Below, in pieces: positions 1 through 64,000 of a stretch of DNA of 64,000 nt. Source of the stretch: Mesostigma viride (taxonomy: Eukaryota > Streptophyta > Mesostigmatophyceae > Mesostigmatales > Mesostigmataceae); contig RPFO01000644.1 in NCBI GenBank assembly GCA_009746045.1, forward strand, positions 1,031,680 to 1,095,679, in the 5' to 3' direction. The notes beneath the pieces were generated by a model. It ran no database searches. It was not told where the DNA came from and was given only the letters and a program-made list of their open reading frames with translations. The number at the start of each line of letters is the position of its first letter. The first letter of the stretch is position 1. The translations under genes were made by a program, and so were the position numbers.

Positions 1-324
1 GGACTCTCACGTAGCGTGTAGTCTCTTCGAGTCTCTCGTTAGTGGCCTTCGTGTTTCTCCCTTTCCTTGGGAGCAAGGCCGGTAGCATGTCATGGAGCGC
101 TGCCTAACTGCGGGCTCGTGAGCATGGAGTGCATCGATATTGAGACTATCAACGTGTTGTAATTGTATTAACTTTCTCAATAAATTCCGCATGTGCGGCT
201 TCATCATCAGACTGTGCAAAGTGTGTGTTGTGAAAGCATTATTCTATAGCAGGGGAGGCAATAAGGTGGTCATCAGGCACGAGGGACAGTTCCTTGTCCT
301 CGGCTGAGAGCCCTCCTTTCGTTA
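1..324 (+). repeat. 5' LTR of gypsy-1, 3' portion only
   Basis: This stretch repeats at 11208-11531 with one visible mismatch (261 against 11468), and gypsy-1 lies between the two copies, so it is read as the tail of the 5' LTR cut by the window edge. The near identity implies a recent insertion. Similarity stops at 324. The LTR may end there or may run further, because the downstream copy is itself interrupted at 11531. Confidence 0.8.
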
Positions 325-592
325 CTCGAAGAGACTACCCGGTAGTCTGCTTCCTTCTGTTCGAAGCCAAGACGTTGGCTTTAGTGTTTATCAACCATCA
401 GCAGTACAGGGAACGGCCTGGCTGACAGTTTGTAAAGGAAGTGTCTTGAGACAGATTTTAAGAAAATAGAACTAGCCAGAATTTGCTGGCTCTTGTCTTT
501 TTCTGGCAGGCTAGTCGAGTCGTTATCCTTGACGCCTGTTATAAAGCCTTTGGTTGTTGCTTCTTCTCAGCGAAACCTAGGCTTGTTGGTTC
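325..592 (+). other. gypsy-1 untranslated leader
   Basis: The stretch between the end of LTR similarity and the first gag codon shows no ORF of note. No convincing primer-binding site starting TGG is seen just after 324, which leaves the LTR border and the primer uncertain. Confidence 0.5.
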
Positions 593-2424
593 TTGTTTTG
601 CCCATCGGTCAGCTGGTGCATGCCACTGACGCGAGCGCAGACTCGAGCCATGGCGGATGCAAATAGAGCAGATGCCGACACGTCCGCTCCGGGGTCGAAT
701 GGCGGGATTCCTCCCGCCGTACCCGCAGTGGGTGAGAGTCGCGACCAAGAAGCGCCGCTGAGTATGGTGGCGCTGTTCGCGCAGATGCAAGCGCAGATGC
801 AGCAACAGTCGCAACAGTTGCAGCAGCAACTGGCGCTGCAGATGCGGGAAGTGACCGACAGATTGGTGGCCGTAGAGGGTCGTCATCTGCAGTCCACACC
901 ATGGGACGGGCAGGCATCGATGCCGGGCCCAATGGTGTTGCCGCGGAGCCGAGGGAGCGGGACCAGCCGCCAACCTCAGGTAATGCGGCGGGAAGGGCTC
1001 CGATGGAACCGGGGGTTTTGGCTGGGTCGCTAACCCAACACGACTTGCTTGGTGAGGCGGATGGTCAGCCACGGGGCGAGTATACGCTGGCGCCCAGGCG
1101 CCTGCCTTTCGATCAAGCGCGAGACGGATTGCACGAGGAGAACGGGGCAGGGCTGGCGCGCGCGATGGACCCACGCAGGGGTGCACCAGGACGCATGCTG
1201 CCAGGCGGGGTCTCAATTCCGTTTGGGCGAGGCGGTGGGGCGCTGACCGGCGGGTCGACTGCACGGTGGTCAAGTGTGCCAATCGGGCGCATTCCGCCCA
1301 TGGAGGACATAACCACGCCGCTGGCTTTCCGAGTACGGGAGGCAGCACGCCCAAGCACGCTGGCGCAGGGACGCGCAGCTCAGCGACCGCCGGAGGATGC
1401 CGATGGGGTGCAGTACCCGCAAAGGGTGCGCCTCATACCTGAAGGCGCGAAGATGCCCACCCTACCACGGGTGGACATGCGCGAGAAGTTCTCCACAACC
1501 GGCAATCTGGCCACGCTGGCGCAGGCCTACAACGCGTACAAGTCATGGATTGATCTGCAATACATGACTACGCAAGGCGCTGTAATGCATGAGTTTGTGA
1601 TGAACAACATGCATTTCTTCTTTCACGGCCTTACGCTGAGGCGAGTGGCTAGGCTGGTGGAGCAGTGGAGAGAGGTCTCGCTGTACACGCGTCACACGGA
1701 CGTGTGGTTCGGCTTCGACGGGCGTGGCCAGCCCGACTATGACAACATCATGTATGGTGTCGACCCTGCCGAGGAACTGTGGGGCCTCCTTCGCCAGGAA
1801 TACCCGGTGGAGACCATCAAGGCAGAGCGTGAGTGGCGCAGTTTCAAGATAGCCGAGGGTGAAACCCCGGAGCAATCTTACGAGCGCCTCATGGAGTTCG
1901 CCGGCGAAGTGGAGGACTGGTCCGAAAAGCTGGCGTGTCAGAAATGGCTGCAAGCGCTAGGCTCCAAGGAGATGGAGCTGCCCACGCCGCCCAACGGCCA
2001 GCCGTGGCGATTGCGGTCACTGTGCATTGAGGTCAGGGCCATGATGCGACGACACGCGCAAGGCCGGATCTCGGTAAGCACGGTGGTGGCCGAGCTGCAG
2101 GCCAAGGTCGACGCGCTGACCAAGGCCAAGTCGGGTGAGTCGTCTGCCACAAGACAAGCGCGCCCGCAAGGCGGCCACGGTGCTAGCAGGAACCAAGGGG
2201 GGTCTCGCAACGCCTCATCGCATGATGCAACCCAGGGTAACGCCGCTGGCGGCAACAAGGACGCTGCCGCTCCGCCGACGCGAGCTGGGGGGGCACGTCC
2301 TCACAGACGGGTAGGACGGATGCGCGCAAATCGGGCTGCTTCCTGTGCGGTCAGGATGGGCACATCAAACGTGATTGTCCCAAGGCGTGTAAGAAGTCAC
2401 ACCCGGCAACGGTCCGCACCCATC
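593..2424 (+). pseudogene. gag: gypsy-1 Gag with CCHC zinc knuckle, frameshifted
   Basis: This is the capsid/nucleocapsid precursor of the gypsy element. It starts with a glutamine-rich, probably coiled-coil stretch (about 770-860), continues into a capsid-like region (about 1480-2070, rich in W, Y and charged residues), and ends in a CCHC knuckle reading CFLCGQDGHIKRDC at 2337-2378. The frame changes from 593 to the frame open at 901 somewhere within 901-1030, and again near the run of seven G at 2287-2293; both are -1 changes. The knuckle lies in the frame that continues into the protease, so Gag and Pol may have been one polyprotein. Either the gene is slightly decayed or the sequence has missing bases. 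The identification as Gag rests on the knuckle and on position before the protease. Confidence 0.8.
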
Positions 2425-3660
2425 TGGCGGGGCAGTGCCCAGCGCCGGGGGTGCACTTTGCGGACGTGGAGGACAAGAAGGTGGACGCGGGGGTGGTCAT
2501 CATTCAGCCGACGGGCGAGGCGGGGGGACGTGAAAGGGAGGATGGGGGATCGCAGGTTCAATACAGGGACGAGGACTTCTGGCGGCCAGCCGACGTGATG
2601 GCGTTGGACATCCACGCAGTTGGCGCGCGAGGGAAGCAAGCACGTGCACCGCCGTCGTTTCAGGTGGGGCAGCCAAGTGAGACTGTGGGGCAGCTGCCTC
2701 AGTCCTTTCGCATGGCTCCCGCTCGGACCGGCTCCACCCTGGAACACGACAATCCTGCTGGGGCAGAGCAGCGGCGCAGGTTGTTGCCATTATACCCTAT
2801 GCCGTCGGTCGTGGACACGCCTGCATACACTCCCCGGCAAGTGGTCGAGTGGTTCGGTCAGCGGGCCGTGGAGGTGCTCGGGTCGCATGCGTCAGAGGTA
2901 CAGCGGTACGCTGACACAATGGACGCCCGTAGGTTGCACAACGCTGAGACAGCCACATTTGTCGGGCATCGCCCTGCATCGGCTTCGGTAATCGTGGGTC
3001 ATGTCGCTCATGGTGTCTTGGACAACGCGCAGCGGGCGTGCGTAGTGCCTAGGGCACCCACTGTCACCTCATATCCGGATGGCGAGCCAGCAATGGCGTT
3101 TCAGGCGCAGGGGCACGGGGAGCCCCTGAGCAACGTGGTCTACAGTACTGACCATGAATTGGTCGTGAAACTGGACAGCGGGGCCCAGCCACTCGTTATC
3201 AGTGCTCGGCTGGCCCAGTTGCTCAACCTAACCAGGGAGAATGGCGGGCTGCGGGACAGTCATGTGTCCGTGGCGGGCTGGCAGGGCCCTGCCGCTAAAC
3301 CCTTTGCCATGACTGCGGTCCAGGTAATGGTCATCCTCAACCCGCTCAGGCCATCCGACATGGCCTGCATCCCTGTGAATGCCCTTGTGACCGAGCAGTC
3401 ATCGTATGACGTGCTGGTCGGCATGGAGGTCATGTTTCCCATGCGGCTCGAGGTACGCATGTGGGAAGGCCGCGCGGTGTACATCGTTGACAGAGACGGT
3501 GACGCCATGCGCCAAGCAAGCATCCCGGTGAGCTGCTACAGCTCGGACACTGGGGCAGTGCGTGTCTCGACGGTCAACCGGGTCGAGGCTGGCTCGCACG
3601 ACGCGGTGGTGGAGGTACGGATGGGGGAGGTCACGGCAGCTGGGGGGGCTGTGCGTGATA
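2425..3660 (+). CDS. gypsy-1 retropepsin-like aspartic protease and linker
   Basis: The frame that holds the Gag zinc knuckle stays open to 3851. The active-site motif LDSGAQ is at about 3171-3188 (DSGA 3174-3185), followed about 75 residues later by VLVGMEV, the usual second hydrophobic motif of retropepsins. The protease would cut the Gag-Pol polyprotein inside the virus-like particle. About 200 residues of proline- and glycine-rich linker precede it. After the run of seven G at 3642-3648 the likely coding frame moves by -1 into an alanine-, serine- and threonine-rich stretch (3671-3908) that leads into the methyltransferase. Confidence 0.8.
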
Positions 3661-3879
3661 AGCATCGGCCGTGCATCCCAACAGCGCTGGTGGGACGGGC
3701 CTCATTGCAGAGCACGTGGGCGGCGCGACAGCAGCCGCAAGCGCGGCAGGCCCTTTTGCGTCAGCACGTCACCAACGCGGTGCGGCAGCAACAACTCTCT
3801 CATCTCCCGCGGCAATCGCAGTCCAAGTGGCTGTCGCGACAACGAAGGTAACTTCTGTGCCGATGTTGTGGCAGAGTCG

Positions 3880-5300
3880 CGGGTCTTGTCCGAAGGGGTT
3901 GTATTGCTAGAATTGTTTGCTGGGATGGGAGGGGGGCTGGCTGGCTTTCTCGCTGCAGGCGGTACGTGCCACACGTTGATCGCCGTAGAGCCGTCTCCTA
4001 CCGCTCGGGCAGTGTATAGGCATCACTGTGCCCAGCTGTCTGCCCTGTATCCATCTCAGTTCCCTCCGTCTGCGTGGACAGATCCGTTTGGGGAGTGCCC
4101 TCAGGATATCCGTGCTATTGGGGAGGTTCATGTGCGAGGCCTTTTGAGGCGGCACAAGAGGATAGACCTCGTCCTCGCGGGCTGGGAATGTCAAGGGTTG
4201 AGTCAGGCCGGCGTAGGACGCGGGCTTGCGGATCCTAGGAGCGGGTTGTTTTGGGATCTGCTTCGAGTCGTTGGACTCTTGCAGCAGCTGCAGGACCAGC
4301 CACTAGCGTATCTTTTTGAGAACGTGGTGGCCGACGACAGCCCTCACGAGGTAGTGAGGAAGGACTGGGCCCAGATCGTGGACATCTTAGGGGCACCAGT
4401 CACGTGCGACAATGCAGGATTGGGCGGGCTCACCCACAGGTACCGCGCATTCTGGACCAACCTTGCACTCACCACCACCATCCAGGCAGTGGTAGATGCG
4501 ATCACACGACAGCACGACGGCATGCCCGCGGAGGTGGCGCTGCCACCACATTTGGTCACGCAGCGGGTAGACGTCGCCGATCGGCACCCTTACGCGCCCG
4601 TCAATCACGTAGGTAAGCCTATGTGCGCTCTTCCCACCTTGGTTAGTTACCAGGGGTCATCGGCCTACAGGGACCGGGGCAAGGGTTTGGTATGGGACAC
4701 CGGTACGGGTTTGTTGGTGCAGCCGCCCGCTGAGTTTCGGGAGGTGAGCATGGGGTTCCATGTGGGGGCGTCCGCCGCTGAGGGGGTTTTAGAGGCCACT
4801 AGGTGGTCTCTCGTTGGGCAAGCCATGTCAGCCTTCCAGGTTGGGTATGTTCTGCGGGCCGCAATGCAAGTGCGCCAGGGTGGGGGAGATATCCCCACAC
4901 CGCCACCGCCTGTCAGTGCCCACGCGGCTGGTGTCCGGCCAACAGCGTCCGGCGGCACTGGGTCGCCATGGAGATCGCGGCTGCTTCAACTATGGAGCGT
5001 TATCCTCATGACGTCCTTGTTGTCCAGCACGGTGTTCGCTGGAGCGCCCACCCTGCAGCAATCGGTCGGTCGCGCAGTCCGTGCCATTCAGCAGGTGAGC
5101 GTCACACCCGGTGTAGCCGCATTTTCCCTTTTCCACGATGCCGCTGTCCGGGGGCCTTGTGTCGACAGTAGGAGTGCCGCAGTCGCAGATCCTGCTGCCT
5201 CTCACATATGGGCCATAGGTGAGCACCTCACCGCCACGCAACGCAAGGCTATGGAGCACTGGTTGCATTCTGCACGCTCAGTTTCGCTTTCAGCAGTGAA
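3880..5300 (+). CDS. DNMT3-like cytosine-5 DNA methyltransferase inside gypsy-1 pol
   Basis: This domain would transfer a methyl group from S-adenosylmethionine to cytosine in DNA. Motif I reads LELFAGMGGG (3910-3936). Motif IV reads GWECQGLS, with the catalytic cysteine codon at 4189-4191. Motif VI is FENV (4315-4326), a motif VIII-like THRYRAFW follows near 4432, then a target-recognition region and a final helix region (LVGQAMSAF, about 4807-4835). The stretch SGLFWDLLRVV and the short spacing to ENV look like DNMT3/DRM enzymes rather than DNMT1/CMT. The catalytic pair is EC where most enzymes have PC; the cysteine, and the glutamate of ENV, are kept. It sits between protease and RT in the same orientation and has no own promoter that I can see, so it is probably made as part of Pol. 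About 140 residues of linker follow. The methyltransferase call is firm; activity is inferred. Confidence 0.93.
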
Positions 5301-6698
5301 GAACTAGGGTGCTACAACGGGGGCTGCATGGGGGTCCCACTAGATACGGATCAGCCCTTATTCAGGCGGCAGCATAGGCTGAGCTTGGCTGAGCTGGAAT
5401 TCGTAGATGCTAACTGTCGAGAGCTAGAGGCAGCTGGGATCATCCGCGCTTCATCCTCCAGTTATGCAGCTGCCACGGTGGTTGCACCCAAGAAGGATAC
5501 CATCACAGGCGAGTGGACAGGTATGCGCATGGCCACTGACCTGCGTCAGCTGAACGCGCACACTCCTGTTGATATAGGTACCCCATGCCTCGGGTCGATG
5601 ATGTTTTGGATAAAATATCTCCCCAGGTCAAGTATGTGTCGTCGCTAGATTTGCGTAGCGGCTTCCATCAGATCAAGGTCGTAGAGGCAGATCAGCGCAT
5701 GCTGGCCTTTTGGGGTGGGACCCGTCTGTACGAGTGGGTTCGCATGCCATTCGGACATCGCAACGCTAGTGCGGTGTTCCAACGTGCCATGGACCAGGTG
5801 CTGGCAGGTTTGCCATTTGCAGCCTGCTACATAGACGATGTCATTGTCTTTAGCGAGACATTTGACCAGCACTTAGCTCACCTCGATCAGGTTCGGATCG
5901 CCCTAGATAAGGCCAACCTGCGGCTGCACCCTGAAAAGTGCAAGTTCGCCCAACAGACCATAGGGTTTCTTGGTCATCAGATTGTACCAGGTGGCCGGAC
6001 CCCTGAGGCAGCCAAAGTGGAAGCCATCAGCAACGCCGCAGTGCCCATCGACATCTCGGGGGTGCGCGCATATCTCGGGCTAGCTGGCTATTATCGAGGA
6101 TATATTCAGAATTTCAGCACCAAAGTCAAACCCCTGACTGAGTTGTTGAAGAAGGGCAATGTCTGGGCGTGGGGTCCGGCTCAGCAGCGAGCCATCGATA
6201 CCATCAAACAGGAACTGACTGCCGCTCCTATCCTCCGCGCCCCCGACTATGCTCTGCCCTTCATTCTTTACACCGATTGGTCCAAGGTAGGCCTAGGGGC
6301 TGTGCTAGCACAAAAGGACGATGCGGGGCGCGAGCATGTTATCGCGTACGCTAGTTGGAGTAACAACTCTGCCGAGAGTCGGTACTCTTCCTACGAGGGG
6401 GAAGCGTTAGCCGTTGTGTGGGCCATCAAGCACTTCAGACCATATCTCTTTGGGCGGGTGTTCACACTTGTCACTGATCACCAGCCCTTATTGTGGTTGA
6501 TGACCAGCGACAAACTCACGGGTAAGCTGGCCCGGTGGGCAATGATCATTCAGGAGTACCACCTGACAATCGTCCATCGGCCAGGTGTGGATCACTCCAA
6601 CGCGGACGTCCTGTCCAGGTATGCTCTACCAACCACTGTTGACAACACTGGTGCGCGGGCCCTAGGGGCCGAGAGCTCGCCTGGGTCTGTGGTTTTTG
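5270..6698 (+). pseudogene. pol: gypsy-1 reverse transcriptase and RNase H
   Basis: The RT starts in the frame open at 5304, with a primer-grip side KKD and the template strand LRQLNAHTPVD, then moves by -1 near 5578 into the frame of 5585-6730. The catalytic YIDD is at 5828-5839, and FLGHQIVPGG and YLGLAGYYRGYI are typical of Ty3/gypsy. RNase H follows, with the TDWSKVGLGAVL and YEGEALAVVWA motifs and DHQPLLW. The frame shift lies inside the conserved fingers/palm region, so it cannot be a useful programmed site. The coding region runs straight into transposon T1 at 6699; with T1 and one TTAA removed, the frame continues without a break. Confidence 0.92.
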
Positions 6699-6702
6699 TT
6701 AA

Positions 6703-8419
6703 CACGTCCCCTGTAGAAACTCAGTCCTAAAAATAGGACTGAGTATACCATCTTTGAGATCATGTGGCGGTAAGGGTAGGGGGTACCCCATATATTTGAT
6801 ATGCATCATAGCACTCAATATCATGCTAATGCTTGGGCATGTGCTTAAAAAATCATATGTTGACCAAATCATGTAAAATTATACGTGACTCTCAACCCTT
6901 ACTCGCGATTTTGGAATTTTCTGTGGAAGCACGAGTGTGTAAAATCCAATAAAATCCATATTCACTATTAAAAATCATAGGCGTGTAGATATTAGAGTTC
7001 TTGAACTGTGGAAAAAAACTGGACTCAATTCGGCCACTGGCACTGCCTGAAACATGCAAAACACTGCCAGTCCTATAAATAGGACTGGGCCTTGGTAACA
7101 AAATGCTAGCATGGGAGTGCGGTCGTACTACACACCACCGTGGCCACCAACCATGCCAATCAACTCATTTCCCTTCCAGCATAATAGGACAACATGCTTG
7201 CATCATCATATTGCAGTTATATTATACCTTATAATGTGTGAGAGCCTATGCAAGCACGTAGGGAATGGGTTTGGATACCTACCCACGAAAGGTTTTTTTT
7301 TGTGTGTTAACCACCAATGTATTGGGCAGGTTAAGCATATTTCAAGTGTCTCTAACAAGAATGGACATGGATGAAACTGTTTTGCCTTGCCATGGCATGG
7401 CCAACATACTTGCTGGCACATGATGACAGTGGTTTACCACCAAGATCTTTCACTCACCCATATAAGCTTGAAAGCACCCTTGACGAGGCCCATGGCCACA
7501 CAATTATGCAGTATGAACGTAGCAAAAGAACAACTAACATCTATGAAGGTGTTTAAACCCATAAAGCGCCTAAAAACCTGCACAACTACACCAGGGCAAG
7601 GCAAATGCCTGGCAACATCATCTAAAAAGGGGGTTTTGGAGAGGGGCAGGCAACGGTCAAGAAAGAGCATCAAGACTCGAAACTGGCAACACCTCGCAAG
7701 CTTAAACTCATGTAAGAACATCAAGAAATGATGAGACAACGATATTCCGGCTTTACCTTGCATGGCTGGCGTTACCTTGGCCCAGGCGGTGCCCGCAAAA
7801 GTGGAACTTTGAGGCACACACACCATGAAGTGACAGAGTGGTCGAAATCATCAAATCTATACTGCCACTAGGTCAATTCTATGACCATGCATGATAACAA
7901 GTAGAAAGAAGCCTATAAACCCTTTGACTTGCGCCGGAAAGCAGTTGTAGTAATCAATTCCGTCGGCCTGCCTGATCGCAGCTTTTTCCAGCAAGAACGG
8001 TGCCGACACCTAGTAAATCGCATTTCCGCGAGCTGAAAATTGACTTGTATCATCTCTATGATATATAAAAACTATTTCCTGAGTTTGGCCAGCTATATCG
8101 TCGGAAAACGTAAACTGCATGCATGGGCGCAAGCCGCCATGGCTAGGTCGTGCATTTCCGGAACACACGTTTCACGTGGAAAAGTACCCTTACCACCTGT
8201 TCTTTGACCGTACATTTAGCCGCTCATACCAAATCCAAAAAAATCGCAAAAATATGTCCAAGAAAGATCTTTTCACGTAGTATTTGAATAAATTTTGAGG
8301 GAATTTTTTGACAAACCTTCCGATCGGGGCAAATTTTCTACGAAACCCCAAATCTCAGTCCTAAATTTAGGACTGAGTTGAACTCAGTCCTAAAAATAGG
8401 TGTGGCTACAGACGACGTG
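6703..8419. mobile_element. T1, non-autonomous TTAA-flanked (piggyBac-type) DNA transposon
   Basis: The element is 1717 bp and is flanked by TTAA (6699-6702 and 8420-8423). Its ends are inverted: CACGTCCCCTGTAG on the left and, read inwards from the right, CACGTCGTCTGTAG. Removing it with one TTAA rejoins the gypsy-1 pol frame exactly. A second copy, T2, lies inverted at 51409-53128 with the same TTAA flanks. There is no transposase; piggyBac enzymes are about 500-600 residues. Subterminal palindromes with AGTCCTA, four bases, TAGGACT occur at both ends and once inside (about 7069-7090). The TTAA duplication is characteristic of piggyBac, but the terminal bases are not the usual CCC, so the superfamily call is an inference. 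Confidence 0.85.
7434..7826 (-). CDS. Conserved ORF in T1, function unknown
   Basis: An open frame of 130 codons on the minus strand matches, at roughly 70 percent of residues, the frame at 51975-52391 in T2. Shared blocks include TFAGTAWAK, MFLHEF and MGLNTFIDV. The T3 fragment at the window end encodes a similar start near 63958. I do not recognise the family. Two diverged copies staying open suggests coding history, but 120 codons could also stay open by chance. Confidence 0.4.
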   Translation of the reverse strand: MVCVPQSSTFAGTAWAKVTPAMQGKAGISLSHHFLMFLHEFKLARCCQFRVLMLFLDRCLPLSKTPFLDDVARHLPCPGVVVQVFRRFMGLNTFIDVSCSFATFILHNCVAMGLVKGAFKLIWVSERSWW

Positions 8420-8423
8420 TTAA

Positions 8424-10196
8424 TGCTGCAGGCTTCGCTGACGCCGACGCCGAGGCAGACTGGCGCGCAGTCGAGTATACAGTCGCAGACTTTGCAGCAA
8501 GCTGCAATGCAGTTCACCCTTCTCCCTTCACCCCTGCCGCTGGCCTCCTCGCGTTGGAGGAAGGTAATTCTCCGTCCTTTGACATTGACAATACCTTGGC
8601 ACGATACCTAGCACTCCAGGTGGTGTTGGTTGGCCATCTCACAGTGGAATGCAACATGGGTGATGTGTGGCTCGATGGGCGTGTGTTGGAGCAGGTCCAA
8701 GGGATAGCTCTCACCCCACCCCGGTTGATTGGTCCTCAGCCCAGCGTGACGCTGAGTTGAATAGGGTGCAACATAGGGCGGTCACATACTCGTGGGATGC
8801 CGGGGTCCTCCACAAAATGATCGGCAAGCGCAAAGTGGTGGTGCCGCCGCCTCACAAGCGGGTCGCCATCGTCCAGCAAGCCCATGAGCGGTATGGCCAC
8901 CTGGGTGGTAACCGCACTTTGGCGCTAGTGCGCGCCTCTTATTGGTGGAACGGCATGCGTGCCACAGTCGCGCAGGTCGTCGCTCGCTGCACGCAGTGTG
9001 CCCGGGTGAAGGCCCGGTTCAATGTGGACCACGATGCGAAAGAATTGATGAGCCTACCCATCAGAGGGCTCTTCTACCGCTGGCACGTAGACCTGTGTGG
9101 GCCCTTTGATGAAAGTGCAGATGGCCACAAGTATGTCATGGTGTGTGTCGAAAGTTTTAGCAAGTGGGTCGAGCTCATCCCCATTGCTGACAAGCAGGCC
9201 GCCACCACCGCCAAGCACTTCGCCGACATCATCGCCAGGTTTGGCGCCCCCGCGGAGGTGGTCACCGACCAGGGCGGGGAGTTTCGTGGGGAATTTCAGG
9301 AATTGTTGGATGCATGTCTCATTGATCACCGTCGCACTTCTCGCAAGCATCCTCAGGCCAATGGTTTGGCTGAGAGATTGGTGCAGACTGTCAAGCAGGC
9401 TTTGCGCAAGTGGAGCCTGCAGTCAGCATCATTCACTATGTGGGATCGTGAACTGGCGTGGATAGCCATGGGTTACCGAATGTCACCCCAGGAGTCGCTC
9501 GCCTGTTTCTCCCCGTATTTCCTGTTGTTTGGGCGCGCACCCTTGCTCCCCACGGAGGCGCAGAGTGCACACCCCACCCCTATGGCGTTTGACAACGCCA
9601 GTCAGTTTCTGGCTGAGGTGACCGCACGGGCGGCTACTTTCCGCAAGGTTATGCCCATTGCCATGAACAACTTGTTCATCGCCCAGCACCGAGATACCCT
9701 GCGCTACGCTCAGCGCCGGGGGGGCGCTTACATGGCCCGTCAGCTGCATTTTCGTCCGGGGCAGTTCGTATTTCTCCGCACGCAGCTGACCGACACTCTT
9801 GACGTGACTGCGGGGCCGACCATCTTGCGGATCGTCGCCATCAAGCCATCTGGGGTCGCCATTTTGGAGGGCGTCGACGGCAGTCGCACCACCGATAACG
9901 TAAGCAACCTCAGTCCGTGTTCGTTGCCCAACTTATTGCCTGACCTCGCCCCGCACACGGCCAGGCGGGTCAAGGACGCACAGTGTCAGGTTTGCCATCG
10001 CGTAGACCAGGGGGATACCATGTTGCTGTGTGATCACTGTAATTGTGGGTGGCACATGCACTGCTTGCAGCCAGCGCTCACCACCGTGCCAGCGGGCCAG
10101 TGGTTTTGCCCAGTTTGTGTCGCTGCCCGTTTCGCAACCAGTAGCGTCACCATTTCCTTAGCTGCTGTGGTGTTGGCACGGTCGCTGGCCATGTGA
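8424..10196 (+). CDS. pol: gypsy-1 integrase with C-terminal PHD finger
   Basis: After T1 the frame continues through an acidic linker (about 8424-8720), then moves by -1 near two runs of four C (about 8717-8727) into the integrase frame. The HHCC zinc domain has AHERYGHLGG and CTQC (about 8880-9000). The catalytic D, D and E codons are at 9090, 9267 and 9372, giving the D,D(35)E spacing. A CDFR-like basic C-terminal domain follows. At 9984-10118 lies a C4HC3 PHD finger (CQVC, CDHC, H..C, CPVC, with WF before the last pair). Many gypsy integrases carry a chromodomain at this place to steer integration to marked chromatin; here a PHD finger, a histone H3 tail reader, occupies it. A short hydrophobic tail ends the protein. 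Confidence 0.93.
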
Positions 10197-10222
10197 GGAG
10201 CCATGAGAGCCAGCGAGGGGGG

Positions 10223-10363
10223 AATCATGGGACAGGTCCTCGCCCACCCCACCGGGCATGCAGTTAAGGCAGGCACGTCAGCTCAGCTCATTTGGGTTTT
10301 ACCAAAGCTGAGCATGGCCAACCGCCATGGTGGCGCCGGAGATTGTGGTACGCAGACGCGACA
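10223..10363 (+). repeat. 140-bp direct duplication, copy 1
   Basis: This stretch, starting AATCATGGGACAGG, recurs without visible change at 11531-11671. The first copy begins directly after a G-rich tract behind the pol stop codon, and the second begins directly behind the end of the 3' LTR. The layout would fit two LTRs head to tail, the second cut after 140 bp, or a local duplication or assembly error. Confidence 0.85.
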
Positions 10364-10630
10364 GCTGTCACGGACGCGAGCTGTGTCATCCGGGCGCCCA
10401 CTATGCACAAGACCGGTGACGTGCGCAAGGAATTTGTTTTCTGCGCATTTTCGACAAAGGCTAGTGACCGGGGGGGGACACTAGCATTTACAGCATAAGA
10501 GCGGACGAAAGTGCACGTGCGCGCGCGCCGGGCCATGCAGGCACGGCTGGGCGCGCAGCACAGACGTACTTGAGCGGACGGCAGCACAAGTGCGCAGCGT
10601 CGAGAGGATCATACGCGAGTTAGTGGACAG

Positions 10631-10666
10631 CTGGAGCTGGAGCTGGAGCTGGAGCTGGAGCTGGAC
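10631..10666 (+). repeat. CTGGAG hexamer microsatellite
   Basis: Five perfect CTGGAG units followed by CTGGAC lie inside the presumed 3' LTR. Confidence 0.9.
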
Positions 10667-11530
10667 TGCTGGACTTCAACAGCGCCGAGGCTATTGACAG
10701 GCCAGGTGTCTTTGTGGTGTAGAATATAGCGGGTCAACGTTATGAGGACTGGACAGAAAATGGAAAAGGACAATTTGCGGTGCGGAGCCAGATCGCTGGA
10801 ATGAATGCGAAATCGCTGGCAGCCCTAAAAAGGGATTTCTTCTAGAAAGGAAAGATTAGAAGCAATGTTTGCTGGGCCACTCACACACAAGGTGTGAGCG
10901 TGCAGATTGTTTGAAGGATATTATGCTTCGACCTTGGTGGTCGTGTCTAAATGCCGGACATTCCCAGGGACAGAAATGCCGGAGCCTCTAGGAGATGAGA
11001 TCGGCAACAGGGTAGCAATTTAGATTTGTCGGGATGCCTTCCTGTTTTTGTTGGCATGTGTGGTAGTAAGCCAGGACGGCAACTGGAATGCGGTTTCTGT
11101 TTGCATGGTTCAGGCAGCAAGATAGTTTTGGCATTCCTGGCTGGACTGACAAGTGTGGCGTGTGTCATGCGTGTGGCATGACGAATGGTTTGGTTCATAG
11201 TCGAAGAGGACTCTCACGTAGCGTGTAGTCTCTTCGAGTCTCTCGTTAGTGGCCTTCGTGTTTCTCCCTTTCCTTGGGAGCAAGGCCGGTAGCATGTCAT
11301 GGAGCGCTGCCTAACTGCGGGCTCGTGAGCATGGAGTGCATCGATATTGAGACTATCAACGTGTTGTAATTGTATTAACTTTCTCAATAAATTCCGCATG
11401 TGCGGCTTCATCATCAGACTGTGCAAAGTGTGTGTTGTGAAAGCATTATTCTATAGCAGGGGAGGCATTAAGGTGGTCATCAGGCACGAGGGACAGTTCC
11501 TTGTCCTCGGCTGAGAGCCCTCCTTTCGTT

Positions 11531-11671
11531 AATCATGGGACAGGTCCTCGCCCACCCCACCGGGCATGCAGTTAAGGCAGGCACGTCAGCTCAGCTCATT
11601 TGGGTTTTACCAAAGCTGAGCATGGCCAACCGCCATGGTGGCGCCGGAGATTGTGGTACGCAGACGCGACA
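11531..11671 (+). repeat. 140-bp direct duplication, copy 2
   Basis: This is the second copy of 10223-10363. It is joined in frame, by chance, to the copia RNase H fragment that follows, so the first residues of the ORF starting at 11635 come from gypsy-1 sequence, not from copia. Confidence 0.85.
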
Positions 11672-12402
11672 AGGGTGGTAAGGACTACCCACAGCAGATT
11701 GTAGATGCATTGCAGGAGCCCATCACGCAGGCTAGGTGTGCTACCATCAGGGGCATGCTGGCATGGCTTGCAAGTATATGTGCCCCTGACTTGCTGGTTT
11801 TGAGTCGACTTACTGATTCCCAGCTGGTTGAGGTGGGTGCTGAGAGTGTGGTGCAGGCTGTCATGATGTCTCCCCCTCTCATACTGGGTCCTGTGGATTT
11901 GTACAAGCCCCTTGACATGGTTCTCTATGTGGACAGTTCTATGGATAATAGGAAGGTCACAGAGGTCAGGGGTAGGGCAGCAGCATTAGTTACCCTGGAG
12001 CAAGATCACACCTCACTTGTTACCTGGTACAGTCGGTTGCAGAACAGGGTTACACCCAGCAGTGATATTGCTGAGTGCAGGGCAATCTGTGAAGGGCTAC
12101 ATTCTGCTCTTTACTTGAGGGAGCTCTTCTACCAGCTATGTCAAGTGGCTTCCTGTAGGTTGCAGCTGCACACACTGGTGAGGACTGATAGCATGGGCAT
12201 GGTGCAATTTGTGCACAGGCAGCTGGCCAGGAGCAGGGACCTTGACTACTTGTTGCTCAAGGAGATGTCCTACCTAGCTCACATTGAACATGTGCCTGGT
12301 GTGGACAACCCTGCAGATGCCCTCACCAAGCTGGAGGAGAAGGCGGAGAGGCAGTACCCCCTGCTCCGTGGGCTCATGGACCCCTTACACGGGCGGCCAT
12401 AG
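11672..12402 (+). pseudogene. pol: copia Q RNase H fragment, 5'-truncated
   Basis: About 240 residues match the end of a Ty1/copia polyprotein: end of RT (GMLAWLASICAPDLLVLSRL), then RNase H with LYVDSSMDNRK, YSRLQNR, DIAECRAI, RTDSMG and the terminal VDNPADALTKLE. The same blocks occur in copia G (24682-25500) and copia P (61638-62300). Everything upstream is missing; the join at 11671 is a truncation. The reading frame is intact to its stop codon. Confidence 0.9.
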
Positions 12403-13417
12403 AGACCAGGCCTTGCTTCAGCTTGGGTGTCCCCAGTGGGCTGCTTGACCAAAGTACCAAGTGGTGACTGGTGCTTACTGGTTGACAGCCGGTCCTTCAG
12501 GGTTAGGTACACCCTCCTGGACAGGAGTTGGTGTGGAATGTCACTCCTACCAGCTGAGAATCATGCCTGGCCCTCCCCATGGGGTTCAGAAGAGTCGCCA
12601 GGACTTAAGTCGACGCCTTTGGCCTCAAACAGTTAGGCCATGCAAGGGCAACCCGAATGCTGGTTCTTACAGGTTGCTGTATATGTTTTCTAGTGCTTGT
12701 TTCCAACCTGTTGCTAATAAAGAACCTGGTTGTGTGACCATGTGGATCATGGTTGCCAGGGAGCCACATTCTGGGTTATATATATTGCTTGAATAAAACA
12801 TAATCATGTCATGTCATTCTCATGTTGTTCTCATGGTTGTAATGTTTCTCTTGTGTGAAGTTCCAGGTCATCTATAAACCTGGAGGTTGGGGTGGGGTTC
12901 AATTCCCCAGCAGAGCCACAGCCTGGCATGAGTGATTCCTGGGCTTAACACCCAGTGAAGACATGGGCTCCCCAATGAGGCAGTATTTGTATAGGTGCTA
13001 CCTGAGTCTCTTTGAGCATAAAAGGGAAAGGCTGGCCAAGGCGGGCGCCATAAGAACGGGCGCCTGTGATAACTGTGAAAGATCAGGAACTCACAATAAT
13101 ACGTTCTTGGCATCCTTTAATCCCAGCCATTGGACTAGGTAATGTGCCTTGACTTTAATCTGACACCAAGTTCCCAAGGAAAGGTTGGGAGCTGACCAAG
13201 GGGTCAGGGGATAACCTGGGGTGACCTCTGATTCACTGGCCAGTACACCTAGCCTGGTCCAAGGGCAGATAAGTTGTTACCCAAAGGAGGCAGGAACCTG
13301 GGCCCTCAAAGGTCTGATCAACCTCAAGGGATCGACCAAGCGGTCTGTGGCTGAGTGGGCACAAGCAAGGTTAGGCTGGTTTCAAGCTGGTCCAGCTCCA
13401 AAAGAAGAAAGGGTTGG
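12403..13417 (+). other. copia Q 3' untranslated region
   Basis: No ORF of interest lies here. It holds a paired GGGCGCC motif (13044-13068) that also occurs before the LTR start in array N (57104-57124), which supports reading it as a copia 3' region. A T-arm-like stem (TGGGG, seven-base loop, CCCCA) is at about 12893-12909, but no tRNA can be folded around it. Confidence 0.5.
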
Positions 13418-14062
13418 AGTTAGCATTTTGGGCAACCAATATGCTAAGTGGATGCAGTTTGGAAAGACCTTTCCAACGCCGTGCTGACCGCCTGAAACAG
13501 ACAAGGGACGAGAAAGATATCAAGTCCCGAAGTCCTAGCCGTCCGTGGCCGACTAGGGTGCAGTCCTCTGGTGTAGTGGACAGGACACGTGGCAGGCCGT
13601 GCCTGCACAGGCTTAGCCTATCTATCACGTGACTGTGGTCCACGTAGACCAGGAGGAGCAGCAGCCTGTGACTAGTAGGGTACTGGCACTGGCACAGGGC
13701 TGCAAGGATACTAGGCCTTGCAGGCTTGTGACAGGTCCTGTACTTCCTAGGTTGCAGAGTCTAGGCAAATCCAGTACGTCCTGGCTCTGCACTGATGCCA
13801 GTGGACGTTGTGGATTTGCCTGCACGCCTGCACGTGCCTCGTCATGCCGATGGGAACAAGGAACAACGCAAAGGATATAGCTTGGTCATGGGGGATGACC
13901 AGCTATCTCGGAAAGCACGAACCATGGGCGCCACCTTGGTCGTGGAAGTGCCCATTGTGGTCGTGGCCTGGTGAACAGATTTAAGGTTGCTGCCTTGCAA
14001 CATTGGCTAAGACGCGCTGTGAAAGACCAAGAGCTCACATACGTTGGGAGCTCTTTCTAACT
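13418..14062 (+). repeat. copia Q 3' LTR, AGTTAGC...CTAACT
   Basis: The stretch begins AGTTAGC and ends CTAACT and is similar, with divergence, to 43331-43990 ahead of element K. Shared blocks include GACCTTTCCAACGCCGTG and GGACAGGACACGTGGCAGG. The termini follow the AGTT...AACT rule seen with target duplications in G and N. Target duplications cannot be checked here because the left side of Q is lost. Confidence 0.6.
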
Positions 14063-14617
14063 CCCACCGCCGCCATTTTTGCGGGCTTTGCGGCCCGCGC
14101 CCCGTTGCTGGCGGCCCGGCACCTGCCGGTCATGCCCCGCCGCCGCCCTGGCCCGCTCTACCGCGCTAGGACCCCAAGGTCTTGGCCGCCCGGCACCGCC
14201 TCAAGCGTAACCAGGACCCGCTGCAGAAACCGGTGCTCAAGGCCGCCCTTGTGGAGGCCTACGAGCACGCTCAAGACGCAGAGGCGGCCCAGCCGCATCG
14301 CAGATGCCAACTTAGGCCTAGCTGCAAAGCTCGCAACCAGGGCAAGGACATGTAGTACCACCTCGACCGGCTCGGCGGCCGGCGGCAGCGCACCCCGGTG
14401 GAGCACACGTCCGGGGGACGGCGCCGGTCTGACAGCCTTGACCGCTGGTTGGCCCACAATGTTTCCTTGACATGCAGGTGGGGCTCGCGCCCCCCCCGGC
14501 CCGCCGCTTCACCCCGAGACGGCCGCCCGTCTCGGTGTTGCAGGCCCCCCCCGCCGCCGGCGCCCCCCTCCTCGGCCGCGGACTACCAAGTCCCCGCCGG
14601 CTTGCAGGAGGGCTGCC
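14063..14617 (+). other. GC-rich stretch, probably degraded LINE upstream of the RT
   Basis: The base composition jumps to very GC-rich here. Several frames are open but none is convincing. One short frame (about 14175-14350) has a charged, LINE-like appearance. I can assign no domain. Confidence 0.35.
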
Positions 14618-15535
14618 TTGCCACTGACCAACGACGTCGTCCACCCCTTCACTTTGAAGGAATTGGACTGCGCCCTTGCTCGCCTGGAGGAGGTGCGTCG
14701 CCTTTGCCCTGATGGTCTGCCGCTGGTCTCCATTTTTGTCGACTATATCAAGAAGGCCTTTGACACGGTCCTCTGGGAGGCTCTTTGGGCCATCCTAGCT
14801 CTGGATCGGGTACCACCAGTGTTTATTGCATGCTGCCATTCGTCGACTGTATGAGGGCTCACAGGCAGTAGTGCGGACTGCGGAAGGCACCACCCGACCA
14901 TTCCCCCTTCACCACGGGGTGTGGCAAGGTTGTGTCCTGTCCCCATACCTGTTCATTATTGTCGTGGATCATGTCATGTGCCGGGCACGTGCGCGCTTTA
15001 CTGCCCGGCTGGGGTTCGAGCCCGGCTTGGACATCCTTAATGAGCGCGAGCACGGCGGGGTTGGCACTGGCTACCGCCTGGCCGACCTGATTTATGCGGA
15101 CGACACCACCCTCATTGCGCGCCCCGAGCACATTCCGACCTAGCTAGCTGGACTGCATGTCTGGGCTTGAAGCGGGCGAGGGCGGTGGGGTTGGAGATTA
15201 GTGTCAAAACTGAGGCGATGGTGATTGGGGCCTCCAGTCGCCCTCCGCTGCCGCGCCTGCTCGACGGGACGGAGGTCCCGCTCTGTTGTGACCGCTTCAA
15301 ACTGTTGGGGAGTATGCTCCCTGACACCGCCGACGATGTGGACATCCGCATCGGCCTGGCCTGGAACGTACAGGCTCCGTTCGCTCAACACCTACTGGCA
15401 CTCGAAGGGCCTGGGCGACAGGGCGAGCACCGCAAGCGCATGCTCTTCAAGGTCCTCGTCCTCACGGTGCTCACGTATGGCGCCGAGGCGTGGACACTCA
15501 CGGACACACTGGCAGCTACACACTGCGGGTGACCC
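14618..15535 (+). pseudogene. LINE (non-LTR) reverse transcriptase, decayed
   Basis: The first part (14618-14850) has FTLKELDCALARL and PDGLP, then jumps to FVDYIKKAFDTVLWEALW; about 90-100 residues normally present between these are missing, so there is an internal deletion. A frame change near 14840 leads into the palm: GVWQGCVLSPYLF (about 14915-14955) and the catalytic YADDTTL (about 15094-15114). A stop at 15143 and another frame change lead to the thumb and C-terminal part, including RIGLAW and LTYGAEAWTLT (about 15475-15510). This is a non-LTR RT of the RTE/Jockey/L1 type; the clade cannot be fixed by eye. It cannot be functional. Confidence 0.88.
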
Positions 15536-16142
15536 CTGAAAGCTAGACGGCACGGTTTACAGGATGCTCCGACAGGTCCTGAATGTAGGGTTTTCCAAGT
15601 GTAGGTCATTAGAGTGTTGCGGGCCCGGCCTTTAGAGCGGGCGCAACAATGAAATAAATTAGGGATTTTGGCTTGTTGTCATAGTCCGCCGGTAGGACTT
15701 TGGGACTCATTTCGGGACTTAATTTGGGAATTTTTCCTTGGTCAGGACTTTTGTATGGAATTATAACAGTTGTGTGACTCGGACTAGTTATTTTGGGCCT
15801 AGGTTGATGTATGAGATCTTCTAGGGGGCCGGTGCAGTCGCGCCGCGCGGGGTACTTTACAGCTGGTTGAGATATTGTACTCATGCGTGGATTCTGTAGC
15901 CTGGCGAGGGTCGATGTCGACCCGAGGATCCTGTGTGGACTGCATGTTTCGGAATTCTCTGGAAGGTCGGCGCCATGTCGGCGCCACTTGCCAGCTTGGT
16001 GGCAGACCTAGGTGAAATTGGTCCGAGGACGAGAGTCTCGTCCTCTTGGTTCGGAATAAAGTGTGTGTTATCACCTGTCTGAACCTGGGGCATAATTCCA
16101 ACTGCATTTGGTAAAAAAATTAAATTAAATTAAATTAAATTA
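15536..16142 (+). other. Probable LINE 3' tail with TTAAA repeat
   Basis: The stretch downstream of the LINE reading frame ends in an A-run followed by about five TTAAA/AAATT units (16113-16142), as expected for a LINE 3' end with a simple-repeat tail. No ORF is convincing. Confidence 0.45.
16065..16113 (+). repeat. 49-bp direct repeat, copy 1
   Basis: The stretch from GTGTTATCACCTGTCTGAAC to TTTGGTA recurs at 16311-16359 with one mismatch. The two copies enclose about 200 bp that hold the TTAAA repeat and the left inverted arm. Confidence 0.85.
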
Positions 16143-16270
16143 TAACATGCCTCCGTTGGGAGATCATGTAGCACATATTCCATGATGGATGGGGTGGAGG
16201 AAGCCGCGTAATCCAACTACCCTAACTCTAAGCTATCTAGTCTAGAAAATCCTAACTACACTACTCATCA
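16118..16270 (+). repeat. Left arm of inverted repeats
   Basis: This arm (TTAAA repeat, CATGCCTCCGTTGGGAGATC, and on to ACTACTCATCAAAA) is the reverse complement, with few changes, of 17945-18080 and again of 18095-18236. It marks the left end of an inverted-repeat element of about 2 kb or an old inversion. Confidence 0.8.
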
Positions 16271-16310
16271 AAACGCCGCCTCCGCTTGGGGGGAGAGGGC
16301 TTTATGATTT

Positions 16311-16359
16311 GTGTTATCACCTGTCTGAACCTGGGGCATAATTCTAACTGCATTTGGTA
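16311..16359 (+). repeat. 49-bp direct repeat, copy 2
   Basis: This is the second copy of 16065-16113, with one C/T difference. Confidence 0.85.
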
Positions 16360-17127
16360 GCTCTATCCTAAATGTAGGTTGTGTAGATTAATGCAATATT
16401 AATCATCGTGAGCCGTAGCAGTGTAAATGCCGCAGCTGCTCCGTTAATCCCTCTACTAACTCTCCCTATACTCCCGGAGAGTGGTGAGCGGTTAACCCAG
16501 ATTTCCATATTAACTTACCCTAACATAGGATCTTTCGCACGACCCGGACGGGTTTGTTACACTGGTTATCGGAGGTTAGGTTAGGGGAGTTTAGAATGGC
16601 GGCCCGGAGCCGTGCGTAACCTAGGCAAGGCATCGAGCTGAGCGGGTTCAGCCAGCCCAGCAAAGGGTTGCTGACCGAGCCCGGGGTCGTCATAGCCGCC
16701 ACTGAGCGTCGCAGCCAGGGGCGCCATCCTAAACCGCCTAGCCCATCGTTGGGTGTTCAAGGACGCTAGACGTCCATGAACGAGGTAAGAAGTTAGAGAT
16801 TCTAGGATTTCCTTCTTGCCCTTCCTCAGGTCTTACCCACGCGCGTAGAAACGGGGTTTCTGTTTTCTGTCGTGCTCTGTATATTCATGTTTGTGCTTGT
16901 TGGTGAATGGGTTGCCCCGGAGGCAGACCTTCGTGAGCTGTGTGGGCGCACCCCCGGAGGGCAACGCTGTTTACAGCTCGAGGGTAGTTACCGGCTGGCC
17001 GTTGCCTTATACTGTGTTGCCGGTAGCTGTACCTCAACGTTGTGTACTGTTTGTGAACGTCCTGTTTCTGCCTTGTGTTTCTCTCTCGCTGTGAGCACGT
17101 CACCTGCACGTAGAGGTATTATCCTGG
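16360..17127. other. Inside of the inverted-repeat region, no gene recognised
   Basis: Short overlapping frames exist on both strands; none shows a known motif. Confidence 0.5.
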
Positions 17128-17235
17128 GTGGGCTTTCCTCCCTTCTTTCCCCTCCCTGCATTTCATGCTTCAATACTTTGTGATATTGCGTTATACCTAA
17201 TCTGTAGTTCATGGGAACCTCCCGCAACAGACGTA

Positions 17236-17574
17236 ATAATGAAGGAGGATATAGACGTATTAATCATGGATGGGGGTAGATCCCAATACCTATACTATGC
17301 AGTAGCACACGACGGGGCCACAGGCCAACCAGGAATTTTCTATAGTTGGGCTGCGTGTAGTAATCATATTAAGGATAAAGTCTTACACCCAGCGTCATTA
17401 GTAGCTAGATGGCATGGATTAATTACTACATTAGCGGAGGCAGATCAGTTTACTAAGGATAATATGCCCCTCCCAGAAGGGCTGCACCAGCATAGGAGTG
17501 TCACCCAGATCCCAGCACAGGATGTGTTGCGTGCACTGGAGCAGCTTCACCTGGGCCCATCCTCTAGGGCATAA
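17236..17574 (+). CDS. ORF with possible hybrid-binding (viroplasmin/RNase H1 N-terminal) domain
   Basis: Within a frame open from 17128, the part from the ATG at 17236 encodes about 112 residues. It contains YYAVAHDGATGQPGIFYSW, then AACSNHIKDKV and further aromatic and basic positions. This resembles the small RNA/DNA-hybrid-binding fold at the N-terminus of eukaryotic RNase H1 and in viroplasmin-like proteins (pattern YYAV..G..PGIY.SW..C...V). It sits between the inverted arms at 16118 and 17945. No RNase H catalytic domain follows. The fold assignment is by eye from a short motif and may be wrong; what the ORF does for the element is unknown. Confidence 0.4.
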   Translation: MMKEDIDVLIMDGGRSQYLYYAVAHDGATGQPGIFYSWAACSNHIKDKVLHPASLVARWHGLITTLAEADQFTKDNMPLPEGLHQHRSVTQIPAQDVLRALEQLHLGPSSRA

Positions 17575-17656
17575 GCACCACTACCACTACTAGATACCAG
17601 TATATATAGTGATACTGCCTACTAGCTCAGCTACAACAGTTAGCAGATAATATACA

Positions 17657-17821
17657 ACGGGGTGTGGCAAGGTTGTGTCCTGTCTCCATACCTGTTCATT
17701 ATTGTCGTGGACCACGTGACTCATGCGCCAGGCACGTGCGCGCTTTACTGCTCTGAAGGGGTTCGAGCCAGGCTTGGACATCCTTAACGAGAGTGGGCAC
17801 GGCGGGGTTAGCACGGGTTAC
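17657..17821 (+). pseudogene. Second fragment of the same LINE RT
   Basis: This stretch is close to 14919-15072 of the LINE above (GVWQGCVLSPYLF region), with small changes and a frame shift. It is only about 165 bp and ends before the YADD motif. It shows that the LINE family has more than one broken copy here. Confidence 0.8.
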
Positions 17822-17944
17822 GCATCCCCTCTCTTTCCCTTCTCTGGACTGCCATGCAGGACAAGAAGCGGTGGCAGAAGATTGTCAAGGCTCACACGCC
17901 AGCCCCTGTGGGCAAGCCGCCTCCCCCCAAGAGGAGGAGCCGTT

Positions 17945-18080
17945 TTGATGAGTTTTTCTAGACTAGATATAGCTTAGAGTTAGGTTAGTTCGATTACGCG
18001 GCTTCCTCCACACCACCCATCCAACCTGGAATATGTGCTACATGATCTCCCAACGGAGACATGTTATAATTTAATTTTTT
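17945..18080 (-). repeat. Right arm of inverted repeats, inner copy
   Basis: Reverse complement of 16118-16270, including the CGATTACGCGGCTTCCTCC block and the TTATAATTTAATTTTTT end. Confidence 0.8.
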
Positions 18081-18094
18081 AATCCATTCCATTT

Positions 18095-18236
18095 TTGATG
18101 AGTAGTGTAGTTAGGATTTTCTAGATAGCTTAGAGTTAGGATAGTTCGATCACGCGGCTTCCTCCACCCCATCCATCATGGAATATGTGCTACATGATCT
18201 CCCCACGGAGGCATGTTATAATTTAATTTAATTACT
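18095..18236 (-). repeat. Right arm of inverted repeats, outer copy
   Basis: A second, slightly different copy of the arm in the same orientation as 17945-18080. It is closer to the left arm (CACCCCATCCATCATGGAATA) than the inner copy is, so this is the better partner for the left end. Confidence 0.8.
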
Positions 18237-18343
18237 ATTAGAAGCATTAGTTGTGGCTTCCTAGCTCTTCTCTCTCTTGCTTGCCTGTGTTGGGGAGGTA
18301 CTGTGTGTAAGGTACTGGTGCTGGTACGGTACTAGGGCCCAAA

Positions 18344-20595
18344 ATGCCCCCTAAGAAGCGAGGTGGTGGTAATGCACAGCCCCCGAAGGGCCGTAGAGAG
18401 ACACAGTCCCCGGGGGACAATAGCAGGGATCGAAGAACAGGAAATAGCTAGCACGTCTCGTCGGAGTTTCAGTGGGTCCCGGAGATCCGAGGCAGCCGCC
18501 AGGCCGGCCAGGGTTACCGCACAACGGCAGACGACTCTTTCAAGAGTCGCAGCTGAGAACAAGCTGCCCTAGGGTTTGATCAGCAACAGCAGTCGCCGCA
18601 GCGACAGCATCAGCCTCAGCAGTCGCCGCAGATACAGCATCAGTCTCAGCAGTCGCCGCAGATACAGCATCAGTCGCAGCAGTCGCAGCAGCAGCATGCA
18701 GCAGCAGTCGCAGCAGCAGCGACAGCCACAGCAGCAATCGCGGCCGCGCCCGACCGAGCATCTGGGCGAATGGGACAGGGTACCTCCCACGCAGCGACCA
18801 CCATCCGTGGCAGTTGTGCCGGAGGAAGATGAAGATATAGAGGTCGCAGATAGCCCGGTAGCTAGCTCGCCGTTCGCTCCGCCGCCTGAGTTCGTGCAGC
18901 CCTCTCAATTGGGGGCATACGCGCGTGGCCGCGCCCGAGCCTGACTCACCCTTGGGCAGGGCGTGGCCGCGGCGGGCCGGGGCCGGGCCCTGGAAGGGAT
19001 CCCCGTCGGGTCTCCTTTGGAGCACACGAGAGCTGGTCCAGATCCCCACCGCAGACGTCAGGGTCGGCCCACGTGCAGTACGATCCCGAGGAGGAGGACT
19101 ATGCTCCCCCGGGCCCCTTCTCCATCCCAGCAAGGAGCGCGCCCACCATGCAACGCTAACTTCAGCCGGCTGCCGGCCCCCGAATGACCCCGGTTATGAG
19201 CATCCCACGTCCGTACGTTCGAGTTCGATCGGCCTGAGTCGGCCCCCTTTGCGGCGCAGCGGGTATCCGATGACTACGCGCTCCACCGAGAATCGGGCGA
19301 CTTCGATCCTGAGCGTGAGGAGGACACCTTCGTGTCCCAACGTGGGCATGACCAGCATGCAGGAAGGGGTTCGCACCAGGAGATGCGGGCGCGGCGTCAC
19401 CAGCCCCTCACCTTTTCCAGCCCCGCGTACTGCAGAAAGGGCGCCCCCCTGCGACCTGACCCTGTCAAGGCCCCGCCTATGCCAGATTTTAAGGCGGTGC
19501 CCAAGCTCCATGCGGGCATGACTCCCTGTGAGATCGACGAGTGGGCTCGTATATATGTGGCAACAGTTGTACACTGTATGGTGTGAACACCATGAGTGGC
19601 AGCTGGCCACCAAGGTTCTGATCCCCTACGTGGTGGTGAAGTGTATGGACCCATCAGTGGTCGGGATGCTTAACGTCGAGAGTGTGGCGTCTCAGTCATA
19701 CCCGCAGACGGTGGAGGAACTGCTGGCGCGCATCCGGCGCAAGCTCATCCCTCCCGGCTATCGACTGACCGAGCGGTTTGAGTTCGGACGCCTACGTCAG
19801 GGCAACACTGACTTGGCGGAGTTCCTCACCACCTTTGACTCCTTTGCGGCTCGGCTGACAGGGGACCTGACGTGGACCGAGTACAAGATTCGGTTTCTGG
19901 AGGCTATTCACCCTGACCTCCTGGACGAGGTTACGAAACACTACGCGGAGGTCCCTTGGGAACGCCTCGACATCCATGTCGTCCAGCAGTACCTCCTCCA
20001 GGTGGCCGATGTCATCAAGCGCCCGCGCTCAGCCAGCACGAGGCGGTTCGTACCGCCCCCGGCGCCACGCTGCGTCCACTTCACGGAGGTGGAACCCGTC
20101 CCTTCGGAAGGGGAGGAGTCTAATAACGACGAGCAGCCGGCCATCCAACTGCACGCCATCGACGAATCCAAGGCCCGCTGTTTCATGTGCCACGAGGTCG
20201 GACACCTCAAGAAGGACTGTCCGCGTCTCAAGGCGCGCACCAGCACGGCGACGGAGGCCACCAAGGAGGCCCCCAAGTTTTCTGGTCCCGCCTTTGAGAA
20301 GCGCCCAGCGCCTGCAGCGCGGGATGCCCACCCGCGCAACGCGTGCGCGCGGGCTGCCACGCTGCGCGACGCGCGCACGCAGCCCAACCAGTTCCAGACA
20401 CCCCGCCTCCCAGCGTCGTTCTCTCGGACGGTGCGCGAGCTCAATGAGATTCTGGCGCAGCATCAGGCATCCGAGGCTGAGGGTGACGAGTATGAGGCGC
20501 TCAACCACGGTGACGACGACGACTCGGATGAGGGGGAAGGGGGGACAGGGCGGTCGGACGAGGCGGCCTCCCGGCCCCGCGATCCTCGCGCATAG
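18344..20595 (+). pseudogene. gag: gypsy-2 Gag with CCHC zinc knuckle, frameshifted at the N-terminal half
   Basis: The start at 18344 (MPPKKRGGG) precedes a CAG-rich stretch (18580-18740) with glutamine and serine repeats, then a proline-rich acidic region (about 18750-18940). Coding then changes frame three times (near 18945, 19150 and 19545) until the long frame 19528-20595. That frame has a capsid-like part (about 19570-20020) and a knuckle CFMCHEVGHLKKDC (about 20181-20222), followed by a basic/acidic tail. It belongs to the same element as the protease and RT that follow. The N-terminal limits are uncertain. Confidence 0.75.
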
Positions 20596-20599
20596 TGCC

Positions 20600-20888
20600 C
20601 CTTCCCACAGCCGGGTAGAAGTAGGAGTAGACTTAGTCAACCAGGTAGCACAGACGCCTGCACGGGATGTGGGCGCGGCCACCCCTGAGGCCGATGTAGC
20701 GTCAGTCAATAATGTAGATAGGATGGGCGGGCAGGCCCCAGAGGTCTCCCCGCCCTCTTCAGATGCAGGCGTGTCGGCGACCGAGGTCGACCCCACTTCA
20801 GCCAATCATGTCGATAGGTCGGGCGGACAGGCCCCGGAGGCCTCCCCGCCCTATGCCTCACCAAGCACCAGAACACTTCTAATCTTCA
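20600..20888 (+). CDS. gypsy-2 Gag-Pol linker with two imperfect repeats
   Basis: In the frame +1 to gag, the linker holds two related units of about 35 residues, sharing NNVDRMGGQAPEVSPP and NHVDRSGGQAPEASPP. It links Gag to the protease and was probably one polyprotein before a shift near 20590. Confidence 0.5.
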
Positions 20889-21257
20889 GTGGTGGACTGG
20901 CGCTCCCTACCATGCACCACACTTGACCCGTTTCTGAAGGAGAAGACGATCCTGGATGTTAAGTTTATGGTGGATACGGGGGCGACCACATCTTTTATCC
21001 ATGAGGCCCTGGTGCGACGCGCGGGCTACACGATTCGACCACACCCGACGCCCATCACCGTCCGGTATGCCGATGGTAACAAGCACCCGTCCCCTGGCCT
21101 CGTGGACCTCAAGGCGGTTGTCCAGGGCATCCCGGTGGAGGTAACAGCCACCGTGGCGCCGCTGAGCGCAGCCGACATCATCCTGGGCATGGATTGGCAG
21201 GACGCCCAGCTAGGACGTGACGATCAGTGTCAAGCGCCGGGTGGTTTGGTTCCCTGA
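20889..21257 (+). CDS. pol: gypsy-2 aspartic protease
   Basis: The retropepsin motif MVDTGATTSFI is at 20967-20999 (DTGA 20973-20984) and the second motif ADIILGMDW at about 21171-21197. The domain has the usual length of about 95 residues. The frame ends at 21257 because of a +1 change near 21210, after which the same polyprotein goes on in the RT frame. Confidence 0.9.
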   Translation: MVDWRSLPCTTLDPFLKEKTILDVKFMVDTGATTSFIHEALVRRAGYTIRPHPTPITVRYADGNKHPSPGLVDLKAVVQGIPVEVTATVAPLSAADIILGMDWQDAQLGRDDQCQAPGGLVP

Positions 21258-22478
21258 TGGCTCCTTTGGGTGCCCGCGACACGAATATTTGGTGCACGGC
21301 ACCGAGGTGCACAGTGTTCAGCACGACTCGGGGCCCGAGAAGCCACGACGTCATGCTTCTCAGATGCTGATGAGCAGCAAGACGCTCGCGCGCAACCTGC
21401 AGAAGGGCAAGGAGTACTACATGTACCGCCTTGACTCTGTGCCCCTGCTTCAGGAGCTGATGGAGATCGGCACGGACTTCACCGAGGACGAGGTCACGCG
21501 CTACAACGCGGTCCTAGCCAAACGAGAGAAGCTGTTTGACGAGACCACGCCGCAGTTCCCTCCGCCTCGCTCCGTGCTGCATCACATCGGCCTCAAGGAA
21601 GGCTACGGGCCCACCACGTCCCCGATGTATCGGATGGGTCCAGTCGAGCTGATGGAACTCAAGAAGATCCTGATGGCCCTCCTTGAGCGTGGTCTGATTG
21701 AGCCCAGTAACAGCCCCTTCTCAGCTGGGGTACACCTTGTGCCCAAGCCTGGGGGCAAGTGGCGGCTCGTCACCGACTACAGGAAGCTCAACGCGATCAC
21801 TGTCAAGTCCAAGTACCCGCTCCCGCGCATTGACGACATCTTCAATCGGGTGCAGGGCGCCACCTGCTTCACGGTGATTGACTGCGCAGATGGGTTTTGG
21901 CAGCTACGTATAGCTGAGGAGGACTGTCACAAGACGGCCTTCAATACACCATACGGGCACTACCAGTTCCGCGTGGCGGCGATGGGGCTCTGCAACTCAC
22001 CAGCCAGCTTCCAGATGCTCATGAACGACATCCTGCGGCCCGTCATGGGGACCGCACACCTGCCACAGGTGTCCAGTGACCTGCGCGACCCTCGCAAGGG
22101 GGACAAGCCGCCCCGGTCCTGGAAACGCACTTGCGCTCTGGCCTATCTGGATGACATCCTGGTGTACTCCAAGACCTTCGAGGAGCACCTGGAGGACGTC
22201 GATACGGTCCTGCGCATCATGGAAGAAGAGCATCTCTCGGCCCGCAGGGCTAAGGTCCGCGCGGGGCACAGCGTCCCGTTCTTAGGCCACACGCTTTCCG
22301 GCGCAGCAGGTGTGGCCACGGACCCCGAGAAGATCGCCTCTGTCCAACAGTGGCCAGCCCCGACCGACGTGAAGGGCGTGCGTAGCTTCCTGGGGATTGC
22401 GTCCTACTACCGACGCTTCATCCCCCGGTTTGCCACGGTCGCGTCGCCCATCAACGCTCTCCTCAAGAAGGGCGTGTC
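21217..22478 (+). pseudogene. pol: gypsy-2 reverse transcriptase, split by copia G
   Basis: The frame holds a connection region and then a full RT: PPRSVLHHIGLKEG, VPKPGGKWRLVTDYRKLNAI, VIDCADGFWQLRIAEED, and the catalytic AYLDDILVYSKTF (YLDD 22144-22155), then FLGHTL and FLGIASYYRRFI. A short extra loop (about 22060-22125) precedes the YLDD. Reading stops being gypsy at LLKKGVS, exactly where the copia G LTR begins at 22479. The RNase H that should follow directly (FVWSAQCQQ) is found on the opposite strand at 31419 and below. The target duplication GTGTC/GACAC proves the cut. Confidence 0.95.
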
Positions 22479-22827
22479 AGTTAATGCCACCGACCGGCTG
22501 AGCTATGGCGGTCGGTCACGTTGAGCTTGGGATAAGGTGAACACAGAGAACTGCTGTCGGAGCTGGCCAACCACTGGTTTATGTCCTAGCCAGCAAAGCC
22601 TATCCGGTTAGCCGTAACCGTGGGACAAGCTAGCTGTCCGTACCGACCCGGATAAGGCCCCGGACTGGGGCCTATAGGTGGCGCCGGCCCTAGGCGCCGC
22701 CCTTAGACCGGTCGACCGCATCGGACCGCCGGATTATAGCCGGCGGCTTAGCGGACGCTAGCGGAAGGCGTGCGGACGGACATGGGGAACTTAGAGCCAG
22801 ATCCTAGGGCTCTAGAGTTACTCAACT
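22479..22827 (-). repeat. copia G 3' LTR, AGTTGAG...TTAACT
   Basis: The 349-bp LTR reads, in the minus orientation of copia G, from AGTTGAGTAACTC to GGCATTAACT. Next to it lies the 5-bp target duplication GTGTC (22474-22478); the other copy, GACAC, is at 31420-31424 beside the 5' LTR. The LTR does not begin with TG or end with CA. Confidence 0.92.
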
Positions 22828-23101
22828 CCGACATACTCTTTTGTTCTTTGATTAATTATCAAAATAATTACATCAAATGCAGACCATACAAAACCCTCTA
22901 AGGTAGGGAACTCAAGGGGGCCTCAAGGCCGTCAAAATCACCACGGTATCGACCCGCGCCCTTGTGATCACACATGAATAGTGATCGAGAAGTATCACAT
23001 GAATAGTGATCGAGATAAGTATCGAGAAAAAAACCAACTATGCCACCAGACAAAAGGTGACCCATTTATTAGGACCAGTGACCCGCCGACGGGCCCAAGG
23101 C
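22828..23101 (-). other. copia G 3' untranslated region, distal part
   Basis: No gene is seen. This lies between the LTR and the hAT insertion; the proximal part is at 24542-24681. A 20-bp repeat-like block (GAATAGTGATCGAGA) occurs twice near 22977-23015. Confidence 0.6.
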
Positions 23102-24541
23102 CAGTGAACAGGCATACGCAATACGCAATCGTACGGGGCCCAAGGGTATTGGGTATAATACGCTCATACGGGGTATTATACGCAAATCGTACGGTGACTC
23201 TTGAAAATGCTGTTTTTTTAATGGTTCAGGGGGTTCCTCAACATTCTGACCAATCAGGCATGTTTTCTTTGTGTTCTTGCAATGCACCACATGCCTATAT
23301 GTGACACATCATCTCATGACATTGGCATTACCGTTGCTGCTTACAAGTACAAGCATTGTCCTGTTTAATTGTTAAGTCTGTTAAAAGCACACCATAACAA
23401 AGTTGTATGCACAATCAGTGCACACCTGAAAAGGATAATAACACAAGTAGATATGCATGCGCAATGACACTTGCAGAGGTATAGAGATTGCTGCCACCAT
23501 TACTGTAGGTTGAACTTAAAACCACGTCATCTCTGGCAGCATGGAATTGCTATATACTAAGACTGAAATACAGCACACGGTCAGTTGGCCAACTTGCCAA
23601 ACGTAATGAGACATTATGCCAGAAACGGACATCTTGCCTACTCGCGGTAGGCCACCATGCAATATTGATCTACATGAAGCAAGAATCCATGCGGGCTGCC
23701 AACAATGTGGCTAGCGTGCAGGCTACCATGCATCCCAGCAACCTGACCCAGCTTCCCTAAACCATTAACACATATGGTACGGTGGCTGGCTAGCAGCAGC
23801 CGGCATGGCTAAATAAGGCATTTATGTGCATCGCGAGTCACACCAAATACCCCGCAGCCTGCGACGCAATGCCTCCGGCGGCCTCTTGCACTCGCTCACT
23901 CTTGCCTCCTTCGCATACGTGGCGCCCATGATATGGCACCTTGCTCGGGTGGTAGAACCTGAGAATCTTGCATCGCAGAGTGTGCACGTCAGCTTGTAGT
24001 TACCTGTCGGCTGCCCTTTCTTGTTGAGAATCGGTTCTTTCACGATGTGTGTCCAGACAGTCTCGAATACGGCCTGCATCTCGTCGGCCCCATCATCATC
24101 GTGTTCCATTTGATCGCTGTCGCTATAGCCATGATGCCTGATTGTCACTTGTGCTACGATTAATTTTAGGTGCCAGATGCACGCCCTTGTTTGCAGACAA
24201 CAGAACTTCAACTTTGTCACCTAATTGCCTTTGTCACCTTAGTGCCCTTCCATTTGTCCCTCGTCTTGTTATGACACGCAGCAATGCACGCACAGTCGTA
24301 CACGGCCAGCCTGGCACCTGCATCTGCATGGCCGTTTTTAGTTGTCTCTAGGTAGTTCCGGCTCCAAAACGATGCCAGAAGCTACTTCGTACGCGGTTCA
24401 TACGCAAAAAATACGCAAAAAATACGCAATACGCAAAAAATACGCAGTGCGTATTTTTTTTCCCATTTTCATACGAAAATCTTGCGTATGGCGTATAATA
24501 CGCGCCATACGGCGTATTATACGCCGTATGGCTGTTCACTG
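23102..24541. mobile_element. hAT element, non-autonomous
   Basis: The 1440-bp element has inverted ends CAGTGAACAGGCATACG (left) and CAGTGAACAGCCATACG (right, read inwards) and an 8-bp target duplication CCCAAGGC at 23094-23101 and 24542-24549. CAGTG ends and 8-bp duplications define hAT elements. Subterminal clusters of ATACGC/AATACGC lie at both ends (23112-23195 and 24395-24530), as expected for transposase-binding repeats in hAT elements. Only a BED-finger fragment is encoded, so it must depend on a transposase from elsewhere. Confidence 0.95.
23822..24220 (-). pseudogene. BED-type zinc-finger fragment of a hAT transposase
   Basis: The 132-codon frame holds VWTHIV, then CTLCDARFSGS and TRARCHIMG and SECKRPP. 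This spacing (W, C..C, then H..C) resembles the DNA-binding BED finger found at the N-terminus of hAT transposases. No catalytic domain follows. Its place inside a proven hAT element supports the reading. The stop codon falls in no known domain, so this is best seen as the truncated N-terminus. Confidence 0.65.
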
Positions 24542-24681
24542 CCCAAGGCACCGTCCAACGTGGCTAGGGTATGGTCAGGACAAGCAAAAAAAATATACCA
24601 CCAAGATACTCGTGAATGCTAGCAACACAGGGTGAGTTATGGCTGTATTCATAAAGCGCCCGAGCCGTAACCCTGTGTGGC

Positions 24682-26262
24682 TCACGGGTGTTGCATCGTC
24701 ATGCGCTTGCGCAACACTGCGTACTGCGGGGCAGCCTCCCGCGCCTCCTTGGTGAGTGCATCTGCGGGATTGAGTTCATCCGCGATGTGCTGGAGACGCG
24801 TGACGCAGGAGGCCGCCTCAGCGAGTACGAGGTAATCAACGTCCTGTGACCGCGCATAGGGATTGTCAAGGAAGGCCAAACAACTTTGTGAGTCAGTGTG
24901 CACCGTGCTAGTCCAGTGAAGAGTGAACCCACACGAGCCAAATACCCAACCCAGCAAGTACCGCAGCCACATGCCATGTGAGATAGCTGAAACAATGCCC
25001 CGGCATTCAGCCGTGTTGGGGCTAGTGGCAATGCGGCTGTGCAAGCGCGAGTACCAATCTAACAACATGCCAGGCTGGCCCTCATTGCTGATAAAGAACA
25101 GTGCCCCCATGCGGGCCCGCACTTGGCTGACTGTGCGCGTCTCTAGATTAGCATCCGTCACTATCTCGAGGTGCACCGGCTGTGAGCAATCGAGCCCACG
25201 AAGCACAATGCCGGGCGTCATGGCCAGCTGCCGCCGAACATGAATGGACCCTAGTCCTTCCAGCACATCATCGGGCAGGCGAGCGAGCACTGCCAAATCA
25301 GGTGCCACCGTGTCCGCCAACCACCCGAGCTTGCCCTTAACCGAGGGCCCATGGGTTGCCAACAGCGGGGACGGGAGGTCGGCCAGCAGGTCAACCACAT
25401 AGTTGCGGCTATCCTGCATGTGCATGACCCATTCGCCAGAACGCGAATCCCGCTGCAACGTAGACTGCACGCCGCAAAACACCACGGGTTTACCCTCCTC
25501 ATGATCCACCGCCCTGCCCAGGGGAAACTTAGCCGCCACTGCAGCAAGAAACTGGGTAGCAAATGTGCGAGGTGCCACCAGCTTGAAGTCATCGCCATGC
25601 CACACGAAGAGGGCTGGCTCGCCAGGGACGCCGGTGGGGACCACAAAGAAGTTAGGATCAGCGCGATGGTACGTGGCCCCTAAGCTCTGCAAGACCTCCT
25701 CCGCGGAAATGCGGAAGATGATGGGAGAGCTCTGCAGCCCCTCCACCCCTGTCAACAGCTCGATATACTCGCTGCCAATGGTGCCATCCTGCCAGACCAC
25801 CGGGACCTTCACCACGTAGCGGGTGCCTTGCCATGTTTGCTGCGCGACCCCAGCGTCGCTGTGGAGGAATGCCCGCTGAAAGTCACCGCACCACATCCCG
25901 TAGTCCTTGCCCGCGTTCCGCTTGCCCAAGTAGATGACCGTCAGTAGCCGATGCGAAACATGGTTGAGCCCAGGGGTATAAAGATCCTTGGCATCCAGCG
26001 GGGAGGACCCCTTCGTCTCCGTGACCACGGGCCTAACCCGGAACACCACCGAAGAGTTGGCCTCGTCCGGCTTGTAAGTGAGCACGAACTTCAACCGCAA
26101 CCGCGTGGCCCCGGCTGGCACACTCTCCAATCCTCGGTAGACCTCGCGCTCTCGCCACTGCTCCTTGGCTCGAATGAACGCGTCGCGCCACAAAGCAAAC
26201 TTGAGAGGATCTTGACAGTCCAGGACAAGTTGCTCCCACGTCACAGGGCTATCCGCCGCCAT
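24682..26262 (-). CDS. pol: copia G reverse transcriptase and RNase H
   Basis: An intact frame of 526 codons. RT parts: LRLKFVLTYKP, RPVVTETKGSS, YTPGLNHVS, NAGKDYG, CGDFQRAFL (motif A aspartate) and LFVWHGDDF (about 25587-25613) in place of the usual YVDD motif C. After GKLGWLADTVAPDL comes RNase H with VTDANLET, NTAECRG, HTDSQSC, SQDVDYLVL and the terminal LNPADALTK typical of Ty1/copia. The tyrosine and valine of YVDD are replaced by histidine and glycine, but both aspartates remain, so activity is possible. The frame has no disruption, which contrasts with the rest of the element. Confidence 0.93.
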   Translation of the reverse strand: MAADSPVTWEQLVLDCQDPLKFALWRDAFIRAKEQWREREVYRGLESVPAGATRLRLKFVLTYKPDEANSSVVFRVRPVVTETKGSSPLDAKDLYTPGLNHVSHRLLTVIYLGKRNAGKDYGMWCGDFQRAFLHSDAGVAQQTWQGTRYVVKVPVVWQDGTIGSEYIELLTGVEGLQSSPIIFRISAEEVLQSLGATYHRADPNFFVVPTGVPGEPALFVWHGDDFKLVAPRTFATQFLAAVAAKFPLGRAVDHEEGKPVVFCGVQSTLQRDSRSGEWVMHMQDSRNYVVDLLADLPSPLLATHGPSVKGKLGWLADTVAPDLAVLARLPDDVLEGLGSIHVRRQLAMTPGIVLRGLDCSQPVHLEIVTDANLETRTVSQVRARMGALFFISNEGQPGMLLDWYSRLHSRIATSPNTAECRGIVSAISHGMWLRYLLGWVFGSCGFTLHWTSTVHTDSQSCLAFLDNPYARSQDVDYLVLAEAASCVTRLQHIADELNPADALTKEAREAAPQYAVLRKRMTMQHP

Positions 26263-26821
26263 GCAGTGAGTGTGAGTGGAGGCCGAAGCTGCGCGGGTGC
26301 CAATCCTGAGGCTGAATGATGGACTGGACGAGCGGCGGTGTGGAAAACGCCGCCATCGGTAAGCGCCGCACGACGCCGGGCTGCCCTACCACCACCCCCA
26401 ATGGAGCGTGGTACTCGCGAAGCGGGATGCTGCCCACCCCCGCGACCGACAGCAAGTCAGTGGACACTGAGAACCCCGGGTATGATACGAAAGGTTCGCC
26501 CAGCAAGGCCACATCCTCGTAGCCATCCACGACGTGAAACGGCGTGTCAATGCCCAACACCGGCAGCACCACCATCCCGGTAACTTGATATGCCGAAGTG
26601 CCTGCAAAGTCGGTCACCGATTTGTACGGCGACTCTAGCACTGGATACAGGGTGGCCGCCCGACGAGATATAATAGACACGGATGCTTGCGTGTCCACAG
26701 CCACCAGCTGCCACGGTCTACACGTAGGAAACAAGGCTGACTTAACCGGCCTGACCCCCTGTGAGAGAGTTTTGACCTGAGCCACCCCCTGATGCAGCTT
26801 TCGCTTTAAGCGCCTGAGCAC
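26249..26821 (-). pseudogene. copia G retropepsin-like domain placed between integrase and RT
   Basis: The frame encodes LVAVDTQASVSIISRRAA (near 26660-26712) followed about 70 residues later by VALLGEPFV, which is the layout of a retropepsin. The usual active-site triad DTG reads DTQ, which would be expected to impair catalysis. In ordinary copia elements the protease comes before integrase; here it follows integrase and precedes RT. I saw no better protease candidate between the zinc knuckle and the integrase, only a short LDTGAV at about 30090 without the rest of the fold. Confidence 0.6.
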
Positions 26822-26972
26822 GCCACAAGGCCGTGACCGTTGAAGCCAGGTCCCTAGTGTGGGCGAGGCGCATGGGCAGGACCCTGACCCTCCGGCGAGG
26901 CCACGCTAGGCGGGCCTCCCACATTATCCGTGGCTAGCACAGGAGGTGAGTCACTACGTGCACTAGGTCCCG
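26822..26972 (-). other. copia G linker
   Basis: Coding-like, proline- and glycine-rich sequence in shifted frames between the integrase tail and the protease-like domain; no domain is seen. Confidence 0.4.
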
Positions 26973-28010
26973 TCAAACCCACCCCATCCTCATCCCACCC
27001 ATCCACGGGGTCATATTGGGGCCCAGGGGAGGGGGGGGTGTAGCTGTGTCTGCCCCTGGGAGCGACCCGTGGGGTACCACCTCAGATGCTACGACAGGCG
27101 CATTATCCTTCACTACCCACCCCAGTGCCCTGTTGGCTGCCAGCTCACTCTCCATGCCATCCCCTTGCTTATAGCCTGCCACCGATGCCCATGGTACCCT
27201 ATACACCCGATCATTCCACTCTATGCATGTCTATGACCCGCAGCGGCCAGTCTAACTTTGTGATGGCCCCAGGCCCCTGCATGGTGCCCCGTTTGCCGCT
27301 GGGCGAGCTCTCCTTGTGGAACATGACCAACTGCCCGACCTCAAAAGCGCTAGACAAATCAGGCAGCGTGGCATCCTTGAGCCGCAGCTTGGCGGCGGTA
27401 TCCTGTAGATGCTGTTGGTATGCCTCTACTACCTCGGGTGAGTAGGTGCCCGCTGACAGCCCCCGAGGCGTGACTAGCCCAAAGCCCTTGACATCGAGCA
27501 CGTGCCTATGGTTGCACACATGCATGAGCTCCTTGCACCACGCCGTCTTGACCGCGTAGGATTTGCCATGTGGCTACTACTGTCGCTTGGCTGCCACAGT
27601 CTTGACATAGCTTACAGTGCGATCTATCATGCCCATATTGCCGTGATCCTCACGCCCCAGGATGACCACGGCCTCCATCCCCGGCAAACCTTGCACACAG
27701 CGGAACTGCTGGTCTAGCATGAGCTCCACTACGGGATGAAAGAAAGCCAGGCTGATCTTGATAGCCCTGTGCAGGTCAGCCTCAAACATGTGAGGCAGCG
27801 GCTCAATGTAGGTGACCTTGCTGAACCTATCCTTGACTATGAAATAGGTGTCCCCCCCTTCCATGTGCATGACATCCCCCACAAGGTACCCTCGCTCCAA
27901 GGGTGGAGTCTTGGCATGACGCCTACGCGACTTCTTCCTGATCTTGATGCAGGCAGGACACTGAGCACGCACATTCTTCAGCTCGTTGTATAATGTTGGT
28001 TTTCCCAGAA
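26973..28010 (-). pseudogene. pol: copia G integrase core and C-terminal part, frameshifted
   Basis: The CPAC of the zinc domain (about 27945-27956) is followed by GDVMHMEGG (first D), RFSKVTYIEPLPH, VELMLDQQF (second D) and MIDRTVSYVK, where the usual glutamate position is aspartate. A stop near 27577 and a frame change lead to the C-terminal part 27211-27525 with FEVGQLVMFHKE and PGAITKLDWPLRVIDMHRVEW, then 26973-27206 with RVYRVPWASV. The upstream half of the zinc domain is on the far side of insert H. The replaced glutamate and the frame breaks make it non-functional as read. Confidence 0.8.
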
Positions 28011-29760
28011 AAAGTCCTAAATTTAGGACCACGTGGAATTAAAATATATACATGCAAACATTAAAATTTGACCCTGGCATTCGTGCCCATGACAGATAAC
28101 ACACTTTTTTAGTTTCTATCAAAAACCTGGGGTCAAATAATTACATTTAGTGCATGAATGGGCCCGGCCTGCCACCTGCCAGACCTCAAAGCGCGAATTT
28201 GGCCAAAATGTGGGTTTTAGGACCATTAGGACCAATTAGTGTCAACGCATTACCATGCTATCCACACGGTCCCTTGAGCATCTTACAAGCGCTAGGGGAC
28301 CCTACGAGGCCTTGGGATGGCGGGGCAGCGTATAACAAGGCCATATATACCCTGCTGTGGCTGCCTCTATATATACGCGTGCTTAACGGTGTCACAGATG
28401 GTGCAGGTAATGCAATATACGGTTGCATGGTTGCTGAGGTTGCCCGGCTTGAACATGGCCCACCCCTTGCGGTAAACTTTCTCTAAGCATATGCCAAACC
28501 TTCTTTGACATCACGGACATGCTGGCCACTACCCAGCGATGAAAAAACAATGCATTTGCATTGCAACTAACACATGAATGCAGCCAAATCAAGTTACAAA
28601 ACAACGTTGTGCTAACATGCAACGCTTTGTGAGCGAATTCAGGGTGCATGTAACACGTAAACCATACTGTATATACTGTCTGAGAACACCCTGAACGACT
28701 GCAGGCCATAGGACCATGGTTTATAACTAACACATGAGTAAAACTGCTCTTACGCATGTGTGTTTTAGCTGCAGCGGACGACGAAGATAGAGACGTAAAA
28801 AATTGTATGACGTAAACCAACTATGTGTGACAGTTATGTGCACAGAGAGCGTCCCCTCTTTTTAGGCATAGCTGGCTGACTCAAAACACCACGACAGCGT
28901 TGCCAGTTACACTCATGATCTAGGACACCCCGGCACGTACCTGCTACTTACGTCGCCTCATTCCAGATGGTTGCAAAAAAGTCGATGAAATCCGCAGCGA
29001 GGTCAGCTTTCCGATAGCTGAGCGCACCAAAGCTGGCCAACCGGTTCGAAAATGATATAAACCACGCTTGTGCTGCGTTCTAGGTCCAAGAAATACCGAA
29101 AGTGAAGACCTATAAGGTGCGCTCGCTGCCCGGCCTGAACGTCCCTAAAACATGGTCAACAATGGAAATCGGGCAAGAATATCACGGCCCAGGCGCTCCC
29201 ATGTCAAATACTCCGTTTCTAAACTCCAGACTATAATCAAAATCGTCCACAAAAATTTCCTGGCTTTATTCGCACCACCATTGCTAATACACTAACATGT
29301 TTGTGCCAAAATCGACCCTCCGCGAGCAGGCGATCTGCGACCCATTTGTGTTGTGCCGCTGTGCTACAGCGCTACACATAAAAACTTGCGCAGGAAATAT
29401 TCACAGCCTTTAAGCATAACTAACAACCTTTCGTTTTTGCTACTGGGCGCCCGAAATGATAAACGCACGTGAAAACGCCGGCCACGATTGTCAGGTCGCC
29501 ATATCCACCTCACTTCATTCCCGCACCCACTTTTTCGCTCCAAAATCGGTTATATTTTTGGTCGAGGTACCTACTTTCCTGCCATTATACCCGGTACCCG
29601 GGTACGGAATCCGGGTACCATGTGCCGGTACCACGGGTCGGGTACATCATGCCGGGTACGGTCCACATGGGGTACGGTCCATATAGTGAACCCCCCCCCC
29701 CGGTACCTCGGTTATAGTGACCACTAGGACGATTTAGGACAAAGTCCTAAATTTAGGACC
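28011..29760. mobile_element. H, unclassified 1.7 kb insertion with 20-bp flanking repeats
   Basis: The 20-bp stretch AAAGTCCTAAATTTAGGACC occurs at 28011-28030 and 29741-29760, and the copia G integrase reading frame runs through it on both sides (VLNLGL). So 28031-29740 (1710 bp) is an insertion with a duplication of up to 20 bp at a palindromic target. The inside has no clear gene. Near 29585-29700 it holds repeated GGTACC-like words and a run of twelve C. The long duplication would suit a retroposon, but no A-tail is seen. Confidence 0.75.
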
Positions 29761-30845
29761 GTGGGAGCGCTAACAATAAAGGTGCCCCTATGTAACATGT
29801 GTGCCCCCTCTACCTCGGCTTGGGCCTCATGCCCGTATGCACGGTGCATCTGGTATGCTAACAGTTTCAGGGTGACAGCCTGAGGTGCAGTGGCATTGTC
29901 AGGATTCTCAACAGGTGGGGTGACTACTGGGGTAGTGACATTGGCTAACTGGGCAGCTTCAGAGGCTGCACGAAAGGCCGCCCGTGTGAGCACCTTGCCA
30001 ATGTGAAGATCCACACTAGGGTGGTGTGTACCGAGAACATCTGCCCGCCCAGCATTCTCTTGCACTGTCACAACATTCCTCATAGGCCCAACCGCCCCAG
30101 TATCTAGCTGGGGTGCTGCAGTAGTGCTTGGTCGCTCGGCGTTGTACACACCCGACCTAGAAGACACCACATTGCTTAGGTCACGCATTGTAGATCCGTG
30201 CTCAGTAAGCACGTGATCCTGGCACGACAGTGCCAGAGCAGCATCAACGGATTGTGTGAGCACATCACGGAATGAGACAGGGGATGCAGTCACGTTGCTT
30301 TTAGGAACGACGTCAGGCTCTACGACGGCCCGGTTCAGCGTGACGCATTGAGCAAAAGAAGGGGTATCGAGCGTGCTCTCACCTGACTTTCGTGCTGCCC
30401 GTCGCTCTGCCCACTCCTCGCGTGTGCCGTGGACGACGATGCGCTTGGCCTTGCACGCCTCCACGCTGTGACCACGCAGAACGTCGTGGCACTTGGGGCA
30501 AAGGTTGTCCTCGAGCTCCAGGTCCGGGCGAACTCGGCAGTCATCCCGGACATGGCGACGTCCGAAGCAGCGCTCACAGCGTTGCTTGCGGTCAGTAGAC
30601 GCCCCCTGCTGCCGCTTGGCCGGGGGATTATCACCCTGCTTGGCGTCGCCACCATGCCCGCGCTTGCGCCCTCGCTGGCCCCCGTTGTTGCCGTGGCCGG
30701 CGACCTTTTTCAGGATGGCCGTAAGCTCCGACCGCGTAATTGGAGCCTCTGCGCCTGAAGAAGAAGACGCGCCGGTATCCACCTTGCGCAGGGATGGCAG
30801 AGCGGCCGAGGCAGTCGGCTTGGACTGCGCACTCTTGAAGCGCGG
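29761..30845 (-). CDS. gag: copia G Gag C-terminal part with zinc knuckles and start of the integrase zinc domain
   Basis: Read on the minus strand from the inversion breakpoint near 30845, the frame has a basic linker, then a CCHC knuckle CERCFGRRHVRDDC (about 30545-30590) and a second, wider one CPKCHDVLRGHSVEAC. About 200 residues without a recognised domain lead to MHRAYGH, the first histidines of the copia pre-integrase zinc domain, just before insert H. The N-terminal half of this Gag is at 40142-40885 on the opposite strand and was separated by the inversion. Confidence 0.82.
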
Positions 30846-31424
30846 GGCGCTCGGCATGCACCTCCTCGCAGGTGGTATGGAGCACCCCCATATCCTCATA
30901 GAACCAGTAGTCAGCACGACGGGAGAGGGCGTCGGGCACAACATTGTCCGCACCCTTCACATACTGGATCTTAAAAGGGGCGAACTGGGAAAGGTACTCC
31001 ATCCATCTGGCCTGACGGGGCGTCAGATTTGGCTGCGTCAGGAGGTGAGTCAGGGGCCTATGGTCCGTGTGAATAATCAAACGGGCGGTGTCGAGGTCCC
31101 CTGTCTCGCTGACTGCAACATCAAACTGCGCGCCCAGCAGGTGATGTCGCCATGGCAGCAGTAGACCACAGCCAACAGCTCCTGCTGGTGGACCGGATAG
31201 TTCCGCTCGGCGGGGATCATTGTGCGGGAGATGTACTCAACCGGTTGCAAGCCCTTGCCTTGGTCTTGCAGGAGGACCCCGCCGATAGCCACCTTGCTCG
31301 CATCCGTAGCGACCACAAAAGGAAGGGACGGGTCTGCGGGGAGCACGAGCACGGGGGCTGCAGTCAAACTGGCCTTGAGGGCCTCAAAGGCCTGCTGGCA
31401 CTGTGCCGACCAGACGAAGGACAC
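30846..31424 (-). pseudogene. pol: gypsy-2 RNase H, displaced and inverted
   Basis: From FVWSAQCQQAFEALKASL, the sequence continues with PFVVATDASKVAIGGVL, YPVHQQELLAVV, then after a frame change HTDHRPLTHLL, ARWMEYLSQF and DALSRRADYWF. This is the direct continuation of the gypsy-2 RT that stops at LLKKGVS at 22478, but on the opposite strand, which is explained by copia G insertion followed by inversion of 30846-40885. One frame change lies near 31085. Confidence 0.93.
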
Positions 31425-31558
31425 AGTTGAGTAACTCTAGAGCCCTAGGATCTGGCTCTAAGTTCCCCATGTCCGTCCGCACGCCTTCCGCTAGCGTCCG
31501 CTAAGCCGCCGGCTATAATCCGGCGGTCCGATGCGGTCGACCGGTATAAGGGCGGCGC
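31425..31558 (+). repeat. copia G 5' LTR, first part
   Basis: Starts AGTTGAGTAACTC after the duplication GACAC (31420-31424) and matches the 3' LTR at 22479-22827 in reverse. It is split by element F, and continues at 39910-40122. Confidence 0.92.
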
Positions 31559-32293
31559 TGTTGCATCCCAACGCAACAGTAGACTGTGTTACGCTCCCGC
31601 CGTAACTGCTTGGACGTAGAGTTTGTTACGTCCGTTCAATCGCCCCAGGTTCCGCTGAATTTGGACAAGTGTGCAGAAAGTTATACATGATACCGACTTG
31701 GTGCAGCCGGTTGTGCATGTACCCGGTCAGAACCAATGTGGTACCGTCCGGTAGCTTTAGGTATATGGTCAGCACCTGCGCTGCGTAGTACCTCCCGTGG
31801 CAACAACAGCCAGCATGCACCCTTAATTGTGCCGAATGCGTCCCTAATTGTGTGTACCATGTTTGCTAAGGGCCGGATGGCCCGGCGCCTTTTAGTAGGA
31901 CCAAAAGACAAGTGGGAATTGTGGACATAAATGTGTGAGCCACGTACTTAGTATTATTTGTGTGGTTGCGCCCGACGGCCCATGTCGGCCCACTGTTGAA
32001 GTGTGGTCAGGACAGAGCCGGTGGCAAGGAATATTAGCAAGGAAGGTGGCCCAACCTTCGGACGCGCTTGATACTCAGCTATGGAGTAGCGTCACTACCC
32101 TCCCCTTGGGGAGTGATTAGTTTTTCAACCTTGTCCCATTTAGGTAAAGCCGACCCTGGCATGATTGATAATTTGTATTAATGACGATATTGTAAATTGG
32201 CATTGCATCCCCTGTCCAGTAGGAAAAGATCTTTCGCATTTGAATTAGGTGCTACCTCGGCCCGAGGTTAGACGCCGGGGCTAGGATGTTACA
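31559..32293 (+). repeat. F 5' LTR
   Basis: TGTTGCATCC...ATGTTACA, 735 bp. It differs from the 3' LTR by a 4-bp indel (near 31964) and one visible substitution, so F is young. Confidence 0.95.
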
Positions 32294-35200
32294 ATGGACT
32301 CGGAGGAACACCTGCAGCGGACAGCCCATTGCTGCAGCGTTTAACTTTAAACATCGTCATGCATTTTATCACCTGCCATCACTTTGCTGCAATCGGGCAA
32401 GCGACATAAGGTACGTTTTTCCTGTTGAGCAAGATCCGTAGTGCTGCCTTAGATATAGGACACCGGATACTCAACGAAATAAACAGATAGAAGCCTGGCA
32501 ATCTTCTGTCTAGGTAGAGCCAAAACGTAGTGAATTTACCCTTGTTTTTGCAGCCCTGCCTGGGCAGCAACGTGTAATTTAGACCCCTTCTGCTGATCAC
32601 GCACCTCGACCCCGGTGCAGCCCTTGACAGCAAGCGTTAGTAGCTCGTCCTTTTAGTGACGATTCCCTTCTCGTATGCATTATAAAAACTATGATTTAGC
32701 TTTCACAGACCTGGCCGCCTGTCAAGTTGCTTTTGCCTGGCCGCCATAGCCCCTTTTCCTGATTATAAAGCGACCAGATTCGGGTCGCCCTGATAGCAGA
32801 GTAAACTGAAATCTTGTGCGTCACTTGCTGCACGAATCTGACCCTTTTTGACGATCCCGTTGCTGCGTAGAGTAACCTGTGGCATGGCTGGCGCAGATTA
32901 GCCCAAGTTGCCTGCGTTGGTTGCCCCTTTTTCTTTATAAACACGAGAGGACAATAGATCTGCCCGGACACCAAGCCCCCGGTCGCCGAGCCTTTGTTTT
33001 CTGCATGATATTCGTGGTTCTTTGGGAATTTACCCACTGGATTTTTCCCATTCAGTTATTTTGACTGCGAGCAACGACATCGTTAGCCTCTTGCTTGTTG
33101 TTTTGAACTTTCATGTCAGCCCCCTTTGCTGGTTCATTGTCTCATGAGTGGTAGCAAGAATGGTTTTTTTTTCTCTCCCATATCCTTCGTGGATTGCTAA
33201 TCCTTCTTGTTATCACGTCAACCTTTGGCATGTTCATACTTCGATTATGCTATTGTTGGCTTGTAATCCAATTTTCTGTGTGCAGCCCCATGTCACACAG
33301 TTCAATACGTCTCCCACCTGATTTCTGTTGTTTGGGCTTGAAACCTAAATTTCTGTGTGTAGCCCCACCAGGTCACACATTTTATGTCACGCTTCTGACC
33401 AAGAGGTTTGCACCAAACTAAAGTTTTATAGTTGGATAGCTGCAGATTACCTTTCCTACAGCTGGAATCCCTCGATCTGCAGCAGGTTGCAGCTCATCAC
33501 ATCATGCCCATGAATCTCTGCTTCCGCCCCATGTGGCTATGACAAACAGTTCAACCCTCTGCTGTCTGTCAGCTCTTGTCTCGTACCTCAAGTGCTTTTG
33601 GCTGTCCCATCCTACTGACGTGCCCTTGTACACTTTCCATAGTGAGAGCTGCGCGTTTACCTTGCTTTGCCAATAACCGCTACATTGCCCTGTGTTGTAG
33701 ATGTAGCATGCTATTTTACTCTCACGTTACCGTCTTCGGATCGCTCACCCTGTGGCATGTCCCCGTACAGCATCTGACCCAAGCACGTGCCATCAAGCAC
33801 GTGATGTAGCCCCAAGCACGTGCCATCCTCACGTGTTTCTGTTCCCGCCAGTGCTCAGATGACGCTCGTATCAGCCTTGGCATCATGAGCCTAATTCTTA
33901 TAGTATAAATCGTAACATCTTACCTTGGTATGTGTGTTGTACTGTATCCTCCTAGTGATACTATATGACTCCGTGCCTGGTTATTTATTTTATTTGTCCC
34001 GTGCCCCCATGGTTGCTAAGGAGTAGCATTGGCTGCTCTAGTTGCCATTCTACGTACGTCTTAAGTGTCTTCCTTGTTCACCCTTCCTACATTTTCTCCC
34101 TTGTATACGGTTCTCGTGGGACCCCACATACCGCAGGGTTCTCGCTATCTTCCTAGCTTTGTACCCTGCCCTGTTATGTGAGGGGGGGAGGGGTGCTACC
34201 GCAGTAAAGCTAGCATTGTTGCTTGACAGCCACCTATACCCAGCCAATCCTCGCTTCCTTGGCTAGTTTTTATTAGTTTTTGTAGGTGTATTTTCTGGCA
34301 CGATCATGCGCACATGCCCTTCCTATGTGTATTGTGCAGTGTTCCTTGTGCACCCCTATGGAGCTAGTGCTGTTTGCCTACTCTCGTGTGCTGGCTGTGC
34401 AGCCCTATAGGTGAAATATCCCCTTTTGCTAAGCTTTGCTTTCGTTCTACACCCTATAAATGATAGCAAGCGCTTGTCCTTGGTGCGCGTCCCAGCTACA
34501 CCGATAATCGAACATTACTGTATGGTGTTTTGAGGCGCACCATTGATGGTAACCCTGACGCTTCCCTGCCATGTACTCTTGATGTCCATATCCCATGTGG
34601 TGTGCCGATGCACTGCCACAAGTGTCATAAGGGACTCACCAGCCCCAAAGAGTCTTCTCTTCATTCCCTATCACAGTGTGTTCAATACACTCGAGGTGTT
34701 GTTATGATGCTATGTTGTACCCAGTTGACGGAGACAACTGTTGTTCAGAAAGTTCTCCCTGGGTTCTTGCCACTCTTGACTGGTCCTTGGCCCCGCCTGC
34801 GCAGATCTACACCGCCTGCAGCCCTTATGATAGTTTCCGCATAGAGCATGTTGTCACTTGCTCAATCATGATATCCTAGCTAAAGAATGTCTCTTTTGTT
34901 TAGCTCTGCCTGAGTGCATGAATCCTAGAGAAGTCTACTCCCTTATGATGATGAGGATTGCTTTGCTATGTTCCCATTATGCACAATGATTTCTTCCCAA
35001 CCCCTATTGGTGGAGATATTGAGTATTTGTGTTCAGTCATGTGGACACTTGTTTGGCATAATTAAACTGTGATGTGGTTTAAGAATCGCCTGACATGATC
35101 AGATGGCCCCGTGCTCGTTGAGTCCGTTTGGTGATTTTTCCATGCCTCCCAATTAATGGACGTGATTTTTCTGATGCTGCGGTAACTTAGGTCTAACTCA

Positions 35201-38200
35201 TCTTTAGTTGACATGAATTACATGTGCCCACGCAATTTCCTCCTACGTATATGTTGTGAGGCTCCAGGGCATGACAATGCAACTACTGGCGTACCCCTTA
35301 CTAATGCTGGCATGGTGGGCTTAATTTCGCTCGCTGTTGCACACAGATCCTATATATTATCTCCCACTAATTGCAACCATGCATGCCATGTGACTGCCGC
35401 ACTTACTAGGACAAGAACGGGCATACCACTGCCCCTCCTTCCTCATGGTAATAATACCGATATTGCCCTAATGTTTTAATTACTTGCCATGAACCATAAT
35501 GTGCCCTGCATGGTGTCTTGTGTGCCCCATGCATCTCTCGCCTCTTGTAGGGATTGAGATTGCTATGTCCCTCGGCTACTCCGTTCCTCTCATGGCAAAT
35601 GCTTTATGCAAAGTTCTTGGGATGTACCTTTATCAGTCTTTGACAATGATGGTTCTCACTATGAAGTTGCGCTCGTGATGTGCATTGAAGTTTCCCTCTC
35701 ATATTGGTTGAAAGTGATACCCTTGTTGTACGAACTTGGTGACTAAAACATTGGAATCATCATCACTTCCCTTATCCCATGAGGCTATTTCCCCCGCCAC
35801 ATTTAATTCTCATGTTGAGGTCGTGGCATAACTAACAACGCTATCCTGCATTCCATGGCCTAAACATGTGCCCTCGGACGATTCCGTGACTACTCTGTTT
35901 GCACATGGTGTGCTGGGTGGATTGTTCTTGCCATGATAATATGCATGGGGAAGCCAATTTTCGTCGAGGCATATATTGTACATAGGACCTGAGCTCATTT
36001 TGGCCCCCATTATGATAAAACAAGTCTTGGACACGTGAACGTGACCTGTGCAAGATGCTTAGCCTCGTGTTGGACTTGTATGGAATGAATGTTTCATGGA
36101 TGCTTAATAAATGTTTCGTTTTACATTCCTTCCTAAAGCCCGCCCTCGCTAGCAGTTTTGCTAGCATAATACCATATATACCGTGTTTGACACCTCTCCT
36201 GCTTGGACATGTACCCCAAGTCGGGCACAGAGACTCTTAATGTTGTTGACTGTTGACGTGGGTGGCACCATTCTTCCTTCTCATGATTGTCCGTTATGAG
36301 TGTGAGGATATGGTACATGAACCCCCGGATGCTTGTATTGTAACAGTGACCGGTCCTATAGCCCGGGCATGGCAGCCTACCAAACCAATGACCCTTGTAC
36401 TTGCAGTTTTCAGCTGCAACCTGTCACATCAATGACCCTTGTACCCTCAGTTTTCAAATGCCATCCGTCACATCCATGACTTGGATCTCTTTTGAAGCAT
36501 TACCCAACTAGGAATCTCGTTTTCCTCACCCCGCGATGCTAACTATGGCCAGCCTTGCTCGGGTCCGCTATCTATCCCTCCCATGGATTCATGCGCCTCC
36601 ACATCCTTCCCGGCCTAGCCAATACTCTTGGGACACCTTCGTGCATCCCATAGCGTGGGCGCTATGATCTGATAGGGGGGGAGGAGAGCTCTTGGAAAGA
36701 CGGTCTTAGTGCATTGGCAGATAGACTTAATACCTGGTTGTGCGCACTCTAATCGAGTTGAATAGGTTTAAATTTTGCTTGCACTAGTGACTTTTGGAAA
36801 TGCTTGTTCACAATCTTCGCTCTGGACTTAGGTACAGTGTGAACATCCATGTTGTCTCCTTGATACATCAATGTCACGTAAATGGTTAGTTTGCCTTACC
36901 TGCACGTGGAATCATTCGTGAACAGTGTGCATGTTTTGGATGGTTGCTAAAAACTCTCTGGAGGGAGTGATCTAGCCTCACATGCCATATGGATGGTAGA
37001 GGACTGTGTTATGGCTGCCAACGGACCCATGATAGTCGTGATCCTTGTGGGTGTTGTCTTTTGGGTTGGCCTATACGTCTTGAATGCACATGCCATCGAA
37101 GCGTTTCCTTACAGTACTTACCCTTGTGGAAAACAACCAACCAACAGACCAGAACGCAATTCCCCAGACCCAACTACACATCGAGCCACCTTGCAGATGT
37201 GGCGTCAATGACAGTCGGTACCTAAACGTCCGACATCAACCACGATGTTTCAGCTACCGAACGTGACTTCAGTTGGTTCAGGACTGGCGATTTTGCGGCT
37301 GCATTCGACATTTCTAACCCACGCAAGCTAATGGCCTGGCAGTCGACATGGAGAAGGTCCGGTGCCCAGCTGCCTACCGTATGGAACAGTGACCGCACAT
37401 CGCCTAACCCCTGTGGTAGAGCCGCAATGAATGGCTCATGGGCTGGAGCCCTGTTACCATCCATCGTGCACCCTAGCTGCGTCAGCCTCTGTCACTTGCC
37501 CCGTTTGGCATTGCCTCATTATTGGTGGAGTGTGCGACGGCAGACCGGTTTGGCCCATGTCGTTGGGATGCTCGCCCTCGTCGTGTGCGCCCACATCGCC
37601 TCGTGGACATTGTCAACAAGCATGGTGTGCGCGTGTCGCCGTGACGGCTGCTGGCAATGCCCGACCCACAAGACGGCAGCAGTGACCCCAGTGGCGCCTA
37701 GATGTGATCAGCTTCAATGGCTGCCCCGACGTCAGTGCCCCCGTCCAAACATGTTGTGGATGAAGTCGCCCCATGCGTTGAACTGAGTCTCGGGCGCGTC
37801 TGCGATGGGTGGTGGCGCATCCGCACCTCCCGCGGTATTACTCGCGTCGTTGTCATATGGCGCCCGCGACAGTCCAGAGAAGAGAAGTCAAGGCAGTCGC
37901 GCATTGCGACGGCCCCTGCTTGCAAGCTCACTGTCTCCGATGGATCAGCCCCCGTGCCGGCCGTGAACAGCTGACGCCTTGGTATCTTCACAGCGACCCG
38001 TGCACATCCGCCCGTCATAAGAGTCTCTGCTCGAGCGTCATGCTGATCCGCCTCGTGTTCGGCTCTCCATGCTTCTTCTGGGGCGACGACACCGGCCCTC
38101 GTTGGCGGCATTTCATGCTGCCGCGGTCCTCATGCCTCTCCGAATGCGAGTGCTGACTCTGGAGACATTGGTGGCACATCATGCTGTCCCAGCCCCTCGC

Positions 38201-39150
38201 CGCCTTTTCAATTGTTGGTGCGACATTGACCGGATTGCTTCAACCTGCGTTGCTACGACAATCTGCGTTTCATGGCTGTAGCCGCCCCTTCGCCTTGACA
38301 TTCGGTCACCGACTACTGTTGCGCCTCGTCGTGCATTGGCGCACTGAGGCGCCCATATGGTCATCACGCCGTTCAGGTATGAAGTGTCCGGCCGCCATGG
38401 CCCTTTCTCTTGGGCCCCTATGCCGAGAACGTTACCAAGGTGTGATCGAATCCTGATGTCTAGTATGGCGACACTTTTATGTCGGTTGCATGCGGCATAT
38501 CTTCGTGCGACCGTGGTCTTTCAACCACGTCTGCGTTGCGCCGCCCACGTGGTATCGATCGGCGTCGCCGGCGACTTTAAGCATGTCACGCCATGCTGCA
38601 CATGTCCCTGTTTATCGAGATAAGACCCAGTTGCTTCTCTGAGGTCGTGCTGTAAAGCATTCCTCATGTTGTTGAGCATATTTGTATCTCCCAGCTTCAA
38701 GTGGTGCCTCACTTGTTGAGTGCACGTTATTAGGCTACTCGAGTCGAGTGTGAGCTGCCACTTTCAGGACCCGGAGTAGGTAGCCGGCCTTACGCCAACC
38801 TGGACCCATTCTTTTTTTTTACTCGTGTAAGGGTCCCGGTAGATAGGACCCATGCAGGAGTGGGATGATAGAGGCCATGGGAATGACCTTGCAAAGGAGA
38901 AGCAGCCAGTCGGTAAGGTGGTGCGCCCACGCCTTGACCAATGGAGGCCTGATACCATCAGTATCAGGAGAGTCCCCGCCGTTTGAAACAGGTTCCAGTC
39001 AGGCAGGCCCCCGCCCTGGCGAACAAGTCACACGAACTGTTTATTCTGGCGACTGCTGATCCCTGTAAGGCCGTACTCGTGGTTGAAGTCTGAAAGCCCC
39101 TGCATGATATAGGGTTGTTGATGGTTCCTCCCTTCGGCTCCCACCTCATG
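32294..39150 (+). other. F internal region, no coding domain
   Basis: Only short scattered frames are present; none shows a retrotransposon or host domain. Composition is even, T-rich in 32700-36900 and GC-richer afterwards. It includes a cluster of CACGTG sites at 33784-33835. Confidence 0.75.
33784..33835. promoter_or_regulatory. Four CACGTG (G-box) sites in 52 bp
   Basis: CACGTG lies at 33784, 33798, 33817 and 33830, three of them in the repeated context AAGCACGTG. CACGTG is a binding core for bZIP and bHLH factors in plants. A regulatory role inside F is only an inference. Confidence 0.35.
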
Positions 39151-39165
39151 GAGGAGGGGGAGGAG

Positions 39166-39904
39166 TGTTGCATCCCAACGCAACAGTAGACTGTGTTACG
39201 CTCCCGCCGTAACTGCTTGGACGTAGAGTTTGTTACGTCCGTTCAATCGCCCCAGGTTCCGCTGAATTTGGACAAGTGTGCAGAAAGTTATACATGATAC
39301 CGACTTGGTGCAGCCGGTTGTGCATGTACCCGGTCAGAACCAATGTGGTACCGTCCGGTAGCTTTAGGTATATGGTCAGCACCTGCGCTGCGTAGTACCT
39401 CCCGTGGCAACAACAGCCAGCATGCACCCTTAATTGTGCCGAATGCGTCCCTAATTGTGTGTACCATGTTTGCTAAGGGCCGGATGGCCCGGCGCCTTTT
39501 AGTAGGACCAAAAGACAAGTGGGAATTGTGGACATAAATGTGTGAGCCACGTACTTAGTATTATTTGTGTGGTTAATTGCGCCCGACGGCCCATGTCGGC
39601 CCACTGTTGAAGTGTGGTCAGGACAGAGCCGGTGGCAAGGAATATTAGCAAGGAAGGTGGCCCAACCTTCGGACGCGCTTGATACTCAGCTATGGAGTAG
39701 CATCACTACCCTCCCCTTGGGGAGTGATTAGTTTTTCAACCTTGTCCCATTTAGGTAAAGCCGACCCTGGCATGATTGATAATTTGTATTAATGACGATA
39801 TTGTAAATTGGCATTGCATCCCCTGTCCAGTAGGAAAAGATCTTTCGCATTTGAATTAGGTGCTACCTCGGCCCGAGGTTAGACGCCGGGGCTAGGATGT
39901 TACA
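39166..39904 (+). repeat. F 3' LTR
   Basis: 739 bp, TGTTGCATCC...ATGTTACA, directly behind the polypurine tract and followed by the target duplication GGCGC. Confidence 0.95.
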
Positions 39905-39909
39905 GGCGC

Positions 39910-40122
39910 CTAGGGCCGGCGCCACCTAGGCCCCAGTCCGGGGCCTTATCCGGGTCGGTACGGACAGCTAGCTTGTCCCACGGTTACGGCTAACCGGATA
40001 GGCTTTGCTGGCTAAGACATAAACCAGTGGTTGGCCAGCTCCGACAGCAGTTCTCTGTGTTCACCTTATCCCAAGCTCAACGTGACCGACCGCCATAGCT
40101 CAGCCGGTCGGTGGCATTAACT
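39910..40122 (+). repeat. copia G 5' LTR, second part
   Basis: Continues the LTR split by F and ends GGCATTAACT. The Gag start codon follows 19 bp later. No primer-binding site beginning TGG directly follows the LTR. Confidence 0.92.
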
Positions 40123-40141
40123 TGTATTCATAAAAATCCCG

Positions 40142-40885
40142 ATGGCTTCCGGTACACGGAGCCGCACGGGCGAACACACAGATACGCCAAGTGGCGAGGC
40201 CGCAGGGTCCGTCCTGCCACGCTTTAGTGCGGACGAGGCCACGAGGTTGATGCAAACCCTCATGGCGCAACCTGAACTGGCCAAGCAGTTCAAGCATTTG
40301 ATGCTTGCTGCTGACGATGCACTGAATCGCGGCCCTCTGAAGCAAACGGAGGTGCCCGCTGATCTACCTGCCGACTATACGGCGGACGACGCAGCAGATT
40401 TTCTGGCTGCTCTCAAGCGTCTGCGCGATGGACGCGCGGACAAAGATTCGGAGCTGATTGGCAAGTTCCGTGCAGTATTCTGCAGTACAACCAAGCACCC
40501 AAACATTGCCAATCTAGTTCGCATTGCGGACGACAACAAACAAACCTGGGAAGTTTTTTACAACGGTCTAGACGCCCACTTGTCGCGGTCTAAGGAAGAG
40601 GCCGACGAGCAAGCCTTCAACGATTTCGAGGGCTATGCAGTTAATAAGGCAAATTTGCCCGGGGCTGCACGTGATTTCCAGGTCTTCGTGCACAAGCACA
40701 AGCTGCTAGATACTCTCAAGCGCATTTTCCTGTGCAATCGATTTCTCAAGAAATGCGACCTGTCGTCGGATGTGCATCTGACCATAGCGACGGAACTCAA
40801 AAAGAAGAGTGCCGTCAGTTTCGACGAGGGCATGCAGTATTTGATCTCATGGCCGCTCTATGATGACCCCCCACGGTCGCCGCGG
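40142..40885 (+). CDS. gag: copia G Gag N-terminal part
   Basis: Starting at ATG 40142 just behind the LTR, about 248 residues form a mostly helical, charged protein (FSADEATRLMQTLMAQ, KQTWEVFYNGLDAHL, FDEGMQYLISW), as expected for a capsid. At about 40885 the sequence changes to gypsy-2 linker. The matching C-terminal half with zinc knuckles is at 29761-30845. Confidence 0.8.
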
Positions 40886-41401
40886 GCGCGCTACCTGTTC
40901 CACATGAGTCATACCACCCCGGATGCCTTGTCGCCTCCAGACGGCGATGACGACCAGCGCGTGGACGCGCGGTCCCCCGGGAAAGGGGAGGGATCCCACA
41001 CGCGGGTTCCCCTTGGTGCGGTGGCTCAGGCCATTTTTCATCTGGAACCTCTTGGATCTCCGGTGGTCGTGTCTGAGTACCTACACTCGGCGCTGGACCA
41101 ACCGGAGGAGGAGGAGGAGACCGATGCGTACACGGTCACTTCCCCCCTGGAGACGCTGATCAGCCGCTTCACCGTGAACAACCGGCGGTTACTGAGCCGG
41201 CCGCCTTGGAGGTGATCAAGTCACACCCCAAGATGATGGGCAAGCTCCGGTGCAAGTTCCAAGAGGGACGCATGTACGTCATGGTGCGCCCGGACACGTG
41301 GCGCCTCTACATACCCGAGCTCTGTTGAGCAGCCTTGCTCCACGAGCTCCACGACTCTCTTGTCGGCGGTCACCAGGGCATTCATCGGCTGCTACCACGG
41401 G
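40886..41401 (+). pseudogene. pol: gypsy-2 linker and integrase zinc domain, truncated
   Basis: After an acidic linker, the frame reads IKSHPKMMGKLRCKF, RLYIPEL and, beyond an in-frame TGA near 41326, LLHELHDSLVGGHQG, the start of the HHCC zinc domain of a gypsy integrase. It ends at 41401 where the J1 LTR begins. The catalytic core and the 3' LTR of gypsy-2 are not in this window. Confidence 0.85.
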
Positions 41402-41873
41402 AGTTAGTCTCCATGCTTTGCTGCAGACTAAGTCTCAAAGGCATTGTGAATACAACGTATGAATAAGCCTTGTAAACCTACGTTGGTATGTGAATATAAA
41501 TACCACGTGGGCTATGCAGATAGGAATGCTAGTCGAGTCGCATACATTTCCCTAGATAGGTACTTTGGGTACTGGGGTACGTGACAGATGTCAGTACCCA
41601 GTATACGTAGTGTCCTGTCATTGGACGGTACTAGAGTATCCTAGATAGGGAACGTACTGCGGCGTGCATTGATCTGTGATCACACGATGCAGTGACTAGA
41701 CTGCGACCTGTCATCGTGCGGCCTCGGGCCAACGGTCTGCACCCAACGGTCACTGGCGGCGCGGCCAGTGAGAGCAACGTTGATAAAGGGTAAACCTATT
41801 TTCTAATGAACCAAGCAATTCATTGCTCACAAAGGCTTTCTGCATTCTCAAGCAATATACTCTACCGCTAACT
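41402..41873 (+). repeat. J1 LTR, AGTTAGTC...CTAACT
   Basis: 472 bp, matching in reverse the LTR of copia P at 60737-61228 with moderate divergence. It cuts the gypsy-2 integrase. An ATG-led ORF begins 18 bp after its end, as in copia G, so it is read as a 5' LTR. No partner LTR in the same orientation lies in the window. Confidence 0.75.
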
Positions 41874-41891
41874 TGAATTTTACCAACGCTC

Positions 41892-42250
41892 ATGGCTTTC
41901 GACAAGAAGAACATCGCTAAGAAGTTGACCTATGATGACGAGGATGATGGGCAGGATAGGCGTCTGCCGAAAGATAACACCAAGAAGCAGGCTGGTGATG
42001 CGGCGATTTCCAAGAAAAAGAAAAAGAAAAAGAAAAAAAAGAATAACACCAATGCCAGCCAGGCGGAGGGGACGGCTGCCGCAAGGCAGTCCGACCTACC
42101 CCCCTCCCCTGAGAAGCCGGATCGAGGAAGAGACGGTTCCCCCCCGGGGAACCGACCAACCCTCTCCTCCGGCGGCTGCGACAGCTGCAACCACGGCTGC
42201 CGCGGCCATGGCTGTGGTCAGGCTGCTCATGTCCGCAATGAGGACCTTAA
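41892..42250 (+). CDS. J1 ORF start with lysine run
   Basis: About 120 residues follow the LTR: a charged start (MAFDKKNIAKKLTYDDEDD), a run of ten lysines (about 42014-42043) and a proline-rich stretch with HGCRGHGCG. It is probably the beginning of the J1 gag. The frame then runs into a LINE tail, so the 248-codon ORF is a chimera. Confidence 0.45.
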
Positions 42251-42560
42251 CCTTGGCATGCCATATATCACCAGCACCATATTTAAGCAGGGGCGCCTGC
42301 AGCTCGTAGGGCAACTAGCTCGCACCAACCAGGTAGACACCTTACGTGGCCCCCCGGCAGGACTGCGACCAGCTCAGCCAGGCCGGCATCTCCTGACGTG
42401 GGCCGGGCCCCGTGATGCTAGACGCCGCAAGGCCCGCACCTTCAAAGAACAGCTAGTAGAGGACATGGGGGGCCTAGGCCTCTCCGTGATTTGGAAGAAG
42501 CTGATGGACAAGGCCAAGTGGGCCCAGGTCATAGAGGACACCGAGCCCCCACCGCGGGGA
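42251..42560 (+). pseudogene. LINE C-terminal fragment
   Basis: RLQLVGQLARTN, PGRHLLTW and [15 protein letters not shown] resemble the region after the thumb of RTE/Jockey-type LINE proteins (GR..TW..., then DL..LG....W). It could be the 3' part of the LINE family at 14618. Short and decayed. Confidence 0.55.
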
Positions 42561-42691
42561 AGCGCCCGCGTGTGCAAACGCGCGGGAGGCACGCCAGACA
42601 GCTCCCCTAGGGCCGGTAGCGTGATGTTGTTTAGATAGATGTTGTAGGTATAGCTGATGTAGATAGATTAGACCGGTAGGGCTGGTTGCAC

Positions 42692-43330
42692 CCATCCATC
42701 CATCCATCCATCCATCCATCCATCCATCCATCCATCCATCCATCCATCCATCCATCCATCCATCCATCCATCCATCCATCCATCCATCCATCCATCCATC
42801 CATCCATCCATCCATCCATCCATCCATCCATCCATCCATCCATCCATCCATCCATCCATCCATCCATCCATCCATCCATCCATCCATCCATCCATCCATC
42901 CATCCATCCATCCATCCATCCATCCATCCATCCATCCATCCATCCATCCATCCATCCATCCATCCATCCATCCATCCATCCATCCATCCATCCATCCATC
43001 CATCCATCCATCCATCCATCCATCCATCCATCCATCCATCCATCCATCCATCCATCCATCCATCCATCCATCCATCCATCCATCCATCCATCCATCCATC
43101 CATCCATCCATCCATCCATCCATATCCATCCATCCATCCATCCATCCATCCATCCATCCATCCATCCATCCATCCATCCATCCATCCATCCATCCATCCA
43201 TCCATCCATCCATCCATCCATCCATCCATCCATCCATCCATCCATCCATCCATCCATCCATCCATCCATCCATCCATCCATCCATCCATCCATCCATCCA
43301 TCCATCCATCCATCCATCCATCCATCCATC
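42692..43330. repeat. ATCC tetranucleotide microsatellite, about 640 bp
   Basis: About 159 ATCC units in a nearly perfect array with one interruption (CATATCC at 43121-43127). Long open frames in it (HPSI or WMDG repeats) are products of the simple repeat and not genes. Confidence 0.98.
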
Positions 43331-43990
43331 AGTTAGCGTATTGGGGCACCAATGTGCTACTAGATGGATGCAGGTTGAGGAGACCTTTCCAACGCCGTGT
43401 CAACCGCCTAGAACAGACAAGGGACTAGAAAGATATCAGGTCGATCCCGAAGTACTGCCGACCGGCGGGCAAGGGCGGTGCACTCTCAGGGCATAGTGGA
43501 CAGGACACGTGGCAGGCCGTGCCTGCACAGGCTTATTAGCCTGAGCTCTCACGTGACTGGGACACAGTGTACTGAGGGCTCAACGGTCCTGTGGCTAGTA
43601 GAAGCCAGTAGCCAGCCAGCAGGTCTGCAAGGATGTAAGTCCATGCAGGACTGTGGCAGGTCCTGTGCTGTCCTAGACACAGGATAGCCAGAGATTCCTG
43701 TATGCTGCCTGCAACGAGGATGCAGGGCCGCGATACGAGGCTCTGGCAATGTAGCGTTGCCCAGCGTTGCCCAGCGTTGCCATGACCGAGGAACAAGGAT
43801 GGAACGAGGTTGCATATAGCTCGAGGCTCAACGAGGCAACGAGCATCTTCGCACACGAACCTTGGTCGTCACGACGAGTGGCGAGCCTATCGAGGGTCGT
43901 AGGCCTGGTGTGAGGATAAAGGTTGCTAGCCAGCAGCCTAGGGTCATTCCAGCCGGCAAGGACCATGCAGGAGCTCACAAGCTCTGCTGA
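43331..43990 (+). repeat. Probable 5' LTR of copia K, AGTTAGC start
   Basis: Similar to the copia Q LTR at 13418-14062, starting at the same AGTTAGC word directly behind the microsatellite. The end is not clear; similarity fades near 43990. K coding sequence begins at 44032. Confidence 0.6.
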
Positions 43991-45004
43991 CGAGTTGCTG
44001 CGCAAATCGTACTATTGCTTCCAAGCGCTTTCATGTCTGGTTCATCGTCGAGCAGCCACGGTGCTGGTGAGGCGAACGAGCAGAGAGACGCGCAAGCATT
44101 TTTCCCCTACAGTACCGTAACCAAGCAAACGCTCCAACATTTGTGCAAGCGGCCTACGTAGCGATGGAGGCACTTGGCAGAAGAGGGGTGGGTGGCGGTG
44201 TGTGGGGGAGGCAACAGGCCAGCGGCGGCGGACCCGATTATACAGCGGGCTCGCGTCGTGATTCCTCCGGGTGAGACAGGGCGAGTGGCGGTGGAGGAGT
44301 TGGTGCGCATTCGTGACGCGCTAGCTGAAACTGCTAATCGTGTGGAGGTCGCCTACCAGGGCGCCCATATCACGCTAGCCGGTCTCGACCTATAGCCAGG
44401 GAGGCGCTTAGCCAGATCGTGGCGACAGCGCTCGGCAGCACCAGACTGTTCAACCACTGGGTGGTGACAGCAGTGCTAGGAGAGGGGGTACCAGACGCCG
44501 ACATAATCCGGAACGCCCGTGCTCGCGAGGTTGTGAATCCGTGGAGCACGGCGGAGGTATTTGCTCAGACCATTGAGAATCTTGTTTCCATCCTTTTGCA
44601 AGAGTCGAGAGGGTACGCGGACAGGTTCTTTATTACCACGCAGCCTTTTGGAGTGTACTCCAGGCTTGACACACCAAGGCCGGAAACCACCACTGCGTGG
44701 GGTCCGGAGGTGGAGATTGTCGCGGGTGTCGAGAAGACGCCTGAGGACGTCCATTTTGAGTGGACAGACAAGCCAGAGGGCTCCGTCAAGCGCTCGGCCC
44801 AGCAGATAAACAACTAGGGCGACGGCACTACAGAAACCTACGAGGAGAGGCAGAGGGCAGATCTGCACGTCCCTCGTGAGGTGACTCACGAGTACGATCG
44901 TTACGGCCGAGGCGAGCAAAACGAGCTTGTCGGAGGCGGTAAGCGGTGGGTACGCAATCTTGCTTGGCATCGCAACCCAGGTGAGGAACAACACCCAGTC
45001 GAAC

Positions 45005-45703
45005 TGTCAAGAAAATGGCCAAAAACTTCTCCTAGCTTGCACAATAAATGCTGGCTATCGGAGGAAAGTTCCGGTACTTGAAGACCTTTGACTTATGGAG
45101 AAAAATGAGGCGAATTCATTGGTAATATTCGTTTTATCATTCATCCAACATAGTCTAGGCTGCGGCCATGGGGCGGCCAGCTGCCATAGCTTGGCATGTC
45201 AAGGCTTACAGGACAAATTGCCAGAGCAACATTATGTGGAAAAGCACACCGTCCCTATAGCCGTCGATTTAGTAAAAATCTACGGCACAGTTAGGGTGCA
45301 GGCCAGCCGCCACACAAAACGTGGGTGGCTTGCATCAACACACATGATGCGTTGGGTCACTAGTATGCAAGTACAAGGACATTGCGCCTCCAGGGCAGCA
45401 CTAAGTGAGAAGAGGGGTCGGCGCGAAGCGCGGATCCAGGCAAATTTGTACGACGGCTACAGTACCGGCAGGACAGTGCTCGGTACGTTACGGATGACAG
45501 CAAACAGTGCTGGAAAATATATTGAGTGCCGATTTATACTACATCGGACTTTGACCAAGTGGACTGAAAATATAGGTACGTCTGAAAAAGATTCCGTCAC
45601 ACTAGTACAGATTCATTCACGCGTAAACGTCTCGGCCAGCTATTGTAAAGCGGCCGTAACTGGTCAGCGTAAGAAAGCCATCGGACAGAATATAATTCTA
45701 ACA
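45005..45703 (-). repeat. L 3' LTR
   Basis: 699 bp, same as 47406-48104. In the plus direction both LTR copies carry an open frame of about 200 codons that runs out of the LTR at different stops; no domain is recognised and it is probably chance. Confidence 0.95.
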
Positions 45704-45886
45704 CACCCCCTTGGTCGATGGCTGAAGCTGACGGGCAAAAATAAAACAAACACACCCCCTTGCCCACAGAGAAGACACGGCCAGTCTATAACTAGGGGGT
45801 ACAGGACACCCCGGGGCCCATGAGACCATCACAGGTCAGACTTGCCAGATTAACTCAAGCAGGACAGAGGAGATATAGAAAAAACT

Positions 45887-46792
45887 TTACAGCTGGGTAG
45901 CTAAGTCATCAGTGACCGCGGCCATGGTGTTGAAACAGAAACCAGGTGGAACTTCTCCAGCCTCCTGAGTGAGGTGGGCCTTGTCCTGGTTGTCACGCGG
46001 CCGCATGTTCGGATACTTGCGGTAACAGGTCTCCTGGAGATGCCCAGGCCGACGGCAGAAGGTGCACCGCTTCTTACTACCCCCGGAGGAGGTGGAGTAC
46101 GCGGCGCCCTCGGTGTGGGTAGCAGGGTCCACGGGCTTGTTGGTAGGTTTGGCAGGATCCCGGGGCGCCAGCAGGTCGTCAATCTCAAATACTAGGTCAC
46201 GGATCTGTTGGAGGGACATGCCAGGTGTGCGGCGGGCAGCCATGGCCGCGCGGTGCGCGGTCGACAGCCCAGCCAGCAGGCAGTCCTTCCACTCGTCCCA
46301 GGTAACCATAACGCCTGCGTCCTCTAGGTCCTGTTTCATCATCATACCACGGGACCAGTACTTCGGCGCAGTCTCATTCTGCATGATGGCAATCCGGTAC
46401 AGTTGACGCTTCTTTTCCAGTTTATACGACTCGGTCAAATACGGCTGGCGAATGGTAGACTTTAGATGCTTATAGACGGCGCTTACAGTGGGGGGGTCAA
46501 CAGTGCGGGCCTCGCGGATGGCCTGTCCCTTAAGAATAGCCAGCAAGGTGGAACGCAGAAGCTTGTCAGCCGCCTTGACGTGCTCCAGGGACATATCAGC
46601 ACTACCATCTAACACCCCCAGCACCCCTTGGGCATCACAGGACGCCTCCAGTATTGCCTCAAGCTCGACCCAACCCGCGAAGTCGTTGCATGGATCAAAA
46701 CGTGTCACGTTCCGGAGTGATGGCTGTACGGCTCTGGCACCCACCACCATAGGATGCTCGCCAGGGTCGCGAGACGCAGCTGCCCGCGACAT
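45887..46792 (-). CDS. gag: L Gag with CCHC zinc knuckle
   Basis: An intact 301-residue copia-type Gag: FDPCNDFAGWVELEAIL near the start, a capsid of the UBN2 kind (TVSAVYKHLKST, MQNETAPKYWSRGMM, WDEWKDCLLAGL), then CTFCRRPGHLQETC (about 46024-46065) and a C-terminal EVPPGFCFNT. It would package the element RNA. No protease or polymerase follows; the polypurine tract comes about 180 bp later. Confidence 0.9.
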   Translation of the reverse strand: MSRAAASRDPGEHPMVVGARAVQPSLRNVTRFDPCNDFAGWVELEAILEASCDAQGVLGVLDGSADMSLEHVKAADKLLRSTLLAILKGQAIREARTVDPPTVSAVYKHLKSTIRQPYLTESYKLEKKRQLYRIAIMQNETAPKYWSRGMMMKQDLEDAGVMVTWDEWKDCLLAGLSTAHRAAMAARRTPGMSLQQIRDLVFEIDDLLAPRDPAKPTNKPVDPATHTEGAAYSTSSGGSKKRCTFCRRPGHLQETCYRKYPNMRPRDNQDKAHLTQEAGEVPPGFCFNTMAAVTDDLATQL

Positions 46793-47043
46793 GGTTCAGC
46801 TCTCCACAAAGTAGTCACCACACCAGTACAGTGTAATTGCAGCAGAAAGGATAGCTCCAGAAAAAAAAAAGAAGGTGGGACGCAGCAGACGCGTCTACAA
46901 CTCAAATTAAGGCCAGTGACAGGGCAGGCCAGGCACCAGGTCACACTGGGAATGGTAATAGTTGAGTGCCGCACAGTCGCAACGCGTCAAACAGGAGCGC
47001 TCAGTAGGGGTGCTCACAAGAAACCAACAAAAGGTCTCGTTGC

Positions 47044-47277
47044 TCAGTCGATATCTGCTCCCTCACTTTGGAGGTATTGGAGGTACGACCCAATCAGGGT
47101 ATTCAGGATCACAAAGTCCAAGGGACACTCCCCCTGTGGTGAATCGTATGTATCCCTAATAATCTCAATAACCCAGCGTCTTGCCTGTACCGGATTGATA
47201 GCCACAATGGCTCTCTTGCCTTGGAATTCAAAAGTTACTTGCACCAAGTCTATGCTGGGGTGATCAAGCCCAGACAT
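47044..47277 (-). CDS. L pre-gag small ORF, unknown
   Basis: 77 codons between the primer-binding site and gag. The core VTFEFQGKRAIVAI....ARRW resembles VEVEYRGTRFNWEI....LRRL in the ORF at the same place in element O. I do not know the family. Confidence 0.5.
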   Translation of the reverse strand: MSGLDHPSIDLVQVTFEFQGKRAIVAINPVQARRWVIEIIRDTYDSPQGECPLDFVILNTLIGSYLQYLQSEGADID

Positions 47278-47393
47278 GCCTAGTCATCCAAAATTCCAAA
47301 AGAAAGCTGCAGGAAGAGAAATATGGGCCAGCAAAATCCGCAGAAGGCCGGCTTACGATTTGTTGAGTGGTCAAAAGCGAATCGTAGCTTATG

Positions 47394-47405
47394 CAGCCGA
47401 TACCA
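47394..47405 (-). promoter_or_regulatory. L primer-binding site
   Basis: On the minus strand TGGTATCGGCTG directly follows the LTR; TGGTATC is the complement of the initiator tRNA-Met 3' end used by many plant copia elements. Confidence 0.8.
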
Positions 47406-48104
47406 TGTCAAGAAAATGGCCAAAAACTTCTCCTAGCTTGCACAATAAATGCTGGCTATCGGAGGAAAGTTCCGGTACTTGAAGACCTTTGACTTATGGA
47501 GAAAAATGAGGCGAATTCATTGGTAATATTCGTTTTATCATTCATCCAACATAGTCTAGGCTGCGGCCATGGGGCGGCCAGCTGCCATAGCTTGGCATGT
47601 CAAGGCTTACAGGACAAATTGCCAGAGCAACATTATGTGGAAAAGCACACCGTCCCTATAGCCGTCGATTTAGTAAAAATCTACGGCACAGTTAGGGTGC
47701 AGGCCAGCCGCCACACAAAACGTGGGTGGCTTGCATCAACACACATGATGCGTTGGGTCACTAGTATGCAAGTACAAGGACATTGCGCCTCCAGGGCAGC
47801 ACTAAGTGAGAAGAGGGGTCGGCGCGAAGCGCGGATCCAGGCAAATTTGTACGACGGCTACAGTACCGGCAGGACAGTGCTCGGTACGTTACGGATGACA
47901 GCAAACAGTGCTGGAAAATATATTGAGTGCCGATTTATACTACATCGGACTTTGACCAAGTGGACTGAAAATATAGGTACGTCTGAAAAAGATTCCGTCA
48001 CACTAGTACAGATTCATTCACGCGTAAACGTCTCGGCCAGCTATTGTAAAGCGGCCGTAACTGGTCAGCGTAAGAAAGCCATCGGACAGAATATAATTCT
48101 AACA
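47406..48104 (-). repeat. L 5' LTR
   Basis: 699 bp, TGTTAGAATT...TTCTTGACA on the minus strand; same length and apparently same sequence as the other LTR. Confidence 0.95.
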
Positions 48105-48342
48105 CGAACGCAAGGAAGACGGGCGACCTGTGACCTGCGTGCTGGGAGAGTTTAACCCAGACCTCCAGATTGTCGCAGAGGCAGCAGCAGCCACATCGGT
48201 TGCTGAGGGTGTTGAGCAGCGTCCAGACCGTGAGGAGGGGCAGGCGAGTGCAAGCCAGGAGGCGGCCTCGTCTGGAGTAAGTGCGTAAGCCTGAGTAGGT
48301 TCCAGCAGCCATATCTGCGTGTGTTGTCTGTAGTATTTTATA

Positions 48343-50230
48343 ATGCTTCGTAACACGCGCGGGAACGGCAGCGGGAGCGGGGCGGGGGCGGGTGATGGCG
48401 GTGGTGAGGCAAGGGCGGATACGGGAGGCCCAGCCAGCGTCGTGCCATGCAGAGGGACAGGCAATCCCAACGGCAGAGGGCGCCAATGGCAGGAGGGCAT
48501 CCATCCGGATGAGGAAGGAGGTGGCACAAGGGGACGGGAGCGTGCGGGGTGGCCAACCGACGGCGTGGTGCTGACGGGGGAGGGCATGCAGGAGGATGCT
48601 GAACGTCAAGGCCCGGGTAAGAGACCACGTGTGCCTGATGCTGGTGTCACTCCACCTGCAGCTAGTGTTCCTGCGCCATTAGCACCGGTAGGAGCTGCTG
48701 TCATTGGCAGTGACCCTCGTGCTTTGCCTGGGACTAGACCTCACATGAGTGCTGTGGCTGTGATGAATGGCCAGAAGCCTCTCAAGCCTCCTGTGGGACA
48801 GGAAGAGCTAGACAAGTGGTTGGAGGATATGGAGCTAGTTTCTTGCTCTGTACATATAGATCCCACTGTCAACCTTGTGCAGGTATTCCACACATCCACG
48901 ACTAATAGGGATTCTAGTGAGCGTGTGAGGGACAAGGCTAGGCAAGCTGTCAAGGACAAGCTGACTTGGTCTCAGTTCCTAGAGGGCCTACGTCAGGAGT
49001 TCTCGGATAAGGTACTCAACCTCACTAATCACTATAAGCTCAGCTATGATACCTTTGAGATCAAGGGCACGGTAGCTGAGGAGCTGCAGCGGCTCACACG
49101 CATCAGGGAGAAGGGGGCCAAGCATGGCTTCAATCTGACTGACAGAGCATTGGCAGATTACTTCCTGGATCGCATGGGGCTGAGTGTGGATGGGAGAAAT
49201 GCAGCTAGGATGTTTGCTGATCAGACAGATGGGACGTGGACAGCCTTGCAAAGGGTTATTTTCAACATCCGTCCATCTGACAATGCTGCTTGCAAGGCAA
49301 TCCAGGTGACTGGTGCCTCTTCAGCCTCCGCTCATCAGGTCCATGGTGATGCCCCTGGGCAGGGTGCTCAGGCAGATCCCAGGCCTAGTAGGCGTCAGAG
49401 GGCTAACAGGCGCAGGCAGAATGGTAACCAGGGTGGCAAGGGCCAGCAGCAGGGATCCAAAGGCAAGGGTCAGCAGCAGGCTGGAGGTCACCAGGGTGGT
49501 CAGCAGAACAAGGGTGGCCAAGGGCAAGGCAAGAGCCAGGGCCAGGGCACCCAGGCCAGTCAGAGCAGCCAGAACAGTTGTACAAGCTAGTGCTTATACT
49601 TTTTATGCGCAAACCTTTTAGCCAAGGTTAACGCATATTCTTACATCCTGCGCAGGATGTAAGAATATGCGTTAACCTTGGCTAAAAGGTTTGCGCATAA
49701 AAAGTATAAGCACTAGCTTGTACAACTTAAAAACCTTTGCGCGTTGGGGCGGAATATTAAGCGGCTCCCTAACTAGGGTTTACTTCCGCATCGAATTACT
49801 AATTCGATATCGAATTACTGATTCGATATTAATCCCGGGAAGGTCCGATATCTACCTCGCTAGGCGATTAATTAGGTCCGACCGGTGCCCCGGCGGATCC
49901 TCCCAAATAATCCCTACTCGGCACTGTCCCCACGAGTTTTCGAACCCATGACTTCCGCGCCGCGCCGGTTCTAAGTTGTACAAGCTAGTGCTTATACTTT
50001 TTATGCGCAAACCTTTTAGCCAAGGTTAACGCATATTCTTACATCCTGCGCAGGATGTAAGAATATGCGTTAACCTTGGCTAGTAGAACCAGGGTGGCCT
50101 GAAGAAGGCTGCTGCTTGGAAGGATGACAAATGCTTTGGATGCATGTGGCAGGACGGGTCATTAAGGCGACGTGACTGCCCAGACCAGGCCAAGTCTGCT
50201 GGAGCAGGCTCTGGCCATGCAGGTGGGTAA
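48343..50230 (+). pseudogene. gag: copia K Gag, split by element M
   Basis: The first part (48343-49575) has a glycine-rich start, a capsid region (EELDKWLEDMELVS, FLEGLRQEFSDKVLNLTNHYKL, RALADYFLDRMGL) and a glutamine/glycine/lysine-rich tail (49330-49575). Element M and its AGAAC duplication cut it; after 50083 the frame resumes with QGGLKKAAAW and a knuckle-like CFGCMWQDGSLRRDC, in which one residue is added and the histidine is serine, so zinc binding is probably lost. It ends at 50230. Confidence 0.85.
49576..50083. mobile_element. M, small element with hairpin-forming terminal repeats
   Basis: 508 bp with target duplication AGAAC (49571-49575 and 50084-50088). The first terminal repeat, 49576-49727, begins AGTTGTACAAG and ends ACAACT and is a nearly perfect palindrome centred near 49652. 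The second, 49974-50083, is a direct copy lacking its last 42 bp. Between them lie 246 bp without a gene. It could be a tiny LTR element (TRIM/SMART type) with palindromic LTRs, or a foldback/MITE element. Removing it rejoins the K gag frame. Confidence 0.85.
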
Positions 50231-50243
50231 GCCATGACTTGAT

Positions 50244-50482
50244 GTGTTGTCCCCTGTAAATAGTCAATCACCCCTAGTGGGACGAACAGTTGTACATAGT
50301 AATGGGGGTGTCCCTCTTGTGCAGCAGCAAGGGGTTGGGAATGATGAGGTGCTTCCACTCAATGATTGCAATAACGCTGCTGCAGCAGTGGAATTCCCTG
50401 TGCCTGTGGCAGGTGCAGGGTCTCCAGTTGTTGGGGTTGACTCTGGGAGTCAAGCCGCCAGACTGGAAGGACCTGCAGCTTC
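50244..50482 (+). CDS. copia K polyprotein, part between Gag and integrase
   Basis: About 80 residues of low-complexity sequence (QSPLVGRTVV, GNDEVLPLND, VVGVDSGSQAARLEG) in one frame up to the N array. DSGS might recall a protease but the rest of a retropepsin is absent. The frame continues after the array at 60280. Confidence 0.6.
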
Positions 50483-51408
50483 AGTTGTGAGAGAGTTGCC
50501 TTGAATTCCGCCATGGTTCTTGCAGGAAATGTTGCCTTTATTAAGAATAAGGAACACAGACGTAAGTCACGTCACTTCCAAGACTGCACGCAGCACAGGC
50601 GACAGGGTCGCAGTGCCAAGAGAACGTGCACGCAAGAACTAGCGTCCTAGAGCTACCAAGTCACACATATAGGTTGCTAGGGACGCGTCCAAGTATTCAG
50701 CTGCACTGTCACAGCTGAACTGTCTGTCAGAAGTATAGCAGGAAATCTGACGAGTACTTTTCTACTATGAAAATTATCCAGGCCTCGTGTCAATTTGTAT
50801 GATGACCGTTGGTGCTGTGCGACAGAAATATTTCATGTTTGACGAGATTTTTAATGTCCGAGATACTGTACGGATCATACTTTACGAGACCCGTTGTAAT
50901 TGTTTTCGGGTCCGGACTATATGTGGAGTGCTACAAAATATTGTACCGGTGCTGGTGTGGCACCGACGGTACATTTTGGATTGCTTATGCTGCCACCGTA
51001 CGTTATGTAGCAGGATCCGCGCTTCGCGCAGATCTTGAGGACGTTTGGTACTGTAGATTCTGGTTTCACCTATGCAAGTGACTTTTGTCTAAGTCCGAGC
51101 TTGTGGCGCATGTCTGAGAAAGAAATCATATGAATGGTAGAGTATCAGACGCGGCGCAACTTTTCAGTCCTTTGTGCATGTATGCATGCACATGTGTGCT
51201 TGAATGCATCCGACCACCTAGAACGCGCCGCCACGTATCGTACGGCTGTGATCTGTTTGTGTCGTGACCTGTCCTTTGGGCGGCGTAGCATTTAGCCTAG
51301 GCACTGCTCCTTGGCAACTCACGCTCATGCCTTATTTTCACACGTTTTTCACCATGAAGGACGTGAACAGTGGGCGTCGGCATTTGTGAATTAATGCTTG
51401 TCTTTTAA

Positions 51409-53128
51409 CACGTCGTTCGTCACTGCACCTATTCTTAGGACTGAGTTCAACTCAGTCCTATTCTTAGGACTGAGTTTTTGGGTTTCGTAGAAAATTCGCC
51501 CAAGTCGGAATGTTTGTCAAAAAAATTCCCTCAAAATTTATTCAAATACTACGTGAAATGACCTTTCTTAGACATATTTTTGCGATTTTTTTGGATTTTG
51601 TTTGGGCGGCTAAATGTACGGTCAAAGTACAGGGGGTAAGGGTACTTTTTCACGTGAAACGCGAGTTCCGGAAATGCACGACCTAGCCATGGCGGCTTGC
51701 GCCCATGCATGCAGTTTACGTTTGCGGACGATTTAGCTGATAAAACCCAGGAAATAGATTTTATATGTCCTAAAGATGACACAAACCAATTTTTAGCTCC
51801 CGGGGATGCGATTTACCAGGTGTCGGCACTGCTCTTGCTGGAAAAAACTGCGACCAGGCAGGTTGACGGAATTGATGACTAAATTTACTTTACGGTGCAG
51901 TTCGAAGGGTTTATATGCTTCTTTCTACTTATTATCATGCAATTGTGTAGAATTAAGTCAGTGGCAGTAAAGATTTGATTATTTCGACCACTCTGTCATG
52001 TCATGGTTTGTGTGCCGCAAGTGTCACTTTTGCGGGCACCGCCTGGGCCAAGATAACGCCATCCGTGCAAGGTAAAGCTGAAATATCGTCACCTCATCGT
52101 TTTGTTATGTTCTTACATGAGTTTGAGCTTGCAAGGCGCTGTCAGTTTCGAATCTTGATGCGCTTTCTTGACCGTTGCCTGCCCCTCTCTAAACCCCCCA
52201 TTTTTTATGATGTTACCATGCATTTGCCTTACCCTAGTGTACTTTTGCAGTTTTTTAGGCGCTGTATGGGTTTAAATACCTTCATAGATGTTAGTTATTC
52301 TTTTGCTACGTTCATACTGCGTGATTGTATGGCCATGGGCTGCATCCAGCGTGCTTTCAAGCTTATACGGGTGAGTGAAGAATCTTGGTGATAAACCACT
52401 GTCATCATGTGCCAGCAAGTATGTTGGCCATGCCATGGCAAGGCAAAACAGTGTTAGCCATCTCTATTCTTGTTAAAAACAATTGAAATATGCTTAACCT
52501 ACCCATTATATTGGTGGTTAAGGCTCATAATAAAACCCTTTGTAGGTAGGTATCAATGCCCATTCCCTACGTGCGTGCATAGGCTCTCACACATATACTA
52601 AGGTATAATATAACTGCAATATGATGATGCAAGTATGTTTTCCTGTTATGCTAGAAGGGAAATGAGTTGATTGGCATGGTTGGTTGCCACGGTGGTGTGT
52701 AGTATGACCGCACTTACATGCTTGCACATTGCTAGCAACCTCGAAACCCATTCTTAGGGCTGGTGGTTTTTGGTGAGTTTCAGGTAGAGGCTGTGGCCAA
52801 ATTGAGCCCAGTTTTTTGCCATGTTTCAAGAACTATATTGTTTACACGCCTATATTTTTTCAACATGCATATGGATTTTATTGAATTTTCCCAACTCGTC
52901 CTTCCACAGAAAATTGCCAAATCGCGAGCATGGGTTGACACCCTTGTAAAATTTTACATGATTTGGTCAACATATGATTTTTTAGGCATATGCCCAAGCA
53001 TTAGCATGATATTGAGTGCTCTGATGCATATCAAACATATGGGGTACCCCCCTACCCTTACCGCTACATGATCTCAAAGTTGGCATACTCAGTCCTATTT
53101 TTAGGACTGAGTTTTGACGTACGACGTG
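51409..53128. mobile_element. T2, second TTAA-flanked transposon, inverted relative to T1
   Basis: 1720 bp between TTAA at 51405-51408 and 53129-53132. Ends read CACGTCGTTCGTCA and, inwards from the right, CACGTCGTACGTCA. The other O LTR at 56093 shows the unoccupied site with a single TTAA, which is direct proof of insertion. It is similar to T1 over its whole length in reverse, including the AGTCCTA...TAGGACT palindromes near both ends. Confidence 0.95.
51975..52391 (+). CDS. Conserved ORF in T2, function unknown
   Basis: 138 codons, homologous to the minus-strand ORF at 7434-7826 in T1. The two proteins keep VTFAGTAWAK/STFAGTAWAK, FLDRCLPLSK and GLNTFIDVS. No known domain is recognised. 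Confidence 0.4.
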   Translation: MIISTTLSCHGLCAASVTFAGTAWAKITPSVQGKAEISSPHRFVMFLHEFELARRCQFRILMRFLDRCLPLSKPPIFYDVTMHLPYPSVLLQFFRRCMGLNTFIDVSYSFATFILRDCMAMGCIQRAFKLIRVSEESW

Positions 53129-53194
53129 TTAAGCGTTATTTTAATAACCAAGATCAATTTCCTCCGATCACCTTGGTTCAGTGCAAATGCAACA

Positions 53195-53206
53195 TGGTAT
53201 CGAGTT
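53195..53206 (+). promoter_or_regulatory. O primer-binding site
   Basis: TGGTATCGAGTT directly behind the 5' LTR; the same initiator tRNA-Met type as in L. Confidence 0.8.
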
Positions 53207-53517
53207 AATGGCTTACTTTTGAGTAAGAAATCTGGGTTTTTTCCTAGGTTCTTCACTCTTTGGTCAAGGAAGCTTGTGTGGGGACGCCCAAATATTTTTT
53301 ACAAGCTTGGACTGCGCCGTTTCTTCGCCTTTCTGAAGAGTGCCACTTTCTCTGGGAGAGTGGTGTGATTTCTGGTCTGAGAAGGACACCTCCCTTCTTG
53401 TTACTGTTTTATTGGAAGGAGTAAGACCTCAAGGCCAGAGGCATCCAAGGAGGTGTTCCCTGAGTTGGTTTCTAATTGAAACGTTTTTGATTTGCTTTAC
53501 TGGAAGCTTCTGGGTGC

Positions 53518-53811
53518 ATGGCTGGTGATTTGTCAAGGGCAATATATCTTCCAAGGGCTCCTGGTGACACCCTAGAGATTCCTGAGGCTGAATATAGCAC
53601 TGGCCACCAAGGGGTACCCCCTAATCCGAACATAGCATTTGTAGAAGTTGAGTACAGGGGGACCCGTTTCAATTGGGAAATTGTTTGTACCCCGAGGACG
53701 CTGCGCCGTCTGGCAGATTTCCTGGATCAGCTGTTACCAGAGCAGCCTACTGTTGTTGAGAATCCCACAATTCGTCCCGCTGGTGAGGAGTCACTACATT
53801 TCGCCGCCTAG
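53518..53811 (+). CDS. O pre-gag small ORF, unknown
   Basis: 97 codons between the primer-binding site and gag. The core VEVEYRGTRFNWEIVCTPRT and LRRLADFLD align with the pre-gag ORF of L (47044-47277). No known family recognised. Confidence 0.5.
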   Translation: MAGDLSRAIYLPRAPGDTLEIPEAEYSTGHQGVPPNPNIAFVEVEYRGTRFNWEIVCTPRTLRRLADFLDQLLPEQPTVVENPTIRPAGEESLHFAA

Positions 53812-54403
53812 GACACCTTTTTTAGCGGGGAATGTGGTTCGGTCTAGTAGGGGAAAACGGTGGCAGGTCTCCGAGCGTCAGATACTAGGAAATTTCGTTA
53901 CGTTCGTATCGAGAGTAGATTTCTGACAATTTTCCTCGTTCGGACAGAGCCACAGTGATTTTCAGCATCCGTCCAGTACCAAAGCATGGACCTAGCAGGA
54001 ATTCCGTCAGACATCTCGGATGTAGCAATTTTTAGTATCGAGCGCACTTTCGCTAGTGTTCAGTACGAATTCGGCCTCCGTCAGGTCAGCAAGCGGCGTG
54101 GGAATATACTGAACCGAACAAAACGGTGGACTGTACTAAGAAATTCGTACTCAAATTTCGTCATCGGAATCGGAGGGAAATATTCGACCAAGGACTAGAG
54201 ATTTCATCGAATTTTCAGAACTGGCCAATTGATGCCAAATGGCGCGATTCTAGATAACAAGTGTTGCTTTACTGGTATCCGACGGTGCCGAACTTCGAAA
54301 TTGAATTTGTAACCCCCGCCGTATTGACGGAACCACATTCTCGCATAAATTGGGTTTCCGCGGTGGCGAAATGTAGTGGTGATAATCAGTTGGTACAACC
54401 ATT

Positions 54404-55309
54404 TTGAACATGGCGGCAAACGTTGCTACTGCCGCTGCTACCACTTTGGGCGCTTTTGTTAGTGCTGCTGATAAGTTGCCCAAGTTTGATGGGTCCGACC
54501 CTCGCAAGTGGGAAACGACCAATATCAGGGTAACACGACTGTTGAAAGCTTTTAAGCTCCTGGGGGTGATCACGGGGGAAGTGGTGGATGAGGACAAGGA
54601 TGCTGCAGTTCAGGCTGCATTTGGTATTTTTCTAGACGGCCTCGCTCTGATGCCATGGTTAAGAACGCCCCTACTGCCAAGGCGGCATGGGAAATTCTGA
54701 CCAAGCGTTACGGCCACTACCGCACCACGGATACCTATCAGGATGAGCTTCGTAGCTAGGAAGCTGTCCAGCAAGGAGCCTGCACCTGCAGGTAAACCTT
54801 TGTGTGAGTTCTTTGCAGCTCGCGACCTGGTGCGTGAGGAGTACCTGGAGCTGGGGGGGCGGTATGACGACCTAGACATGGTGTTGTCCACCCATGACCT
54901 CATGCCCTCTGAGATTCGTGTCATCATGGCTACACAGGACGTGCGGATCACTGCACTGTCGTGGGAGGAATACAAGACGCGTATTCTTCGCGTCGAGGAC
55001 AGCATTGACGCTCAGTTGGCCATCATGCGTTCTGTCAAGAAGGGACCGCAGGCAGACAACAAGGACCCCAGCAAGCTGACTGGTGTCTTTGCCACCCTGG
55101 CGGTCAATGACAGGAAGGGCTGTTTTCACTGTGGCAAGCCAGGCCACAAGGTGGCCAATTGTTTCAAGAAGCACCCCCACCTCCGCAAGGGTGGTAAGGA
55201 GGGTGACGACACGGCGCAGGCGAACTTGACTGCTACTCCTGATCCTATGGCAGAGGAACTGCCCCCTGGTTTCGTTTTCCATACGGGGGTGGAGGCCCCT
55301 GCTGACTAG
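54404..55309 (+). pseudogene. gag: O Gag with CCHC zinc knuckle, one frame change
   Basis: The first frame (54404-54700) begins MNMAANVATAAATTLGAF and has FDGSDPRKWE typical of copia Gag. A frame change near 54665-54745 leads to the rest in 54743-55309: LCEFFAARDLVREEYLELGG, LSWEEYKTRI, the knuckle CFHCGKPGHKVANC (about 55122-55163) and the C-terminal ELPPGFVFHT. It is the only recognisable protein of O; the polypurine tract follows about 95 bp later. Confidence 0.9.
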
Positions 55310-55411
55310 CCGTACTGCATGTCCGTGTTTGGTGCGTTGCTCTCAGGGCTTCCTGAGCCACCACTCTTTTGTTTTTCAGGTGTCTGCTGTCATCTTTCCT
55401 GCTAAGGAGGG

Positions 55412-56161
55412 TGTCAGAAGTATAGCAGGAAATCTGACGAGTACTTTTCTACTATGAAAATTATCTGGACAGGCCTCGTGTCAATTTGTATGATGACCGT
55501 TGGTGCTGTGCGACAGAAATATTTCATGTTTGACGAGATTTTTAATGTCCGAGATACTGTACGGATCATACTTTACGAGACCCGTTGTAATTGTTTTCGG
55601 GTCCGGACTATATGTGGAGTGCTACAAAATATTGTACCGGTGCTGGTGTGGCACCGACGGTACATTTTGGATTGCTTATGCTGCCACCGTACGTTATGTA
55701 GCAGGATCCGCGCTTCGCGCAGATCTTGAGGACGTTTGGTACTGTAGATGCTGGTTTCACCTATGCAAGTGACTTTTGTCTAAGTCCGAGCTTGTGACGC
55801 ATGTCTGAGAAAGAAATCATATGAATGGTAGAGTATCAGACGCGGCGCAACTTTTCAGTCCTTTGTGCATGTATGCATGCACATGTGTGCTTGAATGCAT
55901 CCGACCACCTAGAACGCGCCGCCACGTATCGTACGGCTGTGATCTGTTTGTGTCGTGACCTGTCCTTTGGGCGGCGTAGCATTTAGCCTAGGCACTGCTC
56001 CTTGGCAACTCACGCTCATGCCTTATTTTCACACGTTTTTCACCATGAAGGACGTGAACAGTGGGCGTCGGCATTTGTGAATTAATGCTTGTCTTTTAAG
56101 CGTTATTTTAATAACCAAGATCAATTTCCTCCGATCACCTTGGTTCAGTGCAAATGCAACA
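55412..56161 (+). repeat. O 3' LTR
   Basis: 750 bp, uninterrupted, TGTCAGAAG...ATGCAACA. Confidence 0.95.
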
Positions 56162-56539
56162 CTGTCAATCAATTGATTACACAGACTCTGGCACGCCTTT
56201 GGCGCGCAGATCTATCAATTGTCCATACGGCTAGTCCTGTGGGCCTATCCGTACACTGCTCAGCATCAATTGCCTCATAGGTCCTGGCGCGCTACAGCGC
56301 GCCTACCTATCAATTGACCATCAAGTCCTGTACAAGTCCTGTCAACGTCCTGCGGACTATCAAAGTGACACTTGTACATCCTGTGTCCGTACGCGCCCAC
56401 AGTGGCGCGCCGGGTACTGTCGGCACAACCTAGGAAACGTCATAACTTTTACGTTCCTTAGCCAAATGAGGCGTTCAAGGTGCCGTTGGAAAGAGCGTAA
56501 CAATCTCTATCCATCTAACGTAAATCCTTTACGTTAACT

Positions 56540-57169
56540 CAAAGACCTTCTTTTCTTTAGGGATCACATCCCCTGCCAGGGATCCTTGAAGTAGCTTGAA
56601 ATGTCCTTCACTCCAGCTTGAAGCTTGAACAGATGTCTTTAATGGCCATTGCCATTCCCCCAGCCTTTTCTTTTAAGGAACTGGAAAAGAAACAGATCTG
56701 CCACAGGGAAAACCATTCCATGAGAAATGGATAAAAACCTATGGAAGTGGCATTACAGAGTACCACCAGATATTAGAAACACACAAAATTAAATACATAC
56801 AGGTTAATTCTATGAGGTCTTCTCCAGGAATTAATCCCATCACCTCGGTAGAGCCTCCAGTACAATGACCTTCTGGCGGTGAGTTACATTAATCCCAGAT
56901 ACTAAGCCCATAAAACCCAGTACATATTCAATATAAGTACAATAAATCCATGACAATTAAAATACCACTTGACAAAGTAAGGCGTATTACAATAGTTTGC
57001 CTGTCTAGACTTCCCTAGTTCCCCAGGGCAGGATTTAATTGTTGCCTATGTGTTTCATTTTGTCATTTGTTTGCTGTGGCAGTTTACCATCTGGCAAGTA
57101 GTCGGGCGCCGTAAGACGGGCGCCAATAGACCCCTGTTGAGAGAATGACAGGCAAACTATTGTAATACG
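56540..57169 (+). repeat. N internal unit 1
   Basis: 630 bp starting CAAAGACCTTC; repeated at 57785-58414 and 59030-59659 with nearly no change. No domain is encoded; a 69-codon minus-strand frame spanning each unit end and LTR start is the same in all and shows no known motif. A GGGCGCC pair lies about 60 bp before the following LTR. Confidence 0.9.
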
Positions 57170-57784
57170 AGTTGTGAGAGAGTTGCCTTGAATTCCGCCA
57201 TGGTTCTTGCAGGAAATGGTGCCTTTATTAAGAATAAGGAACACAGACGTAAGTCACGTCACTTCCAAGACTGCACGCAGCACAGGCGACAGGGTCGCAG
57301 TGCCAAGAGAACATGCACGCAAGAACTAGCGTCCTAGAGCTACCAAGTCACACATATAGTTTGCTAGGGACGCGTCCAAGTATTCAGCTGCACTGTCACA
57401 GCTGAACTGTCAATCAATTGATTACACAGACTCTGGCACGCCTTTGGCGCGCAGATCTATCAATTGTCCATACGGCTAGTCCTGTGGGCCTATCCGTACA
57501 CTGCTCAGCATCAATTGTCTCATAGGTCCTGGCGCGCTACAGCGCGCCTACCTATCAATTGACCATCAAGTCCTGTACAAGTCCTGTCAACGTCCTGCGG
57601 ACTATCAAAGTGACACTTGTACATCCTGTGTCCGTACGCGCCCACAGTGGCGCGCCGGGTACTGTCGGCACAACCTAGGAAACGTCATAACTTTTACGTT
57701 CCTTAGCCAAATGAGGCGTTCAAGGTGCCGTTGGAAAGAGCGTAACAATCTCTATCCATCTAACGTAAATCCTTTACGTTAACT
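57170..57784 (+). repeat. N LTR b
   Basis: 615 bp. Shares the variant AAATGGTGCC with LTR c, while LTRs a and d have AAATGTTGCC. Confidence 0.92.
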
Positions 57785-58414
57785 CAAAGACCTTCTTTTC
57801 TTTAGGGATCACATCCCCTGCCAGGGATCCTTGAAGTAGCTTGAAATGTCCTTCACTCCAGCTTGAAGCTTGAACAGATGTCTTTAATGGCCATTGCCAT
57901 TCCCCCAGCCTTTTCTTTTAAGGAACTGGAAAAGAAACAGATCTGCCACAGGGAAAACCATTCCATGAGAAATGGATAAAAACCTATGGAAGTGGCATTA
58001 CAGAGTACCACCAGATATTAGAAACACACAAAATTAAATACATACAGGTTAATTCTATGAGGTCTTCTCCAGGAATTAATCCCATCACCTCGGTAGAGCC
58101 TCCAGTACAATGACCTTCTGGCGGTGAGTTACATTAATCCCAGATACTAAGCCCATAAAACCCAGTACATATTCAATATAAGTACAATAAATCCATGACA
58201 ATTAAAATACCACTTGACAAAGTAAGGCGTATTACAATAGTTTGCCTGTCTAGACTTCCCTAGTTCCCCAGGGCAGGATTTAATTGTTGCCTATGTGTTT
58301 CATTTTGTCATTTGTTTGCTGTGGCAGTTTACCATCTGGCAAGTAGTCGGGCGCCGTAAGACGGGCGCCAATAGACCCCTGTTGAGAGAATGACAGGCAA
58401 ACTATTGTAATACG
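57785..58414 (+). repeat. N internal unit 2
   Basis: Second copy of the 630-bp internal unit. Confidence 0.92.
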
Positions 58415-59029
58415 AGTTGTGAGAGAGTTGCCTTGAATTCCGCCATGGTTCTTGCAGGAAATGGTGCCTTTATTAAGAATAAGGAACACAGACGTAAGTC
58501 ACGTCACTTCCAAGACTGCACGCAGCACAGGCGACAGGGTCGCAGTGCCAAGAGAACATGCACGCAAGAACTAGCGTCCTAGAGCTACCAAGTCACACAT
58601 ATAGTTTGCTAGGGACGCGTCCAAGTATTCAGCTGCACTGTCACAGCTGAACTGTCAATCAATTGATTACACAGACTCTGGCACGCCTTTGGCGCGCAGA
58701 TCTATCAATTGTCCATACGGCTAGTCCTGTGGGCCTATCCGTACACTGCTCAGCATCAATTGTCTCATAGGTCCTGGCGCGCTACAGCGCGCCTACCTAT
58801 CAATTGACCATCAAGTCCTGTACAAGTCCTGTCAACGTCCTGCGGACTATCAAAGTGACACTTGTACATCCTGTGTCCGTACGCGCCCACAGTGGCGCGC
58901 CGGGTACTGTCGGCACAACCTAGGAAACGTCATAACTTTTACGTTCCTTAGCCAAATGAGGCGTTCAAGGTGCCGTTGGAAAGAGCGTAACAATCTCTAT
59001 CCATCTAACGTAAATCCTTTACGTTAACT
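58415..59029 (+). repeat. N LTR c
   Basis: 615 bp, nearly identical to LTR b. Confidence 0.92.
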
Positions 59030-59659
59030 CAAAGACCTTCTTTTCTTTAGGGATCACATCCCCTGCCAGGGATCCTTGAAGTAGCTTGAAATGTCCTTCA
59101 CTCCAGCTTGAAGCTTGAACAGATGTCTTTAATGGCCATTGCCATTCCCCCAGCCTTTTCTTTTAAGGAACTGGAAAAGAAACAGATCTGCCACAGGGAA
59201 AACCATTCCATGAGAAATGGATAAAAACCTATGGAAGTGGCATTACAGAGTACCACCAGATATTAGAAACACACAAAATTAAATACATACAGGTTAATTC
59301 TATGAGGTCTTCTCCAGGAATTAATCCCATCACCTCGGTAGAGCCTCCAGTACAATGACCTTCTGGCGGTGAGTTACATTAATCCCAGATACTAAGCCCA
59401 TAAAACCCAGTACATATTCAATATAAGTACAATAAATCCATGACAATTAAAATACCACTTGACAAAGTAAGGCGTATTACAATAGTTTGCCTGTCTAGAC
59501 TTCCCTAGTTCCCCAGGGCAGGATTTAATTGTTGCCTATGTGTTTCATTTTGTCATTTGTTTGCTGTGGCAGTTTACCATCTGGCAAGTAGTCGGGCGCC
59601 GTAAGACGGGCGCCAATAGACCCCTGTTGAGAGAATGACAGGCAAACTATTGTAATACG
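59030..59659 (+). repeat. N internal unit 3
   Basis: Third copy of the 630-bp internal unit. Confidence 0.92.
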
Positions 59660-60274
59660 AGTTGTGAGAGAGTTGCCTTGAATTCCGCCATGGTTCTTGC
59701 AGGAAATGTTGCCTTTATTAAGAATAAGGAACACAGACGTAAGTCACGTCACTTCCAAGACTGCACGCAGCACAGGCGACAGGGTCGCAGTGCCAAGAGA
59801 ACATGCACGCAAGAACTAGCGTCCTAGAGCTACCAAGTCACACATATAGTTTGCTAGGGACGCGTCCAAGTATTCAGCTGCACTGTCACAGCTGAACTGT
59901 CAATCAATTGATTACACAGACTCTGGCACGCCTTTGGCGCGCAGATCTATCAATTGTCCATACGGCTAGTCCTGTGGGCCTATCCGTACACTGCTCAGCA
60001 TCAATTGTCTCATAGGTCCTGGCGCGCTACAGCGCGCCTACCTATCAATTGACCATCAAGTCCTGTACAAGTCCTGTCAACGTCCTGCGGACTATCAAAG
60101 TGACACTTGTACATCCTGTGTCCGTACGCGCCCACAGTGGCGCGCCGGGTACTGTCGGCACAACCTAGGAAACGTCATAACTTTTACGTTCCTTAGCCAA
60201 GTGAGGCGTTCAAGGTGCCGTTGGAAAGAGCGTAACAATCTCTATCCATCTAACGTAAATCCTTTACGTTAACT
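59660..60274 (+). repeat. N LTR d
   Basis: 615 bp, last LTR, followed by the target duplication GCTTC. It has one private change, CCAAGTGAGG for CCAAATGAGG. Confidence 0.92.
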
Positions 60275-60736
60275 GCTTCTGTGGGAACCGGGGCTGGCTC
60301 TGGGAGCCGAGCTACCTTGGAGGAGGTCCCTGGAGCAAGAGAACAGCAGGTGGGTCGTGCTATCCCAAGCACACAGTCTTTGTCACGTTCCTCTCTGTGC
60401 AGCCAGGCTGACAGGGGGTTGAGCTATGCTCACGCTGGAAACACTCTACACCATATCTTTGGCCACTCTAAGCAGCTAGGCAGAGATGTTTGCTTGGAAG
60501 ATTGGCAAGGAGCCTTTGCTTGACGGGCCTGCAGTGCAGCTGCTCAGAATTGTGTCTGTCAGGAGAATGCTGTTCGCCTCCCACAGTCCCATGCCAGAGA
60601 ACCTGCTAGAGAGCGGGGGGGATATCCAGGTGGACATCCAACACATCAGGGGCATGTATCTGTTGCATGGTGGGGGTGGATAGGTTTAGCAGATATAGGT
60701 TGCTGACCATTCTTCCTGGAATGCAGGAGCATCAGC
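60275..60736 (+). pseudogene. pol: copia K polyprotein continued: integrase N-terminal part, truncated
   Basis: Behind the N array the K frame continues (VGTGAGSGSRATLEEV), reaches a pre-integrase zinc motif (HAGNTLHHIFGH, about 60434-60469), then, in shifted frames, the start of the integrase core (QVDIQHIRGMYLLHG and VDRFSRYR, about 60630-60690). It stops at 60736 where the LTR of copia P begins. As in G, no protease fold lies between the zinc knuckle and the integrase. Confidence 0.75.
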
Positions 60737-61228
60737 AGTTAGGAAATGAGAAATGAACGACGTGGTATATTGCTTGAGAACACTGTGTGCTGAGAGCAAT
60801 GAATTGCTTGGTTCATTAGAAAATAGGTTTACCCTTTATCAACGTTCCTCTCACTGGCTGCGCCGCCAGTGACCGTTGGGTGCAGACCGTTGGCCCGAGG
60901 CCACACGATGACAGGTAGCAGTCTAGTCACTGCATCGTGCGATCACAGATCAATGCACGCTGCAGTACGGTCCCTATCTAGGATACTCTAGTACCGTCCA
61001 ATGACAGGACACTACGTATACTGGGTACTGACATCTGTCACGTACCTCAGTATGTATGTACCCAAAGTACCTATCTAGGGAAACGTATGCGACTCGACTA
61101 GCATTCCTATCTGCATAGCCCACGTGGTATTTATATTCACATACCAACGTAGGTTTACAAGGCTTATTCATACGTTGTATTCACAATGCCTTTGAGACTT
61201 AGTCTACAGCAAAGCATGGAGACTAACT
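60737..61228 (-). repeat. copia P 3' LTR, AGTTAGTC...CTAACT
   Basis: 492 bp; in the minus orientation it begins AGTTAGTCTCC and ends CTAACT. It matches the J1 LTR at 41402-41873. It lies behind the end of the P polymerase gene. The outer flank TCAGC (60732-60736) would be the target duplication, but the other end of P is outside the window. Confidence 0.8.
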
Positions 61229-61637
61229 CCAGTATTGTTTTATTATTTATTTCTTAATGCAGGTCTGCACCCCCAACATTATTGTTATTGTTTTTAAGTT
61301 GATTAGGGGTACAAAAGAGACATGGCTGGTTGAGCCAGGTTGGTTACAGCTGGCTGTTCTGGCCAGGTGTTATATTGCACATTAAATAAGGTGTACACAG
61401 CTGGCTGGTTTGGCCAGTTACTGAAGCACACATTAAGTAAGTGGATACAAAGCTTGTGTCCTCAAGCTGCAAATGGATACAAATCTGACCTAGCCAGCAC
61501 TCACACCCCACAACGAATGTGTTGAATTTTATGGCGCCCAGCAGCTATCGCTGTGGTAGGGGGTGTGGTGGTTGTGTACTGAGCTATGGCCAGTCATTTA
61601 TTCAACACTGACACGGATACCATAGGGATTCATATTT
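61229..61637 (-). other. copia P 3' untranslated region
   Basis: AT-rich sequence with repeated words around GGCTGGTT/TGGCCAG (61325-61420) and no coding domain. Confidence 0.6.
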
Positions 61638-63386
61638 TCAAAAGTAGCTGGTATTGTGGCCAGCTGCATCCCTCAGCTTGGTTAAGGCATCTGCTGGGTT
61701 TCTCATCTTCCACATGATGCCAGCTGGAAAGTAGGTTGCCTCCTGTTTGAGGATCACCCAATCCAGGTCAGTGTGGACAGCAGCAGAGACAGATTTCTTG
61801 GTTAGAAAACTGATCACAGAGTAGCTGTCAGTATAGAGATGTGAGATGACATTGCATGTGCTGCCTGCCTGGGTTTGTAGCCAGGTGAGCATGTGCATGC
61901 AATGCAGCAGACACCACAGCACGACATTCAGCTGAGTTGCTGCTGCCAGGTTTTCTGCGGTGTAGCCTGCTGTACCAGGAAGTGAGGGACATGTAATCTG
62001 ACCTGTTGGTGAGAAAAAACAGCCCTGATTCCCGTGCCCCCATCTGATTGATTGTTCTGCTCTCCATGGAGCTGTCCATGACACTGTGTATGTGGATGTC
62101 TTCCATCAGATTCAGGCCATGGAGGATGAGGGGGGGACAGTCATTGACCAACTTCCTGATGTGACTGCATTTTATCTTGACTAGAACATCATGGGTGACC
62201 CTGCTGATGACAGCTAAGGGAGCCCCACAGATGGCTGACCGCCACCCCAGTTTGCCCTGAACAGTGGCACACATGTGTAAGGGGAGGTAGTTGTCCTGCA
62301 GCAGATCTAGACAATCTTGGATATATTCTGCAGGAGGGAGAGAGAGCAGACCCACTGATCTGGCTGCCTATGCAGCTGCAACATGATGCCACAGAACTGG
62401 ATGGGGGTTGTGCTCAATTCCACCTGTTTGCCAATCTCATATGATTCCTGGACCTGCTGAATAAAGGTTTCCACCTCAGCTCTAGGCCCACAAATGAGTT
62501 GGTCATCTCCATGCCACACAAAGAACAGCAGTCCAGAGGGGGTGGGTACAACAAAAAAGCATGGGTCCAGGTCATCATACGTGGCCTTGAGCTTTTTGAA
62601 TACTTCCTCTGCTGAGTCTCTGAAAATTTTTGGGGCACTGACAAGCCCTTCCACCCCAATGTTGATGATAAGGTGGGGCTCATCAATGTAAGGTTTCCAC
62701 ACAGCTGGGGTGTCTACCACGTACACCTTCCCTTTCCACACAGATTCAGCCTTTTCTGGGTCCCCCCTGAGGAAGGCCCTTTTAATATCAGTGGCTTTGC
62801 AGACATAGTCTTGGCCTGCATTGAGGTTGTGGAGGAATAGGGAGAGCATGATCCTGAGTGAGGTTTGTTGCAGCCCAGGTGTGTAGGTTTCCCCTTTTGG
62901 CAGTGTGGATGTCCCCTTTAATTCTGTGACACATGGTCTGGCATGGAAAATTGGGGAGCCCACTTTTTGTGGTTTTTGTTTGAGAACAAATTTTAATCTG
63001 AGCTTTTTGGCTCCCTCTGGCACATCCCATGAAGGGGTGACAGGCGGTTTGTATTGAGGGTTTTTGGGGTTGGGCAGGACCCATTCCTGCCTGGCTTGGT
63101 GGACAATGGCCATCAGCCACTTGGTAAACCCTTTTTGTGTTTTGCATTCTTGTATGACGTGGGAGATTTGGTGGGGTGAGTGCATGGCTATGTCCCACTT
63201 GCCCAGCCCAAAGGCTGAGGGATGGAGGAACTGGCTGTGCACTAACTTGTCCAGATCAGGGATCTCCCCTGGTGCATACTGAGTGTTCAGTTGACTGCCT
63301 TGATGACAGCATCCATACCAGGGACAATACTGGAGATCGAGAGGGATTTTAACCCCTAAATGGTCTTGCTGCCGATTTTCCGCCAA
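61638..63386 (-). pseudogene. pol: copia P reverse transcriptase and RNase H
   Basis: The frame 62307-63386 has GAKKLRLKFVLKQKP, RPCVTELKGTS, YTPGLQQTSLR, NAGQDY, ATDIKRAFLRGD (motif A) and FFVWHGDDQL (about 62497-62526) in place of the YVDD motif. Frame changes near 62330 and 62060 lead to GKLGWRSAICGAPL, DSSMESRT, YSRLH, NSAECRAVV, LYTDSYS and NPADALTKL. It matches copia G in order and motifs but is less GC-rich. The N-terminal side ends at about 63386, with no integrase seen before the T3-like sequence. Confidence 0.9.
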
Positions 63387-63539
63387 AAAGTGACTTACAG
63401 CCGATTTGTCGGCACCTACTCGGGGGACCAGTTTGCGAGAATACTATTGGGAATTAGGAAACGTTTAGCTGAGAAGAATGAAAGTTTATAAGTTTCTCCA
63501 GAACATGATACTAGGGTTTGCTATATTTTGACCAAGTTT
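63387..63539. other. Stretch between copia P and T3, nothing recognised
   Basis: No ORF or clear repeat border is seen. The left end of T3 may lie here but no TTAA plus CACGTC end was found. Confidence 0.4.
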
Positions 63540-64000
63540 AACAGGTGTTCCAGACCGTCAAAGTACAAGGGGTCAGGGTACTTTTTCACGTACAACGTGC
63601 ATTCCGGAAAACGACGACCTGGCCATGGCGGCTTGCGCCCACTCATGGCATTTACGTTTGCGTTCGAATTTTCTGGCCAAACTTAGGGTATTGATTTTAT
63701 ACGTCCTAAAGATCATACAGGCCAATTTTTGGTTCGCGGGAATGCCATTTGATAGGTGTCGGCAGCGTTCTTGCTGGAAAAAACTGCGATCAGGCCGGAC
63801 GATAGAAACGTTGACAGCAATACCTTTCCGGCGTATTTTAAAGGATATATCGGTTTCTTTGTACTTTTTATGATACATATTAGTCGTAAACGTGCAAGGG
63901 TGGCCAGAAATCGCCGAATCCAGCGACCATGCTGCACAACTTTGGTGTGCCGAAATGCGCCATTTTGCGGCCACCGCCTGGGCCAAGGTAACGCCATCCA
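63540..64000. mobile_element. T3, third copy of the T family, cut by the window end
   Basis: From about 63550 the sequence follows T2 from about 51620 (for example GGTACTTTTTCACGT, CCATGGCGGCTTGCGCCCA, GTGTCGGCA, CTTGCTGGAAAAAACTGCGA) with clear divergence. Near 63958 it encodes HFAATAWAKVTPS, the start of the conserved T ORF. The rest is outside the window. Confidence 0.8.

What the first reader, a model, noticed from the sequence alone, without database searches (positions are those of the whole stretch)
3880..10196. Gypsy retrotransposon carrying both a DNMT3-like DNA methyltransferase and a PHD finger
The sequence shows one element with order Gag, protease, cytosine-5 methyltransferase, RT, RNase H, integrase, PHD finger. 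From family knowledge, the enzyme would write 5-methylcytosine and a PHD finger reads histone H3 tails. Methyltransferase capture by LTR elements has been reported in a charophyte alga and a dinoflagellate, as I recall, but the pairing with a reader on the integrase in the same polyprotein suggests an element that chooses its chromatin and then marks its own DNA, perhaps to limit harm to the host or to be replicated as methylated DNA. That last step is inference.
Basis: partly seen in the sequence, partly recalled or inferred. Interest (0 to 1): 0.92.

Follow-up and report, generated by a model that had tools for sequence, protein, structure and literature searches.

The report
Algal retrotransposon with methyltransferase and PHD
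A family of jumping genes in a green alga, recently active and present in at least a hundred places, carries both an enzyme that resembles DNA-methylating enzymes and a domain that resembles readers of histone tails, and its repeat layout suggests that it enters the genome from a circular DNA form.

Summary
The window has a decayed Gypsy copy (1 to 11671; its 5' repeat is cut by an assembly gap) with Gag-like frame, protease, cytosine-5 methyltransferase, RT, RNase H, integrase and PHD finger; an insert and frame breaks interrupt its Pol. The host is most likely Mesostigma viride. One genome search lists 139 methyltransferase matches, in at least three families; 27 copies have a 2074-aa open frame. 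Both domains are present in three families; constraint was measured between two. Two metagenomic Pol proteins carry both as well, in another order. The methyltransferase is DNMT3-like by profile and fold; the PHD resembles BAZ2B/CHD4-type readers. Charophyte Gypsy elements with Dnmt3 and the same repeat order A-coding-B-A-B are already known (Klebsormidium, 2018). New here, as far as the held papers show: the PHD pairing, these families, and the ends. Integrase-type ends (TG...CA, 4-bp duplications in 9 of 10 insertions) do not coincide with the inferred reverse-transcription ends, which points to integration from a circle. Self-methylation and chromatin choice remain untested.

The parts
1..323 (+). 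repeat A, 5' copy, truncated at the left by an assembly gap
   Evidence: matches 11208-11530; N run directly upstream; longer 5' A copies in other loci
324..338 (+). putative primer-binding site ACTCGAAGAGACTAC, the reverse complement of 15 bases in repeat A (18-32 and 11225-11239): suggests self-priming
   Evidence: inference for function
901..2598 (+). Gag-like frame (no Pfam match)
2451..3851 (+). frame with aspartic protease-like domain
   Evidence: E 4e-4, below the curated cut-off
3895..4872 (+). DNMT3-like cytosine-5 methyltransferase domain
5585..6730 (+). frame with reverse transcriptase (YIDD at 5828) and RNase H; its last bases lie in the insert
6703..8419 (.). 1.7-kb insert between TTAA duplications, with similar inverted ends (CACGTC..CTGTAG), piggyBac-like by target (recalled); not part of the element
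8667..10196 (+). integrase frame (H2C2, rve; D-D-E contexts at 9081, 9258, 9357) ending in the PHD finger
9984..10118 (+). PHD finger (C4HC3)
10215..10222 (+). putative polypurine tract GAGGGGGG
   Evidence: inference for function
10223..10363 (+). repeat B, first copy
10364..10365 (+). GC spacer between the CA end of B and the TG start of A, the same in the copies read
10366..11530 (+). repeat A, 3' copy
11531..11671 (+). repeat B, second copy, right end of the element; followed by AGGG, which also precedes the left end in contig C351

Best explanation
A family of Ty3/Gypsy-type elements of Mesostigma viride that makes DNA by reverse transcription, probably self-primed, then closes it to a circle in which the integrase ends abut (B-GC-A), and inserts that circle with a DDE integrase. 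Its Pol carries a DNMT3-like methyltransferase, most likely acting on the element's own new (circular) DNA, and a PHD finger on the integrase, most likely binding unmodified H3 tails to place or hold the insertion complex. Shown: the domains, constraint between two families, copy number, recency, repeat order, ends and target-site duplications. Inferred: self-priming, the circle, the substrate of the methyltransferase, the ligand of the PHD.
Against: No methylation, expression or circle data were available. The catalytic PCQ motif reads ECQ in families 1 and 2, so activity is not certain. One of 10 insertions (C998) lacks a matching duplication. The other opening of a two-repeat circle (A-B-A-coding-B) was not seen, though few copies were read end to end. 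One copy (C133) has the order B-A-coding-B-A, with ends at the inferred RT edges. CpG transitions are only moderately enriched (99 of 205 transitions, against 28% of C in CpG; ten non-independent comparisons). 29 of 90 methyltransferase places had no listed PHD and 7 of 19 loci lacked integrase and PHD. The circle is deduced from sequence alone.
Confidence: 0.6

Rival explanations
1. The element inserts ordinary linear cDNA, and the A-coding-B-A-B order is a fixed oddity copied from generation to generation without any circle.
For: The order recurs in the copies read; one copy (C133) looks like an inserted linear cDNA.
Against: With the inferred priming sites a linear cDNA ends in A at the right, yet integrated copies end in B, with TG...CA ends and 4-bp duplications; the A|B joint equals the join of the two inferred RT edges.
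Confidence: 0.25
2. The methyltransferase is host-facing: it changes host methylation, or serves as an RNA or DNA binding protein, rather than marking the element's own DNA.
For: The ECQ motif is unusual. The Discussion of PMC5890265 (section read) raises RNA methylation for the LINE enzyme and host benefit as options.
Against: It sits inside Pol and is constrained between families, though less than RT and integrase by raw pN/pS (0.23 against 0.12 and 0.15).
Confidence: 0.3
3. The PHD is not a target selector but a fold that stabilises integrase or mediates multimerisation.
For: No insertion preference could be tested here; PHD folds can serve as scaffolds (recalled).
Against: Zinc ligands are kept in all five sequences compared, and the LLCD..N.GWH core in four of five; the nearest solved relatives are chromatin proteins by name (their H3 ligands recalled).
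Confidence: 0.3
4. The finding is an artefact: a host gene fragment or contaminant next to an ordinary element.
For: The window copy is broken and abuts an assembly gap.
Against: More than 100 matches, long open frames, duplications at insertion sites.
Confidence: 0.01

Closest known systems
KnitGypsy-Dnmt3 of Klebsormidium nitens (de Mendoza et al. 2018, PMC5890265; abstract, passages, sections 11 and 15 seen)
   Same: Gypsy domain composition, Dnmt3-type methyltransferase in Pol, repeats described as A-coding-B-A-B like DIRS, Ka/Ks below 0.2 reported, charophyte host
   Different: The main text mentions neither PHD nor Mesostigma; figures and supplements were not seen, so a PHD there is not excluded. 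Ends, duplications and priming site are worked out here; no sequence comparison was possible
SymbioDIRS-Dnmt3 and SymbioLINE-Dnmt of Symbiodinium (same paper)
   Same: Methyltransferase inside a retroelement; Dnmt3 type in the DIRS one, with de novo CG methylation shown in yeast
   Different: Tyrosine recombinase or LINE machinery; no integrase or PHD mentioned in the passages seen
Chromoviruses (Ty3/Gypsy with integrase chromodomain; PMC3605345, search listing with abstract start)
   Same: Histone-reader type domain at the integrase C-terminus
   Different: PHD instead of chromodomain; methyltransferase present; split repeats
Tf1 of fission yeast (recalled)
   Same: Self-complementary primer site suggests self-priming
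   Different: No methyltransferase, PHD or split repeats
IS3/IS911-type insertion sequences (recalled)
   Same: Circle with abutted ends and a short spacer cut by a DDE enzyme; the window integrase matches NCBIfam IS481 and IS3 models, both below cut-off
   Different: Bacterial DNA transposons without reverse transcription
Ginger1 DNA transposons (PMC2836005, passages)
   Same: Gypsy-type integrase; a PHD listed for one family in the passages seen (Ginger1-9_HM)
   Different: DNA transposons with Ulp1 or OTU domains; no RT

Membership tests
Ty3/Gypsy LTR retrotransposons | RT and RNase H before a DDE (rve) integrase in Pol | tested here: met
Ty3/Gypsy LTR retrotransposons | short target-site duplication with TG...CA ends | tested here: met
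   9 of 10 insertions
Ty3/Gypsy LTR retrotransposons | two complete LTRs directly flanking the coding region | tested here: not met
   order is A-coding-B-A-B or A-coding-B in all but one of the copies read end to end; so it is Gypsy-type by its proteins, not by its repeat layout
Ty3/Gypsy LTR retrotransposons | RT phylogeny within Gypsy | not tested
   Pfam RT match only; no RT tree was built
DIRS-like retrotransposons | split direct repeats A-coding-B-A-B | tested here: met
DIRS-like retrotransposons | tyrosine recombinase and no target-site duplication | tested here: not met
   rve integrase and no recombinase in the pieces scanned, duplications present:
KnitGypsy-Dnmt3 lineage | Dnmt3-type methyltransferase inside Pol of a Gypsy element with DIRS-like repeats | tested here: met
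KnitGypsy-Dnmt3 lineage | common descent by sequence | not testable with these tools
   no hit labelled Klebsormidium; candidates were capped
DNMT3 methyltransferases | closest to DNMT3 by profile and fold, FENVVA and HRxRxFW motifs | tested here: met
   contrast: an HhaI-like enzyme of the same genome scores HhaI first
DNMT3 methyltransferases | catalytic Pro-Cys motif IV | tested here: not met
   Glu-Cys-Gln in families 1 and 2 and P0002; Cys kept; Pro-Cys in P0003 and P0004; not covered in family 3. So DNMT3-like, not filed as DNMT3
DNMT3 methyltransferases | placement in the DNMT3 clade of a tree | tested here: inconclusive
   tree of about 110 columns, supports 24-54 at the key nodes
Chromoviruses | chromodomain at the integrase C-terminus | tested here: not met
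   PHD there, no chromodomain in Pfam

The most novel reading that the evidence does not exclude
A retrotransposon with a retroviral-type integrase that has separated the ends made by reverse transcription from the ends used by integrase, and therefore must pass through a circle with abutted ends, as bacterial IS3-type elements do; its own DNMT3-like enzyme marks that circle and its PHD reader docks it on H3 tails, so that writer, reader and integrase act on one intermediate.
Probability: 0.35. Interest if true: 0.88.

Novelty: new variant of a known kind. Interest (0 to 1): 0.72.

Why it matters
Methyltransferase capture by retroelements was described in 2018 with its role left open. Here is a young, high-copy system in an alga with a published genome and bisulfite study, in which the enzyme stands beside a histone-reader type domain in at least three families and in environmental relatives. 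It makes two open questions testable: why a parasite would carry an enzyme of the kind that usually silences it, and whether a DDE integrase can insert a retroelement from a circle.

Tried and rejected
Host gene or contaminant next to an element: rejected. Viral origin of the methyltransferase: 5 scans of viral contigs confirmed no relative; a sixth was with the unrelated HhaI-like enzyme and found none either. One scan of prokaryote genomes gave 1 confirmed locus, an archaeal enzyme at 31% over part of the domain. Two protein searches with the methyltransferase found P0001-P0003 only; about 8000 candidates were scored in each, so more may exist. The search with the integrase end and PHD found P0004 and two host-type PHD proteins among 439 candidates, and did not list P0002, which has both parts, so it is not exhaustive. 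Shared or separate captures: P0002 and P0004 have the domain between RNase H and integrase, Mesostigma families 1 and 2 and P0003 after protease; not resolved. A methyltransferase tree was not informative. A host DNMT3 search in the genome was asked eight times and never answered, so whether the alga has its own DNMT3 is open. Foldseek against the PDB did not run; the second-look aligner did. Two ends in contig C224 (3632799 minus, 3617627 plus) share GGCT but lie in opposite orientation; not counted.

Literature: ten searches of the open-access library, judged by their listings and a few opened papers, showed no description of a Gypsy element with both domains and none of methyltransferase-bearing elements in Mesostigma; subscription papers are not held. 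Two listed papers with PHD in their text were opened at the passages: in PMC3286476 the PHD is a host gene beside an insertion; PMC9998398 concerns diatom enzymes.

Corrections to my notes: entry 3 gave 9 and 11 for the A-left contexts; the outputs show 8 and 12, two of the 12 (C1956, C929) with the same flank. Entries 1 and 4 put the end of the insert at 8417; one search gives 8419.
Full report
What it is. The window lies in a genome of 439.9 Mb in 2243 contigs. The one close protein found outside it is a Mesostigma viride prediction, P0001; the published M. viride genome is 441.8 Mb (PMC6947507, passages), and P0001 is found in the window's genome at 100%. So the host is very likely Mesostigma viride. 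The stretch 1-11671 is a Gypsy-type element. Pfam gives protease (weak), cytosine-5 methyltransferase, RT, RNase H, integrase and PHD in this order. The Pol of the window copy is interrupted: its parts lie in different frames, and a 1.7-kb insert with TTAA on both sides separates RNase H from integrase.

How many and how old. A protein search with the methyltransferase lists 92 matches: 68 at 69% (family 2) and the rest in about 22 places of family 1, the window's, mostly at 98-100% (one at 90%); 27 of the 68 have a 2074-aa open frame (my count). A search with P0001 lists 139 matches, which adds a third family, 6 of whose places have 1642-aa frames, and a group at 62-67% to P0001 with other frame lengths; one of that group (C1668) ends in the same integrase-PHD as family 2. 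The counts are lower bounds by the tool's own note. Families 1 and 2 share 98% DNA identity from the 5' repeat through most of gag but about 70% in much of pol, so they are mosaics. A1 and A2 differ by 0-0.3% in five copies and in the window, substitutions only, C887 and the window over part of A, which means recent insertions.

Both domains are kept. Between families 1 and 2 the methyltransferase has pN 0.18 and pS 0.77, the PHD pN 0.11 and pS 0.60, RT+RH pN 0.09 and pS 0.72, integrase pN 0.10 and pS 0.69, protease region pN 0.35 and pS 0.76; synonymous sites are near saturation, so constraint can be stated, not an exact ratio. Of 19 ten-kb loci, 12 hold the integrase and these 12 hold the PHD, one partly; the other 7 lack both within the stretch (its 8 shorter loci do not reach that far). 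By coordinates, 61 of 90 methyltransferase places have a listed PHD downstream; the PHD list held 150 scored of 1144 candidates, so the other 29 are not shown to lack it, and one of them (C1690:7226922, L027) has it on reading. The third family has a PHD with all zinc ligands. Two metagenomic Pol proteins, P0002 and P0004, have RT, RNase H, methyltransferase, integrase and PHD, in this order, so the methyltransferase sits in another place than in Mesostigma. A third, P0003, has protease and methyltransferase and then ends. Against family 2, P0002 and P0004 share 36% and 30% in the methyltransferase, 42% and 43% in RT-RNase H and 43% and 47% in integrase.

Ends and repeats. Copies have the order A-coding-B-A-B or A-coding-B. 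Left ends begin with TGTCAC (A) and right ends finish with GCGACA (B). In 10 insertions with both ends read, 9 have a 4-bp duplication: three end in coding-B (CGCG, AACC, TGTC) and six end in A|B (AGGT, GGTT, GTTG, ACCA, AGGG, ACCC; the ACCA copy has an internal deletion, and the GTTG and ACCC copies span 20 and 26 kb, with other DNA inside); C998 does not. The AGGG case is contig C351, whose right flank is identical to the window's over the 62 bases fetched, so C351 probably holds the same insertion. Inside the element B and A abut with GC between CA and TG in the junctions read. A ends where a 15-base sequence begins that is the exact complement of 15 bases in A, as in self-priming elements (recalled); B begins after GAGGGGGG, a polypurine tract. 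The internal A|B joint is exactly the join of these two edges. Reverse transcription from these sites would give linear B-A-coding-B-A, while insertions are A-coding-B-A-B or A-coding-B. Opening a two-repeat or one-repeat circle at B-GC-A gives these two. The short form could also come from recombination between the two Bs. One copy, C133, has B-A-coding-B-A with ends at the inferred RT edges, as expected of a linear cDNA captured without integrase; another, C111, has part of a further unit upstream. This is inference from sequence; no circle was observed.

How it compares. DNMT3-bearing Gypsy elements with this repeat order were reported from Klebsormidium nitens in 2018, with purifying selection (PMC5890265; passages, Discussion). 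The paper's main text mentions neither PHD nor Mesostigma. I could not compare sequences. That paper treats the Klebsormidium case as an acquisition in that lineage; the same unusual layout in Mesostigma suggests an older origin or horizontal spread, which is inference. M. viride has 5-methylcytosine, mostly at CG, by bisulfite (PMC6947507, section 2.4.5), and another paper states that Mesostigma lacks DRM (PMC10991848, passages). CpG transitions among family-1 copies were moderately enriched (99 of 205), with comparisons that are not independent, so this is no evidence of who methylates.

Verdict. It is a new variant of a known kind, with the circle inference as its boldest part.

Noticed in passing
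G000 C35, C47:644530-645414 (L089), C64, C79, C340, C389, C815, C1517, C1809, C1935: 10 places with the same score of a different, HhaI-like C5 methyltransferase (364-aa frames), and further multi-copy sets with 313-, 309- and 325-aa frames: perhaps another mobile or virus-derived methyltransferase family in the same genome. One copy was read.
   Followed up: partly
window 6703-8419: TTAA-flanked 1.7-kb insert with similar inverted ends, piggyBac-like by its target, inside the Pol of the window copy.
   Followed up: partly
window 11635-12402: Frame that looks, by eye, like a Copia-type RT/RNase H fragment into which the Gypsy element inserted; the frame starts inside repeat B.
   Followed up: partly
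P0002 and P0004, after the PHD: A similar-looking region after the PHD in both metagenomic proteins; in P0004 it weakly resembles a PTM/DIR17-type Tudor domain (E 0.09): possibly a second reader.
   Followed up: no
window 19528-22524, 24682-26262, 62307-63386: Further frames that look like Gag and RT pieces of other retroelements, judged by eye.
   Followed up: no
window 42474-43325, minus strand: Long run of WMDG repeats from a short tandem repeat.
   Followed up: no
L019-L027 against the window: Families 1 and 2 are 98% identical in DNA from the 5' repeat through most of gag but about 70% in much of pol: probably template switching between families.
   Followed up: partly
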